Assembly: GCF_003967015.1 (NCBI RefSeq)
Contig: NZ_AP017561.1
Location: forward strand, 62,001 to 126,000
Length of the DNA: 64,000 bases
DNA from: Pseudanabaena sp. ABRG5-3
Lineage (GTDB): Bacteria > Cyanobacteriota > Cyanobacteriia > Pseudanabaenales > Pseudanabaenaceae
Direction of reading: 5' to 3'
Below, in pieces: positions 1 to 64,000 of the stretch. Positions within the stretch are counted from its first letter, which is position 1; every line of letters starts with the position of its first letter. The notes beneath the pieces were generated by a model, which saw only the letters and a program-made list of their open reading frames with translations, was not told the origin of the DNA and did not search any database. Made by a program: the position numbers and the translations under genes.

Positions 1-262
1 AAATCGTCGCGTAAATCGAGACTGGGAAGCCTTAATCCAGCGAAATCCTGAAAACGCTAGACGTTGCTACAAAGACCTAGAGACAGCAGCAATAACGAGA
101 CAGCCTGGACGGGTATTTCCGTTAAAAGGCAAAAAATATAGAGGTGTATGGGAATATGAAGTAACTGGGGGAGATAGAGTGTTTTATGTTCCCGATGAAA
201 CTCAATTAAAAGTAGTTGTTTTCTACGCTGGAAAGCATATTCAACCTGCTCCTACACCTTAA
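1..262 (+). CDS. RelE/HigB-like toxin, 5' truncated by window edge
   Basis: The frame is open from base 2 to the TAA at 260-262 and gives about 86 residues with no start in the window. The C-terminal pattern (RVFPLKGK..RGVWEYEV, then DRVFYV and VVVFYAGKHI) looks like the compact beta-sheet core of RelE/ParE-superfamily mRNA interferases. In that fold, Arg/Tyr/His residues near the C-terminus usually matter for activity. The partner antitoxin, if there is one, would lie upstream outside the window. It ends 14 bp before the stop of the convergent topoisomerase gene. The family is inferred from pattern only; a small basic protein of another family is possible. Confidence 0.5.
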   Translation, partial: NRRVNRDWEALIQRNPENARRCYKDLETAAITRQPGRVFPLKGKKYRGVWEYEVTGGDRVFYVPDETQLKVVVFYAGKHIQPAPTP

Positions 263-276
263 TCATGTCCTGCTTA

Positions 277-2547
277 TCAAGACAACTTTTTCGGACTAGG
301 CTTAGCCACTTTACTCGATGATCGCTTTAGCTTTCCCTGAGTAGTTTTCTTCTCCTTACTCGTTGAAGCTTTACCCAAATTCGGCTTAGCCGCCTCATCC
401 AGATCACCAAACTTTTTCGACCACCACTTCTCCTGAGAAGACCAGAAAAAGACCACATCCGCATGATCCTTGCGTTGCCGCGCCTGAACATCCGCACACT
501 TCAACATCACCTTATCCACACCATCCTTAGTATAGGGAAACTTAGCCAAAGGCTTACCACAGACAGGACAAGCAAAACTAGTAACCTCCGCCGTCACTGC
601 ATTCTCACCCTTCGGTTGAGGAATCTCCCACTGATTACGGCGATCGCTCCAAAACATCACCAGATTCTCACAGCCATGCTCACACTTGAGAAAATGCCCA
701 CCACTCACCTTCTTAGAAGGAATCTTACTGAGAGGATGATTACAAGCAGGACAAGCCACATCCGAAAGCTCATTTTTGCGATCGCTTGGCTGTAAATCCG
801 CACCGAGATTCGTATAAGCCCGCGCCAACATCGGCTGAAAATAAGACTGATGCCAACCAATCAAATAACTCTGCCACTCCAACTTACCCACCGAGATTTC
901 ATCCAAAGTCGTCTCCATCCCTGCGGTAAAATCGGCTCTGAGTAGATCGGGAAAAGTTTTATGCAACACATCATCCGTAGACATCCCCAAAGCCGAAGGT
1001 TCGAGAACCTTACCCTTGAGTAACACATAGGTTCTATCCTTTAGCGTCTTGACGATCGCCGCAAACGTACTCGGTCTACCCACACCCTGACGCTCTAACA
1101 CCTGTACTAACTTCGCCTCGCTATACCGAGCAGGAGGCTGAGTTTGTTTCTGAGTAAACCCTGCATTCGCCAAAGCCAAGGTCTGACCGCTTGTTAAAGC
1201 AGGAATATGTTTATCCTTACTCAAATCATTCCAATAGCGCGTATAACCCGCAAAGGTGAGAATACTGCCCCTAGTCTGCCAGAGCGTCGAACCAGCTTGA
1301 ATAATCACCCGACTTTTTTGAATCAAAGCATTCGCACATTGAGAAGCCACGGCTCTGCGCCAGATTAACTCATAGAGTTGATGTTGTTTGGCACTGAGAT
1401 GGTCTCTTACCGTTTTTGGAGTAATACTCAAATATGTAGGACGAATCGCTTCATGGGCAGATTGAGCATTCGCCTGTTCGCGATGACGAGTAGTTTTCTT
1501 AGGCACATTATCAGGATCGTGTTTTGATAGCCATTCCTTCACCTCAGCACAAAACTCAGGCGCTAAGCTAGTGCTATCAGTGCGGTGATAGGTAATCAAA
1601 CCCTTACGACCGTTCGGTAAATCGACACCCTCAAATAACTCTTGAGCCACCTTCATTGTCTCTTCAGGCGATAGCCCTAATCTCACAGAAGCAGCTTGCT
1701 GGAGCGAACTGGTGATGAAAGGCGGCAATGGTGATTTCTGAGCAGTGACACCCGTAGCTTCACGAACAACATGGGGATGATTACGCGCCACTTGAATAAT
1801 TCTTGCAGCTTCTGCTTCTGACAATACTCGTTTTGACTCAACCGTGGATTCCGCATTCACTTCCGCCGCATCATCGGTGACATCCTGATCGTCAAGCACA
1901 GGTTCAATCTCACTACTACCCGCATAAAAAGCGGTGAAGCCTTCAGCATATTCCGTCCATACCGACCAGTAAGTAATCGGTACAAAGGCATTAATCTCCC
2001 GTTCGCGCTGACAGACGATGTGCAAAGCCACCGACTGCACCCGACCCGCCGAGCTACCGCCACTTGTCCGCCGTACTAAAGGCGAAACCTTGAATCCAAT
2101 CAACCTGTCTAAACATTGTCTCGCTCTCTGAGCCGAAATCAGGTTCAAATCTAACTGATGAGCATTGGCGATCGCAGCTTTAACCGCCGTGGGCGTAATC
2201 TGGTTATAGACAGCCCGCTTAGGATTACGCAGATGCAATTGCTGTTGTAAATGCCAAGCAATCCCCTCACCCTCGCGATCGCCATCGGTAGCCAGCACCA
2301 CTTCTGAAGCATTCTTTACAGCAGCACGAAGTTTGGAGACTACCTGTTGCCCTTTACCTTCCGTCAATTGATAGCGACATTCAATTTTGTTGGTATCCTT
2401 GTGCATGGTAAAGCCCAAGCTATCTTCACCATCTTTGGCAAGTTCCGTAAAATGACCAAAGGAAGCTTCCACTTGCCATTCACTGCCGAGGATGGCTTGA
2501 ATGGTTTTGCATTTAGATGGAGATTCAACGAGTAACAGCTTTTTCAT
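277..2547 (-). CDS. topA: DNA topoisomerase I (type IA), 756 aa
   Basis: Type IA topoisomerases relax negative supercoils through a 5'-phosphotyrosine intermediate. The TOPRIM metal-binding domain is clear: Glu8 in LVESPSK and Asp88/Asp90/Glu92 in TDGDREGE. It is followed by ARQCLDRLIGF (about 142-152), SAGRVQSVAL (166-175) and the active-site Tyr320 in ITYHRTDS. The C-terminus carries two Cys4 zinc-ribbon units (CPACNHPL...KCEHGC and CPVCGKPL...) and a Lys/Ser-rich tail. At 756 residues it is shorter than a typical chromosomal cyanobacterial TopA, and it lies next to a type IV secretion cluster, so I infer a mobile-element copy rather than the housekeeping one. The ATG start fixes the TOPRIM strand beginning MKKLLLVESP. 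It is divergent from the DUF1016 gene across 93 bp. Confidence 0.9.
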   Translation of the reverse strand: MKKLLLVESPSKCKTIQAILGSEWQVEASFGHFTELAKDGEDSLGFTMHKDTNKIECRYQLTEGKGQQVVSKLRAAVKNASEVVLATDGDREGEGIAWHLQQQLHLRNPKRAVYNQITPTAVKAAIANAHQLDLNLISAQRARQCLDRLIGFKVSPLVRRTSGGSSAGRVQSVALHIVCQREREINAFVPITYWSVWTEYAEGFTAFYAGSSEIEPVLDDQDVTDDAAEVNAESTVESKRVLSEAEAARIIQVARNHPHVVREATGVTAQKSPLPPFITSSLQQAASVRLGLSPEETMKVAQELFEGVDLPNGRKGLITYHRTDSTSLAPEFCAEVKEWLSKHDPDNVPKKTTRHREQANAQSAHEAIRPTYLSITPKTVRDHLSAKQHQLYELIWRRAVASQCANALIQKSRVIIQAGSTLWQTRGSILTFAGYTRYWNDLSKDKHIPALTSGQTLALANAGFTQKQTQPPARYSEAKLVQVLERQGVGRPSTFAAIVKTLKDRTYVLLKGKVLEPSALGMSTDDVLHKTFPDLLRADFTAGMETTLDEISVGKLEWQSYLIGWHQSYFQPMLARAYTNLGADLQPSDRKNELSDVACPACNHPLSKIPSKKVSGGHFLKCEHGCENLVMFWSDRRNQWEIPQPKGENAVTAEVTSFACPVCGKPLAKFPYTKDGVDKVMLKCADVQARQRKDHADVVFFWSSQEKWWSKKFGDLDEAAKPNLGKASTSKEKKTTQGKLKRSSSKVAKPSPKKLS

Positions 2548-2609
2548 ATTTTTGTACCTGTGTAAACTTTATCTTGAATCTGGCTTAACTTTCATTTCTA
2601 GGATTGGGG

Positions 2610-2615
2610 TATACT
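2610..2615 (+). promoter_or_regulatory. Possible -10 box (TATACT) in the divergent intergenic region
   Basis: TATACT lies 25 bp upstream of the plus-strand ATG at 2641, in the 93-bp gap shared with the divergent topoisomerase gene. A weak TTAACT at 2585-2590 could be the -35 box, but the 19-bp spacing is long. This is a sequence match only. Confidence 0.25.
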
Positions 2616-2640
2616 GTCATCCCAGACTAACAGCTAATTT

Positions 2641-3648
2641 ATGAGTGATCTAATCGATTCCTATCAGCAATTAATCGATCGCATTGGTGAATGCTTGGTA
2701 CAGGGGCAGCAACGAGCCTTTGAGCAGGTTAATACGCTTTTGGTAGAAACCTATTGGCAAATTGGACAGTACATCGTGGAGTTTGAGCAGAAGGGGAATG
2801 AGAGAGCGGAATATGGCTCAAGGTTGTTAACTCAATTATCGCGGGATTTGAAAACAGCTTATGGCAAGGGATTTAGTCGCCGTAATGTCTTGGATATGCG
2901 CCGCTTTTATGTTAGCTATCCAAAATGGCAGATGGTGTCTGCCAAATTAGGTTGGTCGCATTACACGGAGCTTTTGGCGATTTCAGATGATTTAGCAAGA
3001 TCGTTTTACGAGCAGCAATGCATACGCGATCGCTGGAGTGTGAGGGAATTAAAGCGCCAAAAGGATTCGGCTTTGTTTGAACGAGTTGCCATGAGTAAGG
3101 ATCGAGCAGAGATTTTGGCATTGGCTCAGAAAGGACAGATTATTGAGTCAGCGCAGGATGTGGTGAAAGATCCCTATGTATTTGAGTTCTTGGATTTGCC
3201 AGATCGCAATTACCAAGAGAGTGAATTAGAAAATCGGTTGATTGTGCAATTAGAGAAGTTCTTACTAGAACTGGGAAAGGGATTTGCATTTATTGGGCAA
3301 CAGTACCGAATTACCTTAAATAACACGCATTTTTATGTTGATTTAGTGTTTTATCACCGTATTTTGAAATGTTTTGTCTTAATTGACTTGAAAACAAGGG
3401 CGGTGCGGCATGAGGATATAGGACAGATGAATATGTATCTAAACTATTTTCGCGCCGAAGAGAATATGGAAGACGATAATGAACCGATTGGCATCGTGTT
3501 GGCGCGAGATAAGGATGAGATTTTAGTAGAGTATGCCACGGGAGGAATTTCCAATCAGCTTTTTGTATCGAGATATCAGCTTTATCTGCCCGATGCCGAG
3601 GCTTTAAAGCAGGAGCTAAGGAGGCTTTTGGATGAAAGCGAGAATTAA
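2641..3648 (+). CDS. DUF1016 (YhcG-type) PD-(D/E)XK nuclease-domain protein, 335 aa
   Basis: The N-terminal helical half (about 1-160; VETYWQIGQYI, GFSRRNVLDMRRFY) matches the DUF1016 N-terminal domain. The C-terminal half (about 175-330) has the PD-(D/E)XK layout FYVDLVFYH then FVLIDLKT, giving Asp234, Asp249 and Lys251 as candidate metal-binding and catalytic residues. Members are widespread in mobile DNA and often sit near restriction or defence loci; they are predicted nucleases with no settled role. The length is normal for the family. It stands alone, with a 240-bp AT-rich gap before the CBASS operon. I infer defence or mobile-element cargo, and no cognate methylase is visible. Confidence 0.85.
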   Translation: MSDLIDSYQQLIDRIGECLVQGQQRAFEQVNTLLVETYWQIGQYIVEFEQKGNERAEYGSRLLTQLSRDLKTAYGKGFSRRNVLDMRRFYVSYPKWQMVSAKLGWSHYTELLAISDDLARSFYEQQCIRDRWSVRELKRQKDSALFERVAMSKDRAEILALAQKGQIIESAQDVVKDPYVFEFLDLPDRNYQESELENRLIVQLEKFLLELGKGFAFIGQQYRITLNNTHFYVDLVFYHRILKCFVLIDLKTRAVRHEDIGQMNMYLNYFRAEENMEDDNEPIGIVLARDKDEILVEYATGGISNQLFVSRYQLYLPDAEALKQELRRLLDESEN

Positions 3649-3888
3649 TAATTTGTCAGCCCGAAAAGTTAAAGGTGTTAAATAATATAGTTTTTCACAT
3701 AAAATAACTATTGATGATAAATTAAAGTATGTGTTAACTAGGATTAAGGAATATTTCAAAAATATAACTAAGAATCCTCTAACCAGATAAATAAAAAATT
3801 GAGTAGTATTTTAGCAAAATTTATGCATTAGCCGATTTCTATATGCCACCTACTACTTATGGGACAAAATCCTTCATAATTACTATAT

Positions 3889-4491
3889 ATGGCTAAAATA
3901 CTTAAAAATCATGAAAAACTACTTGTTACTAATAAATTGGATCAACACGTCTTAGTTCTTTTAAGTGGTGGAATAGATTCATGTGCTTGCGTTTCTTATT
4001 ACATAGCGCAAGGATCATCAGTAAGTGCTTTGTTTATTGATTATGGTCAAATTTCTAGTCAAAGAGAGGCTGACGCTGCATTAAAAATTTGTGAGAATTA
4101 TAATATCTCACTAGATAAAGTCACAATTTCTGGATTTAAATCATTCTCGGATGGCTATATCCTTGGGAGAAACTCATTACTTTTACATACTGCCATAATG
4201 AGTTTTCGTCATGCTACAGGTATTATTGCTTTAGGTGTCCATTCTGGAACTAATTATAGCGACTGTTCGCAGGAATTTATTAAGGTTATGCAAGCATCTT
4301 TTGATATCTATACAGATGGCTGTATCCAAATTGGAACACCTTTCATAAAATTTAATAAGCTTGATATTTGGAATTATTGCAAGTCCGAAAATATTCCCGT
4401 TCAATTAACTTATAGCTGTGAGCTTGGCAGAGATCAGCCTTGTGGAAAGTGTCTATCTTGTAAGGACTTAGAGGCACTCTATGCTAGCTAG
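3889..4491 (+). CDS. cap9: QueC-like 7-cyano-7-deazaguanine synthase homologue of type IV CBASS, 200 aa
   Basis: This is an adenine-alpha-hydrolase/PP-loop enzyme. It has LLSGGIDS (PP-loop, 26-31), GRNSLLL (93-99), GVHSGTNYSDC (116-126) and four zinc-type Cys (C177, C185, C188, C191; CELGRDQPCGKCLSC). Housekeeping QueC turns 7-carboxy-7-deazaguanine into preQ0 for tRNA and DNA modification. This copy is somewhat short, no queD/queE/queF lies nearby, and its stop overlaps the next start by 11 bp. With a TGT-like protein, a CD-NTase and a SLATT protein downstream, it fits the ancillary Cap9 of type IV CBASS. I recall recent reports that such enzymes conjugate a deazaguanine base to the CD-NTase N-terminus; I could not verify this here. 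Confidence 0.85.
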   Translation: MAKILKNHEKLLVTNKLDQHVLVLLSGGIDSCACVSYYIAQGSSVSALFIDYGQISSQREADAALKICENYNISLDKVTISGFKSFSDGYILGRNSLLLHTAIMSFRHATGIIALGVHSGTNYSDCSQEFIKVMQASFDIYTDGCIQIGTPFIKFNKLDIWNYCKSENIPVQLTYSCELGRDQPCGKCLSCKDLEALYAS

Positions 4492-5476
4492 AAGTTCTAA
4501 ATTACGGCATCCATCAGGTGTAACTATTACAACACCAATTCTTGTACCCTCTTTCTCCAGCAAAGGCTTCAGTTTTAATGAAGATAGAACATCAGAGATT
4601 ACAGCTATTATTAAGACTGCTTCCGAATGGCTAACTGAGACAGCGCTTGTTAGTGCTCATGACTGCCACTATAAGTATGTTCCGTTAGATTTTTATTCTG
4701 CTGTAGAGCTATGTTTTGTTGATAGCGGTGGTTATGAAAAGAATAACGACTATGACTTATCAACTGTTTATGCAAGTGGCGGATCAGATTTTATGTGGAA
4801 TGAAGATTTACTCATAAACGTCTATGATTCTTTACCTTCAGATAGTTCTTTTGTTTTGGTTAGTTATGATCTTATGGGACAACCAATTACCAAACAAATC
4901 GAGAGTGCTAGAGAATTATTAGCTAAGTATAGAACTAACCTTTGCACTATTTTAGTAAAACGCGAGAAACCTTCTCAAAGATACATAGATATACAGTCGG
5001 TATTGCGACATACTAATGCTCTAGGGGACTTTGATATAGTTGGTCTTACTGAGAAAGAGCTTGGCAAATCTATCTTAGATAGAATGTATAATATTGCTAG
5101 AGTTCGAGAAGAGTTGGATAGAGATGGAATTAAAGCACCGATTCATATTTTTGGAAGTTTAGATCCAGTAACAACCATACTTTATTTTTTGTCTGGGGCA
5201 GAGATATTTGATGGGTTAACATGGCTAAGATATTCATATTATGATGGTGTAGCCACCTACCCTCATAATTATGGCGCTATAAAAATGGGAATACACCAAC
5301 AGGATGACACCGTTAGGGCAAAGTCTTTTATCGACAATATACACTATCTACAGGATTTAACATTTCAGATGAGAAATTACTTACTTGATAGCGATTTTTC
5401 TAAGTTTAAATATCACTCCGACTTTTTCAAGGAATCATATAATAGTCTGTGTTCTAAATTAGGAGGATTAAGATAA
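4481..5476 (+). CDS. cap10: tRNA-guanine transglycosylase-like protein of type IV CBASS, 331 aa
   Basis: The TIM-barrel start LRHPSGVTITTPILVPSFS resembles the TGT opening, and FVDSGGYE (79-86) matches the TGT segment with the first catalytic Asp (TDSGG), here Asp81. VSYDLMGQ near residue 130 and HIFGSLDP near 224 are further barrel-strand signatures. The CxCxxC zinc motif of bacterial Tgt is absent, and the protein is some 45 residues shorter than Tgt. It therefore probably does not act on tRNA in the usual way. It is sandwiched between the QueC-like gene (11-bp overlap) and the CD-NTase gene (1-bp overlap). I infer the Cap10 accessory of type IV CBASS. A DNA transglycosylase of the DpdA type is less likely, because no other dpd genes are present. 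Confidence 0.8.
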   Translation: MLARSSKLRHPSGVTITTPILVPSFSSKGFSFNEDRTSEITAIIKTASEWLTETALVSAHDCHYKYVPLDFYSAVELCFVDSGGYEKNNDYDLSTVYASGGSDFMWNEDLLINVYDSLPSDSSFVLVSYDLMGQPITKQIESARELLAKYRTNLCTILVKREKPSQRYIDIQSVLRHTNALGDFDIVGLTEKELGKSILDRMYNIARVREELDRDGIKAPIHIFGSLDPVTTILYFLSGAEIFDGLTWLRYSYYDGVATYPHNYGAIKMGIHQQDDTVRAKSFIDNIHYLQDLTFQMRNYLLDSDFSKFKYHSDFFKESYNSLCSKLGGLR

Positions 5477-6387
5477 TGGGTGGCTCTGGTGGTGGATTTT
5501 TTTCTAACTCTGATATTACAAAGGAACTTCGTGAGGCTGAAGCCCAAACAAAAAATGAGCAGTTTGAATCACAGATTTCTGGAATTATAAACTCACTTTT
5601 AGCGGACTACAATAATCGAGATGTCTTATTAATTAGAGGACATCTCGATACTATAAAAAATGCGCTTGAAAGGGAGATAGATGGAACTATAGATATAGTG
5701 TATGGTGGGTCTGTCGCAAAGCATACTTATGTTGATGGTATAAGTGATATTGATGCTTTAGTCTTGATTGATCAATCTGATCTGGCAGATAAGTCTCCTG
5801 CGGATGTTAAGAAATATTTTTTTGAAAGGCTTCAAACAAGATTCCCAAAAACTCAGATTGCACAAGGGAATTTAGCCGTTACAGTAATATTTAGAGATGC
5901 AGAAATTCAATTATTACCTGCTATTAGGCATGAATCAGGGTTTAAGATAGCTGATTTTACTGGTAATAACTGGTCTGCTATAAAACCAAGAGAGTTTACA
6001 ACCTTACTGACAGAGGTTAATCAAAGTAACAGTGGAAAGGTTGTTCCAACTATTAAATTAGCAAAATCCATACTGTCAGAACTGCCTAAAAGTCAACGTT
6101 TAAGTGGTTATCATGCTGAAGCTATTGCTGTAGAAATATTTCAAAGATACCAAGGTGACAGAAGAACGAAAGATATGTTGAAATACTTTTTCGATGAAGC
6201 ATCAAAATTAGTACTTCGCCCTATTAGGGACAAGACTGGTCAATCTATGCATGTAGACGATTATCTTGGTTCCCAAAATAGTGCAGATCGGGTTAAAATT
6301 TCTAAGTCTTTAGATAGAATTAGTAGAAGAATGAAGAATGCTGACGGGGCACAATCAATTGATCAATGGAATGATATTTTGGATTAG
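5476..6387 (+). CDS. cdnE-like: CBASS oligonucleotide cyclase (CD-NTase), 303 aa
   Basis: The nucleotidyltransferase core is plain: YGGSVAKHT (76-84, Gly78-Ser79) and SDIDALVLI with Asp91 and Asp93, then AEIQLLPAI placing the third acidic residue at Glu143 (or Asp141). The C-terminal half is the helical OAS-like substrate domain. CD-NTases make cyclic di- or trinucleotides on phage infection to fire an effector. The N-terminus is MGGSGGGFFSNSD; after Met removal it exposes Gly, which suits a substrate for the N-terminal modification reported for type IV CBASS. A strong GGAGG sits 9 bp before the ATG and fixes this Gly-rich start. The effector gene follows after 2 bp. The clade is not assigned, so the symbol is only indicative. 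Confidence 0.88.
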   Translation: MGGSGGGFFSNSDITKELREAEAQTKNEQFESQISGIINSLLADYNNRDVLLIRGHLDTIKNALEREIDGTIDIVYGGSVAKHTYVDGISDIDALVLIDQSDLADKSPADVKKYFFERLQTRFPKTQIAQGNLAVTVIFRDAEIQLLPAIRHESGFKIADFTGNNWSAIKPREFTTLLTEVNQSNSGKVVPTIKLAKSILSELPKSQRLSGYHAEAIAVEIFQRYQGDRRTKDMLKYFFDEASKLVLRPIRDKTGQSMHVDDYLGSQNSADRVKISKSLDRISRRMKNADGAQSIDQWNDILD

Positions 6388-6389
6388 TT

Positions 6390-6962
6390 ATGGATATAGA
6401 AGAACTTAAGCATCATCATCGGATTATTGATATGATGCTGTCGATGCATTCTAAACTGCGAGATGACAATCAGAGAATAGCTTTGATGGTTAATTTACTT
6501 CTCCTATGTTCATCCGTTATTCTTAGCACACTGGTATTTATAGATCCGAGTATTCTAAAATTTATAAAAATTGATCCTCAACTTTCTCAAATTGCTATAG
6601 GCATATGTTCTACTATAGTTTTTCTTATTTCAATAGTTGAACTGCGAGTAGATTGGAAAGAAAAATCAGAGAGACACGGACAAGCTTGTAAAGTTTTAAG
6701 TAAGCTAAAAGCAGATTCTAGAGAGCTTCTTAAATCAAATAGTCAGCCAGATCCACAACTTGTAGCCGAGCAATGTAAAGTATGCGCTCAATCACTCTCA
6801 ACTTTACCTAATATTCCTGATAACAAATTCCCAAGTCTAAAAGCCTATCATAAGGCAAAAGTTGAATTAAGTAAGTTTATAGATTTACATCCAACTGTAC
6901 CCGTTTGGATACTACGAATAGTCTTATTATTTCATGGAATTAAAAAGCTCTTCTTTGGATAA
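6390..6962 (+). CDS. SLATT-domain membrane effector, 190 aa
   Basis: There are two transmembrane helices (about 31-52, LMVNLLLLCSSVILSTLVF; and about 67-85, IAIGICSTIVFLISIVEL). A conserved helical stretch follows (RVDWKEKSERHGQACKVLSKL), then a C-terminal amphipathic tail: the SLATT arrangement. SLATT proteins are predicted pore-forming effectors of nucleotide-signalling defence systems. The gene starts 2 bp after the CD-NTase stop and ends the operon, as expected for the executioner. I infer that a cyclic oligonucleotide from the CD-NTase triggers inner-membrane damage. No other effector is encoded here. Confidence 0.8.
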   Translation: MDIEELKHHHRIIDMMLSMHSKLRDDNQRIALMVNLLLLCSSVILSTLVFIDPSILKFIKIDPQLSQIAIGICSTIVFLISIVELRVDWKEKSERHGQACKVLSKLKADSRELLKSNSQPDPQLVAEQCKVCAQSLSTLPNIPDNKFPSLKAYHKAKVELSKFIDLHPTVPVWILRIVLLFHGIKKLFFG

Positions 6963-6993
6963 TTTTATCCTAATTCAAATAGTCGCTATATCA

Positions 6994-7791
6994 CTAGATC
7001 GAATTTAAGGGTGGCTTCACAATCGGAGGACTTGCAGAATTGGGATTGCTTACATTATTCGTAGCAACAGGAGCGATCGCTTTCGGTATTTCCGTAGGTG
7101 CAAGCAGATTGCCATAACTGCCAATACTTGCCAAGCGCTGCCATTCATCGGCGGGATTTTTAGCTTCAGGTGAACTCGCCGCAAAGTTACGAGGCGGAAG
7201 CATCATAGGTGTGGGCTGTGACATCACCTGTCGCATCGGTATTGGCTCAAGGGGCGGAGCCGATAGGTTCCTTACGGGTGAGACGGATGGGAGATCGGCA
7301 GACTGGACGGGATTGGCTTCTAACTTGTCTTTAGAATCAGCTTTAGAAGCCAATGCATCTGACTTGGGTAGATTGACTGGACGCAGTGTTTTCGATTTAC
7401 CCGCAGAAAGCTGACTACCTAAAGCTAAATCTGTTTTGAACTTGGCAATTTCGGCATCCTTAGGATCGGCTGTCGAGGTCAGGGCAAGCTTTTCATCACT
7501 GGATTTAGCGGTTAATTGCTTCGCACTAGATGGCGACATAATGCTATTCATGAATAGCCCCACCAGCAAAAATCCTAGAGAACCAACCCCACCAACTAAA
7601 GCCATCTTAGAAAAAGGACTACCAACAATACCCCTAATTGTCCGATGTTGCTCTGGATCTGGGTCTTCACTAAAATCATCGATTGCCAAGCCCGCATCAT
7701 TGGTGACATCGGCTTGAAACCCCGTTAACTGAGCAAAGTCAATTTCATCGGTTACGCTTGCTGATTGTGGTTCTGGAACTTTGCTAATCAT
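6994..7791 (-). CDS. TM-anchored Pro-rich protein of the transfer cluster (VirB10-N-like), 265 aa
   Basis: An acidic N-terminal cytoplasmic part (about 1-60) precedes one transmembrane helix (about 65-88, MALVGGVGSLGFLLVGLF). A long Pro/Ser/Ala-rich low-complexity tail follows to the end. That is the layout of the N-terminal and periplasmic linker parts of VirB10/TrbI, but the C-terminal beta-barrel domain is missing. Either the gene is truncated or it is a separate family. It is the last gene of the minus-strand transfer cluster. I chose the ATG at 7791, which has AAGGAG at good spacing, over the GTG one codon upstream. The function is inferred from position and topology. Confidence 0.55.
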   Translation of the reverse strand: MISKVPEPQSASVTDEIDFAQLTGFQADVTNDAGLAIDDFSEDPDPEQHRTIRGIVGSPFSKMALVGGVGSLGFLLVGLFMNSIMSPSSAKQLTAKSSDEKLALTSTADPKDAEIAKFKTDLALGSQLSAGKSKTLRPVNLPKSDALASKADSKDKLEANPVQSADLPSVSPVRNLSAPPLEPIPMRQVMSQPTPMMLPPRNFAASSPEAKNPADEWQRLASIGSYGNLLAPTEIPKAIAPVATNNVSNPNSASPPIVKPPLNSI

Positions 7792-7822
7792 CACAACTCC
7801 TTGAAGTATCGACAGGGAAAAG

Positions 7823-8656
7823 TTATTTCAAATCATTTCGGGTGAGATCCCGCATGGCATAGATTTCTAGCCCAGAGGATCTCACTTTAAAAATGGCTTG
7901 CTCCAGAGGTGAAGCATCGGCTTTCAGATTTGGCACATCGATCGCCTGAATAAAGATTTCCTTGTTAAAGGGAACCGATTCGCCCACTTGATTGAGGGGA
8001 CTAAAAGTAACCAGATTTGCGACGAGATTGACTTTCCACTTCCCTTTCTCAATCTCTTCAGGAGCCGTAATCGTCTGCGGTACTAAAATTACCTTGCTGC
8101 CACCTGAGAAAACTTCTATTGGTGTGAGTTCCGCGATCGATGAGAGCAATCCCTTACGGAAGTCTTCGGAAAAAGCAAAGCTAGCTTGCCATGCCGTGGT
8201 AGTGATTTTCTTTTTCAAGCCCTTGTCCGCCGTAACTTCCACGCCAGTATCTAAAAGCGGCTTCCCATTTTGACTAGCATCAGAGGGCAGTTCCCCCGTC
8301 CACGTCATCAGTGCCATCACCTGCTGGGTGACAAACTGCTTCACCACTTCAGGAGATCTGGTTTTATTCTCGCTGGCGATCGCCGTAATTGCTTTCCCTC
8401 CCGACAACTGGACGAGCGTAGGCGGTTTCTGGGAAGCAAGGGAGGCATAGGCTCCAATCAGCGCCATCAGCCCTAAACTATTGAGCGCCGATAAGCCAAG
8501 TATGCCGAACAAAATCGATACCACCAGTACGTCTTTAGGAGTTTTGGCTTTACTACTGTTGGATAGACCAGCAGGAATAAAGCGATGGAAAGCATTAGTT
8601 TCATCTGTTTCTGGTTTTGTTTCTGTATTCACTTCTGGATTTGAATATGAGTTCAT
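7823..8656 (-). CDS. VirB8-like bitopic inner-membrane protein, 277 aa
   Basis: A polar N-terminus of about 40 residues is followed by one transmembrane segment (about 43-70, VLVVSILFGILGLSALNSLGLMALIGAY). The rest is a soluble extracytoplasmic domain of about 200 residues ending in DLTRNDLK. This topology and its place after the VirB6-like gene match VirB8, a scaffold of the type IV secretion inner-membrane complex with an NTF2-like periplasmic fold. No sequence signature is strong enough for firm assignment. It starts 5 bp after the stop of the upstream VirB6-like gene, so it is co-transcribed. Confidence 0.5.
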   Translation of the reverse strand: MNSYSNPEVNTETKPETDETNAFHRFIPAGLSNSSKAKTPKDVLVVSILFGILGLSALNSLGLMALIGAYASLASQKPPTLVQLSGGKAITAIASENKTRSPEVVKQFVTQQVMALMTWTGELPSDASQNGKPLLDTGVEVTADKGLKKKITTTAWQASFAFSEDFRKGLLSSIAELTPIEVFSGGSKVILVPQTITAPEEIEKGKWKVNLVANLVTFSPLNQVGESVPFNKEIFIQAIDVPNLKADASPLEQAIFKVRSSGLEIYAMRDLTRNDLK

Positions 8657-8661
8657 GGGGA

Positions 8662-9699
8662 TTACCTAGAGATGCGTAGACCGATATTTAAACCTGCGGA
8701 AGCGGCTGCGCTTGCCGCCGAGAGAATGGCGCTAAATATTGCCATGCCACCACCCGCCGATAGGGATAGCGCCAGAATTGGCGCAAGTAGTCCCAGCACA
8801 ATCGCGATCGAGAGTGTATCCATTTGGGCTGAAGCAGCGATCGCTGTGGCGGCAAGTCCCGTAACAATGTTCAAGCTCAGCTTTGCCATCCCCAACGACC
8901 AGAATCCCGTCATCCATGCATAGAGAGGCTTTGCACCAATCGGCAGTAAGGAAGCACCAACTGCGAGAGGACCGAGTAAACCTGTAAGCAGAAACCCGAC
9001 CTCAATCAAAGCCTGAAATGCCGACTGCATCGCCACCATAAAAGTCTCGATCGCTGCCAGCATAATTGACCTTGAAATCACCGTGCCGGGGAAGAGATTC
9101 GTAACGGCTTCGAGAGGGTTTTCACTTGCCTTCTCGATTTGTTTTTGTAACTTGCCTACCAGAGCCGCAGCAACTGCACCATAGTTAGATTGATAATTAC
9201 CGAGCAAAGCCTGAGCTTTGGTATTTACCTCTTGTAAGCAGACCTGCATCTCCTCATTCTTGGTGAGTCCATTACATTGCTGACGGTAGGCAATGATTTG
9301 CTCTTGGGTGACTGAGAAATCAGCGAGAGCTGATAGGGTTTTCTCCAATTGGGCAGTTGAAGTAATTGCGCCTAACACCGAGTTATTGGCATTGTTAATC
9401 ACAGTCCGCATTCCATTGGTGAGTCCGATCAGGTTTTGACCGCCATTGGTGAGCAACACAATTACAATTACTGGCCAGATTAACTCGCCAAATTGCCGAT
9501 AGCTCTGGTCATCAATCAGGTTTTTGGTGAACTGGATTGTCCATAGCAACAGTGAAGCCACGGCAATAATTAACCCCAGATTGGTGAGCGCTTGATAAAG
9601 AGTGCCATTAAAGGCGAGTTCCCAAGTGTTCTGCCATGAGCCTTGTACCGCTAGCGACACCTCTTCAGAATTGTTGACGATCGCTTGAGCAATCAGCAT
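8662..9699 (-). CDS. VirB6/TrbL-like polytopic membrane protein, 345 aa
   Basis: There are several hydrophobic segments: about 37-55, 73-90, and a cluster from about 210 to 345 (FLLTGLLGPLAVGASLL, LSIAIVLGLLAPILALSL, Ala/Ser-rich last helix). A soluble loop with coiled-coil character (about 115-205) lies between. VirB6/TrbL proteins form the polytopic inner-membrane part of the secretion channel and show this shape. The Gly/Ala-rich final helices resemble TrbL. It lies 11 bp downstream of the VirB5-like gene. The identification rests on topology and gene order. Confidence 0.6.
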   Translation of the reverse strand: MLIAQAIVNNSEEVSLAVQGSWQNTWELAFNGTLYQALTNLGLIIAVASLLLWTIQFTKNLIDDQSYRQFGELIWPVIVIVLLTNGGQNLIGLTNGMRTVINNANNSVLGAITSTAQLEKTLSALADFSVTQEQIIAYRQQCNGLTKNEEMQVCLQEVNTKAQALLGNYQSNYGAVAAALVGKLQKQIEKASENPLEAVTNLFPGTVISRSIMLAAIETFMVAMQSAFQALIEVGFLLTGLLGPLAVGASLLPIGAKPLYAWMTGFWSLGMAKLSLNIVTGLAATAIAASAQMDTLSIAIVLGLLAPILALSLSAGGGMAIFSAILSAASAAASAGLNIGLRISR

Positions 9700-9710
9700 A
9701 GGTCATCTCG

Positions 9711-10676
9711 CTATCTTAGAAAGGTATAGGGCATCCGTTGTTGAACGGTGGAGTTACGCTCGATCAGCCGATCTTGCCGATCGCCTTTGAGTGAGGCGTT
9801 AATCTGGTCAAGATTGAGCAGTGATGTGGCTCCCTGTTGGGTTTGTTGCACTTGCAGCGCTAATTGTTGAGCATCAATCTGAGCGCGTTGGCTATTCTGT
9901 TCGGCTACCTGTGAGTTCTGCTCCGATAGCAACCCCAGTTGATTAGCGACATTACCGACCTGACTAGCATTGTTACCAAACTGGGAAGCAATATTGGCAA
10001 GGATTGCCGAATTACCCGCATTTTGTTGCGCCACAATCTTGAGGACATCCTGTGTCGATAAGGCGGCTTGCGCCTGTTGCGACAAGCCATCTACCTGTTG
10101 AGAACGGGACAATGAGTTCTGAGCAAAGGTGACGGAGTTCGCCGCGATCTGTTGGGAGACATCAGCGATCGCGTTGCTGTTGGCTGCACCTGTCACTGTA
10201 TTTAAAGATAACTGCCCAACATTCTGAGCATTGACGAGCATATCTTCAAGGGTTTTCTTCAGCCTTGCTTGCCCCTCTTCTCCCAATACATTTTGGATAG
10301 AGGTATTGGTAATCGTAGAGGTGACCACACCTTGATTGATCGATGTGCCATTTAGCCCTGCACTGTTAAAGGTTCCCTTAATCTGGGCAAGGACTGTAGC
10401 TTCGGCTTTACTGGGATCTGGTAATCCCAATTGCCCGATTGACTGAGTAATGGCGGCTTGTACCTGTGGTAAGTACTGTCCCAATAGCTTGTCCATCTGC
10501 GCTTTTAAGAAATCGCCAGAATTAATCGAGGTAATCAGTTGATTGACCTGTTGGATTAATCCTGTGAGTTCAGGTGGTAATGGCACTTGAGCTTCCGCAG
10601 GGTGGGGACTAAATAGCAAAAGCGAACAGGTTGCGAGGCTGATGACTGAAATCTGACGGGGGGTTCGTTTGTTCAT
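9711..10676 (-). CDS. Secreted VirB5/TrbJ-like coiled-coil protein, 321 aa
   Basis: A clear signal peptide (about 1-29, ISLATCSLLLFSPHPAEAQ, cleavage after AEA) precedes a Gln/Asn/Ser-rich, almost entirely helical mature protein. Residues about 190-300 carry repeated QNA/QNS/QLA blocks that predict a long coiled coil. VirB5/TrbJ proteins are minor pilus components with signal peptides and helical rods, and this gene is directly downstream of virB4, where virB5 usually lies. There are no Cys in the mature part. The assignment is by architecture and synteny. Confidence 0.6.
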   Translation of the reverse strand: MNKRTPRQISVISLATCSLLLFSPHPAEAQVPLPPELTGLIQQVNQLITSINSGDFLKAQMDKLLGQYLPQVQAAITQSIGQLGLPDPSKAEATVLAQIKGTFNSAGLNGTSINQGVVTSTITNTSIQNVLGEEGQARLKKTLEDMLVNAQNVGQLSLNTVTGAANSNAIADVSQQIAANSVTFAQNSLSRSQQVDGLSQQAQAALSTQDVLKIVAQQNAGNSAILANIASQFGNNASQVGNVANQLGLLSEQNSQVAEQNSQRAQIDAQQLALQVQQTQQGATSLLNLDQINASLKGDRQDRLIERNSTVQQRMPYTFLR

Positions 10677-10707
10677 GGCAGTGTCAAGAGTTTCTAGAGG
10701 TGAAAAA

Positions 10708-13455
10708 TTAAGCAGCCAGTTCGGGTAATTTCAGCTTGCGCCCATCCCTCAAAGCACTTGCCATCTCGCGCGAAAAAGCAGCCAGCCCTTTGTAGGGATC
10801 TGCCATCGCCAGCATGTAAGCAGTACGCGCTTCCTGTTCATCGGGATTGTTTGCCACTACGCCCAGTTGGATATAGCTAGGGAAAAAGCGCACGAAAGTG
10901 TAAATGCCCGCATCATCTAGCAACCATTGCGAATAGATCGCCTCGCGTTTTGGGAAGAATCGCTCTTCTGCATTCTGGGCAATCACCTCTCTGGGATATT
11001 TGAGGATGCTGACAAAGCTATCTACTGCCGAGGGTTGAATGCGACCAATCAATCTGGTTGATAGATTTTGCAGGATTTTCGGTGCAGAGGGAGATCTGGC
11101 GATCGTGTCAGGGTCTTGTGCCGAGATAATTACTTTGATACCCGCTTTGGCTCCATTGGCACAGAGCCGCGCCACCATTTCCGAGATCGTGGGATATTCA
11201 AATAGAATCGGTGCTTCATCGATAAATAGGATGCTGGCTGGGGATGATAAAGCGCGTCTCAAGGCGGCGGAATATGCCGATAAAGCTAAAATTGCCGCAT
11301 CCTCTGCTTCCGATAGGTTTCGCAGGGCAAATACCAACAACCTCGCATCACTGCGAAAGGTCGATGGACGGGAAATGGCGCGACCGATTCTGGAATTAAG
11401 CCAGAATCGTAGTTGAATCACTATTTGATTGGTGGCTTGATCGATCTGTTCGCTGTCAGCAACATCAGACGTAATATCCGCTTTGCCCTCTGTCAAAAAG
11501 TAATCGAGAAAGTCCGACAGCGTGGGCATATTGCCCCATGCTTCTGTACCAAATCCATCAGCGATCGCCAGATCGTATCTAGCTTTAATCTGCTCATCGT
11601 CAAAGAAGCTATTAACCACAGGCACTAACAAAGCCCTGATCAATTGCCGCAGTTGTCTTTCCGATGAAGAGAGGTCATGCTGGCTTGCCCCAAATACCAT
11701 TGTCATCAGGGCTGATTCCACAAAGGATTTGAAATCCCGTAGCCGTTCCTCTGCTTGTTCTGGGTCAAAGGCGCGTAAATCTGGCAGTTCCAGCAAATTC
11801 GAGGACTCTTTGCTAATGTCAAAATAGGCTCCTAGTTCGCCGATGAAATGGGTGTAGTCCGTGAACGTACTCGTGCCATCGGGCTTGGGGAAATCTAGCG
11901 CCACAATTTGCTGTTCGTGACACAGTGCTTGGGATAAAACCGCCGATACCAATACCGACTTACCCGCACGGGTGGTGGCAAAAATGCCGATATTGCGATG
12001 CTTTCGTACATCGATATAAAGAGGCATTCCGCCTTCTTCTGTAATTAATTCAAAACCAGTCTCATCAACAGATCTGGGCATCACACAACCCGTAAAAGCG
12101 ACTGCTTCATCGGATAAATAGACATGGCGACGGGGGAAGGGTTGAGCCAGCAGATTACCCACTGTCACTGGTAGAGTTTGTTTCCACATCAGCCACGCAT
12201 ACTCAGTCTCGCGCTCTACCCAAGCAGGACGCTGAAAACAACTGCAAAAATAACGACAAGCATCATCAAGGGCAATCAAGTTAGGACGACGAATCAATAC
12301 CGCCACAGCCACATTAATTGGCATTGCGCCCTCATAGAGAGCTTCCTGTGCTTTGACTGCTTTTTGCTGTTTCAGCGACGCATTGACGTTGATGTTATTC
12401 AAGGAAGCGGATTGCTCTTGCGAGACAATGCTCTGCTTGGTCACCCGTTGCATATTCGCTTTGACAATGGTTTCATTGGCTCTTGTGAACTGACAAAACA
12501 CTTCCGTATTTGCCACCGAGTCGCGGGCGATCGCTTCCCAGAGATAACGCATCTGTTTACCCTTAGATACCCAGCCCCCTGGTTTATCCATGAAGGTGAG
12601 TACGCCGATATATTCACCCTTGAGATGCACAAACCCATTATCAGCAAAGGGAATCGAATCGGGACGCTCTAGCAGTAATGTTTTCAGATGTACCTGCGTA
12701 TTGACTCGCTCCTCCACACCCCGCTCCGACATGACCCACAGTTGCGGAATCGCAGGGGGATTGCTGCTATTAAATTGCCGCCAAAGATGCTCCCATAGTT
12801 CCTGCTCGGTCAAGGGGCGCAGGTCTAACCCCATGCGATTAACTAGAATCTGTTCCCAGTTCAAGAAGCCATCGGTAAAGGCTTTGGCAAAAGCAATCTC
12901 ATGACGTTCCTGCTCAATTTCCTTTTCCTGACCCATCAATTGCTGCGATAGCCTCTGTATCCAAGCCAGCGCTTTTTCCAGAACATCATTGCCTTCAGCC
13001 GTCGAACCACGCAGGGTATAGGTGGCATAGAGTCTCAGGAATTTTGGTTTGCGTAGTCCTGATTTGGCTAATTCCTGAACCCTTTGCTTTTCACCCATCA
13101 CCAGAAACTTGAGTTGCGGTGTATCGGCTTGTTCGTAGAGTTCTTGGAGTTGTTGTTGCCGATCGCTGTCTGAGCTAACCGAACCGAAATGCACTGTCAG
13201 CTTTTCACCATCAGGAATATCTTTTAAGCCTGACTGAATCGCCTCAAATAGTGATTCTTCCTGCTCAGTTGAGAGGGTGGTATGAATCCCCTTTGACTCC
13301 CAGCCAAATACAAACTGCAATGATTCAAGCGATGATTGCCCCTGCTTGAGTACAAAGCAACTGACGGCACGACCGCGTAGCTCGAACTTGAGCAGACATT
13401 CTACGGCTAGCTCTTTTTCAAAATGACGATATCTTTTCTGACTAACGCTCTGCAT
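10708..13455 (-). CDS. virB4: VirB4-family conjugal transfer ATPase, 915 aa
   Basis: This is the type IV secretion motor ATPase. Walker A is TTRAGKSVL with Lys499, Walker B is ILFIDEAP with Asp746, and KVIISAQDPDTIARS further on fits the sensor region. The N-terminal 400 residues form the VirB4 membrane-complex domain. The length is normal for cyanobacterial VirB4/TraC-like proteins and there is no break. The start overlaps the VirB3-like gene by 14 bp, as in many transfer operons, supporting coupled translation. It powers pilus assembly and substrate transfer at the inner membrane. This is the best-supported gene of the cluster. Confidence 0.88.
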   Translation of the reverse strand: MQSVSQKRYRHFEKELAVECLLKFELRGRAVSCFVLKQGQSSLESLQFVFGWESKGIHTTLSTEQEESLFEAIQSGLKDIPDGEKLTVHFGSVSSDSDRQQQLQELYEQADTPQLKFLVMGEKQRVQELAKSGLRKPKFLRLYATYTLRGSTAEGNDVLEKALAWIQRLSQQLMGQEKEIEQERHEIAFAKAFTDGFLNWEQILVNRMGLDLRPLTEQELWEHLWRQFNSSNPPAIPQLWVMSERGVEERVNTQVHLKTLLLERPDSIPFADNGFVHLKGEYIGVLTFMDKPGGWVSKGKQMRYLWEAIARDSVANTEVFCQFTRANETIVKANMQRVTKQSIVSQEQSASLNNINVNASLKQQKAVKAQEALYEGAMPINVAVAVLIRRPNLIALDDACRYFCSCFQRPAWVERETEYAWLMWKQTLPVTVGNLLAQPFPRRHVYLSDEAVAFTGCVMPRSVDETGFELITEEGGMPLYIDVRKHRNIGIFATTRAGKSVLVSAVLSQALCHEQQIVALDFPKPDGTSTFTDYTHFIGELGAYFDISKESSNLLELPDLRAFDPEQAEERLRDFKSFVESALMTMVFGASQHDLSSSERQLRQLIRALLVPVVNSFFDDEQIKARYDLAIADGFGTEAWGNMPTLSDFLDYFLTEGKADITSDVADSEQIDQATNQIVIQLRFWLNSRIGRAISRPSTFRSDARLLVFALRNLSEAEDAAILALSAYSAALRRALSSPASILFIDEAPILFEYPTISEMVARLCANGAKAGIKVIISAQDPDTIARSPSAPKILQNLSTRLIGRIQPSAVDSFVSILKYPREVIAQNAEERFFPKREAIYSQWLLDDAGIYTFVRFFPSYIQLGVVANNPDEQEARTAYMLAMADPYKGLAAFSREMASALRDGRKLKLPELAA

Positions 13456-13762
13456 ATTTCCTTACCTCCTGCTTACGCATTCCTCTGTACTGATAAACAC
13501 CTCTCGTCCATCGCGGCACAGGGATAAATTTTGATAAAAATCGATAGGGTTTTGAACCAGTCAAGATCCACCATGTTGCATCACCCCATGCCACAATCAG
13601 CAATACCCATAACCAAGGTAAATTCAGAACTGCATAGCAAATCATGAATAGGGTAAAGCTGATGATTGCCCAAGGAATGATTAGCTCAGTGGGAAACGGT
13701 CCAATTTTAGGACTTGCACCCAGAATGGCATTGACCTTACGGAATTTGTACTCTTCTGCCAT
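13442..13762 (-). CDS. VirB3-like small membrane protein, 106 aa
   Basis: Two adjacent hydrophobic segments (ELIIPWAIISFTLFMICYAV and WLWVLLIVAWGDATWWIL) are followed by a basic tail (RFLSKFIPVPRWTRGVYQY). VirB3 is a short two-helix partner of VirB4, and here the gene overlaps virB4. I chose the ATG at 13762, 4 bp after the upstream stop; a GTG at 13777 would add five residues and overlap the upstream gene. Confidence 0.6.
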   Translation of the reverse strand: MAEEYKFRKVNAILGASPKIGPFPTELIIPWAIISFTLFMICYAVLNLPWLWVLLIVAWGDATWWILTGSKPYRFLSKFIPVPRWTRGVYQYRGMRKQEVRKYAER

Positions 13763-13766
13763 AGTT

Positions 13767-14348
13767 TTAGGCTGCACCTGTGATAATGCCTGCTAAAATG
13801 TCGCCCATTGTCACCGTCACCACTAAAATCAACGGTGTTCTAGCCATTTGCTGCCAGTCATCGTCGTTTCTGGCTGATTGAATCACCTTCACAAGTCCAA
13901 TCCCAAGATAGATTACAAACAAGGCTCGCAACACATTGAAAATTAGGGCAACAAGACCTGTATCAATCCCAGGAATTGCCCCTGTCATCCATGTCTGAGT
14001 CTTATTGAAAAACTGCGCTTGGGCTGGTTCCACTGTAAAAATTAGCAGTAAACCAATCAGGAAACCGATCGCTATGCCCAGTAATAAAACGGGACTGTAC
14101 TTGTAATGCCGAATCATTTGCTCGAATTTGCCGTATAACATCAGCAAGACTTTAGGGAAGGCTAACAGCAAACCAATCAAGGCGAGTAAAGCCGTGAGAT
14201 ACATTCCTTTAGAAAAAGTAAAGGTCATGATGATTCCCACAATAGCCGAAGTCAAAGCGGCTAACTGGGGATTTTGAATTTTGTCGAGGAATTTACTGCG
14301 GTGGGGACTATAGGTAATTCTCATAGGATTACTTGGATAGGTTTTCAT
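13767..14348 (-). CDS. VirB2-like prepilin with an extended membrane N-terminus, 193 aa
   Basis: The C-terminal half looks like a VirB2 pilin. A hydrophobic leader (about 86-107) ends in PAQAQFF, a signal-peptidase-type AxA site. About 80 residues follow with two transmembrane helices (about 128-152 and 172-190). Unusually, about 85 residues with two further hydrophobic segments (about 32-70) precede this leader, making the protein longer than ordinary prepilins. It is first in the transfer operon, where virB2 is expected. A different polytopic subunit cannot be excluded. Confidence 0.5.
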   Translation of the reverse strand: MKTYPSNPMRITYSPHRSKFLDKIQNPQLAALTSAIVGIIMTFTFSKGMYLTALLALIGLLLAFPKVLLMLYGKFEQMIRHYKYSPVLLLGIAIGFLIGLLLIFTVEPAQAQFFNKTQTWMTGAIPGIDTGLVALIFNVLRALFVIYLGIGLVKVIQSARNDDDWQQMARTPLILVVTVTMGDILAGIITGAA

Positions 14349-14524
14349 AGTGTTTCGCTAGGAAAAATTTGAGATGTGATGCATAGATAAACAGAAGCCA
14401 CAGACGGCAAGGAGATCGCCTTGCCCTTGAAGCTCTGCTTTTGAAGAGCATTCTGATTGATAGTTCTTTTCTCGTCAATAACCGAACACCATACGCAAAG
14501 GCGATTTAGGCTGTATTTGAAACA

Positions 14525-14773
14525 TCACGATCTTCTCCGTCGATCTGCTAAAGCATCATTTAAGCCACCTTGCAGATATTGCTTCCTTAACCGCCAGAGA
14601 CGGGTTCTTTTAACCCGCAGCACTCGCATCACTTCTGAGATATCCACACCGTTATGCAGGGCTAGTAATACCTGTGCGCGATTGATGGTTGATGCATGAC
14701 TATTACCTTTTAGGCATAGAGCCACGCATTGGCGATAATCGGTGTTAGTGAGGGTGATTTTTAGTCTTTCCAT
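14525..14773 (-). pseudogene. IS630-type transposase N-terminal fragment, 82 aa
   Basis: MERLKITLTNTDYRQ...INRAQVLLALHNG...RLWRLRKQYLQGGLNDAL is the helix-turn-helix N-terminus of an IS630/Tc1-like transposase. It ends after ADRRRRS with no catalytic DDE part downstream, so it is a remnant. It is not the N-terminus of the IS630 copy at 37.6-38.8 kb, so at least two lineages have been here. The gap to the transfer operon (14349-14524) shows only a small hairpin, GGCAAGG/CCTTGCC at 14406-14425. Confidence 0.7.
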
Positions 14774-14918
14774 GTTTCAAATAACGTTTTGTAAAGTTTG
14801 GCGTAGGGCTACTTTTTTTGCTAATCATTACTTTTGTCGGACAATTATTTGTTAACTTTTCTGACTAGAATGTTTTATGTAACACAAATTTTATAAGCAT
14901 AATCTTCTCAACTAATCT

Positions 14919-15094
14919 TTGGAAATATTTCATAGGGAAGATTCAGCATATTTTGTAGCTATTGTTGAAGATGAGAGAGGGAAAATCAAGCAATACGAAA
15001 GACTGGTCATGCCGATCGCTACTTCATCGGTAAGCGATAATTGGAAAGTGGTTCGCAAAATGGAGATGGTTTATCATGGCAGGAAATTTAAAAG
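14919..15094 (+). other. Short protein-like ORF overlapping the SDR start; unrecognised, perhaps a remnant
   Basis: From a TTG at 14919 (after a TAA at 14913) the frame reads about 58 residues, including DSAYFVAIVEDERGKIKQY and NWKVVRKMEMVYHG, and ends 19 bp inside the SDR gene. The composition looks like real protein, but there is no ATG and no upstream domain. It may be the 3' end of a lost gene that once preceded the dehydrogenase. The rest of 14774-14918 is AT-rich and shows nothing I recognise. Confidence 0.3.
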
Positions 15095-16059
15095 GTAAAG
15101 TTGCCTTGGTAACAGGGGCTTCACGGGGAATTGGCAAAGGTATTGCTATTGGTTTGGGTGAATCTGGTGCGTTGGTTTATATCACAGGGCGCAGTGTGCA
15201 TCAGGCATATTCTACAGAAACTAGCTCGGGAAGCTTACTAGATACCAAATCTGCAGTAGAAGAAGCGGGTGGGATTTGTATTGCAGTTCCCGTCGATCAC
15301 GGTGATGATCAACAGGTTCAGTCTCTATTTGAGCAAATTGATCGGGAACAAAATGGACAATTGGATCTATTGGTCAATAATGCTTATGGTGGTGTGCGAT
15401 CACTGATCGATGCAAAGGGTAAACCATTTTGGGAAGCAGATATCAGTCTTTGGGATGCTTGCAATCAAGTCGGTTTGCGAAGTCACTATGTGGCAAGTCA
15501 TTTTGCCGCAAAGATGATGACTCAACGCAAACAAGGCTTAATCGTGACGATTTCTTCTTGGGGCGGATTAGCTCCGATCTTTGGTGTTGCCTATGGTACT
15601 GGTAAATCGGCTTGCGATCGCCTTGCGGCTGATATGGGAGTGGAACTAAAGCCGTTTAATGTTGCTTCGATTTCACTCTGGCCGGGGATTGTCGGTACTG
15701 AACAGTTTCATCAGTTGGCGGACGGCAACCTTGAGGATAATGAGAATAATCTGGGTGTAGCGGCGATCTCGGATAAGTTTAATTGGGAAACTCCTTTATT
15801 TGTGGGTAGGGTAATTGCTGCTCTATATAACGATTCAGCCCTGATGAGGCGAACTGGGAAAGTTCAGATTGCGGCGGAACTGGCTGCGAACTATGGAATA
15901 TTTGATGAATATCAGTATTGCCCTGTTTCTCTGCGCTCCCTCAGATTTTTATTGCCACAAGGTTTACCGATGCTTAAGAGCAGAGCTAAGTTTGTTCCCG
16001 ATCTGCGAGTGCCTTGGTGGATTCTCTTGTTAAGTATCCTCAAGTCTCCCAAAATTTGA
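15076..16059 (+). CDS. Short-chain dehydrogenase/reductase, DHRS1-like, 327 aa
   Basis: This is an NAD(P)-dependent oxidoreductase with a Rossmann fold. It shows the cofactor loop TGASRGIGKG (13-22), the NNAYGG structural motif, a catalytic Ser in TISSWGG and the YGTGKSA (YxxxK) pair. The extended C-terminus and the RSHYVASHFAAKMM region resemble the DHRS1 group, whose natural substrates are uncertain. The gene is intact, with an ATG preceded by GGAGATGG. It looks like a chromosomal-type metabolic gene stranded among mobile DNA, next to a disrupted 2-hydroxyacid oxidase. Confidence 0.88.
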   Translation: MAGNLKGKVALVTGASRGIGKGIAIGLGESGALVYITGRSVHQAYSTETSSGSLLDTKSAVEEAGGICIAVPVDHGDDQQVQSLFEQIDREQNGQLDLLVNNAYGGVRSLIDAKGKPFWEADISLWDACNQVGLRSHYVASHFAAKMMTQRKQGLIVTISSWGGLAPIFGVAYGTGKSACDRLAADMGVELKPFNVASISLWPGIVGTEQFHQLADGNLEDNENNLGVAAISDKFNWETPLFVGRVIAALYNDSALMRRTGKVQIAAELAANYGIFDEYQYCPVSLRSLRFLLPQGLPMLKSRAKFVPDLRVPWWILLLSILKSPKI

Positions 16060-16088
16060 AGATAATTCTAAAGAATGGGATTGTTACT

Positions 16089-16175
16089 TTACAGTCCATT
16101 TCCAATCAAGATAAAGGCTGACCAGTAGAAGGGATGAGAGAGTTGTGTTTCTACATTATCTGGAACTGTTCCTAC
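16089..16175 (-). pseudogene. Orphan C-terminal tail of a CHAT-domain protein
   Basis: The minus strand encodes VPDNVETQLS then HPFYWSAFILIGNGL followed by a stop. This is the same C-terminal signature (HPYYW..FILIGNGL) that closes all five TPR-CHAT proteins at 38.9-58.2 kb. Nothing upstream resembles a CHAT catalytic region; a transposase scrap on the opposite strand takes its place. I read it as the last piece of a sixth CHAT gene destroyed by insertion or deletion. Confidence 0.65.
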
Positions 16176-16244
16176 GATAAAGAAAGGATTGTTTGCAAAA
16201 TTTTCTGCTTCTACAAAGCCATGAATGGCATCAAGAAAAATCTC

Positions 16245-16463
16245 AGTGTGTATTCTTTCGGGTTGCCATTTTTCATCCTTTGCACCAAGGCAAGTCTTTC
16301 CGTTGATAAGGCTTTGATTAAAATGTTTGCCGAAAACATTGACTACTTTAAATCTAAACCCGTGCATATTCCCAAGATCACTGTCATGGTTGATCATGGC
16401 TGTAGCCCTGAAAAAAAAGTTAATCCCTACCTTAGAAGAGATTTATCCGTAGAATTTAATTAA
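16245..16463 (+). pseudogene. Transposase remnant (IS5-like DDE family)
   Basis: The plus-strand frame carries GLPFFILCTKASLS, then FAENIDYFKSKPVHIPK and ITVMVDHG. This is the middle of a DDE transposase common in cyanobacteria, in which the MVDHG/LLDHG strand bears a catalytic Asp. Both ends of the protein are missing and the tail (after PEKK) is degenerate. It probably marks the insertion that removed the body of the adjoining CHAT gene. Confidence 0.5.
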
Positions 16464-16492
16464 CTTTAGCCAAAACAATGCCAACCTCTAAA

Positions 16493-17051
16493 CTAGGTTC
16501 TAATAGTCTGTACTAACAGAGAAGGCTCAATATCTTGTATCTCTCTACAACCACAGAGAGCCATTGAAACATCTATTTCATCATGAAGCAATTGCAGTAC
16601 ATGAGAAACACCTTCTTCGCCTGCCATCGCAAGCTCCCACAGGATAGGACGACCCAATAAAACCGCTTTTGCTCCCAAGGCTAAAGCCTTAATAACATCA
16701 GTACCTCGACGAATTCCTCCATCAACAAGCACATCAACGGAACCAGCAACAGCATCAACTACTTCAGAGAGAGCATTCAAAGAAGCGATCGCCCCATCAA
16801 GTTGTCTTCCTCCATGATTCGAGACAATGATTGCCTTAGCGCCAGCTTCTACAGCCCTGATGGCATCATCTGCTCGTAAGATACCCTTAAGGACGAGGGG
16901 GAGTGGCGATATTGACTGAACCCACTCAAGATCTTGCCACGTAATGGAGGGATCAAGTTGGTGGGCAAAATAGGTAAACAAATCTGACTCTGTATCACTA
17001 TGCGAAATATCTAAACCTGAAAGAGAGGAAATATTCGCAAGTTGCATCCCT
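16493..17051 (-). pseudogene. FMN-dependent 2-hydroxyacid oxidase, C-terminal part of an interrupted gene
   Basis: This holds the second half of a glycolate/lactate-oxidase-type TIM barrel: ITWQDLEW, LVLKGILRADDA, IIVSNHGGRQLD (catalytic His and substrate-binding Arg), VLVDGGIRRGTDV and AVLLGRPILWE (FMN phosphate site). The real reading frame resumes at ..MQLANIS. The apparent start further upstream (17137) is inside the IS. Joining 20746-20181 to 17045-16493, and dropping one copy of the 6-bp target duplication, gives 1119 nt, exactly 373 codons, the normal family length. The gene is inactivated by insertion but otherwise uncorrupted. Confidence 0.88.
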
Positions 17052-17188
17052 TTGGACTTTGGAAAAAGTTGAAGCAAAAAATGGATGAACGCCCCATGAA
17101 GAGAAGAGTAAATATTGGACATCTGAAATCGAAGCACTCGTGATATTAAGAGTACTTAAGGAGTAGAAGTTGCAAGAATCATCAGAAA

Positions 17189-18374
17189 TCAGGCAGCAAA
17201 TTTAGGAACAGAAGCAGGAGATTTGCGTTTTTTAATAACAGGAAGACGAGGACGACGGGACTGAATTTGCCCCAGTTTGCGACCAGATGAATAACCACGA
17301 GTTTTGGGAGAAACAGCAGGAGAACCCAACTGCGAAATAATACGAAACCAGTCCTGCTGAACCTTAGAAGGACTAATGCGAGTAAAGGGAAGGGGAATGA
17401 GATGTTTCTCCCAAGGACGAGGCAGAGCAACAGCGATGGAATGGGCTGCCCAAAGTTGGATATAAGCAAGCATCACAAATTTGACCCATTGCTGTTCGTG
17501 TTCGACATCGGGAGTTTCAAAAGTCGTCAAAAGTAAATTCTGTTTTTGAAAGCGAAAAGAATGTTCGAGGTCAAAGCGTTGACGGTAGGACTGATGGGCT
17601 TGTAGTGCCGATAACTGACCACGTCGTTCACCGATGACGATTAGCCACATGGGACGAAACAGGGATTGGTCAAATTCATCAACACTCTCGATTCGCAACA
17701 AAGTAAAAGGAAATAGCTGTGTTGGGAGAGCTTTGCCACCACGCATGAGCATATTAGACCAAGCGTTAATAGTCGCCTTAATCGTTCGTCCACGGCGAGT
17801 TTTATATGAGAGATGTGACACTTCAGTTGGCTCGTGCCATGTATCTGGCTCTTTAAGGTCAAAACGCGCTCCATACCAAGTGGGATGTCCTCTGTGAGCA
17901 GGTGTTTCTGAAATCACAGGACTTTGATAAAACACGCGATTACTACGCGACCTTGCCAAGATTACGAGATTTTTCTGTTGTTGCAATGGACTCAGGAACT
18001 GTTTGTTTCCGTAAGCGCTGTCAACAACAGCTACGCATAATTCCTTGCTCCAAGGCAAATTAGGATTATTCAAAACCACATTCAGTTGCGCGATTCCCTT
18101 CTGGGTACTATTCGAGTCCGTCGATACCCGACTCATTTCTAATGGGATTGTCCATGGTGCATCTCCTTCATTGCGTTCGGGTATCACCGCTAGCATTGAA
18201 TAGCTATGACCGATCGCGATCGGTTTGTTGCCTGCTATCTGCGTCGCTTGATGTACCATCCCTCGATCTGCCAATGTTTTGGCAAATTGGCGCTCTATGC
18301 TGGTGCAATCCAGTCCAAACAGGAAAAATGGGCGTTGTTCTGGTCTCGGTACAACCTCTGCTATTAGTTCTAAC
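17189..18374 (-). pseudogene. Outer-IS transposase, C-terminal part, split by IS66
   Basis: It contains FLFGLDCTSIERQFAKTLADRGMV (quoted in part as FGLDCTSIERQFAK), VVDSAYGNKQFL (second catalytic Asp) and RFDLEHSFRFQKQNLL, which fits the Y-x2-R-x3-E-x6-K signature region of IS4-like transposases. The frame is open through to the IS66 junction at 18374. Together with 19795-20080, minus one copy of GTTCTAAC, it makes 1464 nt, or 487 residues plus stop. The two halves are therefore one gene cut cleanly by IS66. Confidence 0.8.
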
Positions 18375-19794
18375 GTAATTGCTCAACCTATAGCAAGCAA
18401 TGATTTGAGAGGATTCAAAGCGATAAGAATGGACTCAAAAGCAGAAAAGCCTTGTCTTTTTCCAGTATTGACAATCGAGCGAACAGCCGCAAATAAGTCA
18501 CGTCCCCAATCGGAGCGAAACCCATTCGTAACTTTTCTAAAAATGACACTCCAACGCAAAGCCTGTTCACTAGAGTTATTTGTTGGTGGGATCGTGGAGT
18601 CATCCAAAAACAGAAATAAGTTTTCTCGTAACTCCAGATATCGCTTCTTTAATCTCAGCCCATCTTCTTGAGTGGGTAACAGAGCCAGAATAATGTCAAG
18701 GTCTCGATACAATCGACATCGATATTGATAACGGGTAGAGTCAGCTAAATCCGACCATCGCCTTCGCAGTACAAAAGCTCGTAGCAGCAGTTTTTTCATC
18801 CTGCTAGAAAAAATATGGTCTCCTGCATCAATGCCATACTGACAATCTCTGAGTTGATGGGCAAGACAAACTTGCCATTCTGTCGCTGGATTGGTCTTTT
18901 GGGCGCTAAACAAATCTGATACCCATACCTCTGGTTGATGCTCTGCCATTACTTCGGTGATGACATCTCCACCTCTAGAAGGTCGGATGATATGAAAACA
19001 TACTTCCTCGTTCTGAAATACCCATTCCCATTGATTTTTGCCGTTTACCCTTGCACTGGTTTCGTCACTGCATACTAGTCGAGATGTTCTCAGGGCTTGG
19101 AGTATTCCTGATACTTCGGATTCTAGTTGTCCTTTTACTCTTGTTAAGAGGTTGGAGATTGCTCCTTCCGATATTTTTAATCCAAATACTTCGCTCAGCA
19201 TTTGCTGCATTCTTCCATAGCTTATTCCGTGACTGTATCTCATCGTTGTCACTAGCGCGGCAATTTGATCTCCAAAGGGACTACCTGCTTCCAGTCCTAC
19301 TGGCACTGCTGCTATCTGTTCCTGTCCACAATGCTCACACTTGCATCCGTATCTTTCGATTCTGGTTACGATGGGCTTGATTGCTGGTATATCGATCTTG
19401 TCGTATCTTTCCAGTAATACCTGCATTGATTCGGTGATCTCTTTCCCGCATTCTGTACAACTTTTTACAGTTGCTTTGAGCATTTGGTCTGGGTTTTCAC
19501 TCAGTTGACGACCACCTCCATCTCTTCCTATACTTCCTGCTCGTTTGCCTTCTGTTGCTTCTGGATTATTGATTTCGGCTTTAAATCCTTTGGCTGGTGG
19601 CAAACTTGAGTTCTTTGAGGTCTTCTTTGGTTTCTTTTCGAGCTGTTTCTGTAGTTTTTGTAGTTCTTCCCATAACTTGACTATTAAGGCTTCTTTTGCC
19701 TCGTCTGTTAGGTCTTTTAGGTTGGGTAGCTCTTTCATTTCTTTAATTTATCAGCTTTTGCCTTTTTGTCAATTTTCCTACGTTGAGCAATTAC
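18375..19794. mobile_element. IS66-family insertion sequence, complete
   Basis: Its inverted ends are GTAATTGCTCAAC (18375 onward) and the complement ending at 19794. It is flanked by a perfect 8-bp direct repeat GTTCTAAC at 18367-18374 and 19795-19802. An 8-bp duplication and GTAA ends are diagnostic of IS66. The element is 1420 bp and carries a single transposase gene without the tnpA/tnpB accessory genes of classical IS66. It sits inside the transposase gene of the outer IS, so it is the younger insertion. Confidence 0.92.
18383..19738 (-). CDS. IS66-family transposase, 451 aa
   Basis: A leucine-rich N-terminal helix (EELQKLQKQLEKK) and KNSSLPPAKG precede a zinc-ribbon (CTECGKEI and CKCEHCGQ). 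The DDE core follows: VCSDETSARV, VSDLFSAQ, and NNSSEQALRWSVIFRK with the catalytic Glu. All expected blocks are present and uninterrupted, so the protein is probably active. The gene fills almost the whole element, its stop lying 8 bp from the IS end. Confidence 0.92.
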   Translation of the reverse strand: MKELPNLKDLTDEAKEALIVKLWEELQKLQKQLEKKPKKTSKNSSLPPAKGFKAEINNPEATEGKRAGSIGRDGGGRQLSENPDQMLKATVKSCTECGKEITESMQVLLERYDKIDIPAIKPIVTRIERYGCKCEHCGQEQIAAVPVGLEAGSPFGDQIAALVTTMRYSHGISYGRMQQMLSEVFGLKISEGAISNLLTRVKGQLESEVSGILQALRTSRLVCSDETSARVNGKNQWEWVFQNEEVCFHIIRPSRGGDVITEVMAEHQPEVWVSDLFSAQKTNPATEWQVCLAHQLRDCQYGIDAGDHIFSSRMKKLLLRAFVLRRRWSDLADSTRYQYRCRLYRDLDIILALLPTQEDGLRLKKRYLELRENLFLFLDDSTIPPTNNSSEQALRWSVIFRKVTNGFRSDWGRDLFAAVRSIVNTGKRQGFSAFESILIALNPLKSLLAIG

Positions 19795-20080
19795 GTTCTA
19801 ACAATGGCTTTTGTCCCCATCCCTTGGTCTCGATATCTTCCCTTTCCTGATTTTCGACTTTAGCTGTTTCGGGAAATGACAATGCTCCTATTGCTTTGAA
19901 TAGCGCACTGTACCCTCGTCGAAATAACGGATTCAAACTTAATTGCACTACACTGCTTGCCTTATTATTACTACACAGTGCATCCAATAAGTCCATGGCG
20001 CTGTCTGCTAAATCATTGAATTGGTTGTACAACTCTCCTCGGAATTTTTGAAATTCTGTCTCTGTGACAATTATTGGCAT
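19795..20080 (-). pseudogene. Outer-IS transposase, N-terminal part
   Basis: MPIIVTETEFQKFRGELYNQ...SLNPLFRRGYSALFKAI is the N-terminal region of the same transposase family as 17189-18374. The native frame runs to LLE at the IS66 junction; the few residues beyond (RNCST) are read into IS66. The start is the ATG at 20080. Confidence 0.8.
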
Positions 20081-20180
20081 AATGGGGGTGGGGATGATGA
20101 TTTGTTTTTGGTTGAAACTCTCATTATCCCTTTTCCCTTAATACCTATCTTTTTTTCCTTCAATCTTGTCCAAAGTCCAA

Positions 20181-20746
20181 ATCCCTGATGGTAGGGAAAA
20201 ATGGTTTCGTTGATCTCGCTCTCGGCGACCCAAAAGTGGAGCGTCAACTGTTAAGCAGAGTGCTTTGTAGCCGGCAGAGGACGCACGTTCTATTAGCGAC
20301 TGAGTTAAACCGCGATCGCGATGAATATACAATTGAAACCAGTTAAGAGGAGAGGGGGAGGATTTAAGGCTAGCTTGGGCAACTTCCTCAATACTTTTGG
20401 TTGCTAGAGTACTGAGAATCATGCCAACTCCTGCTTTAGCGGCGGCTCTAGCTGTGGCAAGCTCCCCTGCAGGATTGGCTAAACATTGAAAAGCCATCGG
20501 AGCAATTAAAAGAGGAAATTGTAGAATATGTCCCAAAATTGTGGTTGTCAGATCTCGCTTACTTACATCAACTAGCATTTTAGGACGAAGACGAAACTGA
20601 TCAAAAGCGGCTCTATTATCTCTCAAAGTCACTTCATCCCATGCCCCACTGGCATAGTAATCAAAAGCCATTTGAGAGAGATGTTGCGCTACTAGGGATT
20701 CATATTCTAGGAGATTTAATGGCTGGGAGCTAGGATTATTGCTCAT
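20181..20746 (-). pseudogene. FMN-dependent 2-hydroxyacid oxidase, N-terminal part of an interrupted gene
   Basis: It begins MSNNPSSQPLNLLEYESLVAQ and shows the first half of the oxidase barrel: YYASGAWDEVTLRDN, LLIAPMAFQ (FMN contact), ILSTLATKSIEEVA, WFQLYIHRDR and CLTVDAPLLGRRERD. The native frame stops at FSLPSG, where the IS begins; the next residues (IWTLDKIEG...) are IS sequence. The partner half is at 16493-17051. In the intact state this would be a 372-residue peroxisomal-type glycolate or L-lactate oxidase homologue, which oxidises 2-hydroxyacids and releases H2O2. Confidence 0.88.
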
Positions 20747-20758
20747 GTAAGACTAAAG

Positions 20759-20911
20759 TTAACTCAAGTGAAATTCTGAATTCTTCGGAGGTTTGATGGA
20801 CGCTTCCTGACGGAGAGTTCCGTCTGGAACCCAATAGTAAGGGATTGGCTGTGCTGTTAAAAGATTACTAAAATCAGCACGAAATAAGTAGAATAAATTA
20901 GATATTTGGGA
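20759..20911 (-). pseudogene. C-terminal remnant of an unidentified gene upstream of the oxidase
   Basis: The minus strand is open from after a TAG near 20912 to the TAA at 20759-20761. It reads NLFYLFRADFSNLLTAQ, then PIPYYWVPDGTLRQEASIK and NSEFHLS. The composition is protein-like, there is no start codon, and it stops 13 bp before the oxidase ATG, so it may be the 3' end of an upstream operon partner now lost. The remaining gap to 21045 is AT-rich with no feature I can support beyond a probable promoter for the plus-strand operon. Confidence 0.35.
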
Positions 20912-21045
20912 CTATTATTAACTTAGTAAAGTTAAAGTATTAATCTTAATTGCATTAATCTAATCAATATAATTGTCAAGCTAGACTTATGGTTTGGGTT
21001 TTATTCTAAATGAATATATGGATTACTAGATAGTTCTAAAAGCTT

Positions 21046-22377
21046 ATGAGTGGTGACAGGATTGAGGCTCAAGAATCTCAAGGTTTAGTTAATAATCCTC
21101 AAGGAACTGTAAAACAGCAATTTGGCGATCGCACTAAAGCAAATACAGGCGGTGGTGATTTTGTACAGGGCGATATGGATAAGCGTCATATCACGATCAA
21201 CATAATTACTGGCTCTTCTAATGCCCAATCACAGAGCCACTTAACCGCAGAAGTATCAAAAATTTTAGGTGGTGGGCTTGATTTAGATGCTGCGATCGCT
21301 TCGGCATATCAAATTGCTTTGCCTCCTGACGCGAGTCTTCATCCTGTTCAGGCTGATGATAAGATTTCAGAGTTAGCGGATAGGAGGGTGTTGCATAAGT
21401 TTATTGAAATTCTTGCTAACGATCGCACTGTGTCGGAGTCAACTCGTGCGGAGTTGCAGAAAATTATTAGTACACCAGATTCTGAGACAAGTAGCGATCG
21501 CGCTGACACTACAAGCAAAAAAAGACTTAGATCCTATCTAATAGTTGTATTGCGTCCAGAGCCTAATCTTCAGTTTTGCGTTAATGCGTGGCTGATTCCT
21601 GATGACTCAGTGAAAGGTTCATTTAGGTTTTGCTCGTTGGATATCAACGAAGAACAGAAAGGAGTTGTATGTTCTCTGAATGATATTCCTTCTGTTGTCA
21701 GAAGCTTACTCGATAAAAGTCTCAAACATTTATTTGACAGAGATTATGATTATGAGCTTACGATTGAGTTTTTCTTGCCAATTGACTATTTGTCTACTGA
21801 AGTAGATCGATTGGAAGTAATTCCCGATCCACTAGACTGTGATGAATTTAATCCTTTGGGTATTCAATATAAGGTTGTAGTACGTTCATACGAGCGGCTT
21901 GAAAACACCTATTTGTTGCACAACTTTCAGCAATGGAAAAACAACTGGAATCGAGCAGACATAAATTTCAAGCTAATTCCCAGCTTAGATTCCTTTGAAC
22001 CTTTTACTACGGTTAATAGCTGTAATTGGAAGAAATTGGCGATGGATTTGAAAGCAAAGCTTGGTATCAAGATCACATGCGTACCGCCAGAACCAGAACG
22101 CAAAAATATATTTAAGGCAATTTTAAAATCGGCTATTCCGATCGCGGTTTGGATGCGAAAAGATATTAGGGAATGCGATCGCGAATCTAAACTAGATTGC
22201 TTATTGACGAGTGGAAACTTGGAAACGCTACCAGAATATATTCGTAAGGAGCGTGAAGAGGCTTATATATGTGATGATCCTGAAGAACATTTTGGTAATC
22301 ATTTAGTTTTATTATGGGAAGATCCTAATCGCCTGACTCCTGATGTCATGGCAAGACTTTTAACCACAGGGCAATAA
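21046..22377 (+). CDS. VMAP-C domain protein of a vWA-MoxR-VMAP conflict system, 443 aa
   Basis: The C-terminal 290 residues match the vWA-MoxR-associated protein C-terminal domain: RSYLIVVLRPEP, YDYELTIEFFLPIDYLS, SAIPIAVWMRKD, LPEYIRKEREEAY and LVLLWEDPNRL. The N-terminus (1-55) holds a Gly/Asp-rich motif, KQQFGDRTKANTGGGDF then QGDMDKRH, that recurs in the caspase at 28.4 kb. VMAPs are predicted to link the MoxR/vWA pair to effectors and are often fused to proteases; here there is no fused enzyme, so it may be an adaptor. It is first in the operon, 28 bp before the MoxR ATG. Confidence 0.82.
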   Translation: MSGDRIEAQESQGLVNNPQGTVKQQFGDRTKANTGGGDFVQGDMDKRHITINIITGSSNAQSQSHLTAEVSKILGGGLDLDAAIASAYQIALPPDASLHPVQADDKISELADRRVLHKFIEILANDRTVSESTRAELQKIISTPDSETSSDRADTTSKKRLRSYLIVVLRPEPNLQFCVNAWLIPDDSVKGSFRFCSLDINEEQKGVVCSLNDIPSVVRSLLDKSLKHLFDRDYDYELTIEFFLPIDYLSTEVDRLEVIPDPLDCDEFNPLGIQYKVVVRSYERLENTYLLHNFQQWKNNWNRADINFKLIPSLDSFEPFTTVNSCNWKKLAMDLKAKLGIKITCVPPEPERKNIFKAILKSAIPIAVWMRKDIRECDRESKLDCLLTSGNLETLPEYIRKEREEAYICDDPEEHFGNHLVLLWEDPNRLTPDVMARLLTTGQ

Positions 22378-22405
22378 CTAATAACTACTTAGGAGTTTGG
22401 TAAAA

Positions 22406-23422
22406 ATGGGCGACTGGAAAATTTTTAAAGGTAATGCTACTCCTCACGGCGATATCGATCGCTTGCCACCACCTCCAAATTGGCGTAAGTTTGCGCGGAT
22501 CGATGAAAAGTCCTTGGTGGAGTTAACTGAGGCTGTCCAGAATAGTGCGAATGCCGAGAAAACTAAGGAGCGCGGTAAGACTTTTAAAGTTCCACCCAAT
22601 GACACCGATTTAGCAAGTATTGTTAATGCTGCTTTGTACTTGCGTCGTCCTTTGTTAATTACGGGTAAACCAGGGACTGGCAAAACTTCTTTGGCTTATG
22701 CTGTTGCCTATGAATTACAGTTGGGACCAGTGTTGTTATGGCCGATCTCTACTCGTTCTACGCTTCAAGAAGGGTTATATCGCTATGATGCGATCGCCCG
22801 TTTGCAAGAGGTCAAAGATACAAGTCAGGAAGAATTAGCAAAGGATATTGGGCGATATATTCAATTGGGGGCGGTGGGTTCGGCTTTATTACCTTACAAG
22901 CGTCCTCGCGTGCTGTTGATTGATGAAGTGGATAAGAGTGACATTAACTTACCTAACGATCTCTTGAATCTGTTTGAGGAGGGAGAATTTGAGATTCCTG
23001 AACTAGCACGGCTGGCGAAACAGGCTAAGGAGGTGACGGTGCGGAGTTATGACGGGATGGATGTGACTATTCAGGAAGGACGGTTGCAATGTCATGCTTT
23101 TCCGTTCATCATCTTAACCAGTAATGGCGAACGGGATTTCCCGCCTGCATTTTTGCGACGGTGTTTGCGTCTGAATATGAAAGATCCTGATAAGGAGGCT
23201 TTGACTGATATTGTCCGATCGCATTTGGGAGATGAGGTGATTGCCCAAGCGGAGCCACTGATTGCGGAGTTTCTCAAAAAACGTGAGAATGGCGATCTAG
23301 CGCCCGATCAGTTGTTAAATGCAGTTTATCTGCTCACTCGCGATCCTAGTTCGGCAGTGGGCGATCGCGAAAAATTGACTGATGTACTCTTGAAGTATCT
23401 ATCGAGTGCGGAGGATCGATGA
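22406..23422 (+). CDS. MoxR-type AAA+ ATPase, 338 aa
   Basis: Walker A is ITGKPGTGKTSL with Lys93, Walker B is VLLIDEVDKSD, sensor 1 is FIILTSNGERDFP and the arginine-finger region is FLRRCLRL. These place it in the MoxR AAA+ group, which remodels vWA-domain partners. I chose the ATG at 22406 (AGGAG at 22391-22395, 10 bp spacing); a TTG three codons earlier is too close to that site. It overlaps the next gene by ATGA, so MoxR and its vWA partner are made in coupled fashion. It is predicted to be the NTP-dependent switch of the ternary system. Confidence 0.9.
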   Translation: MGDWKIFKGNATPHGDIDRLPPPPNWRKFARIDEKSLVELTEAVQNSANAEKTKERGKTFKVPPNDTDLASIVNAALYLRRPLLITGKPGTGKTSLAYAVAYELQLGPVLLWPISTRSTLQEGLYRYDAIARLQEVKDTSQEELAKDIGRYIQLGAVGSALLPYKRPRVLLIDEVDKSDINLPNDLLNLFEEGEFEIPELARLAKQAKEVTVRSYDGMDVTIQEGRLQCHAFPFIILTSNGERDFPPAFLRRCLRLNMKDPDKEALTDIVRSHLGDEVIAQAEPLIAEFLKKRENGDLAPDQLLNAVYLLTRDPSSAVGDREKLTDVLLKYLSSAEDR

Positions 23423-26400
23423 TCGATAATGTTGTGGCGGCTCTGGGTTTGGGATTAAATCTCACTGATGAAGAGATTGCAGATGTGCTGTGGTTAGCGG
23501 TGCAGATGCAGCAGTTTGGTGATGGGGTAATCTCTGAGCAGGGCGATCGCAACGAGGCTTTAGACAATTCAGTTTCTAATCGAGAAAGTCCAAAACAACC
23601 AACGCAACCTCTAAGAAATGCCGATCGCGATCGGCAAGATGAGAATAAAAAAGATGAGCAGAACTTTGAAGTACATTCTAAAAATGATCAAGGTGGCGAT
23701 CGCTTAACTCGGCGTTCTGATGAGTTACAACTGAAGATTCCTGATGCCCGATCGCTGCAAAAGCCGCTAGAGTTAGCGCGATCGCTGCGTCCGTTAATGC
23801 GGCGTGTGCCTTCACAGGTGAATACCTTACTGGATGAGGAAGCAACTGTACGCAGGATTGCGGAAGAGAAGATTTGGTGTCCTGTGTTGCGTCCTGCCTT
23901 GGAACCTTGGCTAGATTTGGCTTTGGTAATTGACGATAGCGCTTCGATGTTGATGTGGCGGCATACGATCGCGGAGTTACAGCATTTCCTATCGAGTTAT
24001 GGTGTCTTTCGCGATGTGCGGGTTTGGCGATTGGGAACGGATAAGGCTGAGAAGGTGTGCATTTATGCGGGTGCTACGGCAAGCAATCGCAATGGTTCGC
24101 CGCGCAGTCCTAGCGAATTGATTGAGGCTAATGGTCGTGGTTTGGTGTTGGTAGTTAGTGATTGCATTGCGCCGATTTGGCGAAATGGGGCGATCGCGTC
24201 TGCTTTGCAAATTTGGTCGCGCAGTGGGATGGTGGCGATCTTGCAAATGTTGCCCGATTGGTTATGGGCGAGGACGGCTTTGGGGCGGGGTGTGGCGGCG
24301 CAGTTTAGTGCTTTGGCGGCGGGGATTCCCAATTATCAGTTAACGACTACGACGGTTTCTACTTGGTATGACATCGATCTGGCGACTAGTATCAAGATTC
24401 CTGTGGTGACGCTAGAGCCTGAGAAGTTTACGGCTTGGGCGGAGATGTTGGCGGGTAAGGGTGGGGCATGGTCGGCGGGGATTGTGTTTGAGCCTGAGTT
24501 GTTTTCTGTGCCAGAGGTGGCGATCGAGCTTGATGGCGCGAGTGAGTTGGATGCTGAGGATCGGGTGCAGAGTTTTCGGTTGACGGCTTCGCCAATCGCG
24601 AGGCGGTTGGCGGGGTTGTTGGCGGCTGCGCCTGTGATTAGTTTGCCGATTGTGCGGATTTTGCAGTCTAAGGTTTTGACTCAATCGCAACCTGTTCATG
24701 TGGCTGAGGTGTTTTTGGGTGGGTTGCTGAAGCCTTTGTCGGAAATCACGGCGAAGACGAATCCTAATTATGTGCAGTATGACTTTATTGAGGGTGTGCG
24801 CGATCTGTTGTTGGAGTCGGTTCCAAGTTCTGAGATTGTTAATGTTGTAGCTGTGGTTTCGGAATATATTGCGGAGCGTTTAGGGATTTCTTTGGAAGAG
24901 TTTGGTGCGGTTATTCGTAATCCACGACAGGTGCAGAATACTAAGCTTGTTAGTCAAACTAGACCTTTTGCAATTTTAACAGCGCAGATTTTAAAGCGTT
25001 TGGGTGGTGAATATGTAGTTTTTGCTGAAGAGGTAGAGCAAGCAAATATTAACTTAATTCAAAGATCTACTGCTGTTAAAACTTCTAATTTGAACTTTAA
25101 GTATCTAGTTGGAGGTGCTCTGCCAGCCAATGCTCCAAGTTATATTGAGAGAAAGTGTGATCGTGACCTTTATGACCTTTTAAAAAATGGAAAGTATTGC
25201 TATGTATTTAATTCTAGACAAATGGGCAAAACAAGCTTGATGAGAAGAGTTGCTTATAAATTACAACAAAATGGAACTATTTGCGCCATGTTTAATCCTT
25301 TGTCACTTCGGAAAGAAGTAACTAAGAGACAGTGGTATGTAAGTGCTATATATTCTTTAGCAAAAAATGGGCTAAACCTTGAGGAAAGCTTCGATTTGCA
25401 AAGTTGGATAATAGAGAGAGAAAGTATATCGCCTGAAGATATCTTTTCTGAATTTATTGAGACGGTCGTATTACAGAAAATTCATGTACCCATTGTAATT
25501 TTTATTGAGGAAATAGATTGGTTACTCAGTTTGAGTTTTAGTATGGATAGTTTCTTTGATCTAGTAATATCATTTTTTGAATATCGCAAAATAAAGCCAG
25601 ACTTTAATCGTATAACTTTCTCACTTTTAGGTGTAGTCTCACCAATAGATTTAATTGAGAGTGTAAACACTTCCAACTTTAATAAAACTTTCACTGAAGT
25701 AGAATTAGAAGGATTTACGCTGAATGAGGCAATGCCTTTGGTACAGGGTTTTGCTAATAAGGTTGATAATCCGCAAAGATACTTAGAAGCAGTAATTCGT
25801 TGGACAGGTGGAATGCCTTTTTTAACGCAACGTCTTTTATGGTTAATAACTCAAGAGTTAGAGACTATGGATTTTCCTCCGAAGGCAGTTGATAAGTGGA
25901 TAGATAAGTTAGTACAAGATAAAATTATTGATGATTGGAAAAATCAGGATAAAATACCTCATTTGACACTTATTGAAGGTAGGCTTCTTCATATAGTAGA
26001 GGAAAATCTACGCGGACGAGTACTTAGCTGTTATCAGCAGATTTTGATCAATGGAGAGATAGATGACAATCATAGTCAAGAAATCTTGCAGTTAAGATTG
26101 TCAGGATTAGTAGTTTCACAAAATGGGAAGTTGCGAGCGTATAACCCAATTTATGCTGCTGTTTTCGATAATAAATGGGTTGAGCAACAATTAGGACTGA
26201 ATCGGATCGATCAAAAGAAAGTAAGCGTAAGAAATTGTGCAGTAATTATCGGTATTAATGATTACGATGAAATTTTACCTTTGAGGTACGCCAAAAACGA
26301 TGCCGAAAATATGCGTGATTTCTTTGTTCAGGATTTGGGTGTTGGTCATGATCATATATATTTCTTTACAGATGATTCACCACGCAATACTTACGGAAGA

Positions 26401-27204
26401 AAGACACAACCTACATATGGGACACTTCTATCGTTCTTAGCTGATCGCTTTGAAACACCATTTTTAGCAGTTGGAGATACTTTATGGTTTTACTTTGCTG
26501 GACATGGAATGAATTTTGAAGGTAGAGATTATTTGTTGCCTAGTGATGGTAATCCGCGCACTATTAAAACTGCAATTCCTATTAGTTATGTAACGGAGAG
26601 ATTACGGCGAAGTGGTGCAGATAACATAGTAATGTTGATTGATGGATGTTTCAGTGATGGATCGCAGCAGTTTAACACAGGCATTGGTGAAGAGATGCAA
26701 CAGGGCGTAATTATAGATGAGTCAAAGAAGCCTAACACAGGCGTTGGTATTGGTGAAGAGGAACAGACCCAGCAGGGTGTAATTACATTCTTTTCTTGCC
26801 GTCCTTCTCAGGTTTCTTATGAGATTGATGAGCTTCGGCAGGGGGCTTTTACAAAAGTTCTGTTGGAAGCATTGCGAATTCAAGGTGAAGGAAATTGTGC
26901 AACTGTAGAACGCTTTGCTCAATATCTGCGCCATCAAGTACCAAGACTGACGAGACGTTATAAAAATTATGAGCAAATACCTTATGCTGTAATTGAACCT
27001 GCAAGGATGTTACATTATATTCTGTTACCGAAATTTGCAAATTTGACAGATATTCAGTTACTTAAAGCAGATGCGCTCGAAGCTGAGGTAGAAGGTGATT
27101 TTATGCTAGCTTGGCAACTATGGATGCGGATAAATGTGGCAGCAAGTGGAACAGATATGCAAGCAATTAATGCTTTTCAGCGGTTGGCTCAAAAGCGATC
27201 ATAA
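23419..27204 (+). CDS. vWA - STAND/AAA-like - caspase fusion protein, 1261 aa
   Basis: Three modules lie in one chain. (1) Residues about 160-400 are a vWA domain with MIDAS motif DDSASM (172-177), of the SAV_2336-related type that partners MoxR. (2) Residues about 555-900 are an AAA-like STAND module common in cyanobacteria (VGGALPANAPSYIER; Walker A SRQMGKTSL with Lys604; Walker B IVIFIEEIDWLL). (3) Residues about 930-1215 are a caspase/metacaspase domain (CAVIIGINDYDEILPLRYA; His1029 in FAGHGMNFEGRDYLLP; Cys1077 in LIDGCFSDG, with DGC in place of the usual DAC). An insert after Cys1077 repeats NTG.G.EE..QQGVI, possibly an autoprocessing loop. The logic suggests MoxR-gated activation of a protease. 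Base composition falls sharply in G+C from about 25.0 kb, at the vWA-AAA boundary, hinting at a fusion. Confidence 0.88.
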   Translation: MIDNVVAALGLGLNLTDEEIADVLWLAVQMQQFGDGVISEQGDRNEALDNSVSNRESPKQPTQPLRNADRDRQDENKKDEQNFEVHSKNDQGGDRLTRRSDELQLKIPDARSLQKPLELARSLRPLMRRVPSQVNTLLDEEATVRRIAEEKIWCPVLRPALEPWLDLALVIDDSASMLMWRHTIAELQHFLSSYGVFRDVRVWRLGTDKAEKVCIYAGATASNRNGSPRSPSELIEANGRGLVLVVSDCIAPIWRNGAIASALQIWSRSGMVAILQMLPDWLWARTALGRGVAAQFSALAAGIPNYQLTTTTVSTWYDIDLATSIKIPVVTLEPEKFTAWAEMLAGKGGAWSAGIVFEPELFSVPEVAIELDGASELDAEDRVQSFRLTASPIARRLAGLLAAAPVISLPIVRILQSKVLTQSQPVHVAEVFLGGLLKPLSEITAKTNPNYVQYDFIEGVRDLLLESVPSSEIVNVVAVVSEYIAERLGISLEEFGAVIRNPRQVQNTKLVSQTRPFAILTAQILKRLGGEYVVFAEEVEQANINLIQRSTAVKTSNLNFKYLVGGALPANAPSYIERKCDRDLYDLLKNGKYCYVFNSRQMGKTSLMRRVAYKLQQNGTICAMFNPLSLRKEVTKRQWYVSAIYSLAKNGLNLEESFDLQSWIIERESISPEDIFSEFIETVVLQKIHVPIVIFIEEIDWLLSLSFSMDSFFDLVISFFEYRKIKPDFNRITFSLLGVVSPIDLIESVNTSNFNKTFTEVELEGFTLNEAMPLVQGFANKVDNPQRYLEAVIRWTGGMPFLTQRLLWLITQELETMDFPPKAVDKWIDKLVQDKIIDDWKNQDKIPHLTLIEGRLLHIVEENLRGRVLSCYQQILINGEIDDNHSQEILQLRLSGLVVSQNGKLRAYNPIYAAVFDNKWVEQQLGLNRIDQKKVSVRNCAVIIGINDYDEILPLRYAKNDAENMRDFFVQDLGVGHDHIYFFTDDSPRNTYGRKTQPTYGTLLSFLADRFETPFLAVGDTLWFYFAGHGMNFEGRDYLLPSDGNPRTIKTAIPISYVTERLRRSGADNIVMLIDGCFSDGSQQFNTGIGEEMQQGVIIDESKKPNTGVGIGEEEQTQQGVITFFSCRPSQVSYEIDELRQGAFTKVLLEALRIQGEGNCATVERFAQYLRHQVPRLTRRYKNYEQIPYAVIEPARMLHYILLPKFANLTDIQLLKADALEAEVEGDFMLAWQLWMRINVAASGTDMQAINAFQRLAQKRS

Positions 27205-27283
27205 AGAAAGAGTAACCTCATCTTTTTGTAAAATTTTAATCAGCGTTACTATTAAGAGCGACGACTCATAAAACCTAACCTCT

Positions 27284-28372
27284 ATGACTATCAAAACCCT
27301 CTGGGAACAAATCCAAAAAAGTCCCACCAAAACCCCCACCCGCCTCAAAATCCCCAACACCCGCAGCGATCATCGCCAAACCACCCCCACCCAACCCTTT
27401 CAACCCAACCAACAATACTTCCAAATCAGAATCAACGAACTATACCTATCAACCAGCCGTAAATGGTTTAGCGAATACGATCCCCTCGTCTTCGCCGCCA
27501 CCGAATTCATCTACGACAAAAAAGCCGAAACCGTTCCCTTTGTTGTTGGCCCCTCATTAATCGAAAAAAACGGACAAAAAGCACCCACAGGCGGCAGCAC
27601 CATCTTCTCCAATACCCGCGTCGCAGGACTCCATCCCTATCGCGGCGGCAGACTAACCCTATCCATCGTTCTCTATCGAGTAAAACGCAAAGACTACGCC
27701 CAAGGACTGCTAAAACTAATCGAAAGCGTATCCTCAGCCATCGACTTCTCCACCGCCCTCCGATCCTACACCAAAGTTGCAGGCGTACTCCTCACAGGCA
27801 TCGAAACCCTCTTTGGACTAGGCGACACCGAACCCGTCATCGCCATCCGCAAAGAATTTGACCCCAGCGCAGGCGACAACCTCGAACCCAGCTACTTTGC
27901 CCTCATCGACAAACCCGAATCAGAACTTAAAACCGAACAACTCTGGGTACGCGACAACCAACTCGTCTATGGCGCAAACTTAGCCGAAGCAAAACCCTTC
28001 CGAGAAGCAGATTTTGTCCTCTATAGCATCGTCCAAACCAGCGATCGTAACGACATCACCACCCTACCCTTCTATCCATTATTCGAGCGAGCCAAAGAAG
28101 CCGCACTCCAAGGCGATGATAAGAGTTGGGAAAGAGCCAAAGCAAACCTCCTGTCCTTACATCAAACCCTAGCCCTCAGCCCCGACCTTACCCCCACTCA
28201 AGCCAAACAACTCTTCGCAAATTTCCTTGAAGAAACCAGAGATGCTTACCGCACCGCCCAAGAACTAGGATCTTTAGGTTCAGACGAACTCGATCTCGGT
28301 TCCTTTGACGACGAAGCCAGCATTCAAGACAGCTTGAACAAAGCCATCCAGATTCTCGACCTCAAGTTCTAG
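27284..28372 (+). CDS. Unrecognised 362-aa protein paired with a caspase gene
   Basis: I do not recognise a family. The N-terminal 45 residues are Thr/Pro/Gln-rich and basic (SPTKTPTRLKIPN). Residues about 46-300 look like a compact alpha/beta protein (YFQIRINELYLSTSRKW, FVVGPSLIEKNG, LTLSIVLYRVKRKDYAQ). A hydrophobic stretch is at about 160-180 (VAGVLLTGIETLFGLG). The last 70 residues are helical and acidic. There is no signal peptide. The coding strand is C/A-rich, unlike the genes before and after. The stop lies 15 bp from the caspase start, so a functional pair (caspase substrate, chaperone or inhibitor) is an inference from position only. Confidence 0.7.
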   Translation: MTIKTLWEQIQKSPTKTPTRLKIPNTRSDHRQTTPTQPFQPNQQYFQIRINELYLSTSRKWFSEYDPLVFAATEFIYDKKAETVPFVVGPSLIEKNGQKAPTGGSTIFSNTRVAGLHPYRGGRLTLSIVLYRVKRKDYAQGLLKLIESVSSAIDFSTALRSYTKVAGVLLTGIETLFGLGDTEPVIAIRKEFDPSAGDNLEPSYFALIDKPESELKTEQLWVRDNQLVYGANLAEAKPFREADFVLYSIVQTSDRNDITTLPFYPLFERAKEAALQGDDKSWERAKANLLSLHQTLALSPDLTPTQAKQLFANFLEETRDAYRTAQELGSLGSDELDLGSFDDEASIQDSLNKAIQILDLKF

Positions 28373-28387
28373 CCTATTTAAACCACT

Positions 28388-29587
28388 ATGACATTCACAA
28401 ACGGATTTGCCCTCGTCATCGGTATCGGTACTTACGCCAACACCCCCAAACTCAACGTCCCAATTACCGCGCAAGATGCCAAGGAAATCGCTGAAGTCCT
28501 CAAAGATCAAAGTAAATGTGGCTATCCCGCCCAACAAGTGACCCTATTAAATGATGCTGAAGCAACCCGCGATCGCATTCTCCAAGAACTTGACGCGATC
28601 GCCCAAAAAGTCAGCGACAGCGATACATTTTTCCTGTTCTACAGTGGACATGGCGAATATGGCACTGATGGCTACTACCTGACCACCCACGACACTCAAC
28701 TTGAAAATAAAAAAGTTGTCACAGGAACTGGTATCAGCGAAAAAGAACTATTAGAAAAACTCCGCGCCATCAAAGCCAAGCGCACTTTCCTATTTTTCAA
28801 CGCCTGCCACTCAGGAGAAATCTCACCGCGATCGCTAGGTGATGAACAACCAGAAGAAAACACAGGTTCCAACATTCCCGATCGCTTATCTACAGCATTA
28901 CTCGGCACTGGCGAAGGACGGGTAGTAATTACCGCCTGTCGGGAAACCCAAAAATCCTACTTTTCCCCCAAAGAAGATTTAACCATCTTTGCCGATATTC
29001 TATCTGAAGGATTGCGAGGTCGCGGTATCGATTCCCGTAAAGGCTATATCAGCGCTTTCGATCTCTACGAGCATATCTATACCAATGTCAAACAAGAAGT
29101 AGAGAAACGCTTTGGTAAGTTTGGAGCAGTCCAAGAACCAGAATTAACGATTCTAAAAGGTGTAGGCGTAATGGCGATCGCCCTGCATCGTGGCAAAACC
29201 CCAGAAGGCGATTTATCAGAAAGCGATCGACCCTCTTCTCTCGGTGGAGCAGTCCGAGAAGTCGAACCTTCTGAAAGTCAACAAACACTCCATCAAATCC
29301 TCAGTGGCGAGATCAACCTTGCCGCAGGTAGAGATATTCAGAACGTCACGATTGGCAAGAGTACAGTAGTTACTCAACATTTCGGCGATGTAAACAATAT
29401 CAATACAGGTGGTGGCGACTATGCTGGCGGCAATATCGATAAGTCTCAAACCACCTATAATCGTACAGAGGTTGTGGCATCTGGTGATCGCTCAGTTGCG
29501 ACTCGAAATGCTCAAGGTACAACTATCATCACAGGGGATGGTAATATTTTTGGCAATGGCAATGTAGTACAAAAAAACGTGCCTTAA
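28388..29587 (+). CDS. Caspase-family (metacaspase-like) protease with a Gly/Asn-rich C-terminal module, 399 aa
   Basis: Residues 1-255 are a p20-type caspase domain: FALVIGIGTYAN, catalytic His88 in FYSGHGEYG and Cys140 in LFFNACHSGE. The C-terminal 120 residues are low-complexity and probably beta-helical: AGRDIQNVTIG, VTQHFGDVNNINTGGGDY, GGNIDKSQTTYN, TIITGDGNIFGNGN. The FGD..N.NTGGGD..GG.IDK stretch nearly repeats the N-terminus of the VMAP protein at 21.0 kb, suggesting a shared docking module. There is no signal peptide, so it is cytoplasmic. It is presumably an executioner cysteine protease activated within the operon's complex. Confidence 0.87.
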   Translation: MTFTNGFALVIGIGTYANTPKLNVPITAQDAKEIAEVLKDQSKCGYPAQQVTLLNDAEATRDRILQELDAIAQKVSDSDTFFLFYSGHGEYGTDGYYLTTHDTQLENKKVVTGTGISEKELLEKLRAIKAKRTFLFFNACHSGEISPRSLGDEQPEENTGSNIPDRLSTALLGTGEGRVVITACRETQKSYFSPKEDLTIFADILSEGLRGRGIDSRKGYISAFDLYEHIYTNVKQEVEKRFGKFGAVQEPELTILKGVGVMAIALHRGKTPEGDLSESDRPSSLGGAVREVEPSESQQTLHQILSGEINLAAGRDIQNVTIGKSTVVTQHFGDVNNINTGGGDYAGGNIDKSQTTYNRTEVVASGDRSVATRNAQGTTIITGDGNIFGNGNVVQKNVP

Positions 29588-29667
29588 ACAGCATTATTTT
29601 AGGGACTACCCAAATCCTTAGTATCCTCGACCCAATCCATAACAATAAAAATTAGGGTGTTACAGTT

Positions 29668-30996
29668 ATGTCAGATAAGTTAGAGATGCTCAAGGAAATT
29701 TTGAGTAAAAAACTACCACCTGAGCAGGTAGAGTCTCTAATGTCAGAATTAGCAATCGCATTTGGCAATGCTTCAGTTGGGGATAATTTGGACCTGATCA
29801 AGAAAATTTTGAGTAAAAAGCTACCACCTGAGCAAGTAGAGTCTCTAATATCAGACTTAGTGATTGCTTTTGGCAATGCTTCAGTGGCGATCAAGGGAGA
29901 TGCTACTGAAGCATTGATTCTCACAGGAAACCAGAATATTATTGGTGACAATAATCATTTTTTTATCACCTCTAACAACAAGCCAATTCAGTTTCAATCC
30001 ATAGAAATGCATAAACTAGAAATGCGTAAGAAATTAGAAGATTTCTATGACGATCCCAATTTAAACGCATTCAAGCCAAGATTAAAAATTCTTATAGAAG
30101 ATGTAGTATTTCTGCCTCAATACTCTGAAGTGTGTGAAATAATCATTAAAATTTTCCAAGGAATTAGCCAAGATTCTTATAAAAGACAGTCTCTTCAAAG
30201 TTCAATTATTCGTGCTAATCAAGGAGCTTACATTCAGTCTAATTCAAGTGAAAAAGAAATATTTGAAAGGAATAGGGATTTTATTTCTCATTTTATTGGT
30301 AAAACAGTACCAATTGTTACTCTAATTATGAATACCAATGAAGCAATTGAATTGACTCAAGAAATAATTTTCACTGAGTTTTATTATCCAGAAAATTTAT
30401 TAAATTACTTTAGAGAACTTCAAGTTATTCTAGAGAAAAATTTATTTGCTGATTGGATTAATCGATATAAGCAAACTCCTGAAGAATGGCAACCATTTGA
30501 TAGTGATTCAGAGAGTATTTCCAAAATAATTAGTCAGATACTGGATCAACCTGATTTGCCATTGTTTATTCCTATATTTATTGATATTCGTGTAATTAAT
30601 GAGCCACAGAATCGCAATACCCTAAAACAATTACGTGAGCATGGATGTATTTTAATAATTGATTCTATTTCTATTCAGCATCCTAAACTATTTAAGGCTT
30701 TTCATCAGTCAGCATTAGATATTAATCCCAAAACCTCTGTTATTACCTTGGTTCCAAATGATACTATTGATAAAACAATTCAAAATATGATTGGAATGAT
30801 TCAATTATCAACTTTAGATATGGAAATCAGTAAACGTCAGAATGATATTGGCGAGTTTGGAAAGTGCCAGAAATCTTCTAATAAAATCAAATTTCAACAA
30901 TGGTTGAGACATCAAATTGATACAGTTTATATTTCTAGAAATGATCACAAACAAAATATTTCTTCACTTTTTTTTCAACACTATAGTTCATATTAG
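29668..30996 (+). CDS. Unrecognised protein with a duplicated N-terminal helical unit, 442 aa
   Basis: A 36-residue unit occurs twice at residues about 6-77 (ILSKKLPPEQVESLMSELAIAFGNASV, quoted here only as ILSKKLPPEQVESL..), each a predicted helical hairpin. Next comes a Gly/Asn beta-type patch (LTGNQNIIGDNNHFFI), then about 300 residues of mixed helix and sheet with no motif I can name. The N-terminal duplication and beta patch resemble effector-associated adaptor regions in bacterial conflict proteins, but this is only analogy. It lies 11 bp before the ParA/NACHT gene, so it is probably made together with it. Confidence 0.65.
   Translation: MSDKLEMLKEILSKKLPPEQVESLMSELAIAFGNASVGDNLDLIKKILSKKLPPEQVESLISDLVIAFGNASVAIKGDATEALILTGNQNIIGDNNHFFITSNNKPIQFQSIEMHKLEMRKKLEDFYDDPNLNAFKPRLKILIEDVVFLPQYSEVCEIIIKIFQGISQDSYKRQSLQSSIIRANQGAYIQSNSSEKEIFERNRDFISHFIGKTVPIVTLIMNTNEAIELTQEIIFTEFYYPENLLNYFRELQVILEKNLFADWINRYKQTPEEWQPFDSDSESISKIISQILDQPDLPLFIPIFIDIRVINEPQNRNTLKQLREHGCILIIDSISIQHPKLFKAFHQSALDINPKTSVITLVPNDTIDKTIQNMIGMIQLSTLDMEISKRQNDIGEFGKCQKSSNKIKFQQWLRHQIDTVYISRNDHKQNISSLFFQHYSSY
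29683..29898 (+). repeat. Two tandem 108-bp coding repeats
   Basis: The second copy begins at 29791, 108 bp after the first (29683). Long stretches are identical between copies (for example AAACTACCACCTGAGCA versus AAGCTACCACCTGAGCA), so the duplication is fairly recent. Each copy encodes the 36-residue unit of the 442-aa protein. Confidence 0.85.
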
Positions 30997-31007
30997 CCAG
31001 TAAAGCG

Positions 31008-33482
31008 ATGATATACACATTTTACTCTTTTAAAGGTGGAACAGGTCGTTCAATGGCATTAGCTAACCTTGGCGAATTATTCTATCGTCTCGGTTTAAAG
31101 GTATTAATGATAGACTTTGATTTAGAAGCACCTGGTCTGGAGCGCTATTTTGACGTTCCTGAAGCTATCCATAAACCCACTGAAATATTGGAAAAGCGTG
31201 GTGTAATTGACTTATTAGTTTCTTATAAACAAATATGCTCTTTACCTCCTTTAAAGGTTAGTGTTGATAGAGATAATACATCAGATAGTAATAGTTCTTT
31301 CAATGAAGATAGCTTTCCTTTAAGTAATGGTTCATTAAACCAGTTTATTACTTCAATTTATGAACGTAAATCTGGAAATGAAGGCAAACTATCCTTGATT
31401 TCAGCAGGTCGTCGAGAAAAAGACGGTTTTAGTAATTATGCAAGTCGGGTACACACTTTTGATTGGAATGATTTTTATCTCAACTGGAACGGAGAAAAAT
31501 TCTTTGAATGGTTTATTAAGGAATTAAGATCATTTGATATTGTCTTAATAGACAGTCGTACAGGAATTAATGAAATGAGTGGTGTTTGCACTCATCATCT
31601 AGCTGATGGAGTAGTAATGTTTGTCACACCAAACCAGCAAAATATAGATGGTACTTTATCCATTGCTAAAAGCCTACAAAATCCAGAATTAATTAAAAAG
31701 GCTCGAAATGGAAGAAAGATATCTTTACTAGTTGTGCCTAGCCGTGTTGAGCAAAGTGAAAAAGTACTGCTTGATGAGTTTGAAGATGATTTTAACAAAC
31801 AATTGAAAGATTTAATTTCTTCAGAGATCAGTTTTAAAAGGAGTGCATTTATTGATTTAAAAATTCCTTATATTCCTTACTATGCTTATAAAGAAAAGAT
31901 TGCTTTACGGGAGTTTGAACGAGCTAGTGCTTCAGATCTAGTTGAATCTTATAGAAACTTGGCTCACATTTTAGCTAAATTAGGATCTAAAACAAGCCAT
32001 TTATATAAGTTGTCTTCAGTATTAAATTCATCTATTAAAACTCAATCTAAAATCCAAGAGCGAGATCTAAACACAATTATTAGCAAAATTATAGAAGGGC
32101 AATCTACAGAAGCTGAATTGTCTCGGCTAGGAGAAGCTTTAAGTAATGCCGATAGCAGACAATTGAATCTTCAATTGGGAAAATACAATGTTAATGTTGA
32201 AAAAGGGAAAGATATACATATCGGTGATGATAGTTATGCTGAGTGGGATAGCAAAGCTATAAAATCTATAGTCCAAGCAATTGCAGGAGATAAGCAAGCT
32301 ATTGAAAAAGCACTGCAACAACTATCACATATTCCTAGTCAATTTCAATCTCTTATTACAGATAAAACCGAAGGATTTGTTGGGCGTGAATATGTTTTTG
32401 ATGCTATCAATGCTTTTATAGCCAATAATTCTAATGGATATTTTACTATCATTGGTGATCCTGGACAGGGGAAAACCACACTTTTAGCAAAGTATGTACT
32501 AGATAATGACTATATTGCTCATTTCAACTTGTCTCTTCAAGGTCAGAATCGAGCCGATCAGTTCCTTGAAAGCTTATGTAATCAACTGATTAACCGTTAT
32601 CAACTTCCCTATGATCCGTTACCTTCTAATGCAACACAAGATGGAGAGTTCTTATCACAATTGTTAGATGAAGCTTCTCAAAATCGAAATGATCAGCCTA
32701 TTGTTATTGCCATTGACGCATTAGATGAAGTAGATCAAACTAGTTATCGAGATGCAGCTAATATTCTTTATCTTCCACCTTATTTACCTCATGGTGTATA
32801 TTTCATTCTTACCCGAAGAAGAGGAGTAGAAATACCCTTGACAGGTTTTACCTCTTCTCAATTGTTGGATTTATTTGACTATCAAATCGATAGCGAACGA
32901 GATGTCAGAACATATATTCAAAAACGTGTTAGTGGTAGTGAGCAATTACGCCTTCGCATAGAAGAACGAGGTGAAACAATTACAAGCTTTACGGATAAGA
33001 TCATCGAAAAATGTGAATGTAATTTCATATATTTGCGTTATATGTTACTCGATATTGAGACTGGCTTATATAAAGATTTAACCCTAGAAGGATTTCCTCA
33101 AGGTATACAGAGCTATTATGAGTTTCATTGGCGACAAATGGGAATGAAAAGCGACCCTTTACCTGTTGAAAAAATTAAGATTGCATATATTTTAGGAGAA
33201 GTTCGAGAACCAATTTCTCGAAGAAAAATTTGCGGTTTGTCTGGTGAAGAAGAATACACAGTCCAACAAGTATTGAATGAGTGGCAACAATTCTTACATG
33301 AATTTATTAGCGGAAGCGAGAAGTATTATAGTGTTTATCACTCAAGTTTCCACGATTTTTTACATCGTCAAGATATTTTAGAAAAGCATCCAGTGTCACT
33401 TCCAGATATACATCAGATTATTGCTAAAAATGAGTTAAAGGTTTGGCAGAAATTAAAAGATGTTTTGAGAAAAAATGATTAA
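31008..33482 (+). CDS. ParA/MinD-like plus NACHT STAND NTPase, 824 aa
   Basis: Residues 1-330 are a SIMIBI P-loop domain with a deviant Walker A, FKGGTGRSMAL (Lys9, Arg14 in place of the usual second Lys), and DFDLEAPGLERYF. This is the KGGxGR variant often attached to conflict proteins. A short beta patch (VEKGKDIHIGDDSY, about 400) links to a NACHT module (about 455-780): GDPGQGKTTL with Lys489, IVIAIDALDEVDQ as Walker B, and a winged-helix part ending YYSVYHSSFHDFLH. It lacks C-terminal sensor repeats; the expected APAF1-helical and WD40 parts are in the next gene, 11 bp downstream. I infer a two-chain STAND sensor. Confidence 0.87.
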   Translation: MIYTFYSFKGGTGRSMALANLGELFYRLGLKVLMIDFDLEAPGLERYFDVPEAIHKPTEILEKRGVIDLLVSYKQICSLPPLKVSVDRDNTSDSNSSFNEDSFPLSNGSLNQFITSIYERKSGNEGKLSLISAGRREKDGFSNYASRVHTFDWNDFYLNWNGEKFFEWFIKELRSFDIVLIDSRTGINEMSGVCTHHLADGVVMFVTPNQQNIDGTLSIAKSLQNPELIKKARNGRKISLLVVPSRVEQSEKVLLDEFEDDFNKQLKDLISSEISFKRSAFIDLKIPYIPYYAYKEKIALREFERASASDLVESYRNLAHILAKLGSKTSHLYKLSSVLNSSIKTQSKIQERDLNTIISKIIEGQSTEAELSRLGEALSNADSRQLNLQLGKYNVNVEKGKDIHIGDDSYAEWDSKAIKSIVQAIAGDKQAIEKALQQLSHIPSQFQSLITDKTEGFVGREYVFDAINAFIANNSNGYFTIIGDPGQGKTTLLAKYVLDNDYIAHFNLSLQGQNRADQFLESLCNQLINRYQLPYDPLPSNATQDGEFLSQLLDEASQNRNDQPIVIAIDALDEVDQTSYRDAANILYLPPYLPHGVYFILTRRRGVEIPLTGFTSSQLLDLFDYQIDSERDVRTYIQKRVSGSEQLRLRIEERGETITSFTDKIIEKCECNFIYLRYMLLDIETGLYKDLTLEGFPQGIQSYYEFHWRQMGMKSDPLPVEKIKIAYILGEVREPISRRKICGLSGEEEYTVQQVLNEWQQFLHEFISGSEKYYSVYHSSFHDFLHRQDILEKHPVSLPDIHQIIAKNELKVWQKLKDVLRKND

Positions 33483-33488
33483 AGGAGA
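33481..33488 (+). promoter_or_regulatory. Strong Shine-Dalgarno (AAAGGAGA) separating the NACHT and WD40 ORFs
   Basis: The site overlaps the stop of the NACHT gene and lies 6 bp before a TTG (33494) and 12 bp before an ATG (33500). Its presence argues that the WD40 protein is translated as its own chain rather than being the product of a sequencing or mutational frameshift. Confidence 0.6.
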
Positions 33489-33493
33489 TAAGT

Positions 33494-35722
33494 TTGAAGA
33501 TGGAGATCCCGCCACACTATCCGATGAATAGTTTCATACAAGAAGATTCCACTTACATCCTCCATCTTCCTTACCACCTTGCTAAGGCAAGCATGGGTGA
33601 AGAACTTTGCAAACTCCTGACAGATTTTGACTTCATCAATTATAAAACTACGACTTTATCTTCTCAATCTCTCATCGAAGACTACGATTTAGCACAAATC
33701 TCCAATATTCAAATCCCTAAAAAACAGAAAGAAAGTCTGAAATTAATTCAAGCTACAATAAACCTATCAAAACATGTTTTAGATGACGACAAGAAGCAGC
33801 TAGCAGGACAATTATTAGGGCGTTTGCTGTCTTTTGAAATACCAGAGATTCAGACCATGTTAGAACAAGCAAAACAACACCAACAAAAAGAACCTTGGCT
33901 GCGTCCTCTAACTTCTAGTCTCACGCCGCCTGGTGAACCATTACTAAGAACTCTCACTGGACATAATAACTGGGTAACAACAGCAGCAATTACGCCTGAT
34001 GGAGATAAATTTGTATCTGCTTCAGAAGATGCAACTGTAAAAATTTGGAATCTGACCAGTGGCAGCGTAATAAACACTCTCACTGGTCACAATAATTCGA
34101 TCAACGCTGTAGCGATCACACCTGACGGGAAAAAAATTATTTCTGCCTCTGACGATAAGACCCTCAAAATCTGGAATCTAGAGACAGGCGAGGAACTTCT
34201 TACCATTATTGGACATACAAAAAGTATACGGACTGTTGCTATTCATCCCGATGGAGAAATATTTATTTCTGGTTCAACAGACAATAGTTTAAAAGTTTGG
34301 GACATACAAACAGGGCAGGAACTGCATACTTTTATTGGACATGGTAATTCGATCAACTCTGTAGAGATCGAGCCAAGTGGAAAGATTTTTGTTTCCGCTT
34401 CAGATGATAAAACTGTAAAAATATGGGATTTACAAACAGGAAAAGTGCTACATGATTTAATCGGACATAGTGGTTCAGTGATGACGGTAGCAATCACTCC
34501 TGATGGGAACCGCGTTGTTTCTGGTTCTAGAGATAACACTTTAAAGATTTGGGATTTACATACAGGAAAAGAATTACATACAGTTACCGAACATATTGGC
34601 TCAGTGATGGCAGTAGCAATTACTCCCAATGGCAAGCAGGCTATTACAGGTTCTAATTCTGCGCTTCTAAATATTTGGGATTTAGAAACAGGAGCAAAAC
34701 TAAATACTTTGGATAGTCATACCTTATTTGTCAATGCAATTGCAATTACTCCAGATGGAAAGAAAGCTATTTCTGCCTCATCCGATATGACTCTTAAGGT
34801 GTGGGATTTACAAGCCGAAGTGTGTACCTTGACAATACATAGAGATTGGATAAAAGCAGTAACTATTACTGCTGATGGTAAATTAGCTGTCTCAGCTTCG
34901 GACGATCAAACGCTGAAAGTTTGGGATGTAGAGACTGGCAAGAAATTACATACGCTTACTGGGCATACAGGTCATGTCAATTCAGTCGTCACTACTCCAG
35001 ACAGCAAATTAGCTATTTCAGCTTCAGACGATCGCAGTCTTAAAGTGTGGGATTTGGATAGTGGCGTTGAACTTTGTACTTATGATGAACATTGTGATGC
35101 AGGAGAAGCCCTCGCAATTACCCCCGATGGACAAAATATTATTAGTGATGGCAAATCGGAAACGATAAAAGTCTACAACTTATCCAATGGTATTGAACTA
35201 TTAACCATTGAAAATGTCTATTCCATCGCCAAAATCGCTGTTACACCTGACGGCAAACAAGTAATCTCTACTTCGCAGAACAAAAATTTTAAAATCTGGG
35301 ATTTACAAAGTGGGATAGAATTACATAATTTTACTGGACATACTGCTTGGGTCAATGCTGTAGCGATCGCACCTGATGGGAAACTAGCAATCTCTGCATC
35401 AAATGACTACACTCTTAAAATCTGGGACTTGCAGACTAGAGAAGAGCTACATACCCTTGCTGGACATTCCTACTGGATATGGGCAGTAGCAGTTTGTCCT
35501 AACGGGAAATTTTTAGTTTCTGGTTCATGGGATAGAAGCCTCAAAGTTTGGGATTTACAAACTAGAAATTTAGTTGCCAGTTTCATAGGCGAGAGTGAAA
35601 TAGATGCTGTAGCTATTTCCCCAGATGGGATGACAATAGTTGCTGGGGAACGTTCAGGACGTTTACATTTTCTAAGATTAGAAGGGTTTGATAAATTCCG
35701 AACACAATTCCATGTTACCTAA
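33494..35722 (+). CDS. APAF1-helical-like linker plus 14 WD40 repeats, 742 aa
   Basis: The first 150 residues contain LPYHLAKASMGEELCKLLTDF and SLIEDYDLA, which resemble the APAF1-type helical region that normally follows NACHT in a single protein. From about 155 on I count 14 WD40 units (GH..V..VAITPDGK..ISAS.D.TLKIWDL.TG), enough for two seven-blade propellers. Units 6, 8, 10, 11 and 14 are more degenerate. Propellers act as ligand sensors or assembly platforms. With the ParA-NACHT chain upstream, this reconstructs a bacterial apoptosome-like STAND protein in two polypeptides. The TTG start is chosen by spacing from the upstream SD; the ATG two codons later is the alternative. Confidence 0.9.
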   Translation: MKMEIPPHYPMNSFIQEDSTYILHLPYHLAKASMGEELCKLLTDFDFINYKTTTLSSQSLIEDYDLAQISNIQIPKKQKESLKLIQATINLSKHVLDDDKKQLAGQLLGRLLSFEIPEIQTMLEQAKQHQQKEPWLRPLTSSLTPPGEPLLRTLTGHNNWVTTAAITPDGDKFVSASEDATVKIWNLTSGSVINTLTGHNNSINAVAITPDGKKIISASDDKTLKIWNLETGEELLTIIGHTKSIRTVAIHPDGEIFISGSTDNSLKVWDIQTGQELHTFIGHGNSINSVEIEPSGKIFVSASDDKTVKIWDLQTGKVLHDLIGHSGSVMTVAITPDGNRVVSGSRDNTLKIWDLHTGKELHTVTEHIGSVMAVAITPNGKQAITGSNSALLNIWDLETGAKLNTLDSHTLFVNAIAITPDGKKAISASSDMTLKVWDLQAEVCTLTIHRDWIKAVTITADGKLAVSASDDQTLKVWDVETGKKLHTLTGHTGHVNSVVTTPDSKLAISASDDRSLKVWDLDSGVELCTYDEHCDAGEALAITPDGQNIISDGKSETIKVYNLSNGIELLTIENVYSIAKIAVTPDGKQVISTSQNKNFKIWDLQSGIELHNFTGHTAWVNAVAIAPDGKLAISASNDYTLKIWDLQTREELHTLAGHSYWIWAVAVCPNGKFLVSGSWDRSLKVWDLQTRNLVASFIGESEIDAVAISPDGMTIVAGERSGRLHFLRLEGFDKFRTQFHVT

Positions 35723-35771
35723 CTTTACCAGTTTTTATGACGTTGCATAATTTTATCTTATGGCGTTTTGA

Positions 35772-35882
35772 GATCGCAAGGAACGTTACATCGAGCAGAT
35801 GCGCCAAGCCTCAGCCGAAGTGCATCTCGTCTCCTTCGCCGATAAACTCGACAACCTCCGCTCCACCCACGCCCTACTCCAA
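35772..35882 (+). pseudogene. HD-domain protein remnant, part 1
   Basis: After an in-frame TGA the frame reads DRKERYIEQMRQASAEVHLV and SFADKLDNLRSTHALLQ, up to the IS junction at 35883. ADKLDNLRS is the C-terminal half of an HD phosphohydrolase motif as in small (p)ppGpp hydrolase-like HD proteins. The N-terminal half with the first His and HD pair is missing. Parts 2 and 3 follow after the two insertion sequences. Confidence 0.7.
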
Positions 35883-37607
35883 CCCACATTCCGCTCGTAA
35901 TGGAAAGGTAAAATAATTAACGAAAGGCAAGGAGAAAGCCAAAAAGGAGGAAAGAATAATTAACAGCCTAAATACAGAGATGAGAGTATCGAACCTAGAC
36001 CATCTAGGAATCGTGGCAGGAATCATTGATGAGATAGGAATCGAGGAAGAAATAAACACGATAATCGGGAGAAGCTCAAGAGAAAAAGTAAGCGCAGGAG
36101 TAATTGTCAAAGCCATGCTACTGAATGGATTAGGATTTGTATCAGCCCCCCTGTATATGTTTAGTAAATTTTTTGAAGGAAAAGCAACCGAGCACTTATT
36201 GGGGGAAGGGATAACAGCCGAACAAATCAATGATGACCGCATCGGCAAAGTACTGGATGACTTACATGAAGCAGGACTGAGTGAAACATTTTTAGGAATC
36301 AGCCTGAAAGCAGTAGCAAAATATGAAATCAAGGTAGAAACAGGACATATAGACTCAACATCATTTCATGTAGATGGGGAATATGGCAGAGAGGAAGAAG
36401 GGAGTATCGAAATCACCCATGGATATTCACGAGACCATCGACCCGACCTGAAGCAATTTATGATGAACCTTATCTGTGTAGGAGACGGGGACATCCCCGT
36501 GATGATGGAGGTAGTAAGTGGGAATCAAGCCGACAAAGCAAGATTTGCAGGACTGTTACAAGAATTCAAAGAACAGTGGACATTTGAGGGAATATGCGTA
36601 GGCGATGCTGCGCTATACAGTGAAGAAAATCTGGTAGCAATGACAGGACTAAAATGGCTAACCAGAGTGCCATTGAGCGTCAAAACCGCCAGTGAATTGG
36701 TGTCAAGCACAACTGACCTAAAAGAAAGTAAATTTAAGGGATACAGTACAGTCGAATCTGTGAGTGAGTATGGTGGGGTAAGACAGAGATGGATTTTAGT
36801 TGATAGCCAAGCAAGACGTAAATCAGACATCAAAAAGTTAGACAAAAAGCTTGAGCAAGTCCAGCAAAACTGTCATCAAGATTTACAGACTCTGTCGGGA
36901 CAAGATTTTTCCTGTGCTGCCGACGCGATCGCTGCTGCTGAAAAATTATCAACCCAGATGAAATGGCATCAACTCGACCATATTCAGACAGTAGAAAAAC
37001 CCCATTATGCGAAACGGGGTAAGCCACAACCTGGTGCTATAACCACCAGCATTAGTTATCGGATTACTGCAACGGTGAGACCTATAGACTCAGAAATCTT
37101 GGCTCAGAGACAGCGCTGTGGCAGGTTTATTTTAGCCACGAATATTCTTGATTCCTTACAATTCACGGCTGATGATGCTTTACGGGAATACAAGTCTCAG
37201 CAGGGTACTGAGCGTGGTTTTCGTTTCCTCAAAGATCCTTTGTTTTTTACTTCTAGTGTTTTTCTCAAGTCTGCTAAACGCATTGAGGCTTTGGGCATGA
37301 TTATGGCGCTTTGCTTGCTCGTTTATAATTTAGCCCAACGACAACTCAGACTTGCCTTAGCTCTCTCTCAAGATACTATTCCCAATCAATTGGGTAAACC
37401 CACTAATTCTCCGACTTTGCGTTGGGTTTTTCAATGTTTTATGGCGGTTCATTTAGGTTCTTTTCAGGGACTCTCTCAAGTTGTTAATTTGTCTCCCACT
37501 CGTCTTCACATTCTAAATTTCTTGGCTCCTGCTTGCCAACGCTACTATTTGCTCCCTGCTCCTGTTTTCTAATTCTTTTTCTTATTCCTTTACGAGCGGA
37601 ATGTGGG
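35883..37607. mobile_element. IS1634-like insertion sequence
   Basis: Terminal inverted repeats CCCACATTCCGCTCGTAA at 35883 and its complement ending at 37607 bound a 1725-bp element with one transposase gene. The flanks show only an imperfect 5-bp repeat (TCCAA/TACAA), so the target duplication has decayed or is absent. It is inserted in the HD-domain gene remnant. Confidence 0.88.
35980..37572 (+). CDS. IS1634-family transposase, 530 aa
   Basis: MRVSNLDHLGIVAGIIDEIGI and the following NGLGFVSAPLYMFSKFF are the N-terminal signature of IS1634 transposases (DUF4277-type region). The DDE core includes TGHIDSTSFHVDGEY, ICVGDAALYSEEN and QQGTERGFRFLKDP, the last carrying the catalytic Glu. The length is normal with no internal stop, so it may be active. 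Confidence 0.9.
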   Translation: MRVSNLDHLGIVAGIIDEIGIEEEINTIIGRSSREKVSAGVIVKAMLLNGLGFVSAPLYMFSKFFEGKATEHLLGEGITAEQINDDRIGKVLDDLHEAGLSETFLGISLKAVAKYEIKVETGHIDSTSFHVDGEYGREEEGSIEITHGYSRDHRPDLKQFMMNLICVGDGDIPVMMEVVSGNQADKARFAGLLQEFKEQWTFEGICVGDAALYSEENLVAMTGLKWLTRVPLSVKTASELVSSTTDLKESKFKGYSTVESVSEYGGVRQRWILVDSQARRKSDIKKLDKKLEQVQQNCHQDLQTLSGQDFSCAADAIAAAEKLSTQMKWHQLDHIQTVEKPHYAKRGKPQPGAITTSISYRITATVRPIDSEILAQRQRCGRFILATNILDSLQFTADDALREYKSQQGTERGFRFLKDPLFFTSSVFLKSAKRIEALGMIMALCLLVYNLAQRQLRLALALSQDTIPNQLGKPTNSPTLRWVFQCFMAVHLGSFQGLSQVVNLSPTRLHILNFLAPACQRYYLLPAPVF

Positions 37608-37644
37608 ATACAACAAGAAGGCATAACCACATGGCAAAGATTTA
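37608..37644 (+). pseudogene. HD-domain protein remnant, part 2
   Basis: The 37 bp between the two insertion sequences read IQQEGITTWQRF, which continues part 1 (..HALLQ) and leads into part 3 (KGDRDQSL..). The segment has been isolated by one insertion on each side. Confidence 0.65.
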
Positions 37645-37654
37645 TACCAAATCT

Positions 37655-38281
37655 CTAAAGAGAGGCTACAGATAGAGCCTCTAGGATAGAAGCTCTACCA
37701 ACAATAGAAGCAATAACAGATTGAGTCATTATTTGTAGTCGTTGTTGGATTAATAAACGTAATTCATCAAGATCTTGAGGCAACATCCAGCGCAAGCCCC
37801 TCTTGAGGTGTAACCAAACCCGTTCGATAGGATTGAGTTCAGGGGAATGGGAGGGTTGAAACATTAAAATGATGTTTTTGGGAATGCGTAAACGCTTGGC
37901 ACGGTGACAAGCAGCTTGATCCAGTTGCATAATCAAAATGCTGTTGGCAAAATGTTGAGCCACAAGGTCAAGAAAAACTTGAAAGCAATCAGTATTGAGG
38001 TGAGTAAACTCATAGAAGAAACTATCACCCGTAGCGGGTTCGACAATGCCATAGAGGTAGGTGGCTTTAAACTGCCATTGCACTTTTCCTCTGGGTTTAA
38101 CGCCGCAGGTCGTTATTTTGCGACCACTGATAGTTTTGAGTCCGATACGGGTTTCATCCTGACAAAAGAACCGTACTTTCCCAGTTAATCCCAGTACAGA
38201 AATCGCAAACCAAGCCAGCATGGCTAGGTTCTCAGAGAGTTTTTTTAAAGGCAGCAACTTGTTCTTGGTTTTGACTGCCAC
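37655..38281 (-). CDS. IS630 transposase, catalytic part (orfB), 208 aa
   Basis: The DDE core is seen in RFFCQDETRIGLKT (first Asp), ILIMQLDQAACHRAK (second Asp) and HSPELNPIERVWLHLKR (catalytic Glu). No separate start is convincing. The product is probably reached by frameshifting from orfA at a run of seven A (minus strand, 38240-38246). Confidence 0.85.
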   Translation of the reverse strand: MAVKTKNKLLPLKKLSENLAMLAWFAISVLGLTGKVRFFCQDETRIGLKTISGRKITTCGVKPRGKVQWQFKATYLYGIVEPATGDSFFYEFTHLNTDCFQVFLDLVAQHFANSILIMQLDQAACHRAKRLRIPKNIILMFQPSHSPELNPIERVWLHLKRGLRWMLPQDLDELRLLIQQRLQIMTQSVIASIVGRASILEALSVASL

Positions 38282-38723
38282 TGATAGGACGGGCTACTTT
38301 TGGTGATGCTTTGAGCCGATATTTTACTAATTTATGCACTGTTTTGTATTTGGCAACTATCCCCAGTTGCTGTTCCAACCACTGACATATCTCAGCATAG
38401 TCATTGAATCCTTCTTCTTCATGTAAGCGTTTATCAAGAGCTTGCTGCGCCCATTGCGGAATACTGGGTTGTTTTCCCACTCTCGGTTTATGTTTCAAGA
38501 TTTCTGTCAGCCCACCATTGCGGTATGCCTTTGCCCATTCTTGTACAGTTACTCGATGTCTGCCCAAGATTTCAGATGCATCTTGGATCGTTAAGGCTTG
38601 TTTGCTTTTCAGCAGATACAACAGTTGTATTCTCTCTTTATCTGATGCTGTTTTCTGTTGTCCTAGCAGCTTTTTTAGCTCTTCTTCACTTTCAGTAATA
38701 TTTAGCTTGTACACTCCTGACAT
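38232..38723 (-). CDS. IS630 transposase, DNA-binding part (orfA), 163 aa
   Basis: Helix-turn-helix blocks (LTIQDASEILGRHRVTVQEW, YAEICQWLEQQLGI) form the N-terminal DNA-binding half. The frame ends QVAAFKKTL, then stop. The seven-A run just before would join it to orfB by a +1 (or -2) shift or by transcriptional slippage. The start is ATG at 38723. Confidence 0.85.
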   Translation of the reverse strand: MSGVYKLNITESEEELKKLLGQQKTASDKERIQLLYLLKSKQALTIQDASEILGRHRVTVQEWAKAYRNGGLTEILKHKPRVGKQPSIPQWAQQALDKRLHEEEGFNDYAEICQWLEQQLGIVAKYKTVHKLVKYRLKASPKVARPISGSQNQEQVAAFKKTL

Positions 38724-38786
38724 CTTTTTTTCCTAACCCTTCTTTTCTTTTATATCATCTGTAGTCTCCTCTTAGAGATTTGGTAT

Positions 38787-38907
38787 TAAAGGCGATCGCG
38801 ATCAATCTCTATAGTTCTATCAAGAACTACTCAAAATCTACCAAACTAGCCATACAGGCTACATGATCGCAGAATATACCCGCCTACTCGAAGCGATCGC
38901 CTCTTGA
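38787..38907 (+). pseudogene. HD-domain protein remnant, part 3, with a nonsense codon
   Basis: The frame reads KGDRDQSL, then TAG, then FYQELLKIYQTSHTGYMIAE and ends LLEAIAS. In homologues I would expect Trp (TGG) at the TAG position (SLWFYQEL). So besides being cut by two insertion sequences and lacking its 5' half, the gene carries a point nonsense mutation. It is certainly non-functional. Confidence 0.7.
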
Positions 38908-38909
38908 AT

Positions 38910-41690
38910 TTACAAGCCATTGCCAATCAAGATAAAAGAAGCCCAATAGTAGGGATGACTGAGGTTATTGGCGACATCATTGGGAATTCCTTGGCGAATG
39001 CGTTGCTCGATCGCTACCATCTGCCCTCTACTACCAGCAACATTTTTGTAATCTCCTGTAATCAAGGCTATTTGAGCTTGACGGAGGGCTTCGGCTTTGG
39101 TGATGGCGTTATTGGCGAGAGTAGCATAGAAGGTATTCATTAGGGCTTGCGTACCACTGTCATTAACTTTCCAGAGGGAGGCGATCGCGGCTCTTGCGCC
39201 TGTGGTTTGCATCAAGTAGCCGAAACCGAGGATTTCTGCACCTGTGCCGAAGTTGCCGCCTACGCCTGTCTCGCAAGCACTGAGAACGAAGAGGTCTACT
39301 TTTTTGAGGGAACCAAATGCACCTTCTTTAATATCGGTAAGGGAAATGCGATCGCCGTTGCCAAACAGAATGAATGATTTTTCGGGTTGACCTTTGAGGA
39401 AGGCGGCATGGGTGGCGAAATGGACGATCGCATAGTCATCCATTTTCGGTTTGGTGGCTTTGAAGCTGAAGCCTTCATCGCGAAGTTGGGTAGTTTCAGA
39501 AATAGTTTCCGCGAGTTTGCTTACTTCCATTTCGGCGTATGGTAAACCCGCAAAGTTGAACTGCTCGTCACCGACCGCAAAGTTATGTTTTTTGCCAGAG
39601 GTGGTATAGGCTCCTGCGAGGACAGATAGCTCGCGTTGGGGTTTGGTGTTGAGGTCGGTGAGGCTGGCGGCGGTGATATTGTTAACGCGATAGCGTTGGG
39701 TTAGCCATTGTTTGCCGTCATGGAGTGCGGCGAGGGGAATGTAGCGTAGTTGTCCATCTGGGGCATAGATGATGGTTTTGGTGTTGGCGGTATTGAGGTC
39801 TTTTTCGATGGGTTTAATCAGCCAGTCATAGAGTTTTTGGGCGGGTTTGGTTGCGTCAGTGCGGGGATTTTCGAGAGCAGAACGGAAGTCAATGATGGTT
39901 TGGTTGAGTTCTTTGCTGGTGACGTTGACGGTGCGGCGGATCGGTGGGGAGTAGGGGGTGACGAGGACTAGTTCGAGGCGGTTTTCGAGGATTAATGGAT
40001 AGAGGAGGACTGCCTCTTGTTGGAGGTTACGAAGGTTGTCTTGTAGGGCGTTGAATTCGCTGAGTCTGCCTAATAGGTCTTGTTGGTTGAAGGCGATCGC
40101 TTCTAGTTTTTTTAGTAGTATTTTTACTTCGTTGCTGTCTATAAATTTGATAAATTCTTTGACCAGTTCAGTTTGCTGTTGGTCGAGTTGAGCGATGCGT
40201 TGCTCTTGAGCGATCGTGCGTTCTTTTGGTTTGATGCGGCGGAGTTCAGTGAGTTCTTTGCCGATGGCTACGGCTTGGTCAATGAGTTTTTGATAGCCTT
40301 GGTTGATTTGTTGTTCAGGTGGGAGGTTTTCGATGCCGCGCTCAGTGTCAGAGTTGCTACGCACACCACGTAAAAAATCTTCTAGTTCCTGCACTTTGAG
40401 CAAATCAAGAACTCGCTGAGCCTCTAGAACACGGTTTTTCTGAAGTAGTAAATCAGCTAGGTGTCGATAAGTATCAGAGACCTTCGCTGTATAGGATTCT
40501 TGTAATGTTCTTGGTAATTTCGATAAATCTTTACGAATTGTTTCAGTAACATTAACAGATTGCTTGAAAAACAGAATTGCTAACTCTATTTGATTTTGCT
40601 TTTCTAGTACTCTCCCAATATCATTTAAGGATTTGATTTCATCTTCACGATTGCCAATTTCTTTACGAATAATCAAACTTTGCTGGTATGAGTTAAGAGC
40701 ACAAATATAGTCATAACGGTTTTCACATTCAATTCCTCTATTGCTAATTCCAAATGCTTCTTTATCCCTTGCTCCAGATTCATGAAAGAATTGTATAAAT
40801 TTTTCCGTGTCGATCTTACCGAGAGCGCTTAGTACAATCAGCTCAAGATCTCTATTACCATTCTCTCTGGCTATAGCAAGACTTTGTTTCCAGTATAAAG
40901 CCGCTTGTTCTACATTTTCGGAAATATTTCCTAGTCTTAATAAAACTAATGCTTCATCACTTCTATCTTCAAGTTGTTTTACTATTTTTAAACTTTCTTG
41001 ATAAGACAGAGACATTTGCTTGCGATCTCCAAGTTGTCCATATAAGTCACCAATATCCATCCAAATTCTTCCCTGTTCTCTTAAATCCAGAATTTCTTGA
41101 GAAATCTTCAAGCTTTGCTGTAATATCTCAATTGCCTTGGTGTATTTAGCCTGATTATGATACTCATTTGCTAAAGCTCTAAGGGCTTGTGATTCTGTAC
41201 GACGATCACCTACCCTTCGAGAAACTATTAAACTCTGTTCATATGACTTAATTGCATTATTAGAATTCCCTTGTCCACTATAAACACTACCAGTTGCATA
41301 TAAAGCCAAGGATTCCATATCAGGATTATTAATTTGTCTTGCAGTAGATAAGCCTTCTTCACAATAGCTAAGAGCTTGCTTATACTCTGACAAATTAGAA
41401 TATGCAAAGCAAATATTACTTAAAGTCAGGCTGACTTGAATTAGATTATTAGATTTTCGATAAGCAGATAGAGCTTGCAACCATAATTCCACTGCTCCTT
41501 GATAATTCCCAGCTTTGTACATTTGCCTCCCCTGTCTATACAAATCATCTTCTACAGCTAAAGAGATTTGAGTGGGTTTTTCAGCTATGAAAGTTTTTGC
41601 TTTTACATGCTCAGTTTGTTGTAAAAGAGAAACAATAAAAAATGTAATTGTTAATAGAATTTTAAAATATTGTTTTTTCAAATACTGCAT
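38910..41690 (-). CDS. TPR-CHAT protease, exported, 926 aa
   Basis: A signal peptide (KILLTITFFIVSLL) is followed by about eight tetratricopeptide repeats to residue 400 and a coiled-coil linker. The C-terminal CHAT (caspase HetF-associated with TPRs) domain is at about 620-926, with His761 in HFATHAAF and Cys806 in VLSACETG. CHAT proteins are caspase-clan cysteine peptidases, and TPRs act as sensor or regulatory scaffold. The TPRs are more diverged from one another here than in the other four copies, and G+C is lower in the TPR-coding part. It is the last gene of the minus-strand run, ending 2 bp from the HD remnant. Confidence 0.88.
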   Translation of the reverse strand: MQYLKKQYFKILLTITFFIVSLLQQTEHVKAKTFIAEKPTQISLAVEDDLYRQGRQMYKAGNYQGAVELWLQALSAYRKSNNLIQVSLTLSNICFAYSNLSEYKQALSYCEEGLSTARQINNPDMESLALYATGSVYSGQGNSNNAIKSYEQSLIVSRRVGDRRTESQALRALANEYHNQAKYTKAIEILQQSLKISQEILDLREQGRIWMDIGDLYGQLGDRKQMSLSYQESLKIVKQLEDRSDEALVLLRLGNISENVEQAALYWKQSLAIARENGNRDLELIVLSALGKIDTEKFIQFFHESGARDKEAFGISNRGIECENRYDYICALNSYQQSLIIRKEIGNREDEIKSLNDIGRVLEKQNQIELAILFFKQSVNVTETIRKDLSKLPRTLQESYTAKVSDTYRHLADLLLQKNRVLEAQRVLDLLKVQELEDFLRGVRSNSDTERGIENLPPEQQINQGYQKLIDQAVAIGKELTELRRIKPKERTIAQEQRIAQLDQQQTELVKEFIKFIDSNEVKILLKKLEAIAFNQQDLLGRLSEFNALQDNLRNLQQEAVLLYPLILENRLELVLVTPYSPPIRRTVNVTSKELNQTIIDFRSALENPRTDATKPAQKLYDWLIKPIEKDLNTANTKTIIYAPDGQLRYIPLAALHDGKQWLTQRYRVNNITAASLTDLNTKPQRELSVLAGAYTTSGKKHNFAVGDEQFNFAGLPYAEMEVSKLAETISETTQLRDEGFSFKATKPKMDDYAIVHFATHAAFLKGQPEKSFILFGNGDRISLTDIKEGAFGSLKKVDLFVLSACETGVGGNFGTGAEILGFGYLMQTTGARAAIASLWKVNDSGTQALMNTFYATLANNAITKAEALRQAQIALITGDYKNVAGSRGQMVAIEQRIRQGIPNDVANNLSHPYYWASFILIGNGL

Positions 41691-41810
41691 AAGGACTCAA
41701 TAATTAGCTGTATAAAATTATAATTTAAAATACGATTGAAGGTTTTTGACTATAAGGATCGCATACAAGCCCCCAAAAGGGAAAGGTAAAAAGGAAAAAG
41801 TCTGATTGTT

Positions 41811-42044
41811 TTACAAGTGATCGCATTCATCTAGTTCAACATTAGGCACTTTCGCTAACACCTTCTGAAACGCATCCCAATTAACATGCTTAGCCTTCTC
41901 TTCTAAATAGTCTCTAGTTGACCACAACGCAATCTGTGACGACAAAGCAATAGTCACTAATCCTTCTATAGAAATTTGCTCCTTTTCCGCAAAACGCTCC
42001 AATTGTTGATATAAAACATCAGGAATATTAGCACTAATTTTCAT
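41811..42044 (-). CDS. Ribbon-helix-helix-type antitoxin-like protein, 77 aa
   Basis: MKISANIPDVLYQQLERFAEKEQISIEGLV (given in part) has the beta-strand then helix-turn-helix spacing of ribbon-helix-helix/HicB-like antitoxins in cyanobacteria, with an acidic tail (NVELDECDHL). No toxin gene adjoins it on either side, so it may be solitary or may regulate the neighbouring CHAT gene. The family call rests on pattern. Confidence 0.6.
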   Translation of the reverse strand: MKISANIPDVLYQQLERFAEKEQISIEGLVTIALSSQIALWSTRDYLEEKAKHVNWDAFQKVLAKVPNVELDECDHL

Positions 42045-42102
42045 GTATCAATTTCTCCAACTACTTGTAAAAAATGTATCATTTTCCTGAAAATATTGAT
42101 GT

Positions 42103-42957
42103 TTAGATCTTTACCTGTTCCATCGCCAAATTCAGATCCTCAAGAACTCCCAAAAAACTTGCCCACTCCCGCAAATAACCAACATCCAACAAATCCCCCT
42201 GCACCTTCAAAATCCCCAACACATCGCGCCATTGCTTCTCAGAAACACTTTGCAACCTCCATTTCAGCTTATTTAAAACCACATCCTCAGCCGAAGCATA
42301 AAATAACACCTGACCATCCCATACCTCGATCGCCTGTTTTCTTTCAAACTGAATCAAATCAAACGTACTCTCTCCCGCAATCATCAAATCCGCACGGGCG
42401 ATCGACTCCATTTGAATCACTTGTAAAATCTTTGACTCACCCGACCGCACCTCATCCAAACCCGCAATATAAAATCCAGCCTTCTCTAGCTCCATTACCA
42501 AACTATCAAGCTGTGACAAAGAAATAGCCAACACCAGATCGATACCTCTGGTCGTGCGCGGCTCCCCATACATCACCGCCGAAGCCCCCCCCGTAATGTA
42601 ATAGTCAATTTGCAACGGCATTAACAAATTGTGCAACTGCACCGCAATTTCTAACGGGTTTTGTATCCACATACTTTCAGAACCTGATGGCATAAAATCT
42701 GGAGGGCAATCCTCTTGTAACCAAGCCTGAGCAACCTTACGCGCATAATTATTTTGAGATAAAGAACTAAACCTTAACTTCAAGCCGCGCAAAGATATCT
42801 GTCTAGTTCTTTTCGTCAATACCGATGCTATCTGCAAGCGCTCAACATTCGATCGCTGTCTCAATTGCTGAAACTCAAAGATATCCATAGCCAAACTCGT
42901 ATCCTCAGCTTGAGGACAATAGGCGATCGAGTTTACTAATTGATCTAATATGGGCAT
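42103..42957 (-). CDS. Nucleotidyltransferase-fold protein (AbiEii/DUF6036-like), 284 aa
   Basis: The core motif is YYITGGASAVMYGEPRTTRGIDLVLAI: a GG-x-A/S strand, then R-T-T-x-x-D, as in AbiEii-like and MNT-type nucleotidyltransferases. Only one clear acidic metal ligand (Asp in GIDLVL) follows the GG motif; the usual second Asp (DxD) reads as D-x-V, so activity is uncertain. DVVLNKLKWRLQ further on also fits that superfamily. The N-terminal 100 residues are unassigned. It lies 17 bp downstream of the metacaspase gene and is probably co-transcribed. Confidence 0.65.
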   Translation of the reverse strand: MPILDQLVNSIAYCPQAEDTSLAMDIFEFQQLRQRSNVERLQIASVLTKRTRQISLRGLKLRFSSLSQNNYARKVAQAWLQEDCPPDFMPSGSESMWIQNPLEIAVQLHNLLMPLQIDYYITGGASAVMYGEPRTTRGIDLVLAISLSQLDSLVMELEKAGFYIAGLDEVRSGESKILQVIQMESIARADLMIAGESTFDLIQFERKQAIEVWDGQVLFYASAEDVVLNKLKWRLQSVSEKQWRDVLGILKVQGDLLDVGYLREWASFLGVLEDLNLAMEQVKI

Positions 42958-42974
42958 CTGAGCTACTTAAAAAT

Positions 42975-45149
42975 CTAAACAACTTGAAAAGTAATCGACA
43001 AAGCCGCAATTTCTGAAGTATACACTTGTTTACCCTGAGTCTGCTTTGTCCGTGAAGATTTTGCATCCGTGAGATCCGTTAACAACGCATCCACACTCTC
43101 CAAAGCTGGCACATTAGAGCGCTCAGAAACTATCTTAATCGCATTTCTGAGAGGTGATTTGCTTGCTACAACTAAGGCTTCACCAGTTCCCTTTGCTTTG
43201 GTTCGATAGACAAAATCATCCGTTGCAGGATCGGGAATTAACTTCGACATTCCTGCTCTTAGCTTGATGGAGTCTTCTAATGCACTAGGCACTGGATAGA
43301 GATTAGTGATATCACCAGAAGAATTAATCACCAAAATCGCCAGATATAAATCCTCAGTTCCCGAATTTGTCACCTGAAACTGAAACGCAGAACCAAGGGG
43401 AATTGAGCGATCGCTTTTTGGTTCAGCCTCCGCACTACTGCGAATCGTAAACGCTTGTCCCACTAGCGCATCCAACTGCCCCTCAATCTGCATCTTCGCC
43501 GCAAAACTAAGCTCTGATTGCCTCGCGTTCAAGGTCAATTTCATCAACCTTGCTGCTAACAAAGATTTTAACTTGGGAATTAAGCGATCGCTTGCATCCT
43601 TCATCGACTCCCCCACGTTGCCAAAGGAATCAGGAATGATCTCATCAATACTCGGCGTAAATAAACCAATACTATCCAAGGGTGGAATCTTGCGAGGTTT
43701 CTTACTAGTTTTAGCAATTTTTTCTAATTGGCTACGATAGGCAAAAGTCATCCGACTGAGAATATACTGCACCTCCATTCCATAAAGCACTTGCGGCGAT
43801 TGATAGCGCACTGCCACGATCCGCTTACCTTGCTGAATTTCCGCTTCCGCAATTCCCATATTCTTACCCAAGGATGGATCGAGTCCGATCGCTAATTGCC
43901 AATTTACAGGCAAATTCCGCAATGTTTCCCGCAAGCGATCGCCTACTTGAGCAGTTCCATTTAATATTCCCTTAGCTTGTAATCCTTGCCGCGATGACAT
44001 TTTCACATTGCCAGTAATCTTGTTACTTGCATCCCATACATCAAACTGAAAACTCACACCTTTTTTCAGACAATCGCGTTCCACTCCTCCCAACCAAAAT
44101 TCTACTTGATCGCCATTTACCGCCGTAATCACTGCTTCGGCAGTCGGCAAGGCAGGAGGTAAGAAATAAATCGGTTGCTTTTGGAGATCGCCTGATTTTT
44201 GAAAATCCGCAAAAGGAACTTGGTCAGAGGTAATCGCGTTAATACTAGGAATCAGATTCGCGATCGCGCGATCGGTTTCGATAGTCTTATTCTCGGTCTG
44301 ATGCCATAGCGATTGGGTGAGTAGATAGGTAAACAGCCCCGCATGAAAATCATCAAAGGAATAATCGATCGCCTTTTGTTGAGCCTGTGCTGCTGCAATC
44401 ACAATCCCTTTCGCGACACCTTGACTGCGTAACTGCGCTAAGCGATCGCGTGTTAAATTCAATTTACGCATCCATTGTTCTTGAAATTCTAATTCCGCAG
44501 GGAGCGTTGGTAGATCAAAATTTAAGCCTGCGCGAGTATCTTCCACTGAACGAATGCGAACATTACCGCGAGTACCGCCCCCTGAATAGCAACTATCCAG
44601 CACCGTTGTTACGTTATCTGTCTTCAATGCTGACAGTAATAAAAATAGCGATCGCCCCATAATTCCTGAACTTTCACGCGGGTCATAGGTGACAAAGGAG
44701 GTATTCAAATCGATGGTTGCGCCGTTCGCTCCTCTAATCGGATCGGGATCGGTAACGCGATCGCCATGTCCTGAAAAGTGAAACACCACTACATCATCAG
44801 GTTGCGCTTGTTTAATCAGATGCTCTTCAAAAGCGGTCAAAATATTATGGCGGGTTGGCTTTTGGGTTGTGTCGTTGGTGAGGGTCAGCACGTCATTAGG
44901 ATTAAATCCAAATCGATTCACCAGTAAGGCTTTTTGCAGTTCCACATCGGTAGTGCAACCCTTGAGATCGGCATAGCTAGGAATTGGATAAGCATTAATC
45001 CCCACCAAAAGCGCTAGTTTACGCCCCTTGGTGCTAGACAATGCTCTTGCATAGCGATCGCTTTGTTGCCATATCGGTAATGTAGAGATGCCAAGGGTGG
45101 CGAGAAAGGAACTGCTGAACTTTAAAAACTGACGGCGATCGTGTGACAT
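42975..45149 (-). CDS. Twin-arginine-exported metacaspase with C-terminal DUF4384, 724 aa
   Basis: SHDRRQFLKFSSSFLATLG is a textbook Tat signal (RRQFLK), predicting folded export. The caspase domain (about 42-320) has LALLVGINAYP, His128 in FHFSGHGDRV and Cys187 in TVLDSCYSGGG. A middle region of about 200 residues is unassigned. Residues about 590-700 match DUF4384 (GSAFQFQVTNSGTEDLYLAIL, LYPVPS). Metacaspases cleave after Arg/Lys and are typically Ca-dependent. Export to the periplasm, shared with the neighbouring CHAT proteins, suggests an envelope-located proteolytic network rather than cytoplasmic suicide. Confidence 0.88.
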   Translation of the reverse strand: MSHDRRQFLKFSSSFLATLGISTLPIWQQSDRYARALSSTKGRKLALLVGINAYPIPSYADLKGCTTDVELQKALLVNRFGFNPNDVLTLTNDTTQKPTRHNILTAFEEHLIKQAQPDDVVVFHFSGHGDRVTDPDPIRGANGATIDLNTSFVTYDPRESSGIMGRSLFLLLSALKTDNVTTVLDSCYSGGGTRGNVRIRSVEDTRAGLNFDLPTLPAELEFQEQWMRKLNLTRDRLAQLRSQGVAKGIVIAAAQAQQKAIDYSFDDFHAGLFTYLLTQSLWHQTENKTIETDRAIANLIPSINAITSDQVPFADFQKSGDLQKQPIYFLPPALPTAEAVITAVNGDQVEFWLGGVERDCLKKGVSFQFDVWDASNKITGNVKMSSRQGLQAKGILNGTAQVGDRLRETLRNLPVNWQLAIGLDPSLGKNMGIAEAEIQQGKRIVAVRYQSPQVLYGMEVQYILSRMTFAYRSQLEKIAKTSKKPRKIPPLDSIGLFTPSIDEIIPDSFGNVGESMKDASDRLIPKLKSLLAARLMKLTLNARQSELSFAAKMQIEGQLDALVGQAFTIRSSAEAEPKSDRSIPLGSAFQFQVTNSGTEDLYLAILVINSSGDITNLYPVPSALEDSIKLRAGMSKLIPDPATDDFVYRTKAKGTGEALVVASKSPLRNAIKIVSERSNVPALESVDALLTDLTDAKSSRTKQTQGKQVYTSEIAALSITFQVV

Positions 45150-45183
45150 AGTTTGATTCTCTTTAGCTGAAAGTTTGAGATAG

Positions 45184-45230
45184 CTTCGACTACGCTCAGC
45201 TATCGTAACGTTGACTGAGCGTAGTCGAAG
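45184..45230. repeat. Palindromic REP-like element (16-bp arms)
   Basis: CTTCGACTACGCTCAG at 45184-45199 is inverted perfectly at 45215-45230 around a 15-bp loop. It fills the gap between a CHAT gene and the metacaspase gene. The sequence resembles dispersed cyanobacterial intergenic palindromes. It could act as a terminator or mRNA stabiliser; no T-run follows. Confidence 0.75.
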
Positions 45231-45236
45231 TCAATG

Positions 45237-47729
45237 TTATAAACCATTACCAATCAAAATAAAAGCAGCCCAGTAATAGGGATGACTGATTTTAGTGGGC
45301 GCGGTGGATGATGTTGACCTTGGACGCGCCTCAATCGACACAATACCTCGCGTCTCGCCCAAACCTTCATAATTATCCGTAATCATGGCAACCTGAGCCT
45401 GCCTTAATGCCTCCACATTTGAGACTTTGCCTGTTTTTACCGCAGTATAAAAAGCATCCATGAGTTTCTCTGTACCAACATCGGATACCTTCCAAAGCGT
45501 GGCGATCGACATTCTTGCTCCTGCGGCTTGGATTTGATAGCCTAAACCCAGAATCTCGACACCGTTGCCTAACTTGCTGCCAAGTCCAGACTGACAGGCG
45601 CTCAACACCACTAGATCGACATTGGTTAACGCCCACTTGCGAATATCGGTAATTGTCGCTGTTTCGCCATCGCCAAAGAGAATGAAGGAATCTTTGGGGT
45701 CGCCAGTGGAGAGTTGTCCGTGGGTGGCTAGGTGGAGAATGGTGTAGGAGTTGGAGTTGGTGGTGGTTAGTTCTTTAGTGAAAGCAGTTTCGATGAAGGT
45801 GGCAGTATTAGGAAAGCGATCGGCGATTTTTTTGACTTCGCTGAGGGTGGCGGGAAGTCCTGAGAATCCTTGTTTACTGACGTTGCCAAAGGCTCCTGCA
45901 AAGATCTTGGGTGTGGCGATTGGTGGTTTATTAAACTTAGTGAGAGAAGCTGCGGTGATGTTGTTGACGCGATATTTTTCGACTAGCCATTGTTTGCCAT
46001 CATGGAGAGCAGCGAGGGGAATATAGCGCAACTGTCCATCGGGGGCATAGATGATCGTGTCGATTTTCAATTCTGCTAGTTCTGTTTCAAAGGGTTTGAT
46101 TAGCCATGTATACATTTGCTGGGCAGGTTTTTGAATATCTTGCGAACTCGCATCTCTAAGTCCTGCTAGAAAATTCGTAATCTCTTGATTGAGTTTTTCG
46201 CGCTTGATGTTGATGGTGCGGCGGATTGGTGTGGTTTTGGCGGTGATGAGAATTAGTTCGAGGCGATCTTCGAGAATCAGGGGATAGAGGAGGACAGCGT
46301 TGGGATATTTGTTGAGAATGTCGGTGCGGAGATTTTGAAAGTTGTTGGTAATATTGACGTTTTGTTGTTTTTCCTTGAGGCGGAGTTCATCGACTAGTTT
46401 TTGAACGGGATCGCTGTCGAGAAAGGCGATGAATTGATTTTGTTGTTCTTGTTCGGATTTGACGAGTTTATTCAGTCTTTCTTGTTCGGCGGCGGTGATG
46501 TTATTGGCAAGTTTGCGCTTTTGCAGGTCATCGAGTTCGAGGGCAAGGGCGATGAAGGTTTTTTCTTGAGTTCGCAGTTCTGTTCCTTGTTCGGTTTGAC
46601 TGCTGCGGGTGGGGGTGCGGAGGTATTCGTTGAGTTCTTCGACTTTGAGGAGGTCGAGGACTTGTTGGGCTTCGAGGATGCGGTCTTGTTTGAGCAATAG
46701 GTCGGCAAGGTTGCGATAGGTATCTTCGACTGTGGCTAAGTAGGATTTTTGGAGGTCTTTATCAAGTTTGTTGATGTCTTTGCGGATCGCTTCGCGGACG
46801 TTGATCGATTGTTTGTAAAAGAGAATCGCGAGTTCGGGGCGTTTTGCTTTGGATAATACATCTCCTAGATCTGCGAGAGCATAACCTTCGACATTTCTAT
46901 CGCCGATCTCTCTAGCAATGGTCAATGCTTGCTGATAAGGAATCATTGCTTCTCGATCGCGACATAGTCCTCTATAAGCATTACCCAAACCATGCAGACC
47001 ATTCATTTCACCCCAACGGTCTTTGATTTCCCGCGCGATCGCTATGCTTTGCAGGTGGAACTCGATCGTTTTGTCATATTTGCTGAGGGAATCGTAAGCG
47101 ATTCCCAGATTTCCCAGCGAATTTCCCCCACCGAGACATTCTTTGCTTTCCACCACGGCTAAGCTTTGCAGATCGATCACGATCATGCCACCGTATCGAG
47201 AATCGTAAGCGATTCCTAAATTTCCCAGCCTTCCCAGTGCTGCTCCCTCACCGCTACGGTCTTTGATTTCCCGCGCGATCTCTAAGCTTTGCAGTTGATA
47301 CTCGAGAGCTTTGTCATACTTGCCGAGGGAGTAGTAAGCGCTTCCCAGACCTCCCAGCGCCTGTCCCTCACCGCCACGGTCTTTGATTTCCCGCGCGATT
47401 TCTAAGCTTTGCAGTTGGAACTCGATCGCTTTGTCATATTTGCCGAGGTTATAGTAAGCGTTTCCTATACCTCCTAATGCCCATAGCTCTCCTTGCCTAA
47501 ATTTAATTTCGCGATAGATATTCAGTGCTTGTTGATATGCCTGTAACGCAAACTCAAACTGACCGATTCTTCTTTGCTGAGTCCCTTGATTAATCAGCCG
47601 ATCTGCTTCTGCTTTGCGGTCTTGAGTTGTTTGCGCCTGAGCCGTCATCAAACCCAAATCAGGCGGCGACACCATGCCAAAAACCCCACTCAAAGCCACA
47701 AACATCAACGCATAAAACCGTGAAGCCAT
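45237..47729 (-). CDS. TPR-CHAT protease, exported, 830 aa
   Basis: The start is placed at the ATG giving MASRFYALMFVAL, matching the paralogue at 55.5 kb; a TTG four codons earlier is less likely. The signal peptide ends TAQAQ. Four to five TPRs (GKYDKAIEFQLQSLEIAREIKDR type) follow. The repeat around residues 165-200 is visibly corrupted (AYDSRYGGMIVIDLQSLAVV), yet the frame recovers. The CHAT domain has His670 in HLATHGQL and Cys712 in LSACQSG. The TPR array is shorter than in the sister protein. A periplasmic location is inferred. Confidence 0.88.
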   Translation of the reverse strand: MASRFYALMFVALSGVFGMVSPPDLGLMTAQAQTTQDRKAEADRLINQGTQQRRIGQFEFALQAYQQALNIYREIKFRQGELWALGGIGNAYYNLGKYDKAIEFQLQSLEIAREIKDRGGEGQALGGLGSAYYSLGKYDKALEYQLQSLEIAREIKDRSGEGAALGRLGNLGIAYDSRYGGMIVIDLQSLAVVESKECLGGGNSLGNLGIAYDSLSKYDKTIEFHLQSIAIAREIKDRWGEMNGLHGLGNAYRGLCRDREAMIPYQQALTIAREIGDRNVEGYALADLGDVLSKAKRPELAILFYKQSINVREAIRKDINKLDKDLQKSYLATVEDTYRNLADLLLKQDRILEAQQVLDLLKVEELNEYLRTPTRSSQTEQGTELRTQEKTFIALALELDDLQKRKLANNITAAEQERLNKLVKSEQEQQNQFIAFLDSDPVQKLVDELRLKEKQQNVNITNNFQNLRTDILNKYPNAVLLYPLILEDRLELILITAKTTPIRRTINIKREKLNQEITNFLAGLRDASSQDIQKPAQQMYTWLIKPFETELAELKIDTIIYAPDGQLRYIPLAALHDGKQWLVEKYRVNNITAASLTKFNKPPIATPKIFAGAFGNVSKQGFSGLPATLSEVKKIADRFPNTATFIETAFTKELTTTNSNSYTILHLATHGQLSTGDPKDSFILFGDGETATITDIRKWALTNVDLVVLSACQSGLGSKLGNGVEILGLGYQIQAAGARMSIATLWKVSDVGTEKLMDAFYTAVKTGKVSNVEALRQAQVAMITDNYEGLGETRGIVSIEARPRSTSSTAPTKISHPYYWAAFILIGNGL

Positions 47730-47840
47730 AACAATATCCAAGGGAAAAGGAAAAAGTTTAAGAAGCAGTTGTTTGATTGTATATTGGCGATCATAATTTT
47801 ACTAGTTTAACTTTGAGATCCCCGATTTTTTCTGTCCTTG

Positions 47841-50800
47841 TTACAAACCATTACCAATCATAATAAAAGGTGCCCAGTAGTAGGGATGAGTGAGTTTTGT
47901 TGGAGCAGAACTTGGCTTGGCTCGGAGACGAGGTTCAACGGATACGAACTCGCCCCTTGGTTCGCCTAATGCTTCGTAATTGCCAGTAATCAGCGCTACC
48001 TGTGCCTGTCGCAATGCTTCAGCATGGGAGACTTTGCCTGTTTTGATGGCGGTATAAAAGGCGCTCATTAATTGCTGTGTGCCACCATCGGAGACTGTCC
48101 ACAATGAGGCGATCGCCGCTCTTACTTTTGCCCGTTGTAACTGATAGCCAAAGCCTAAGATTTCAATCCCGTTACCGAGGTTGCCACCAAGAGCAGTTTG
48201 GCAAGCGCTGAGGACTACGAGTGTTACGTTGGGTAAGTCCCATTCGGATACTTCGCGGAGGTTAATGCGATCGCCGTTGCCGAGCAGGATGAATGAGTTA
48301 TCGGGTGAACCTTCGACAAAGGCGGCATGGGTAGCAAGATGGATGATGTTGCTGGTTTTCATTTTAGACAGAACTTCAGCCAGACTGAATTCGTTGTCTA
48401 TGAGTTTGACGGTATTGGGAATGGTTTGAGCGAGGTCGGTGACTTCTTTACCTGCGAAGGGAAGTCCAGTAAAGTTATAGCTTTTGTCATTGACGGTGAA
48501 GCTATATTTCCCTTTCTCAAAGGCTCCTGCGAGGACTTGGGATTGTTGGTTGGGGTTGGGGTCGAGGTTGGTGAGGCTGACGGCGGTGACGTTGTTGATG
48601 AGGTAGCGTTCGACTAACCATTGTTTGCCATCATGGAGGGCTGCGAGAGGGACATAGCGCATTTGTCCATCGGGTGCGTAGACGATCGTTTGGATTTTGG
48701 CGGCTTTGAGATCGGGTTCGATGGGAGCAATTAGTTTTTTGTATAGTTCATTGGCAGTAGTTTCGATATTGGGGCTTTGGGCTTCGAGTTGTTGGCGGAA
48801 GGTTTTGATTTCGGCTTGGAGTTCAGTTTGTTTGATATTGACGCTACGATGGATCGGTGGTTGGTTGGGGATAAAGAGTACGAGTTCGATGCGGTTATCA
48901 AGGATTAATGGATAGAAGAGAGCAGTTCCTTGTCCGAGGCGTTGGACTCTGGCGCTGAGGTCTTTGTATGCATTGAGATTAGTGTTTTGTTTGGCGGCGG
49001 TTTGTTGGAGTTGGGTGATTAGGGTTTTGGTGCTGTCGCTTTGGAGGTGGGCGGTGAGTTGTTGGTTAACTTGTTGTTGAATTTGTTCGATTTCGTTGAG
49101 GCGTTGTTGTTGTCTGGGGGTGAGGGTTTGTAATTTTCGCAGTTCGGTGAGTTCGCTGCCTAGTTTGACGGCGCGATCTTGGATGGTGTTGTATTCGTCT
49201 AGGAATTTTTGCTCTTGGGGTAGCAATTCTACTCCGAGGGCAGTGCGATCGTTCCCTTTTACATCTTTTAGGAAATCTTGAAGGTCTTGGACTTTTAGGA
49301 GGTCTAGTACTTGTAGTGCTTCCATTACTCGATCTTTTTCGAGTAGGAGATCTGCTAGGCGACGATATACATCTATTACCGTATTTCGATAAGATAGTTG
49401 TTCTTCTTTACTAAGTGTACGTATGTCTTGGCGAATAGTTTCGTAGGTATTGATGGCTTGTTTGTAGAAAATGATCGCGTGAGTCGGTTGTTCTAAATCT
49501 TTAAAAGAAAATCCCAGATTATTAAAAGACTTTGCTTCTCCATCGCGATTGCCGATTTGCTTTGTGATAGTTAAGGATTGCTGAAAGAAATCAATAGCTT
49601 TTTGGTACTGACCGAGATTTCTGTATGCGACACCCAGATTAATGAGAGACCCTGCTTCCCCATAGCGATTGCCGAATTGATTCAAGATTGCTATGGATTG
49701 CTGAAAGAAATCAATCGCCTTTTGGTACTGTCCGAGATTGATGTATGCAGAACCCAGATTATTGAGAGATGCTGCTTCACCATTGCGAGCACCGATTTGT
49801 CTTCGGATGGCTAAGGATTGCTGATAGAAATCAATTGCTTTTTGGTACTGTCCAAGACTTTTGTATGCAGAACCCAGATTATTGAGAGACCTTGCTTCCC
49901 CATCTTGATCGCCGATTTGTTGTTGGATGGCTAAAGATTGCTGATAGAAATCAATCGCTTTTTGATATTGTCCGAGATTGTTGTATGCATCACCCAGATT
50001 ATTCAGAGAGGTTGCCTCACCATTGCGATCACCGATTTGTCTTCGGATGGCTAAAGATTGCTGAGAGAATTCAATTCCTTTCTGGTACTGTCCGAGATTG
50101 TCGTATGCAGCACCCAGATTATTCAGAGAGGTTGCTTCACCATTGCGATCACCGATTTGCTTTGTGATGACTAAGGATTGCTGATAGAAAACAATTGCTT
50201 TCTGGTACTGTCCGAGATTGTTGTATACTTTACCCAGATTATTGAGAGAGGCTGCTTCACCTTTGCGATCACCAATTTGCTGTTGGATGGCTAAGGATTT
50301 CTGAAAGAAGTCAATCGCTTTCTGGAATTGTCCAAGACTTTTATATGCACCACCCAGATTATTGAGAGACGTTGCTTCACCCTCACGATCTTCGATTTGC
50401 TGTTGGATGGCTAAGGATTGCTGAAAGAAATCAATCGCCATCAAGTACTGTCCGAGATTTACGTATGCAAGTCCCAAATTATTGAGAGAAGGTGCTTCCC
50501 CGTCGCGATCGCCGATTTGCTTTGTGATGACTAAAGATTGCCGATAGAAATCAATTGCTTTCTGGTACTGACCGAGATAGTTGTATGCAAGTCCCAAATT
50601 ATTGAGAGATGTTGCTTCCCCCTCGCGATCACTGATTTGCCGACGAATGGCTAAAGATTGCAAATAGAAATCAATCGCTTTCTGGTACTGCCCGAGATCT
50701 TTGTATGCAGCCCCCAGATTATTGATAGATACTGCTTCCCCCTCGCGATCACTGATTTGCTGTTGGATGGCTAAGGATTGCTGAAAGAAATCAATCGCCT

Positions 50801-51209
50801 TCTGGTACTGTCCGAAACTACTGTATGTATTACCCAGATTATTGATAGATGTTGCCTCCCTTTTACGATCGCCGATTTGCTTTGTGATGACTAAGGATTG
50901 CTGAAAGAAGTCAATCGCTTTCTGGAATTGTCCGAGATTTTTGTATGCAGCACCCAGATTATTTATAGATATTGCTTCCCCCTCGCGATCTTTGATCTCG
51001 CGATAGATTATAAGAGCCGACTCAAGTACTGGAATCGCTTCTCGATAGCGACTGGTTTGATATAACTCAGCCCCTTGCTTTCTTAATCGATCTGCCTGAG
51101 CTTTGCGATCCTGCACCGTCTGAGCCTGCACAGATTCCACACTACCAAACAAAGGTACACCAACCCACAAAGCTGCGATTACCGCTAAACCAAACACCTG
51201 ATACCGCAT
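47841..51209 (-). CDS. TPR-CHAT protease with long TPR array, exported, 1122 aa
   Basis: I use the ATG at 51209 (AGAGG 7 bp upstream), giving the signal peptide MRYQVFGLAVIAALWVGVPL ending VQAQ; a GTG seven codons earlier is possible. About 14 near-identical 40-residue TPRs (NNLG.AY..LGQYQKAIDFYQQSLAI) span residues 40-600, longer than any sister protein here. The CHAT domain has His961 in HLATHAAF and Cys1003 in LSACQTALGG. The high repeat identity suggests ongoing expansion and contraction, which could tune ligand reach. It is co-directional with the Uma2 gene 39 bp upstream. Confidence 0.9.
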   Translation of the reverse strand: MRYQVFGLAVIAALWVGVPLFGSVESVQAQTVQDRKAQADRLRKQGAELYQTSRYREAIPVLESALIIYREIKDREGEAISINNLGAAYKNLGQFQKAIDFFQQSLVITKQIGDRKREATSINNLGNTYSSFGQYQKAIDFFQQSLAIQQQISDREGEAVSINNLGAAYKDLGQYQKAIDFYLQSLAIRRQISDREGEATSLNNLGLAYNYLGQYQKAIDFYRQSLVITKQIGDRDGEAPSLNNLGLAYVNLGQYLMAIDFFQQSLAIQQQIEDREGEATSLNNLGGAYKSLGQFQKAIDFFQKSLAIQQQIGDRKGEAASLNNLGKVYNNLGQYQKAIVFYQQSLVITKQIGDRNGEATSLNNLGAAYDNLGQYQKGIEFSQQSLAIRRQIGDRNGEATSLNNLGDAYNNLGQYQKAIDFYQQSLAIQQQIGDQDGEARSLNNLGSAYKSLGQYQKAIDFYQQSLAIRRQIGARNGEAASLNNLGSAYINLGQYQKAIDFFQQSIAILNQFGNRYGEAGSLINLGVAYRNLGQYQKAIDFFQQSLTITKQIGNRDGEAKSFNNLGFSFKDLEQPTHAIIFYKQAINTYETIRQDIRTLSKEEQLSYRNTVIDVYRRLADLLLEKDRVMEALQVLDLLKVQDLQDFLKDVKGNDRTALGVELLPQEQKFLDEYNTIQDRAVKLGSELTELRKLQTLTPRQQQRLNEIEQIQQQVNQQLTAHLQSDSTKTLITQLQQTAAKQNTNLNAYKDLSARVQRLGQGTALFYPLILDNRIELVLFIPNQPPIHRSVNIKQTELQAEIKTFRQQLEAQSPNIETTANELYKKLIAPIEPDLKAAKIQTIVYAPDGQMRYVPLAALHDGKQWLVERYLINNVTAVSLTNLDPNPNQQSQVLAGAFEKGKYSFTVNDKSYNFTGLPFAGKEVTDLAQTIPNTVKLIDNEFSLAEVLSKMKTSNIIHLATHAAFVEGSPDNSFILLGNGDRINLREVSEWDLPNVTLVVLSACQTALGGNLGNGIEILGFGYQLQRAKVRAAIASLWTVSDGGTQQLMSAFYTAIKTGKVSHAEALRQAQVALITGNYEALGEPRGEFVSVEPRLRAKPSSAPTKLTHPYYWAPFIMIGNGL
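49500..50990 (-). repeat. About 12 tandem 120-bp repeats coding TPR units
   Basis: The plus strand repeats the pattern CACCCAGATTATT...TTGCTTC..C...GCGATC and AATCGC.TT.TGGTACTG every 120 bp with no indels across the array, so the unit is exactly 40 codons. Individual units differ mainly at a few codons (TATGCA followed by GCA, TCA, AGT and similar) that map to TPR surface positions. Confidence 0.9.
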
Positions 51210-51248
51210 CACCAACCTCTCATGACTCACATTAATTAATAGTTAACT

Positions 51249-51977
51249 CTATTCTCCCAAATCAATGCCTAATTTTCTTAGTTTTTCGGTAAGACGATCT
51301 GCCCTTGCCTTTTCCTGATCTGCCCGTTGATTAGCCGCCAAATTCGCGCTATATAACTCCTCTGGCGTGAGCAACTTCTCTCCATTATCCAGACGATAAA
51401 ACCCGATCAGAAACTCCTCAGCCTGTAACTTGAGTTGCAATACCTCGCTACAATTATCGCGAATCGGCTTATACACACCATCCTCATTCAGTCGATAGCC
51501 TTGCAACTGCTCTGTAATCCATTCTCCATAGGGATCGAATAGCCAGTATTCAGTTACTCCCAACTTCTCGTATAGTGTCTTCTTAAAGTTCCAATCAGTT
51601 TCCTTCGTCCCTGCCGATGTCACCTCAAAAATAATTGCTGGTGTTTGCCTTCCTTCCCAAATTTTGTAATTGGCATAAAGGCGTTTTTCGATATCAAACA
51701 CGACCATCACATCTGGCGCAACTCTAGCTCTGGGATTGCCTTCAATATAATAGAGAAATTGATCGGCAAAAACAACGGCTGGCTGCTCCTGCAAATATAA
51801 CCGCAAGAGCGCAAGAGCCATCAAAATTGCCAGAACGTGCTGTTGAGTTTCTGCTAAGGGTTCTCCATCGGAACTGGGATAGATGATCTCTAAGGTTGCC
51901 GAATTGGTGGCTAATGCGATCGCCTGATCCTCTGTATCTACTTTAGGTTGCGATCGCTCTTCGGTAATGGCTACCAT
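51249..51977 (-). CDS. Uma2-family (DUF820) PD-(D/E)XK endonuclease-like protein, 242 aa
   Basis: VAPDVMVVFD then AIIFEVTSAGTKETDWNFKKTLY (given in part) is the Uma2 core, with Asp and Glu of the restriction-endonuclease fold and Lys in the following helix. EYWLFDPYGEW is also typical. The C-terminal 35 residues form a charged helix (NQRADQEKARADRLTEKLRKL). Uma2 genes are extremely numerous in cyanobacteria and of unknown role. It sits between two CHAT genes in the same direction, with no partner methylase. Confidence 0.88.
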   Translation of the reverse strand: MVAITEERSQPKVDTEDQAIALATNSATLEIIYPSSDGEPLAETQQHVLAILMALALLRLYLQEQPAVVFADQFLYYIEGNPRARVAPDVMVVFDIEKRLYANYKIWEGRQTPAIIFEVTSAGTKETDWNFKKTLYEKLGVTEYWLFDPYGEWITEQLQGYRLNEDGVYKPIRDNCSEVLQLKLQAEEFLIGFYRLDNGEKLLTPEELYSANLAANQRADQEKARADRLTEKLRKLGIDLGE

Positions 51978-52034
51978 AACGCTCTAGGGCTGATTATTTA
52001 TCGAAATTATATCACACGCTTACAGACAGCATAC

Positions 52035-54854
52035 TTATAACCCATTCCCAATCAAAATAAAAGCAGCCCAGTAATAAGGATGAGCAAAGTTGGTCTTTGA
52101 TCTAGTTTGGGCATTAGCTCTTGGTCTCGGCTCGATAACTATTTGTCCACTTTTATTCTTAGATGTTTCAGCCTCGCTTTCACTACGCAATAGACTTAAC
52201 TGCGCCTGTTGCAAAGCTTCTGCTCTTCCCTGTAGCTTTTTACCATTTACTCCCGCTAAATTTTGATAGAATCTTTGCATTAGGATACTAGTACTGCGAT
52301 CGCTCACCGCCCACAGGGAAGCGATCACCGTCTCTACTCCACCTGCCAAGAAATAGTAACCCATCCCTGCAATCTCAATTCCATCAGGATCAGTACCACC
52401 TAAAGCAGTCTCACAAGCGGATAGAACGACCATCTGCACATCACCAATATAATCCGTCAGGGTCTGGATACTTGGCAAGAAGAGTTTAGTGCCATCTCCC
52501 ATCATCAAAAAAGAGTTTTCACGATCGCCTGTGACAAATTTGCCGTGGGTAGCAATATGCAAGAAATTATTTCCCTTGAGACGATCGCGAATACCCGCAT
52601 AGGTAAACTCTTCATTCAAAATTTGTTTACCCGTAAATATACCTCTAATATCGTTTTTCTGATCCTCTTTGACGATTTCATCTAGCTCAGCAACCACATT
52701 CGGCAATGGATTAAAACCTGCTACCCGATTTGACAATCCTCCTGCGAGGATACGCAATTTTTCTGAGCCTAACAGAGGTTGACCAACTCTCGTTAAGTCC
52801 GCTGATAAAATTGTTGATATTTTATAGTTTTCTACTAAATAATTATTGCCATTGTGGAGAGAAGCCATCGGTACATAGCGAATAATACGATCAAGGGAAA
52901 AGATTAAATGTTTGATATTTTTATTCTCGATCTCCTTGGTGATCGGTGATAGCAATATCTCGTAGAGAGTTTTACTTTTAGCTTTTAGTGTAGCCAAGTC
53001 TGAGTTTGGATCTTTAAGCAATTCTAAATATTGAGTAATTAAGTTAGTCAGTTCTTTTCGATCAATCTCCTTGTATCTGGTTGACACTATAACTACATCA
53101 TCAGAAGCGATCGCCAATGTAATCCAAATTCGATTTTCGACCACTAAAGGATAGATTAAGATTGCCCCTTCTTCTTTGATGAGTAGATCGCGGATACTTT
53201 TGTTATTACGAACCTTTTCAGGGTCGAGTACTGATTCTTCCTTGATGATGCGATTCTTAATATATGTTTTGAGGTTTGCTAAGGATTGTGTAAATTGCGT
53301 GGCTAGGGTTTCACGCTCGTTCTTAAATTTTGCTAGATCAGGGCAGTTAGTTCTTTCACATTCTAAATAACGCTGTCTGAAGTTAACAAGGCCATCAAAT
53401 TTTTTTAAAATCTCTTGTTCTTTGTCTAAAAAAGTAACTCCATTTGCATCTGTCACAGAACGACGATCATCACGAGTATAGTTCTGCAATTCTTGTACCT
53501 TTAGCAATTCCAATACCGCGATCGCTTCTGATATCCGTCCCTGTGAGAGTAATAGATCTGCTAAAGCTCGATAGGTATAAGAAACTGTATCCACATAGGA
53601 TTTTTGTTGCTCAATTGGTAAACTAGTTAAATCTTGGCGAATTAATTCTATAACTTTGACGGATTGTTTATAAAATGCGATCGCACCTGCTCCATTCCCC
53701 TGCTTTGCAAATAAATCACCTAAGTTACTAAGAATAACCGCTTCGGTCGTGCGATCGCCGCTTTCCTTCGCAACAACTAAGCCATCACGATAAAAATTTA
53801 GTGCTTCACTATATTTCCCTAATTGCTTGTAAGCATCTCCTAAACTATCAAGTATTCTCGCCTCAAAATCCTTGTCTTTATATTCTCTGATAATTCTTAA
53901 TGCTAAATTCAGGTTATTAATTGCAGTAACATTTTTTCCTGTTTGGATATTTACAAATCCAATATTGCTAAGAGCTATTCCTTGATCGGGTATACGATCA
54001 ATTTTTTTGCTAATACTTAATGACCGTTGAAATGATTCTAAAGCGAGATCATATTTTTTTTGCAAAGTAAAAACATATCCAAGGTTGTTAATATATATCG
54101 CTCTATTTCTAAGAGATTGAAAGCTATCATCCTTACTAATAATATCAATAGCTTTCTGATAGAAATTTGAGGCATTGTCATATTGACCTAATAAGCTATA
54201 AACACTACCCAATCCATTGTTTAGTATAGATATTTCATTCTTATTAGTTATCTCGTTTAAAAGAGGCTGTGCTTTTTGATATTGTTGTAAAGCCTGAGAA
54301 TATTGTCCGACCTTTCTATAGTCAATTCCAGCATTAATCAAAACTTTTGCTTGATTTAGTCTATCACCAAGTTTTTCAAATACTTGATATGCTTTGGGAT
54401 ATATAGAGATTGCTTTAAAAGTTTGTCCTAATTCACTGTAAGAAGCAGCTATTGCGTATAACATCTTAGCTTCGCTGCCTGAATCCTTTATTTCTTGATA
54501 AAGTTTTAATGCGCTTTCATAAAAAGAAATTGCAATTTCATAGTTATCTAGTTGGTAATAAGATGAGCCAATAGCATTAAGTGAATTGCCAATCATATCT
54601 TTTTGATTAAGAGATTGCCAAATAATCAATGAGTCTTGATAAATAGCAATAGCTCGTTGATACTTGCCGTCTTTGTATAGATTTTTTGCCTGTTTATATA
54701 GATTAGTTGCCTCTATTTTTCTGGCTTTATCTAATGTAACTTGATCTTGGATTTGAACTGTTTTAAATTTCAGTATTTCTATTGGTGGATTTATCGACTG
54801 TTGCAAACCAATAGATGCAGCAAAGATAGTCAATAAACCTTGAAAAAAGGTCAT
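52035..54854 (-). CDS. TPR-CHAT protease, 939 aa
   Basis: A short hydrophobic N-terminus (FFQGLLTIFAASIGL) could be a signal or anchor, weaker than in the sisters. About ten diverged TPRs (to about 420) follow, more AT-rich in codon use than the sister genes. The linker contains a CERTNCPDLAKF pair of Cys not seen in the others. The CHAT domain has His770 in HIATHGKF and Cys814 in LSACETALGG. A charged insertion lies before the final HPYYWAAFILIGNGL. It is probably an older, separately evolved member of the group. Confidence 0.88.
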   Translation of the reverse strand: MTFFQGLLTIFAASIGLQQSINPPIEILKFKTVQIQDQVTLDKARKIEATNLYKQAKNLYKDGKYQRAIAIYQDSLIIWQSLNQKDMIGNSLNAIGSSYYQLDNYEIAISFYESALKLYQEIKDSGSEAKMLYAIAASYSELGQTFKAISIYPKAYQVFEKLGDRLNQAKVLINAGIDYRKVGQYSQALQQYQKAQPLLNEITNKNEISILNNGLGSVYSLLGQYDNASNFYQKAIDIISKDDSFQSLRNRAIYINNLGYVFTLQKKYDLALESFQRSLSISKKIDRIPDQGIALSNIGFVNIQTGKNVTAINNLNLALRIIREYKDKDFEARILDSLGDAYKQLGKYSEALNFYRDGLVVAKESGDRTTEAVILSNLGDLFAKQGNGAGAIAFYKQSVKVIELIRQDLTSLPIEQQKSYVDTVSYTYRALADLLLSQGRISEAIAVLELLKVQELQNYTRDDRRSVTDANGVTFLDKEQEILKKFDGLVNFRQRYLECERTNCPDLAKFKNERETLATQFTQSLANLKTYIKNRIIKEESVLDPEKVRNNKSIRDLLIKEEGAILIYPLVVENRIWITLAIASDDVVIVSTRYKEIDRKELTNLITQYLELLKDPNSDLATLKAKSKTLYEILLSPITKEIENKNIKHLIFSLDRIIRYVPMASLHNGNNYLVENYKISTILSADLTRVGQPLLGSEKLRILAGGLSNRVAGFNPLPNVVAELDEIVKEDQKNDIRGIFTGKQILNEEFTYAGIRDRLKGNNFLHIATHGKFVTGDRENSFLMMGDGTKLFLPSIQTLTDYIGDVQMVVLSACETALGGTDPDGIEIAGMGYYFLAGGVETVIASLWAVSDRSTSILMQRFYQNLAGVNGKKLQGRAEALQQAQLSLLRSESEAETSKNKSGQIVIEPRPRANAQTRSKTNFAHPYYWAAFILIGNGL

Positions 54855-54915
54855 AATGATAAACCTTCAAGTTTATAAAATCAACTTAGCTATTTTTTAG
54901 AACTGATATTTGTAA

Positions 54916-55248
54916 TTATCTAGGTTCAGGCACTTCAGGCACTTCAGGAATAGAATGAATTTCCTCTGGACCAGGAGATTCCATAACTGGTTCAGGCAGA
55001 GGTGGCAGTGGTCGGGGATCTTTTACTCCTTTAAGAATTGCTTCCCAATGAAACCTTTTACCCAAATTAGAATGTATTTTGCCTATTTCAAAGAGAGTAT
55101 CAGCAACTTTGACACTATCTCCAATTTTTTTGTATTCTTCTAGAGATTTTTCGAGATTTTCAATGGCTTTAAGACTATCTTTATCTCCTTGTACAAACAA
55201 ATCTTCTGTTTCTTGCGACTTGCTAGTTGTCTTTTTCTTAGATGCCAT
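54916..55248 (-). CDS. Small TPR-like protein with Pro/Glu-rich tail, 110 aa
   Basis: The Lys/Ser/Thr-rich start (MASKKKTTSKSQE) leads to one or two helical hairpins (AIENLEKSLEEYKKIGDSVK, ADTLFEIGKIHSNLG) like a single TPR. A proline-rich acidic tail follows (PLPPLPEPVMESPGPEE). It is not exported. Its position 61 bp upstream of a TPR-CHAT gene suggests a small partner that could pair with TPR repeats. No family is recognised. Confidence 0.65.
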   Translation of the reverse strand: MASKKKTTSKSQETEDLFVQGDKDSLKAIENLEKSLEEYKKIGDSVKVADTLFEIGKIHSNLGKRFHWEAILKGVKDPRPLPPLPEPVMESPGPEEIHSIPEVPEVPEPR

Positions 55249-55477
55249 AACGATTTATAGTTTAGATGTCATTGATACGTATCTATATATTTAGTAATCT
55301 AAAGCTATAACTAGAATTTGTCTACAAATACTATGATTAATTTCTAGCTTGTAATATTTCTTCTCATTTAGTCATTTATTTGCTGCCAGCAAGTGCAAAC
55401 ACAATTCCTAAATCCTCACTAAATCTAACTTGTCTCATCCTTCTCACATTTCTCTTCCACTATGATTACACAAATCT

Positions 55478-58225
55478 CTACATTCCATTACCAATCAGGA
55501 TAAAAGCAGCCCAGTAATAAGGATGACTTATTTTCGCAGGGACAGTGGATGAAGTTGCCCTCGGACGCGCCTCAATAGACACAATGCCTCGCGCATCGCC
55601 TAAACCTTCATAATTGCCTGTAATCATCGCTACTTGTGCCTGTCGCAACGCCTCCGTATTCGAGACTTTGCCTGTCTTTACCGCCGTATAAAAAGCATCC
55701 ATGAGTCTCTCCGTACCGCCATCGGACACCTTCCAAAGCGTAGCGATCGCTGCACTTGCCCCCGCGTTATGAATCTGATAGCCCAAACCAAAAATCTCAA
55801 TCCCTTTACTCTTACCGCCCTGACCACCGATCGCCGTTTCACAGGCACTGAGAACAACCAAACTCACATTGGTGAGCGTCCAGCTACCGATATCGCTAAT
55901 CGTGGATATCTTGCCATCACCAAGCAGAATAAAGGACTGTTCGGGTTGTCCGACTTCAAAATGTCCGTGGGTGGCAAGATGGATAATGTTATGGGTGTTG
56001 AGTTTCCCTGTGAGAGCGGATTCGGTAAAGTCGCGATCGATTAGTTCGGTCGTGTTAATTTTGGTGGCGATGTTGTCTACTTCTAGTTTGGTGGCGGGAA
56101 GGGCGGAGAAGGAAAGTGTGCGATCGCCTATTTTGACATCGTGCTTGGTAGTGGATGCGGCGGCGAGGACGCGGATTGATGATGCGGTGCGAGGTGTGAA
56201 GTCGGTGAGGGATGCGGCGGTGATGTTGTTGATGCGATAGCGTTCGACTAGCCATTGTTTGCCATCATAGAGGGCGGCGAGGGGAATGTAGCGCAATCCT
56301 TCATCGGGGGCATAGATGATGGTTTGGATGTTGGCTTGTTGGAGTTCTTTCTCGAAGGGTTGGATTAGCCAGTTATAGAATTTTTGAGCATCGGGTTTGA
56401 CTTCGGAGTTGGGGTTACGCAGGTTGCTCAGGAATGAGGTTATGGCTTGGTTGAGGTCTGTGCGTTTGAGGTTGATGGTTTTACGGATTGGTGGGGCATT
56501 GGCGATAATCAGGATCAGTTCGAGGCGATCTTCGAGAACAAGGGGATAGAAGAGGGCGGCGTTTTGGAGTTTACTGAGGTTGCCCCGTAGGCGGTTGTAT
56601 TTCTGAATATCGACATTTTGGGCGCTTTGGGTACGGCGTAGTTCTTGAATTTCTTTTTGGACGGCAGGAATTTGCAAGAAGGCGTTGAATTGTTTGTTAT
56701 ATTCCTTTTCGTTGTTGGTCAGGAAGGCGAGGCGTGGTTGTTGTTGCGGGTCAAGTTTGCCTTCGCGATCGAGTTTCTGAAGTTCGGCGAGTTCGTTGCT
56801 GAGGGCAATAATGTTCTTTTCAGAATTTTGGAAATCCGCACCTTTGGCGGTTTCGGGGTTGACACTCACAGTGCGGAGATATTCGCTAAGTTCTTCGACT
56901 TTGAGGAGGTCGAGGACTTGTTGGGCTTCGAGGATGCGGTCTTGTTTGAGAAGGAGGTCGGCGAGGTTTCGATAGGTAGACTCGACTGTTTCTAAATAGG
57001 ATTTTTGAACGTCTTTATCGAGTTTGCGAAGGTCTTGGCGAATGGATTCGATGACGTTGACCGATTGTTTGTAAAAGAGAATCGCTAGTTCGGGGCGCTT
57101 GGCTTTGGATAGTACTCTTCCTAGATTTGCAAGAGCTAAACCTTCGCCACTTCTATCGCCGATCTCTCTAGCAATGCTCAATGCTTGCTGATAAGAAATA
57201 ATCGCTTCACGATCTCGGTTTAGCTTTTCGTAGGAAGAGGCTAAATTATTCAGTGTAATTCCTTCAATTTGGCGAGCTTTGATTTCTCTGGTGATCTCTA
57301 GCACTTGCAGTTGGTATTCGATGGCTTTGTCATATTTGCCTAGTGAATCGTAAGTGTTTCCCAAATTTCCTAGAGCTGCGCCTTCACTTTGACGGTCTTT
57401 GATTTCTCTGGTGATTGCTAACCGTTGCAGTTGGTATTCGATGGCTTTGTCATATTTGCTGAGAGCATAGTAAGCAATTCCCAAATTCCCTAAAGCGTTG
57501 CCTTCACCTTGACGGTCTTTGATTTCTTTGGCGATTGCTAAGTGTTGCCGTTGATATTCGATGGCTTTGTCATATCTGCCTAGGGAATCGTAAACGTTTC
57601 CCAGATTCCCCAGAGCCTTGCCTTCACCTTGACGGTCTTTGATTTCTCTGGCGATCACTAAGTCTTGCAGATGGTATTCGATGGCTTTATCATATTGCCC
57701 GAGGTTTTTGTAAGCGATACCCAAATTTCCCAGCGAATTTCCCTCACCTTGGCGGTCTTTGATTTCTCGCGCGATCGCTAAAGCTTGCAGTAGGAATTTG
57801 ATCGCTTGGTCATATTTGCCGAGAGAATTGTATGTGTTTCCCAAATTTCCCAGCAAATTTTCCTCACCTTGGCGGTCTTTGATTTCTCTGGCGATTTCTA
57901 AACTTTGCAGATGGAACTCGATCGCTTGGTCATATTTGCTGAGGGAATTGTAAGCATTGCCCAGATTTCCCAATGCCCATAATTCTCCTTGTCTATATTT
58001 GATTTCGCGATAGATATTCAGTGCTTGTTGATATGACTGTAATGCTGCTTCAAACTGGCTGATATCAGATTGCTTATTCCCTTGACTAATCAGCCAATCT
58101 GCCTCTGCTTTGCGGTCTTGAGTCGTTTGCGCTTGCGCCGTCATCAAAGCCACATCAGGCGGCGACACCATGCCCAAAATCCCAGCCAAAGCCGCAACCA
58201 TCAACGCATAAAACCGCGAAGCCAT
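55478..58225 (-). CDS. TPR-CHAT protease, exported, 915 aa
   Basis: The signal peptide (MASRFYALMVAALAGILGMV..AQAQ) is almost identical to that of the 45.2-kb paralogue, as are the CHAT flanks (TLWKVSDGGTERLMDAFYTAVKTGKVSN), so the two arose by recent duplication. Eight to nine TPRs of 40 residues (SLGKYDKAIEYQLQ.LAI.REIKDRQGEG) precede the CHAT domain with His753 in HLATHGHF and Cys795 in LSACETAIGG. The tail ends in NGM instead of NGL. The TPR array is intact here, while the paralogue has lost or corrupted units. Confidence 0.9.
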   Translation of the reverse strand: MASRFYALMVAALAGILGMVSPPDVALMTAQAQTTQDRKAEADWLISQGNKQSDISQFEAALQSYQQALNIYREIKYRQGELWALGNLGNAYNSLSKYDQAIEFHLQSLEIAREIKDRQGEENLLGNLGNTYNSLGKYDQAIKFLLQALAIAREIKDRQGEGNSLGNLGIAYKNLGQYDKAIEYHLQDLVIAREIKDRQGEGKALGNLGNVYDSLGRYDKAIEYQRQHLAIAKEIKDRQGEGNALGNLGIAYYALSKYDKAIEYQLQRLAITREIKDRQSEGAALGNLGNTYDSLGKYDKAIEYQLQVLEITREIKARQIEGITLNNLASSYEKLNRDREAIISYQQALSIAREIGDRSGEGLALANLGRVLSKAKRPELAILFYKQSVNVIESIRQDLRKLDKDVQKSYLETVESTYRNLADLLLKQDRILEAQQVLDLLKVEELSEYLRTVSVNPETAKGADFQNSEKNIIALSNELAELQKLDREGKLDPQQQPRLAFLTNNEKEYNKQFNAFLQIPAVQKEIQELRRTQSAQNVDIQKYNRLRGNLSKLQNAALFYPLVLEDRLELILIIANAPPIRKTINLKRTDLNQAITSFLSNLRNPNSEVKPDAQKFYNWLIQPFEKELQQANIQTIIYAPDEGLRYIPLAALYDGKQWLVERYRINNITAASLTDFTPRTASSIRVLAAASTTKHDVKIGDRTLSFSALPATKLEVDNIATKINTTELIDRDFTESALTGKLNTHNIIHLATHGHFEVGQPEQSFILLGDGKISTISDIGSWTLTNVSLVVLSACETAIGGQGGKSKGIEIFGLGYQIHNAGASAAIATLWKVSDGGTERLMDAFYTAVKTGKVSNTEALRQAQVAMITGNYEGLGDARGIVSIEARPRATSSTVPAKISHPYYWAAFILIGNGM
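57220..58010 (-). repeat. About six tandem 120-bp TPR-coding repeats
   Basis: The plus strand repeats CCCAAATTTCC...CTTCACCTTG.CGGTCTTTGATTTC and TCGAT.GCTT..TCATAT..GCC at 120-bp steps. The period is identical to the array at 49.5-51.0 kb, but the consensus differs, so each gene expanded its own unit. Confidence 0.85.
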
Positions 58226-58365
58226 AACCGATCCTCAAGGAAAAAATAGAAAGGGAAAAGGAAAAAGTGAATATTAGACCTCTTAATTATCAGGGATGTT
58301 TGTTAATATTTTCACCATCCACAACACTTTTTGCCCACAGAAAACAGCGATGGGAAACTTATTTA

Positions 58366-58516
58366 TAGGACTTACGCAGAAATTGCTAAGACCCTCACCC
58401 CTAGCCCCTCTCCCATTAAGGGAGAGAGGAACAAGAAAAACCTCTTACTCCCCTTCTCCCGTTCTGGGAGAAGGGGAGAAGGGGATGAGGGCAATTTGGA
58501 TTTTGCGTAAGTCCTA
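58366..58516. mobile_element. MITE-like palindromic element, 151 bp
   Basis: The inverted ends TAGGACTTACGCA (58366-58378) and TGCGTAAGTCCTA (58504-58516) enclose non-coding DNA with internal complementary tracts (CCCCTCTCCC and GGGAGAAGGGG). Such ends are typical of small non-autonomous elements of cyanobacteria. It lies between the 55.5-kb CHAT gene and the 3' end of the next gene, and may serve as a shared terminator hairpin. Confidence 0.7.
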
Positions 58517-58518
58517 AT

Positions 58519-59595
58519 TTATTTAGAAATTTTTCTCAACCATTCATCCACCTGCCGTTTCTTCGCACTATTCTCCAAACTCGCATAATTAGCCAAAGCA
58601 AGCTGCAAATATTTCCGTGCCTCCTGTTTCTTCCCATTCACCACAAACACCTTCGCCAAGCCAATCTGCGCCTCCGCCAAAACCTCCAAATTCTGCTCCG
58701 ACTGCGCCAACTCCAACGCCCTGCGATAATGCAACTCCGCTACATCACGCAACCCAACCTGCAAATAGAAATTACCCAACATCCGCTCCGCGATCGCCAC
58801 CGACTGCCCCGCCTGATTCACTACCAGACTCGCCTTCCCTAACACTGCGATCGCCTGTTCCGCCAACTCATACTCATTGTAAATATCCGCCAATGCGATC
58901 GCCTTTGCAATCTCAGGCAAACCTTTATTTGACTGAATCACCGCAATTCTCTTATTTAACTCTTGACTCTCCTTCTCTGTCAAAACCTTAAACCGCAACC
59001 GAAACTCAGAATTATTACCTCCCAACGCCTTAACCAGAAAATTATAATCAACACCCAACTTTAAAGGCTGATTCCCACCATAGCTAACCTTTGGACAATC
59101 CACTTGGCGATCGAGCAAGATCTCTTGCCGCGTTCCCAATTGCACTCGATATCCCGTCGCTCCATTTACCTCCTGCCAACGAATCACCTGCGACCCATCC
59201 AGCAAAGTCACCGTATAAAAACGCAAATCGAGGTATTTCAAAAAATCATCCTCGCCCCTCGAATCAAAAGTAGATCCAGTATTTCTCACCGCTCGCGGAC
59301 AAATCGTAGGCAATCCCACAAACTCACCACTTTCTACTGTTCTTACCTTCCCATCATCACAAACCACTTCCAATGCTGTCTCACTATCAGGTTTGACAAG
59401 ATCACCATTATTCAGCCACATCAAATATATCGCGGGTTTCGGATTGCTAGAACCTTCACGCAACACAACCGCCTTCGGATTCGGAGATACAATCATCACA
59501 TTAGCTGCCCCAATTTGAGGCAAAGGAACTAATCCAAGCACAGTCAAACCAAAGCCCAAACCAATTAACTGACTATTTTTCATTTTTCTTGACAT
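58519..59595 (-). CDS. Exported protein with C-terminal TPR-like repeats, 358 aa
   Basis: The ATG at 59595 (MSRKMKNSQ) has GGAGG 8 bp upstream; an earlier TTG is unlikely. A signal peptide (LIGLGFGLTVLGLVPL..GAA) is followed by a beta-rich region (VVLREGSSNPKPA, four Cys: VVCDD, PTICPR, VDCPK) with an Ig-like look (WQEVNGATGYRVQL). Helical TPR-like repeats fill residues about 220-355 (AERMLGNFYLQVGLRDVAELHYRRAL). It lies 72 bp downstream of the next TPR protein gene. I suggest a periplasmic partner of the CHAT proteins; the family is not named with confidence. Confidence 0.7.
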   Translation of the reverse strand: MSRKMKNSQLIGLGFGLTVLGLVPLPQIGAANVMIVSPNPKAVVLREGSSNPKPAIYLMWLNNGDLVKPDSETALEVVCDDGKVRTVESGEFVGLPTICPRAVRNTGSTFDSRGEDDFLKYLDLRFYTVTLLDGSQVIRWQEVNGATGYRVQLGTRQEILLDRQVDCPKVSYGGNQPLKLGVDYNFLVKALGGNNSEFRLRFKVLTEKESQELNKRIAVIQSNKGLPEIAKAIALADIYNEYELAEQAIAVLGKASLVVNQAGQSVAIAERMLGNFYLQVGLRDVAELHYRRALELAQSEQNLEVLAEAQIGLAKVFVVNGKKQEARKYLQLALANYASLENSAKKRQVDEWLRKISK

Positions 59596-59640
59596 CCTCT
59601 CATCCTCCTCAATCTGATTAATCCTTACTAACAAGACCTA

Positions 59641-59661
59641 TGGCGATTAGCTAAATCGCCA
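59641..59661. repeat. Perfect 8-bp inverted repeat between two TPR genes
   Basis: TGGCGATT, then AGCTA, then AATCGCCA form a small hairpin 7 bp downstream of the 59.7-kb gene's stop. There is no T-run on either side, so it is at best a weak terminator or an mRNA processing site. Confidence 0.4.
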
Positions 59662-59667
59662 TCCATT

Positions 59668-60972
59668 CTACTCCTTCTTTACTTCTTTACCAGATAAAAT
59701 CTTCTCTATCCGTTTATTTGCCAAGGCAGACCATTCATCCTCTTCAGGCTTTGCCAAATCGCTGGGAGTGACTACCGCAATACAAGTCCTCCATAAATCT
59801 AAAGCCTTTGTAGGTTCCTGTGGAAATTTTGCATCCACAACTTGCGCTAATAAACAATGCGCCGAACTGCGATCAGGATCAATCTTAATCGCTCTCTTGA
59901 GCTTTTCTGCGGCAACATCATAACTCTCCTGCATCAACCGCGCCCAACCTAAATTTTTGTACAAACTGTAATAAACATCTCTCTGTTCTTTAGACATATT
60001 CTTACCATCCCGATCTTGCAACCCCAGATCGTTGAAACGGTCAAATCCTTTTCGCAACAAATGTACTGCCGTTCCATATTCTTTTTTGAGAATGTATAAA
60101 CGCCCCAAATTATTCAAAGCCTTAACATAGGTAATTGCACTATCAAACCTTTGTGGATCGCTTTGTACAGCCACTTCATACTGCGCCTTTGCCTTATCCA
60201 AATCATTTAACTCTTCGTACAACCAGCCAAGATTGTAATAAGCCTCACCATAGTTAGGACGCATGGCGATCGCCCTCTCAAAATCCGCCTTAGCACTTTC
60301 TATCCGCTTATTATCAAAATTCTCAAGCCCATTTCGATTAACCTTATGCGCCCAAGATGGTAAAGCAGCATTAATTACCAACAAAGAAAGCATCAATAGC
60401 CAAGACAAACCGCAGCTAGTTTCTTGCCAAAACTCCTTAGGTATATGCAACTGAATGAGAATTTTTTCATAGGACTTCTGACCCACCTGCGTCAGCGCAC
60501 CACCACCCGCCATTAAAGTCAAAACACTCTGCCCAACCACATACAAAGTATTCTCCGAATTTGCCCCACCACTTAAGATCCTTGATGACGTATTCACAAC
60601 CAAGCTCAGTGACACCGTCAAAGCTGCGATCGTCAAGCCATTCCACAACCAATCCCAGTTATCCCACCGTGAAGAAAAATACCACCACCAATTTGACTCA
60701 GGCGGCTTAATCAGCGATCGTAATTCAGCAAGATTAGGAGTTCGCAGAATGACATCTTTTTGTGCTTTTAGCGACCTATCTAAACTTTCTATCTCTCTCA
60801 ATTCACTAGCTTTTAACTTGGAAGGATCGGAGAGTACACCCTGTAGAGAGTCTCGCTTCACTAATACATCAATGACGCGCTCGGATAACAGTTCTTTCTC
60901 ACTAGATTTCAAGTACTCAAGCGCCGATCGATAATCTAATAAAAATTGAGAAGCCGATTTATCCTCTGACAT
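59668..60972 (-). CDS. Membrane-anchored TPR protein, 434 aa
   Basis: The start is set at the ATG (MSEDKSASQ); a TTG four codons earlier is the alternative. The N-terminal 100 residues are a helical, probably coiled-coil cytoplasmic part (SSEKELLSERVIDVLVKRD). Three hydrophobic segments follow at about 110-130, 145-165 and 188-206. Residues about 220-400 contain four TPRs (AIAMRPNYGEAYYNLGWLYEEL type). It has no protease domain. It may anchor or sense for the adjacent AAA-nuclease and CHAT genes; this is inference from its position. Confidence 0.7.
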   Translation of the reverse strand: MSEDKSASQFLLDYRSALEYLKSSEKELLSERVIDVLVKRDSLQGVLSDPSKLKASELREIESLDRSLKAQKDVILRTPNLAELRSLIKPPESNWWWYFSSRWDNWDWLWNGLTIAALTVSLSLVVNTSSRILSGGANSENTLYVVGQSVLTLMAGGGALTQVGQKSYEKILIQLHIPKEFWQETSCGLSWLLMLSLLVINAALPSWAHKVNRNGLENFDNKRIESAKADFERAIAMRPNYGEAYYNLGWLYEELNDLDKAKAQYEVAVQSDPQRFDSAITYVKALNNLGRLYILKKEYGTAVHLLRKGFDRFNDLGLQDRDGKNMSKEQRDVYYSLYKNLGWARLMQESYDVAAEKLKRAIKIDPDRSSAHCLLAQVVDAKFPQEPTKALDLWRTCIAVVTPSDLAKPEEDEWSALANKRIEKILSGKEVKKE

Positions 60973-61054
60973 AGATATATCCAAATTAGCAAGTCATTTC
61001 AGGTAATCATCATAAACTAAAAATGTCGTTGCACTGAACCTTCTTCTCACTCAT

Positions 61055-62605
61055 CTATCCCCGAATGACGATAATCTCTCGCCCTGTGGGACTAATGACA
61101 TTCTCAGTCGTAGTGCGATCGCTAAGCGGCGGCAAACCAGAACGGCGATCGAATATCACCAACCAACCCGTATCCAAACTCAAACCCGACAAATACTTAT
61201 CGATCTGTGGCAAACCTTCCTTAAGCGGATCAGGTCTTTTATCAGCCCATACCTTCAACTCCATCGCCAAAGTTACCTTACCATATCGTAAACAAATATC
61301 CATTCTTCCCGAACCAATCGCATATTCCCTCTCTAACGTGCCGCCACCATTAACAACACGGTGCAGAAAAGCCATCAACACAATATGAGGCGCAATCTCT
61401 GGATAGGGCGTACTTCCAAATAAAGGCTCTCCATGCTGCCGCCAGAATAATATAAAAGAATCTAACAGCGCTTGAGGATTGAGGTTACCATCATTATCTA
61501 ACCATGTTGGATCAATTGAAGTTAAAGACGCGATCGTTATCGAAGCTAATACCTTAGGAATGATTTCTCGATAAATTGGATTAGCAATTTGAATACCTCC
61601 GCGACTGTCTCGGCTGCACAAACCTAAATCAAGTACGAAGCGTAAGTCATCTTCAGGCATATTGACCAATTCCTGCCCAGATAGAATTGGTTGAATAATT
61701 GCCCTGACTCTATCTTCTCTCAGTCTCTCAGCAAGACTATCTAAATGAGTATCCTGTCTCTTAATCAAAATCTCCTTAGCCTCATTCACCAACTCAGGAG
61801 TAATGGGAATAGCAGGATCTTTCGTAATGTATTCCACAATTTCCTTAGCGATCGCATTGACCAACCAAGGCTGTCCCTGCGTTAAATGAAAAGCTAAATC
61901 AACTGCTTCAGGAGTAAATACTTGTCCCGTTGCATCCGTATGCTGCTGGTAGAGCTTTCTCACATCCTCAAGCGTAAAGTTACTCAGCGTGAAAGAGCGC
62001 ACCTTGATATTAAAAGGACTAGAGGTATTTAGGCGATCGCTCCCTCCTGACGCATATTTATAATCCCGCACATCGCGCATCCCCACCAAAGCAACTGACT
62101 GCGGAAATCCCTGCGGACGGTTAGGAAAACCAGAGCGAATCTGCCGAAGTACAGAAATTAACGTTTCATCACTTAAGGCATCAATTTCATCCAAAAACAC
62201 CACTAACGGACGAGAAGATTGTTCAGCCCAGTTGCTCAAGCTTGTCCCAATTCTTGCTCCTGCTTCAGAATCTAACCACTCTTGAGGTTGTAAATCTTTG
62301 GGCAAACGAAACCTTATCGATTGCTTCCACTCCCCTAAAATAGCTAGTTCGGCTGCTCCCAAATCATCAGAGAAAGCAGCCCCCACTTCCAGAGACAACA
62401 TCACCGCCGTATATTGCCCACTCGCCGTTAGCTCTTGGGCAAGTGTCAGCATTGCTGTAGTCTTACCCACTTGCCTCGGCGCATGAATTACGAAATAGTT
62501 TTCTTGAGCAATTAACTGTTTGATTTCAGGCAAGCGCTCTGTAGCTGACAGCATGTAGTGAATATCAGGCTTACAGGGACCAGCAGTATTAAACCATTTG
62601 GGCAT
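61055..62605 (-). CDS. AAA-like STAND ATPase fused to a PD-(D/E)XK domain, 516 aa
   Basis: The ATG at 62605 (MPKWFNTAGPCKPD) is preferred to a TTG 18 codons upstream. Walker A is HAPRQVGKTTAM (Lys48) and Walker B is LVVFLDEIDAL (Asp139/Glu140), of the AAA-like type also found inside the vWA-caspase fusion at 25.2 kb. The C-terminus has GSGRMDICLRYGKVTLAMELKVW: Asp436, Glu449 and Lys451 in the PD-(D/E)XK arrangement. Predicted nucleases of this kind are abundant in cyanobacteria and archaea with unknown targets. It heads the minus-strand run. Confidence 0.8.
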   Translation of the reverse strand: MPKWFNTAGPCKPDIHYMLSATERLPEIKQLIAQENYFVIHAPRQVGKTTAMLTLAQELTASGQYTAVMLSLEVGAAFSDDLGAAELAILGEWKQSIRFRLPKDLQPQEWLDSEAGARIGTSLSNWAEQSSRPLVVFLDEIDALSDETLISVLRQIRSGFPNRPQGFPQSVALVGMRDVRDYKYASGGSDRLNTSSPFNIKVRSFTLSNFTLEDVRKLYQQHTDATGQVFTPEAVDLAFHLTQGQPWLVNAIAKEIVEYITKDPAIPITPELVNEAKEILIKRQDTHLDSLAERLREDRVRAIIQPILSGQELVNMPEDDLRFVLDLGLCSRDSRGGIQIANPIYREIIPKVLASITIASLTSIDPTWLDNDGNLNPQALLDSFILFWRQHGEPLFGSTPYPEIAPHIVLMAFLHRVVNGGGTLEREYAIGSGRMDICLRYGKVTLAMELKVWADKRPDPLKEGLPQIDKYLSGLSLDTGWLVIFDRRSGLPPLSDRTTTENVISPTGREIIVIRG

Positions 62606-62812
62606 GACGACAACTAAACTAACGGGCAGATACCCCTTCAATATATCGCAACGTGCCAAGCAAAGTTTCCAAACCTAGAATTTACGTTGACAGTAATGAG
62701 TATTTATACTTATTTATATAAAATTTACAACAAATAAATGACAATTATTTGCTCTAAGATGTTTCTGTGACAAGTTAGGGTTTCGATCTTGATTTTACGA
62801 TTTAAGCTTGAC

Positions 62813-62845
62813 ACCATAAGTTTGCCACAGCGGCAAACTTATGGT
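62813..62845. repeat. Perfect 14-bp inverted repeat, 5-bp loop
   Basis: ACCATAAGTTTGCC at 62813-62826 and GGCAAACTTATGGT at 62832-62845 flank ACAGC. The right arm plus CATAATC is repeated with two mismatches at 63038-63058, and a partial copy (GGCAAGTTTATAG) lies at about 63015. The arrangement resembles recombinase core and arm sites or element ends. Confidence 0.65.
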
Positions 62846-63037
62846 CATAATCTGGAGGAATGGAATCTGACACATAGCCAATCTACTTTTTGAGAAAATG
62901 GGCGCGTGTCCACAAATCTCATCTCTTTAAGCCATTTATCTAAGTCCCAAGCAGAATTTACGTAGGGTTGGAGTGGTCAAACCAGTATGGGCGACGAATC
63001 AACCCTAATATTGGCAAGTTTATAGTGTTACTAGTGG

Positions 63038-63058
63038 CAAATTTATGATCATAATCAA
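63038..63058 (+). repeat. Diverged direct copy of the inverted-repeat arm
   Basis: GGCAAATTTATGATCATAAT here matches GGCAAACTTATGGTCATAAT at 62832 with two mismatches, 206 bp apart. It suggests repeated binding sites or a decayed element end. Confidence 0.5.
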
Positions 63059-63184
63059 ATTTTTCACGTTGACTTACACTCATCAGAAATAGGGCTTCGA
63101 TAAAGTCTAAGCTTCATATATTCTTTAAAGGTGACTGCACAGCCATAGCAACTCGAAATTTGGACAAACATTGCCAGTCAGGGT

Positions 63185-63433
63185 TTAGTCGTTAGCCCTG
63201 AGAGGATGGAGTGTGTTTGTCACGGTATGCTCTACTAGGTTATAGAGCCATGCTTGAACCTGTTGGAGTTTATGCCCATCTTCATGAATGCCAGCAGCGA
63301 TACGAGCGCGTGTAGCTGTGGTAAGTTGGTTGGAGATCTTGGGGTTGAGTTTTTCTTAAATTTGTTTGTCCATTCCTTGAGCTAGGGCACGGAGTTGTTT
63401 AGCTTTGGTATTTATATTTGTGAGTGTTGGCAT
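63185..63433 (-). pseudogene. Remnant of a plasmid-type helical-domain gene with an internal stop
   Basis: From ATG at 63433 the minus strand reads MPTLTNINTKAKQLRALAQG then MDKQI, a TAA at codon 26, then EKLNPKISNQLTTATRARIA and LQQVQAWLYNLVEHTV, ending TAA. The LRALA..MDKQI.EKLNP...TARRARIAA pattern resembles a helical region that I associate with large plasmid-encoded proteins of cyanobacteria (DUF3560-type context). The internal stop and short length show decay. The family link is tentative. Confidence 0.45.
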
Positions 63434-63565
63434 TGTTCAACTCCACTCACATGGGCGCTAGTGCTCAGCATAATTGAATTACACTTGTAATAAAAAGTGT
63501 TTAGACTTGTATATTAATAATTAATATACCTTGCAAAATTCTTAGCAATTAGTAGGAACTGATCA

Positions 63566-63910
63566 ATGAGCTTATCTCCCTATGAAGCTAATATTCTCGA
63601 TTTTGTTAATCTTGTCGATAAACAACCCGATCTCCTATCTGACAAGGATTATAACAATCTAGTTGAACTCCTAAAAACACTACCAGATGATGTTGAAGAA
63701 ATTTCTGATGCACTAGCTCTTTGGTATGATGACCGCCCTAAGATGCTAAATGCTATCCTCGAAATGACTCCTAGTGATGATGGTGTACGTGCTCCTGGAG
63801 GACGTGACACTCGTTTAACTGCTGCTGAAGTTAAGGAACTATTAAAAAATGTTGTTCGCCAAAGCTCACTACCTACTTCTCTCCCCCTAGCTCCACCATC
63901 TAATCCATGA
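63566..63910 (+). CDS. Small acidic helical protein, unrecognised, 114 aa
   Basis: It starts MSLSPYEANILDFVNLVDKQ and is helical and acidic to about residue 65 (LVELLKTLPDDVEEISDALALW). A Gly/Arg patch (GVRAPGGRDTR) and a second helix (TAAEVKELLKNVVRQ) follow, with a Ser/Pro tail. AGGAA precedes the ATG. Its TGA overlaps the next ATG (ATGA), so the two proteins are co-translated and may interact. It resembles the small partners seen in bacterial conflict operons, but I cannot name a family. Confidence 0.65.
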   Translation: MSLSPYEANILDFVNLVDKQPDLLSDKDYNNLVELLKTLPDDVEEISDALALWYDDRPKMLNAILEMTPSDDGVRAPGGRDTRLTAAEVKELLKNVVRQSSLPTSLPLAPPSNP

Positions 63911-64000
63911 ATCATGCTAATTTACAACTAGAGAATCCGAGTCTCACTCTCTATGCTTTCCATCTACGCAATCGACTTGGACAAGTCCGCGAAGAGGTGA
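63907..64000 (+). CDS. N-terminus of an unrecognised protein, truncated by window end
   Basis: From the ATG in the ATGA overlap the frame stays open to the window edge: MNHANLQLENPSLTLYAFHL then RNRLGQVREEV. The LTLYAFHLRN start resembles the N-termini of some CASPASE/TPR-associated conflict proteins as I remember them; 31 residues are too few for a call. Confidence 0.5.
   Translation, partial: MNHANLQLENPSLTLYAFHLRNRLGQVREEV

Follow-up and report, generated by a model that had tools for sequence, protein, structure and literature searches.

The question raised by this locus is whether a STAND protein whose NTPase and WD40 parts lie in two adjacent genes works as a receptor of two chains. 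The locus was examined within a 64,000-nucleotide stretch of Pseudanabaena sp. ABRG5-3 DNA (NZ_AP017561.1, positions 62,001 to 126,000), referred to here as the window, and loci retrieved for comparison are given L numbers. Two open reading frames on the same strand, 11 bp apart, were found to encode a NACHT protein (chain 1, the motor, or NACHT-A) and a helical domain followed by WD40 repeats (chain 2, the sensor). An earlier note, made from the sequence alone, had placed these parts in two genes, and this agrees with the two frames recovered and with the same break elsewhere. The features of the pair, in window coordinates, are as follows.

31008..33482, + strand: chain 1 (motor, NACHT-A), ORF of 824 aa
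Chain 1, aa 2-223: KGGVGR SIMIBI-type domain (NCBIfam AAA_KGGVGR NF047398, E 7.4e-43)
Chain 1, aa 350-425: EAD10 (Pfam PF19954, E 9.9e-22)
Chain 1, aa about 450-790: NACHT core up to the winged-helix motif
33494..35722, + strand: chain 2 (sensor), 742 aa from TTG 33494; other starts at ATG 33500 and ATG 33524
About 33542-33958, + strand: putative APAF-1 HD2-like helical domain (HEL), the N-terminal ~140 aa of chain 2

The motor and sensor chains

Chain 1 was compared with a NACHT-A set of 82 proteins, the window included, which was obtained by profile scans of retrieved loci chosen by NACHT similarity. The N-terminal ParA-like KGGxGR domain named in the earlier note corresponds to the NF047398 match; EAD10 was absent from its description. 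The best Pfam models for the NACHT core were NPHP3_N, AAA_16 and TANC1 lid (aa 457-686). The match of the window chain to the Pfam NACHT model itself was weaker than E 0.001, a threshold that 38 of the 82 family members pass. Similarly, NB-ARC gave no match at E<=0.001 in chain 1 of the window and was matched in nine of the 82, with a best E of 5.1e-6. Walker motifs A (GDPGQGKT) and B (DALDE) are both intact, the winged-helix His motif reads YHSSFHDFL, and the chain ends about 40 residues past the conserved YHxSFxDFL motif. Across the family the Walker-A Lys is present in 81 of 82 rows, the remaining row being gapped, and the Walker-B Glu in all 82. The NACHT alignment, run as a profile against the PDB, gave no match at E<=0.01, and AF2 single-sequence models, built from the window sequence only, were unusable (mean pLDDT 43 for the HEL domain and 40 for the NACHT part).

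Chain 2 carries 14 WD40 motifs at a spacing of 40-42 residues, 13 of them clear and one degenerate, in accordance with the 14 blades counted previously. These repeats gave clear Pfam matches, whereas the HD2 likeness of the HEL domain ahead of them is marginal. When the HEL family profile was run against the PDB, the top match was to APAF-1 residues 484-550 (whole-sequence E 0.009, domain E 0.036), which we take to lie within HD2, and six of the 11 rows at E<=10 were APAF-1. The earlier note's APAF1-helical linker corresponds, at this marginal level, to the helical domain at the head of chain 2, which does sit at the place expected of the domain next after a WHD. APAF-1 is laid out as CARD-NB-ARC-HD1-WHD-HD2-WD40, and the chain break in the window would fall at about its passage from WHD to HD2.

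The two-chain state across the family

It had been supposed that these parts form one polypeptide in most homologues, and a check of homologues for one-chain and two-chain forms had been proposed. This comparison reversed the expectation. A separate HEL gene follows 78 of the 81 other NACHT-A genes, making two chains the rule in this family; none of the 81 is joined to HEL in a single chain, and the one-chain forms encountered belong to distant proteins. The 78 two-chain loci come from 64 genomes and one plasmid, with near-copies included (e.g. L053-L056 and L118/L119). Outside this count stand L128, in which HEL is separate from NACHT-A and fused to a second NACHT (NACHT-B, see below), L156, which reaches the end of its record, and L157 from Rhizobium, in which the neighbour of NACHT-A is an 890-aa protein without HEL.

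With sensor starts picked by script as the start codon closest to the position expected from HEL, the sensor starts at most 20 bp from the NACHT stop in 71 of the 78 loci, and the genes overlap in 52. Beyond ±20 bp were L050, L057, L061 and L078 at 128-261 bp, of which L057 and L078 look broken, and L117, L120 and L121 at 79-190 bp, distances that possibly arise from the choice of start since the raw ORFs overlap in L120 and L121. An SD-like 4-mer precedes the sensor start in 61 of the 71 close junctions, against a mean of 15% elsewhere in the same NACHT genes; because of this enrichment and the tight or overlapping junctions, stop-start translational coupling of the motor and sensor genes is suggested. 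First sensors shorter than 450 aa (12 of 80) and NACHT-A ORFs shorter than 400 aa (five of 82) were also seen, some of them truncated at the end of a contig and others decayed in appearance. The L047 sensor had no Pfam WD40 match and the L123 sensor a single weak one, and these may carry other repeat types on the same dock.

A HEL search of 194 cyanobacterial genomes located HEL in 19 genomes and 29 places at E<=1e-30 among the matches listed, none of the 29 being fused to an NTPase; the profile was built from two-chain sensors, so that one-chain forms are under-sampled, and at most 21 candidates per genome were scored. Weaker matches contained one one-chain protein (L183) and possibly a second (L188). 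The one-chain relatives (L153, L155, L160-L163 and L183) are distant or have another P-loop domain. L155, on the Chloroflexota plasmid plas-ZRK, is a DUF4062-annotated NACHT-HEL-WD40 single chain, L153 is an NB-ARC-annotated single chain with HEL-WD40, and L160-L163 are of the P-loop-HEL kind. In the window's own genome, where 13 of 19 Pfam NACHT places were examined, L176 and L177 are one-chain P-loop proteins with WD40-like motifs and without HEL. Judged from gene layout, a family of cyanobacterial loci has conserved this division into two chains. Leipe and colleagues reportedly named an Npun2340/2341 STAND family in 2004, which may touch these genes. No description of separate NACHT and WD40 chains was found in the titles and abstract openings listed by searches of the open PMC literature; the body text of PMC8195603, PMC7159879, PMC10907252, PMC5587647 or PMC13174449 may hold a mention.

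A probable split STAND switch

We consider it probable, at roughly two in three, that the pair forms a split, heteromeric STAND switch of the NLR/apoptosome-like type, in which the propeller chain docks onto a NACHT motor made as a protein of its own, gates it and frees EAD-linked effectors. Chain 1 would be the motor, with KGGVGR and EAD10 as its N-terminal output modules, and chain 2 the sensor, its HD2-like domain docking on the winged-helix end of NACHT and bearing two WD40 propellers. Translational coupling would let the chains meet during synthesis, and the propeller chain would keep the motor off. Ligand binding is predicted to release or remodel the propeller chain, upon which NACHT would swap nucleotide and oligomerise; the clustered EAD10/KGGVGR modules would then draw in effectors, among which may be the caspase-like proteases encoded in this gene run, and the infected cell would be killed or arrested. 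Because the sensor is a separate chain, one motor could serve several sensors. EAD-based effector recruitment appears as a prediction in parts of PMC7159879 and PMC8195603.

The alternative that survives best is that the genes are mere neighbours, NACHT-A acting alone and HEL-WD40 having another job or serving as a scaffold. HEL-WD40 genes do occur without NACHT-A in the examined flanks of L158 (twice), L159, L164, L178, L179, L180 and L182, as judged solely on retrieved loci and, for L182, on an upstream flank of only 1.7 kb. This explanation is nevertheless unlikely in view of the tight gene coupling in 71 of 78 loci, the position of HEL behind a P-loop NTPase in a single chain in L153, L155, L160-L163 and L183, and a chain boundary lying about at the WHD/HD2 boundary of APAF-1.

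Sensor arrays and the second NACHT

Two or three HEL genes stand behind one NACHT in nine of 79 two-chain loci (the 80 loci of the array scan minus the one-chain L153); the near relative L113 has three, and L073 is another array locus. When sensors of one array were compared in pairs, HEL showed greater similarity than the remainder of the chain in 12 of 13 cases; the repeat alignment is loose, and we regard HEL conservation within arrays as suggestive. Exchange of partners between sensors and motors gains circumstantial support from these arrays, from the HEL-WD40 genes without NACHT-A and from the likeness of HEL within arrays. The orphan HEL-WD40 genes of L159, L178 and L179 share an alike setting, downstream of a gene of ~850 aa (DUF3769 in L159).

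A second NACHT with little or no N-terminal extension, NACHT-B, follows the sensors in 38 of the 79 loci (e.g. L060, L062, L064-L068, L071-L073 and L146-L152) and is additionally present as the fusion in L128. The Walker-A Lys is kept in 39 of 40 rows and the Walker-B Glu in none of 37 alignable rows, the 40 rows including two fragments that are not NACHT-B, namely an 83-aa ORF of L060 and the upstream ORF of L078. In a quick tree with long branches flagged, NACHT-B formed one clade (35 rows, SH-aLRT 100). Its motifs point to a likely role as a dedicated hydrolysis-deficient partner. NACHT-B was not found in the window, which sits in a ten-row clade without it. A broader proposal, possible if somewhat doubtful, is that several interchangeable propeller chains with a conserved HD2-like dock act in trans as gates of a single NACHT motor and that, in about half of the family, a hydrolysis-dead NACHT-B co-assembles with this motor and gates it as well. 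The sensor repertoire of such a combinatorial apoptosome would grow by sensor genes, not by whole receptors.

Gene neighbourhood and candidate output modules

The pair closes a run of eight genes (21046-35722), all on the same strand and never more than 80 bp apart. The six upstream genes are as follows.

21046-22377, + strand: VMAP-C protein
22397-23422, + strand: MoxR-like AAA protein
23419-27204, + strand: AAA_35 and caspase protein, with a vWA-like DDSASM motif by inspection
27284..28372, + strand: 362-aa protein of no assigned kind, in the same co-directional run
28388..29587, + strand: caspase-like C14 peptidase, candidate effector (NF047832 match below the model cut-off)
29668..30996, + strand: KGGVGR-domain partner gene, 442 aa, whose homologues in other bacteria directly precede KGGVGR genes

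A VMAP-type ternary system (21046-27204, +) lies just upstream of the STAND pair, and Pfam vWA gave no match in its AAA_35-caspase protein. In the caspase-like protein at 28388..29587 the dyad His and Cys are present by inspection. A two-seed profile detected caspases in the examined flanks of five of 82 NACHT-A loci, one of them on the opposite strand, and so a caspase cannot be the general output; in the window, L044, L045 and L046 a caspase gene shares the strand of NACHT-A and precedes it by one or two genes. EAD-linked conflict systems have a known EAD in the core protein and further copies in genes nearby; EAD10 is present in window chain 1, and extra copies of it recur beside near relatives, alone and as EAD10-VMAP in L044, as EAD10-CHAT in L114 and as EAD10-DUF928 in L113, whereas none was found in the window's own neighbour genes. 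In L044, EAD10 is common to the NACHT protein, a small protein and the downstream VMAP protein, with a caspase upstream.

Homologues of the partner gene stand directly upstream of KGGVGR genes in L039, L040, L042, L043 and L049, and weakly so in L041. In L039, L040, L043 and L049 the partner overlaps KGGVGR by 4 bp if KGGVGR starts at the conserved Met, and at its N-terminus the partner has EAD1 (L049) or DUF4062 (L042 and L043). With its interchangeable N-termini, this pairing of partner gene and KGGVGR ATPase looks like a two-gene conflict module; no paper on a 'KGGVGR' module was found in the open PMC literature. Since such pairs stand as genes of their own elsewhere, in the window two modules of two genes each appear to have been united through a fusion of KGGVGR with EAD10-NACHT. 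The L039 partner copy has a weak FxsC_Cterm match (E 2.1e-5, below cut-off). The window's partner gene opens with two similar copies of ~35 aa (29668-29890) with a weak FliG_N match below cut-off, which may be an unclassified adaptor domain.

Mobile elements flank this island. On one side is an IS66 transposase (18383-19738), near a truncated FMN-dependent dehydrogenase (20138-20746, - strand; ~200 aa, profile positions 3-166 of 350). Past the sensor gene are a DUF4277/DDE transposase (35980-37572) and a DDE_3 transposase in two overlapping ORFs (37655-38723), which is presumably IS630-like. A remnant resembling an HD-domain protein was seen by eye at about 35770-35900, between the sensor gene and the transposase, and a TPR-CHAT protein (38910-41690, - strand) lies beyond the transposases.

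Domain matches among the 82 NACHT-A proteins include HTH_26 (17), NNH5 (13), EAD10 (7), HEPN_Swt1 (2) and EAD4 (1), and a CbiA-type match was found in one. The HTH_26 matches would suit a switch that is regulatory, acting for example in transcription or development in filamentous cyanobacteria, and not in death or defence. We think this improbable, given the EAD10, NNH5, HEPN_Swt1 and EAD4 modules of other NACHT-A proteins, the caspase genes and VMAP ternary system beside the window locus, and the patchy distribution of the family. The preferred reading is a split switch with a putative role in defence.

The junction between the two genes

The break itself was inspected in the window and compared with that in relatives.

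33475..33531, + strand: junction, with two 8-bp overlap motifs, the SD-like AAAGGAGA and an 18-codon ORF

The nearest relatives have an 8-bp overlap of the sensor gene with the NACHT stop (ATGAGTGA and similar), and their sensors begin M/V/L-[SN]-x-F, for which the homologous window start is ATG 33524. The window has one 8-bp overlap motif, ATGATTAA at 33475-33482, covering the NACHT stop, and a second, ATGAATAG at 33524-33531, at the start that matches the relatives; the two are joined by the 18-codon ORF. This ORF was first read as a damaged NACHT or sensor end, a reading that was set aside; the motifs fit several histories. The SD-like AAAGGAGA at 33481-33488 overlaps the TAA stop of chain 1. 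An SD-like 4-mer lies ahead of TTG 33494 and ATG 33500 and none lies ahead of ATG 33524, so that all three are candidate sensor starts; whichever is used, the chains are separate. The ribosome binding site that the earlier note assigned to the sensor gene corresponds to this SD-like 4-mer, and it is nothing special to the window, being shared with most close junctions. With its 11-bp gap and extra 18-codon ORF the window junction is unlike that of the relatives, and its coupling could be weaker. No closer copy was found in 26 genomes of the genus or 38 of the order, and the best relative among 217 genomes of another family was 69% identical, so that the window junction lacks a near-identical comparison. 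Scans of viral contigs found no relative.

These peculiarities, namely a sensor start that differs from the relatives', a short open frame between the genes and no near-identical relative among the genomes searched, could be taken for a sequencing error or a recent frameshift or pseudogene that splits a one-chain gene, but with the same break in 78 loci of differing junction type, no NACHT-A-HEL fusion found in the clade and intact catalytic motifs, there is very little chance of this. Programmed ribosomal frameshifting to a fused protein, which might draw support from the shortness of the overlaps and from AAAAAAT at 33470-33476 in the window, is just as implausible: the sensor lies in frame class 1, 2 or 0 relative to NACHT in 46, 25 and seven of the 78 loci, so that frameshifting cannot explain the family, in 26 of the 78 loci the genes are spaced apart or abut with an intervening stop codon, and at the window junction the -1 frame runs straight into a stop (33476-33478) and the +1 frame into one at 33529-33531, neither joining the ORFs.

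Comparison with known systems

Like the APAF-1 apoptosome, the window pair has the order NTPase, WHD, putative HD2-like domain and two propellers, with caspases nearby as neighbour genes. It differs in having NACHT in place of NB-ARC and EAD10 and KGGVGR in place of CARD, for which no match was found in window chain 1, and in being divided, at about the WHD/HD2 passage, into two polypeptides. Judged by Pfam (NPHP3_N, TANC1 lid), the NTPase comes closest to that of the NWD1/NWD2/TEP1/NPHP3-type proteins and L155, with which the NACHT-helical-WD40 order is shared. Of the features of such a STAND NACHT, Walker A, the Walker B acid and the winged-helix His motif are present in the window, whereas sensor repeats in the same chain are absent. 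Those proteins, whose layout is given in parts of PMC13174449, and L155 are single chains with an N-terminal DUF4062, unlike the two-chain, KGGVGR-EAD10 arrangement here.

With bacterial NACHT/Avs proteins the pair shares a STAND NTPase core, the logic of N-terminal output and C-terminal sensor, and a partial PADLOC Avs1b match. According to parts of PMC10907252, characterised antiphage proteins of this kind are usually tripartite single proteins; in the window family, which may likewise act against phage, the sensor is instead a separate gene and sometimes several. Unlike Swarozyc (DUF4062 NADase), the locus has no DUF4062 among the Pfam matches of the nine genes scanned (21046-35722 and 38910-41690). 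The EAD10 adaptor and the upstream VMAP-C, MoxR-like and caspase genes resemble the EAD/VMAP ternary conflict systems set out in parts of Kaur et al. (PMC7159879, PMC8195603), but the window pair is a STAND motor with a propeller and not a MoxR-vWA core.

Implications

Apoptosomes and NLRs are understood to become active when a sensor that is tethered to the motor within one polypeptide is released. With sensor and motor as separate chains, the sensor could be supplied, withdrawn or exchanged, which would open the autoinhibitory interface to direct tests, and the Glu-less NACHT-B would provide a natural test of the role of ATP hydrolysis in STAND assemblies. A way in which bacteria might widen their recognition repertoire is suggested by the loci where several sensors follow one motor.
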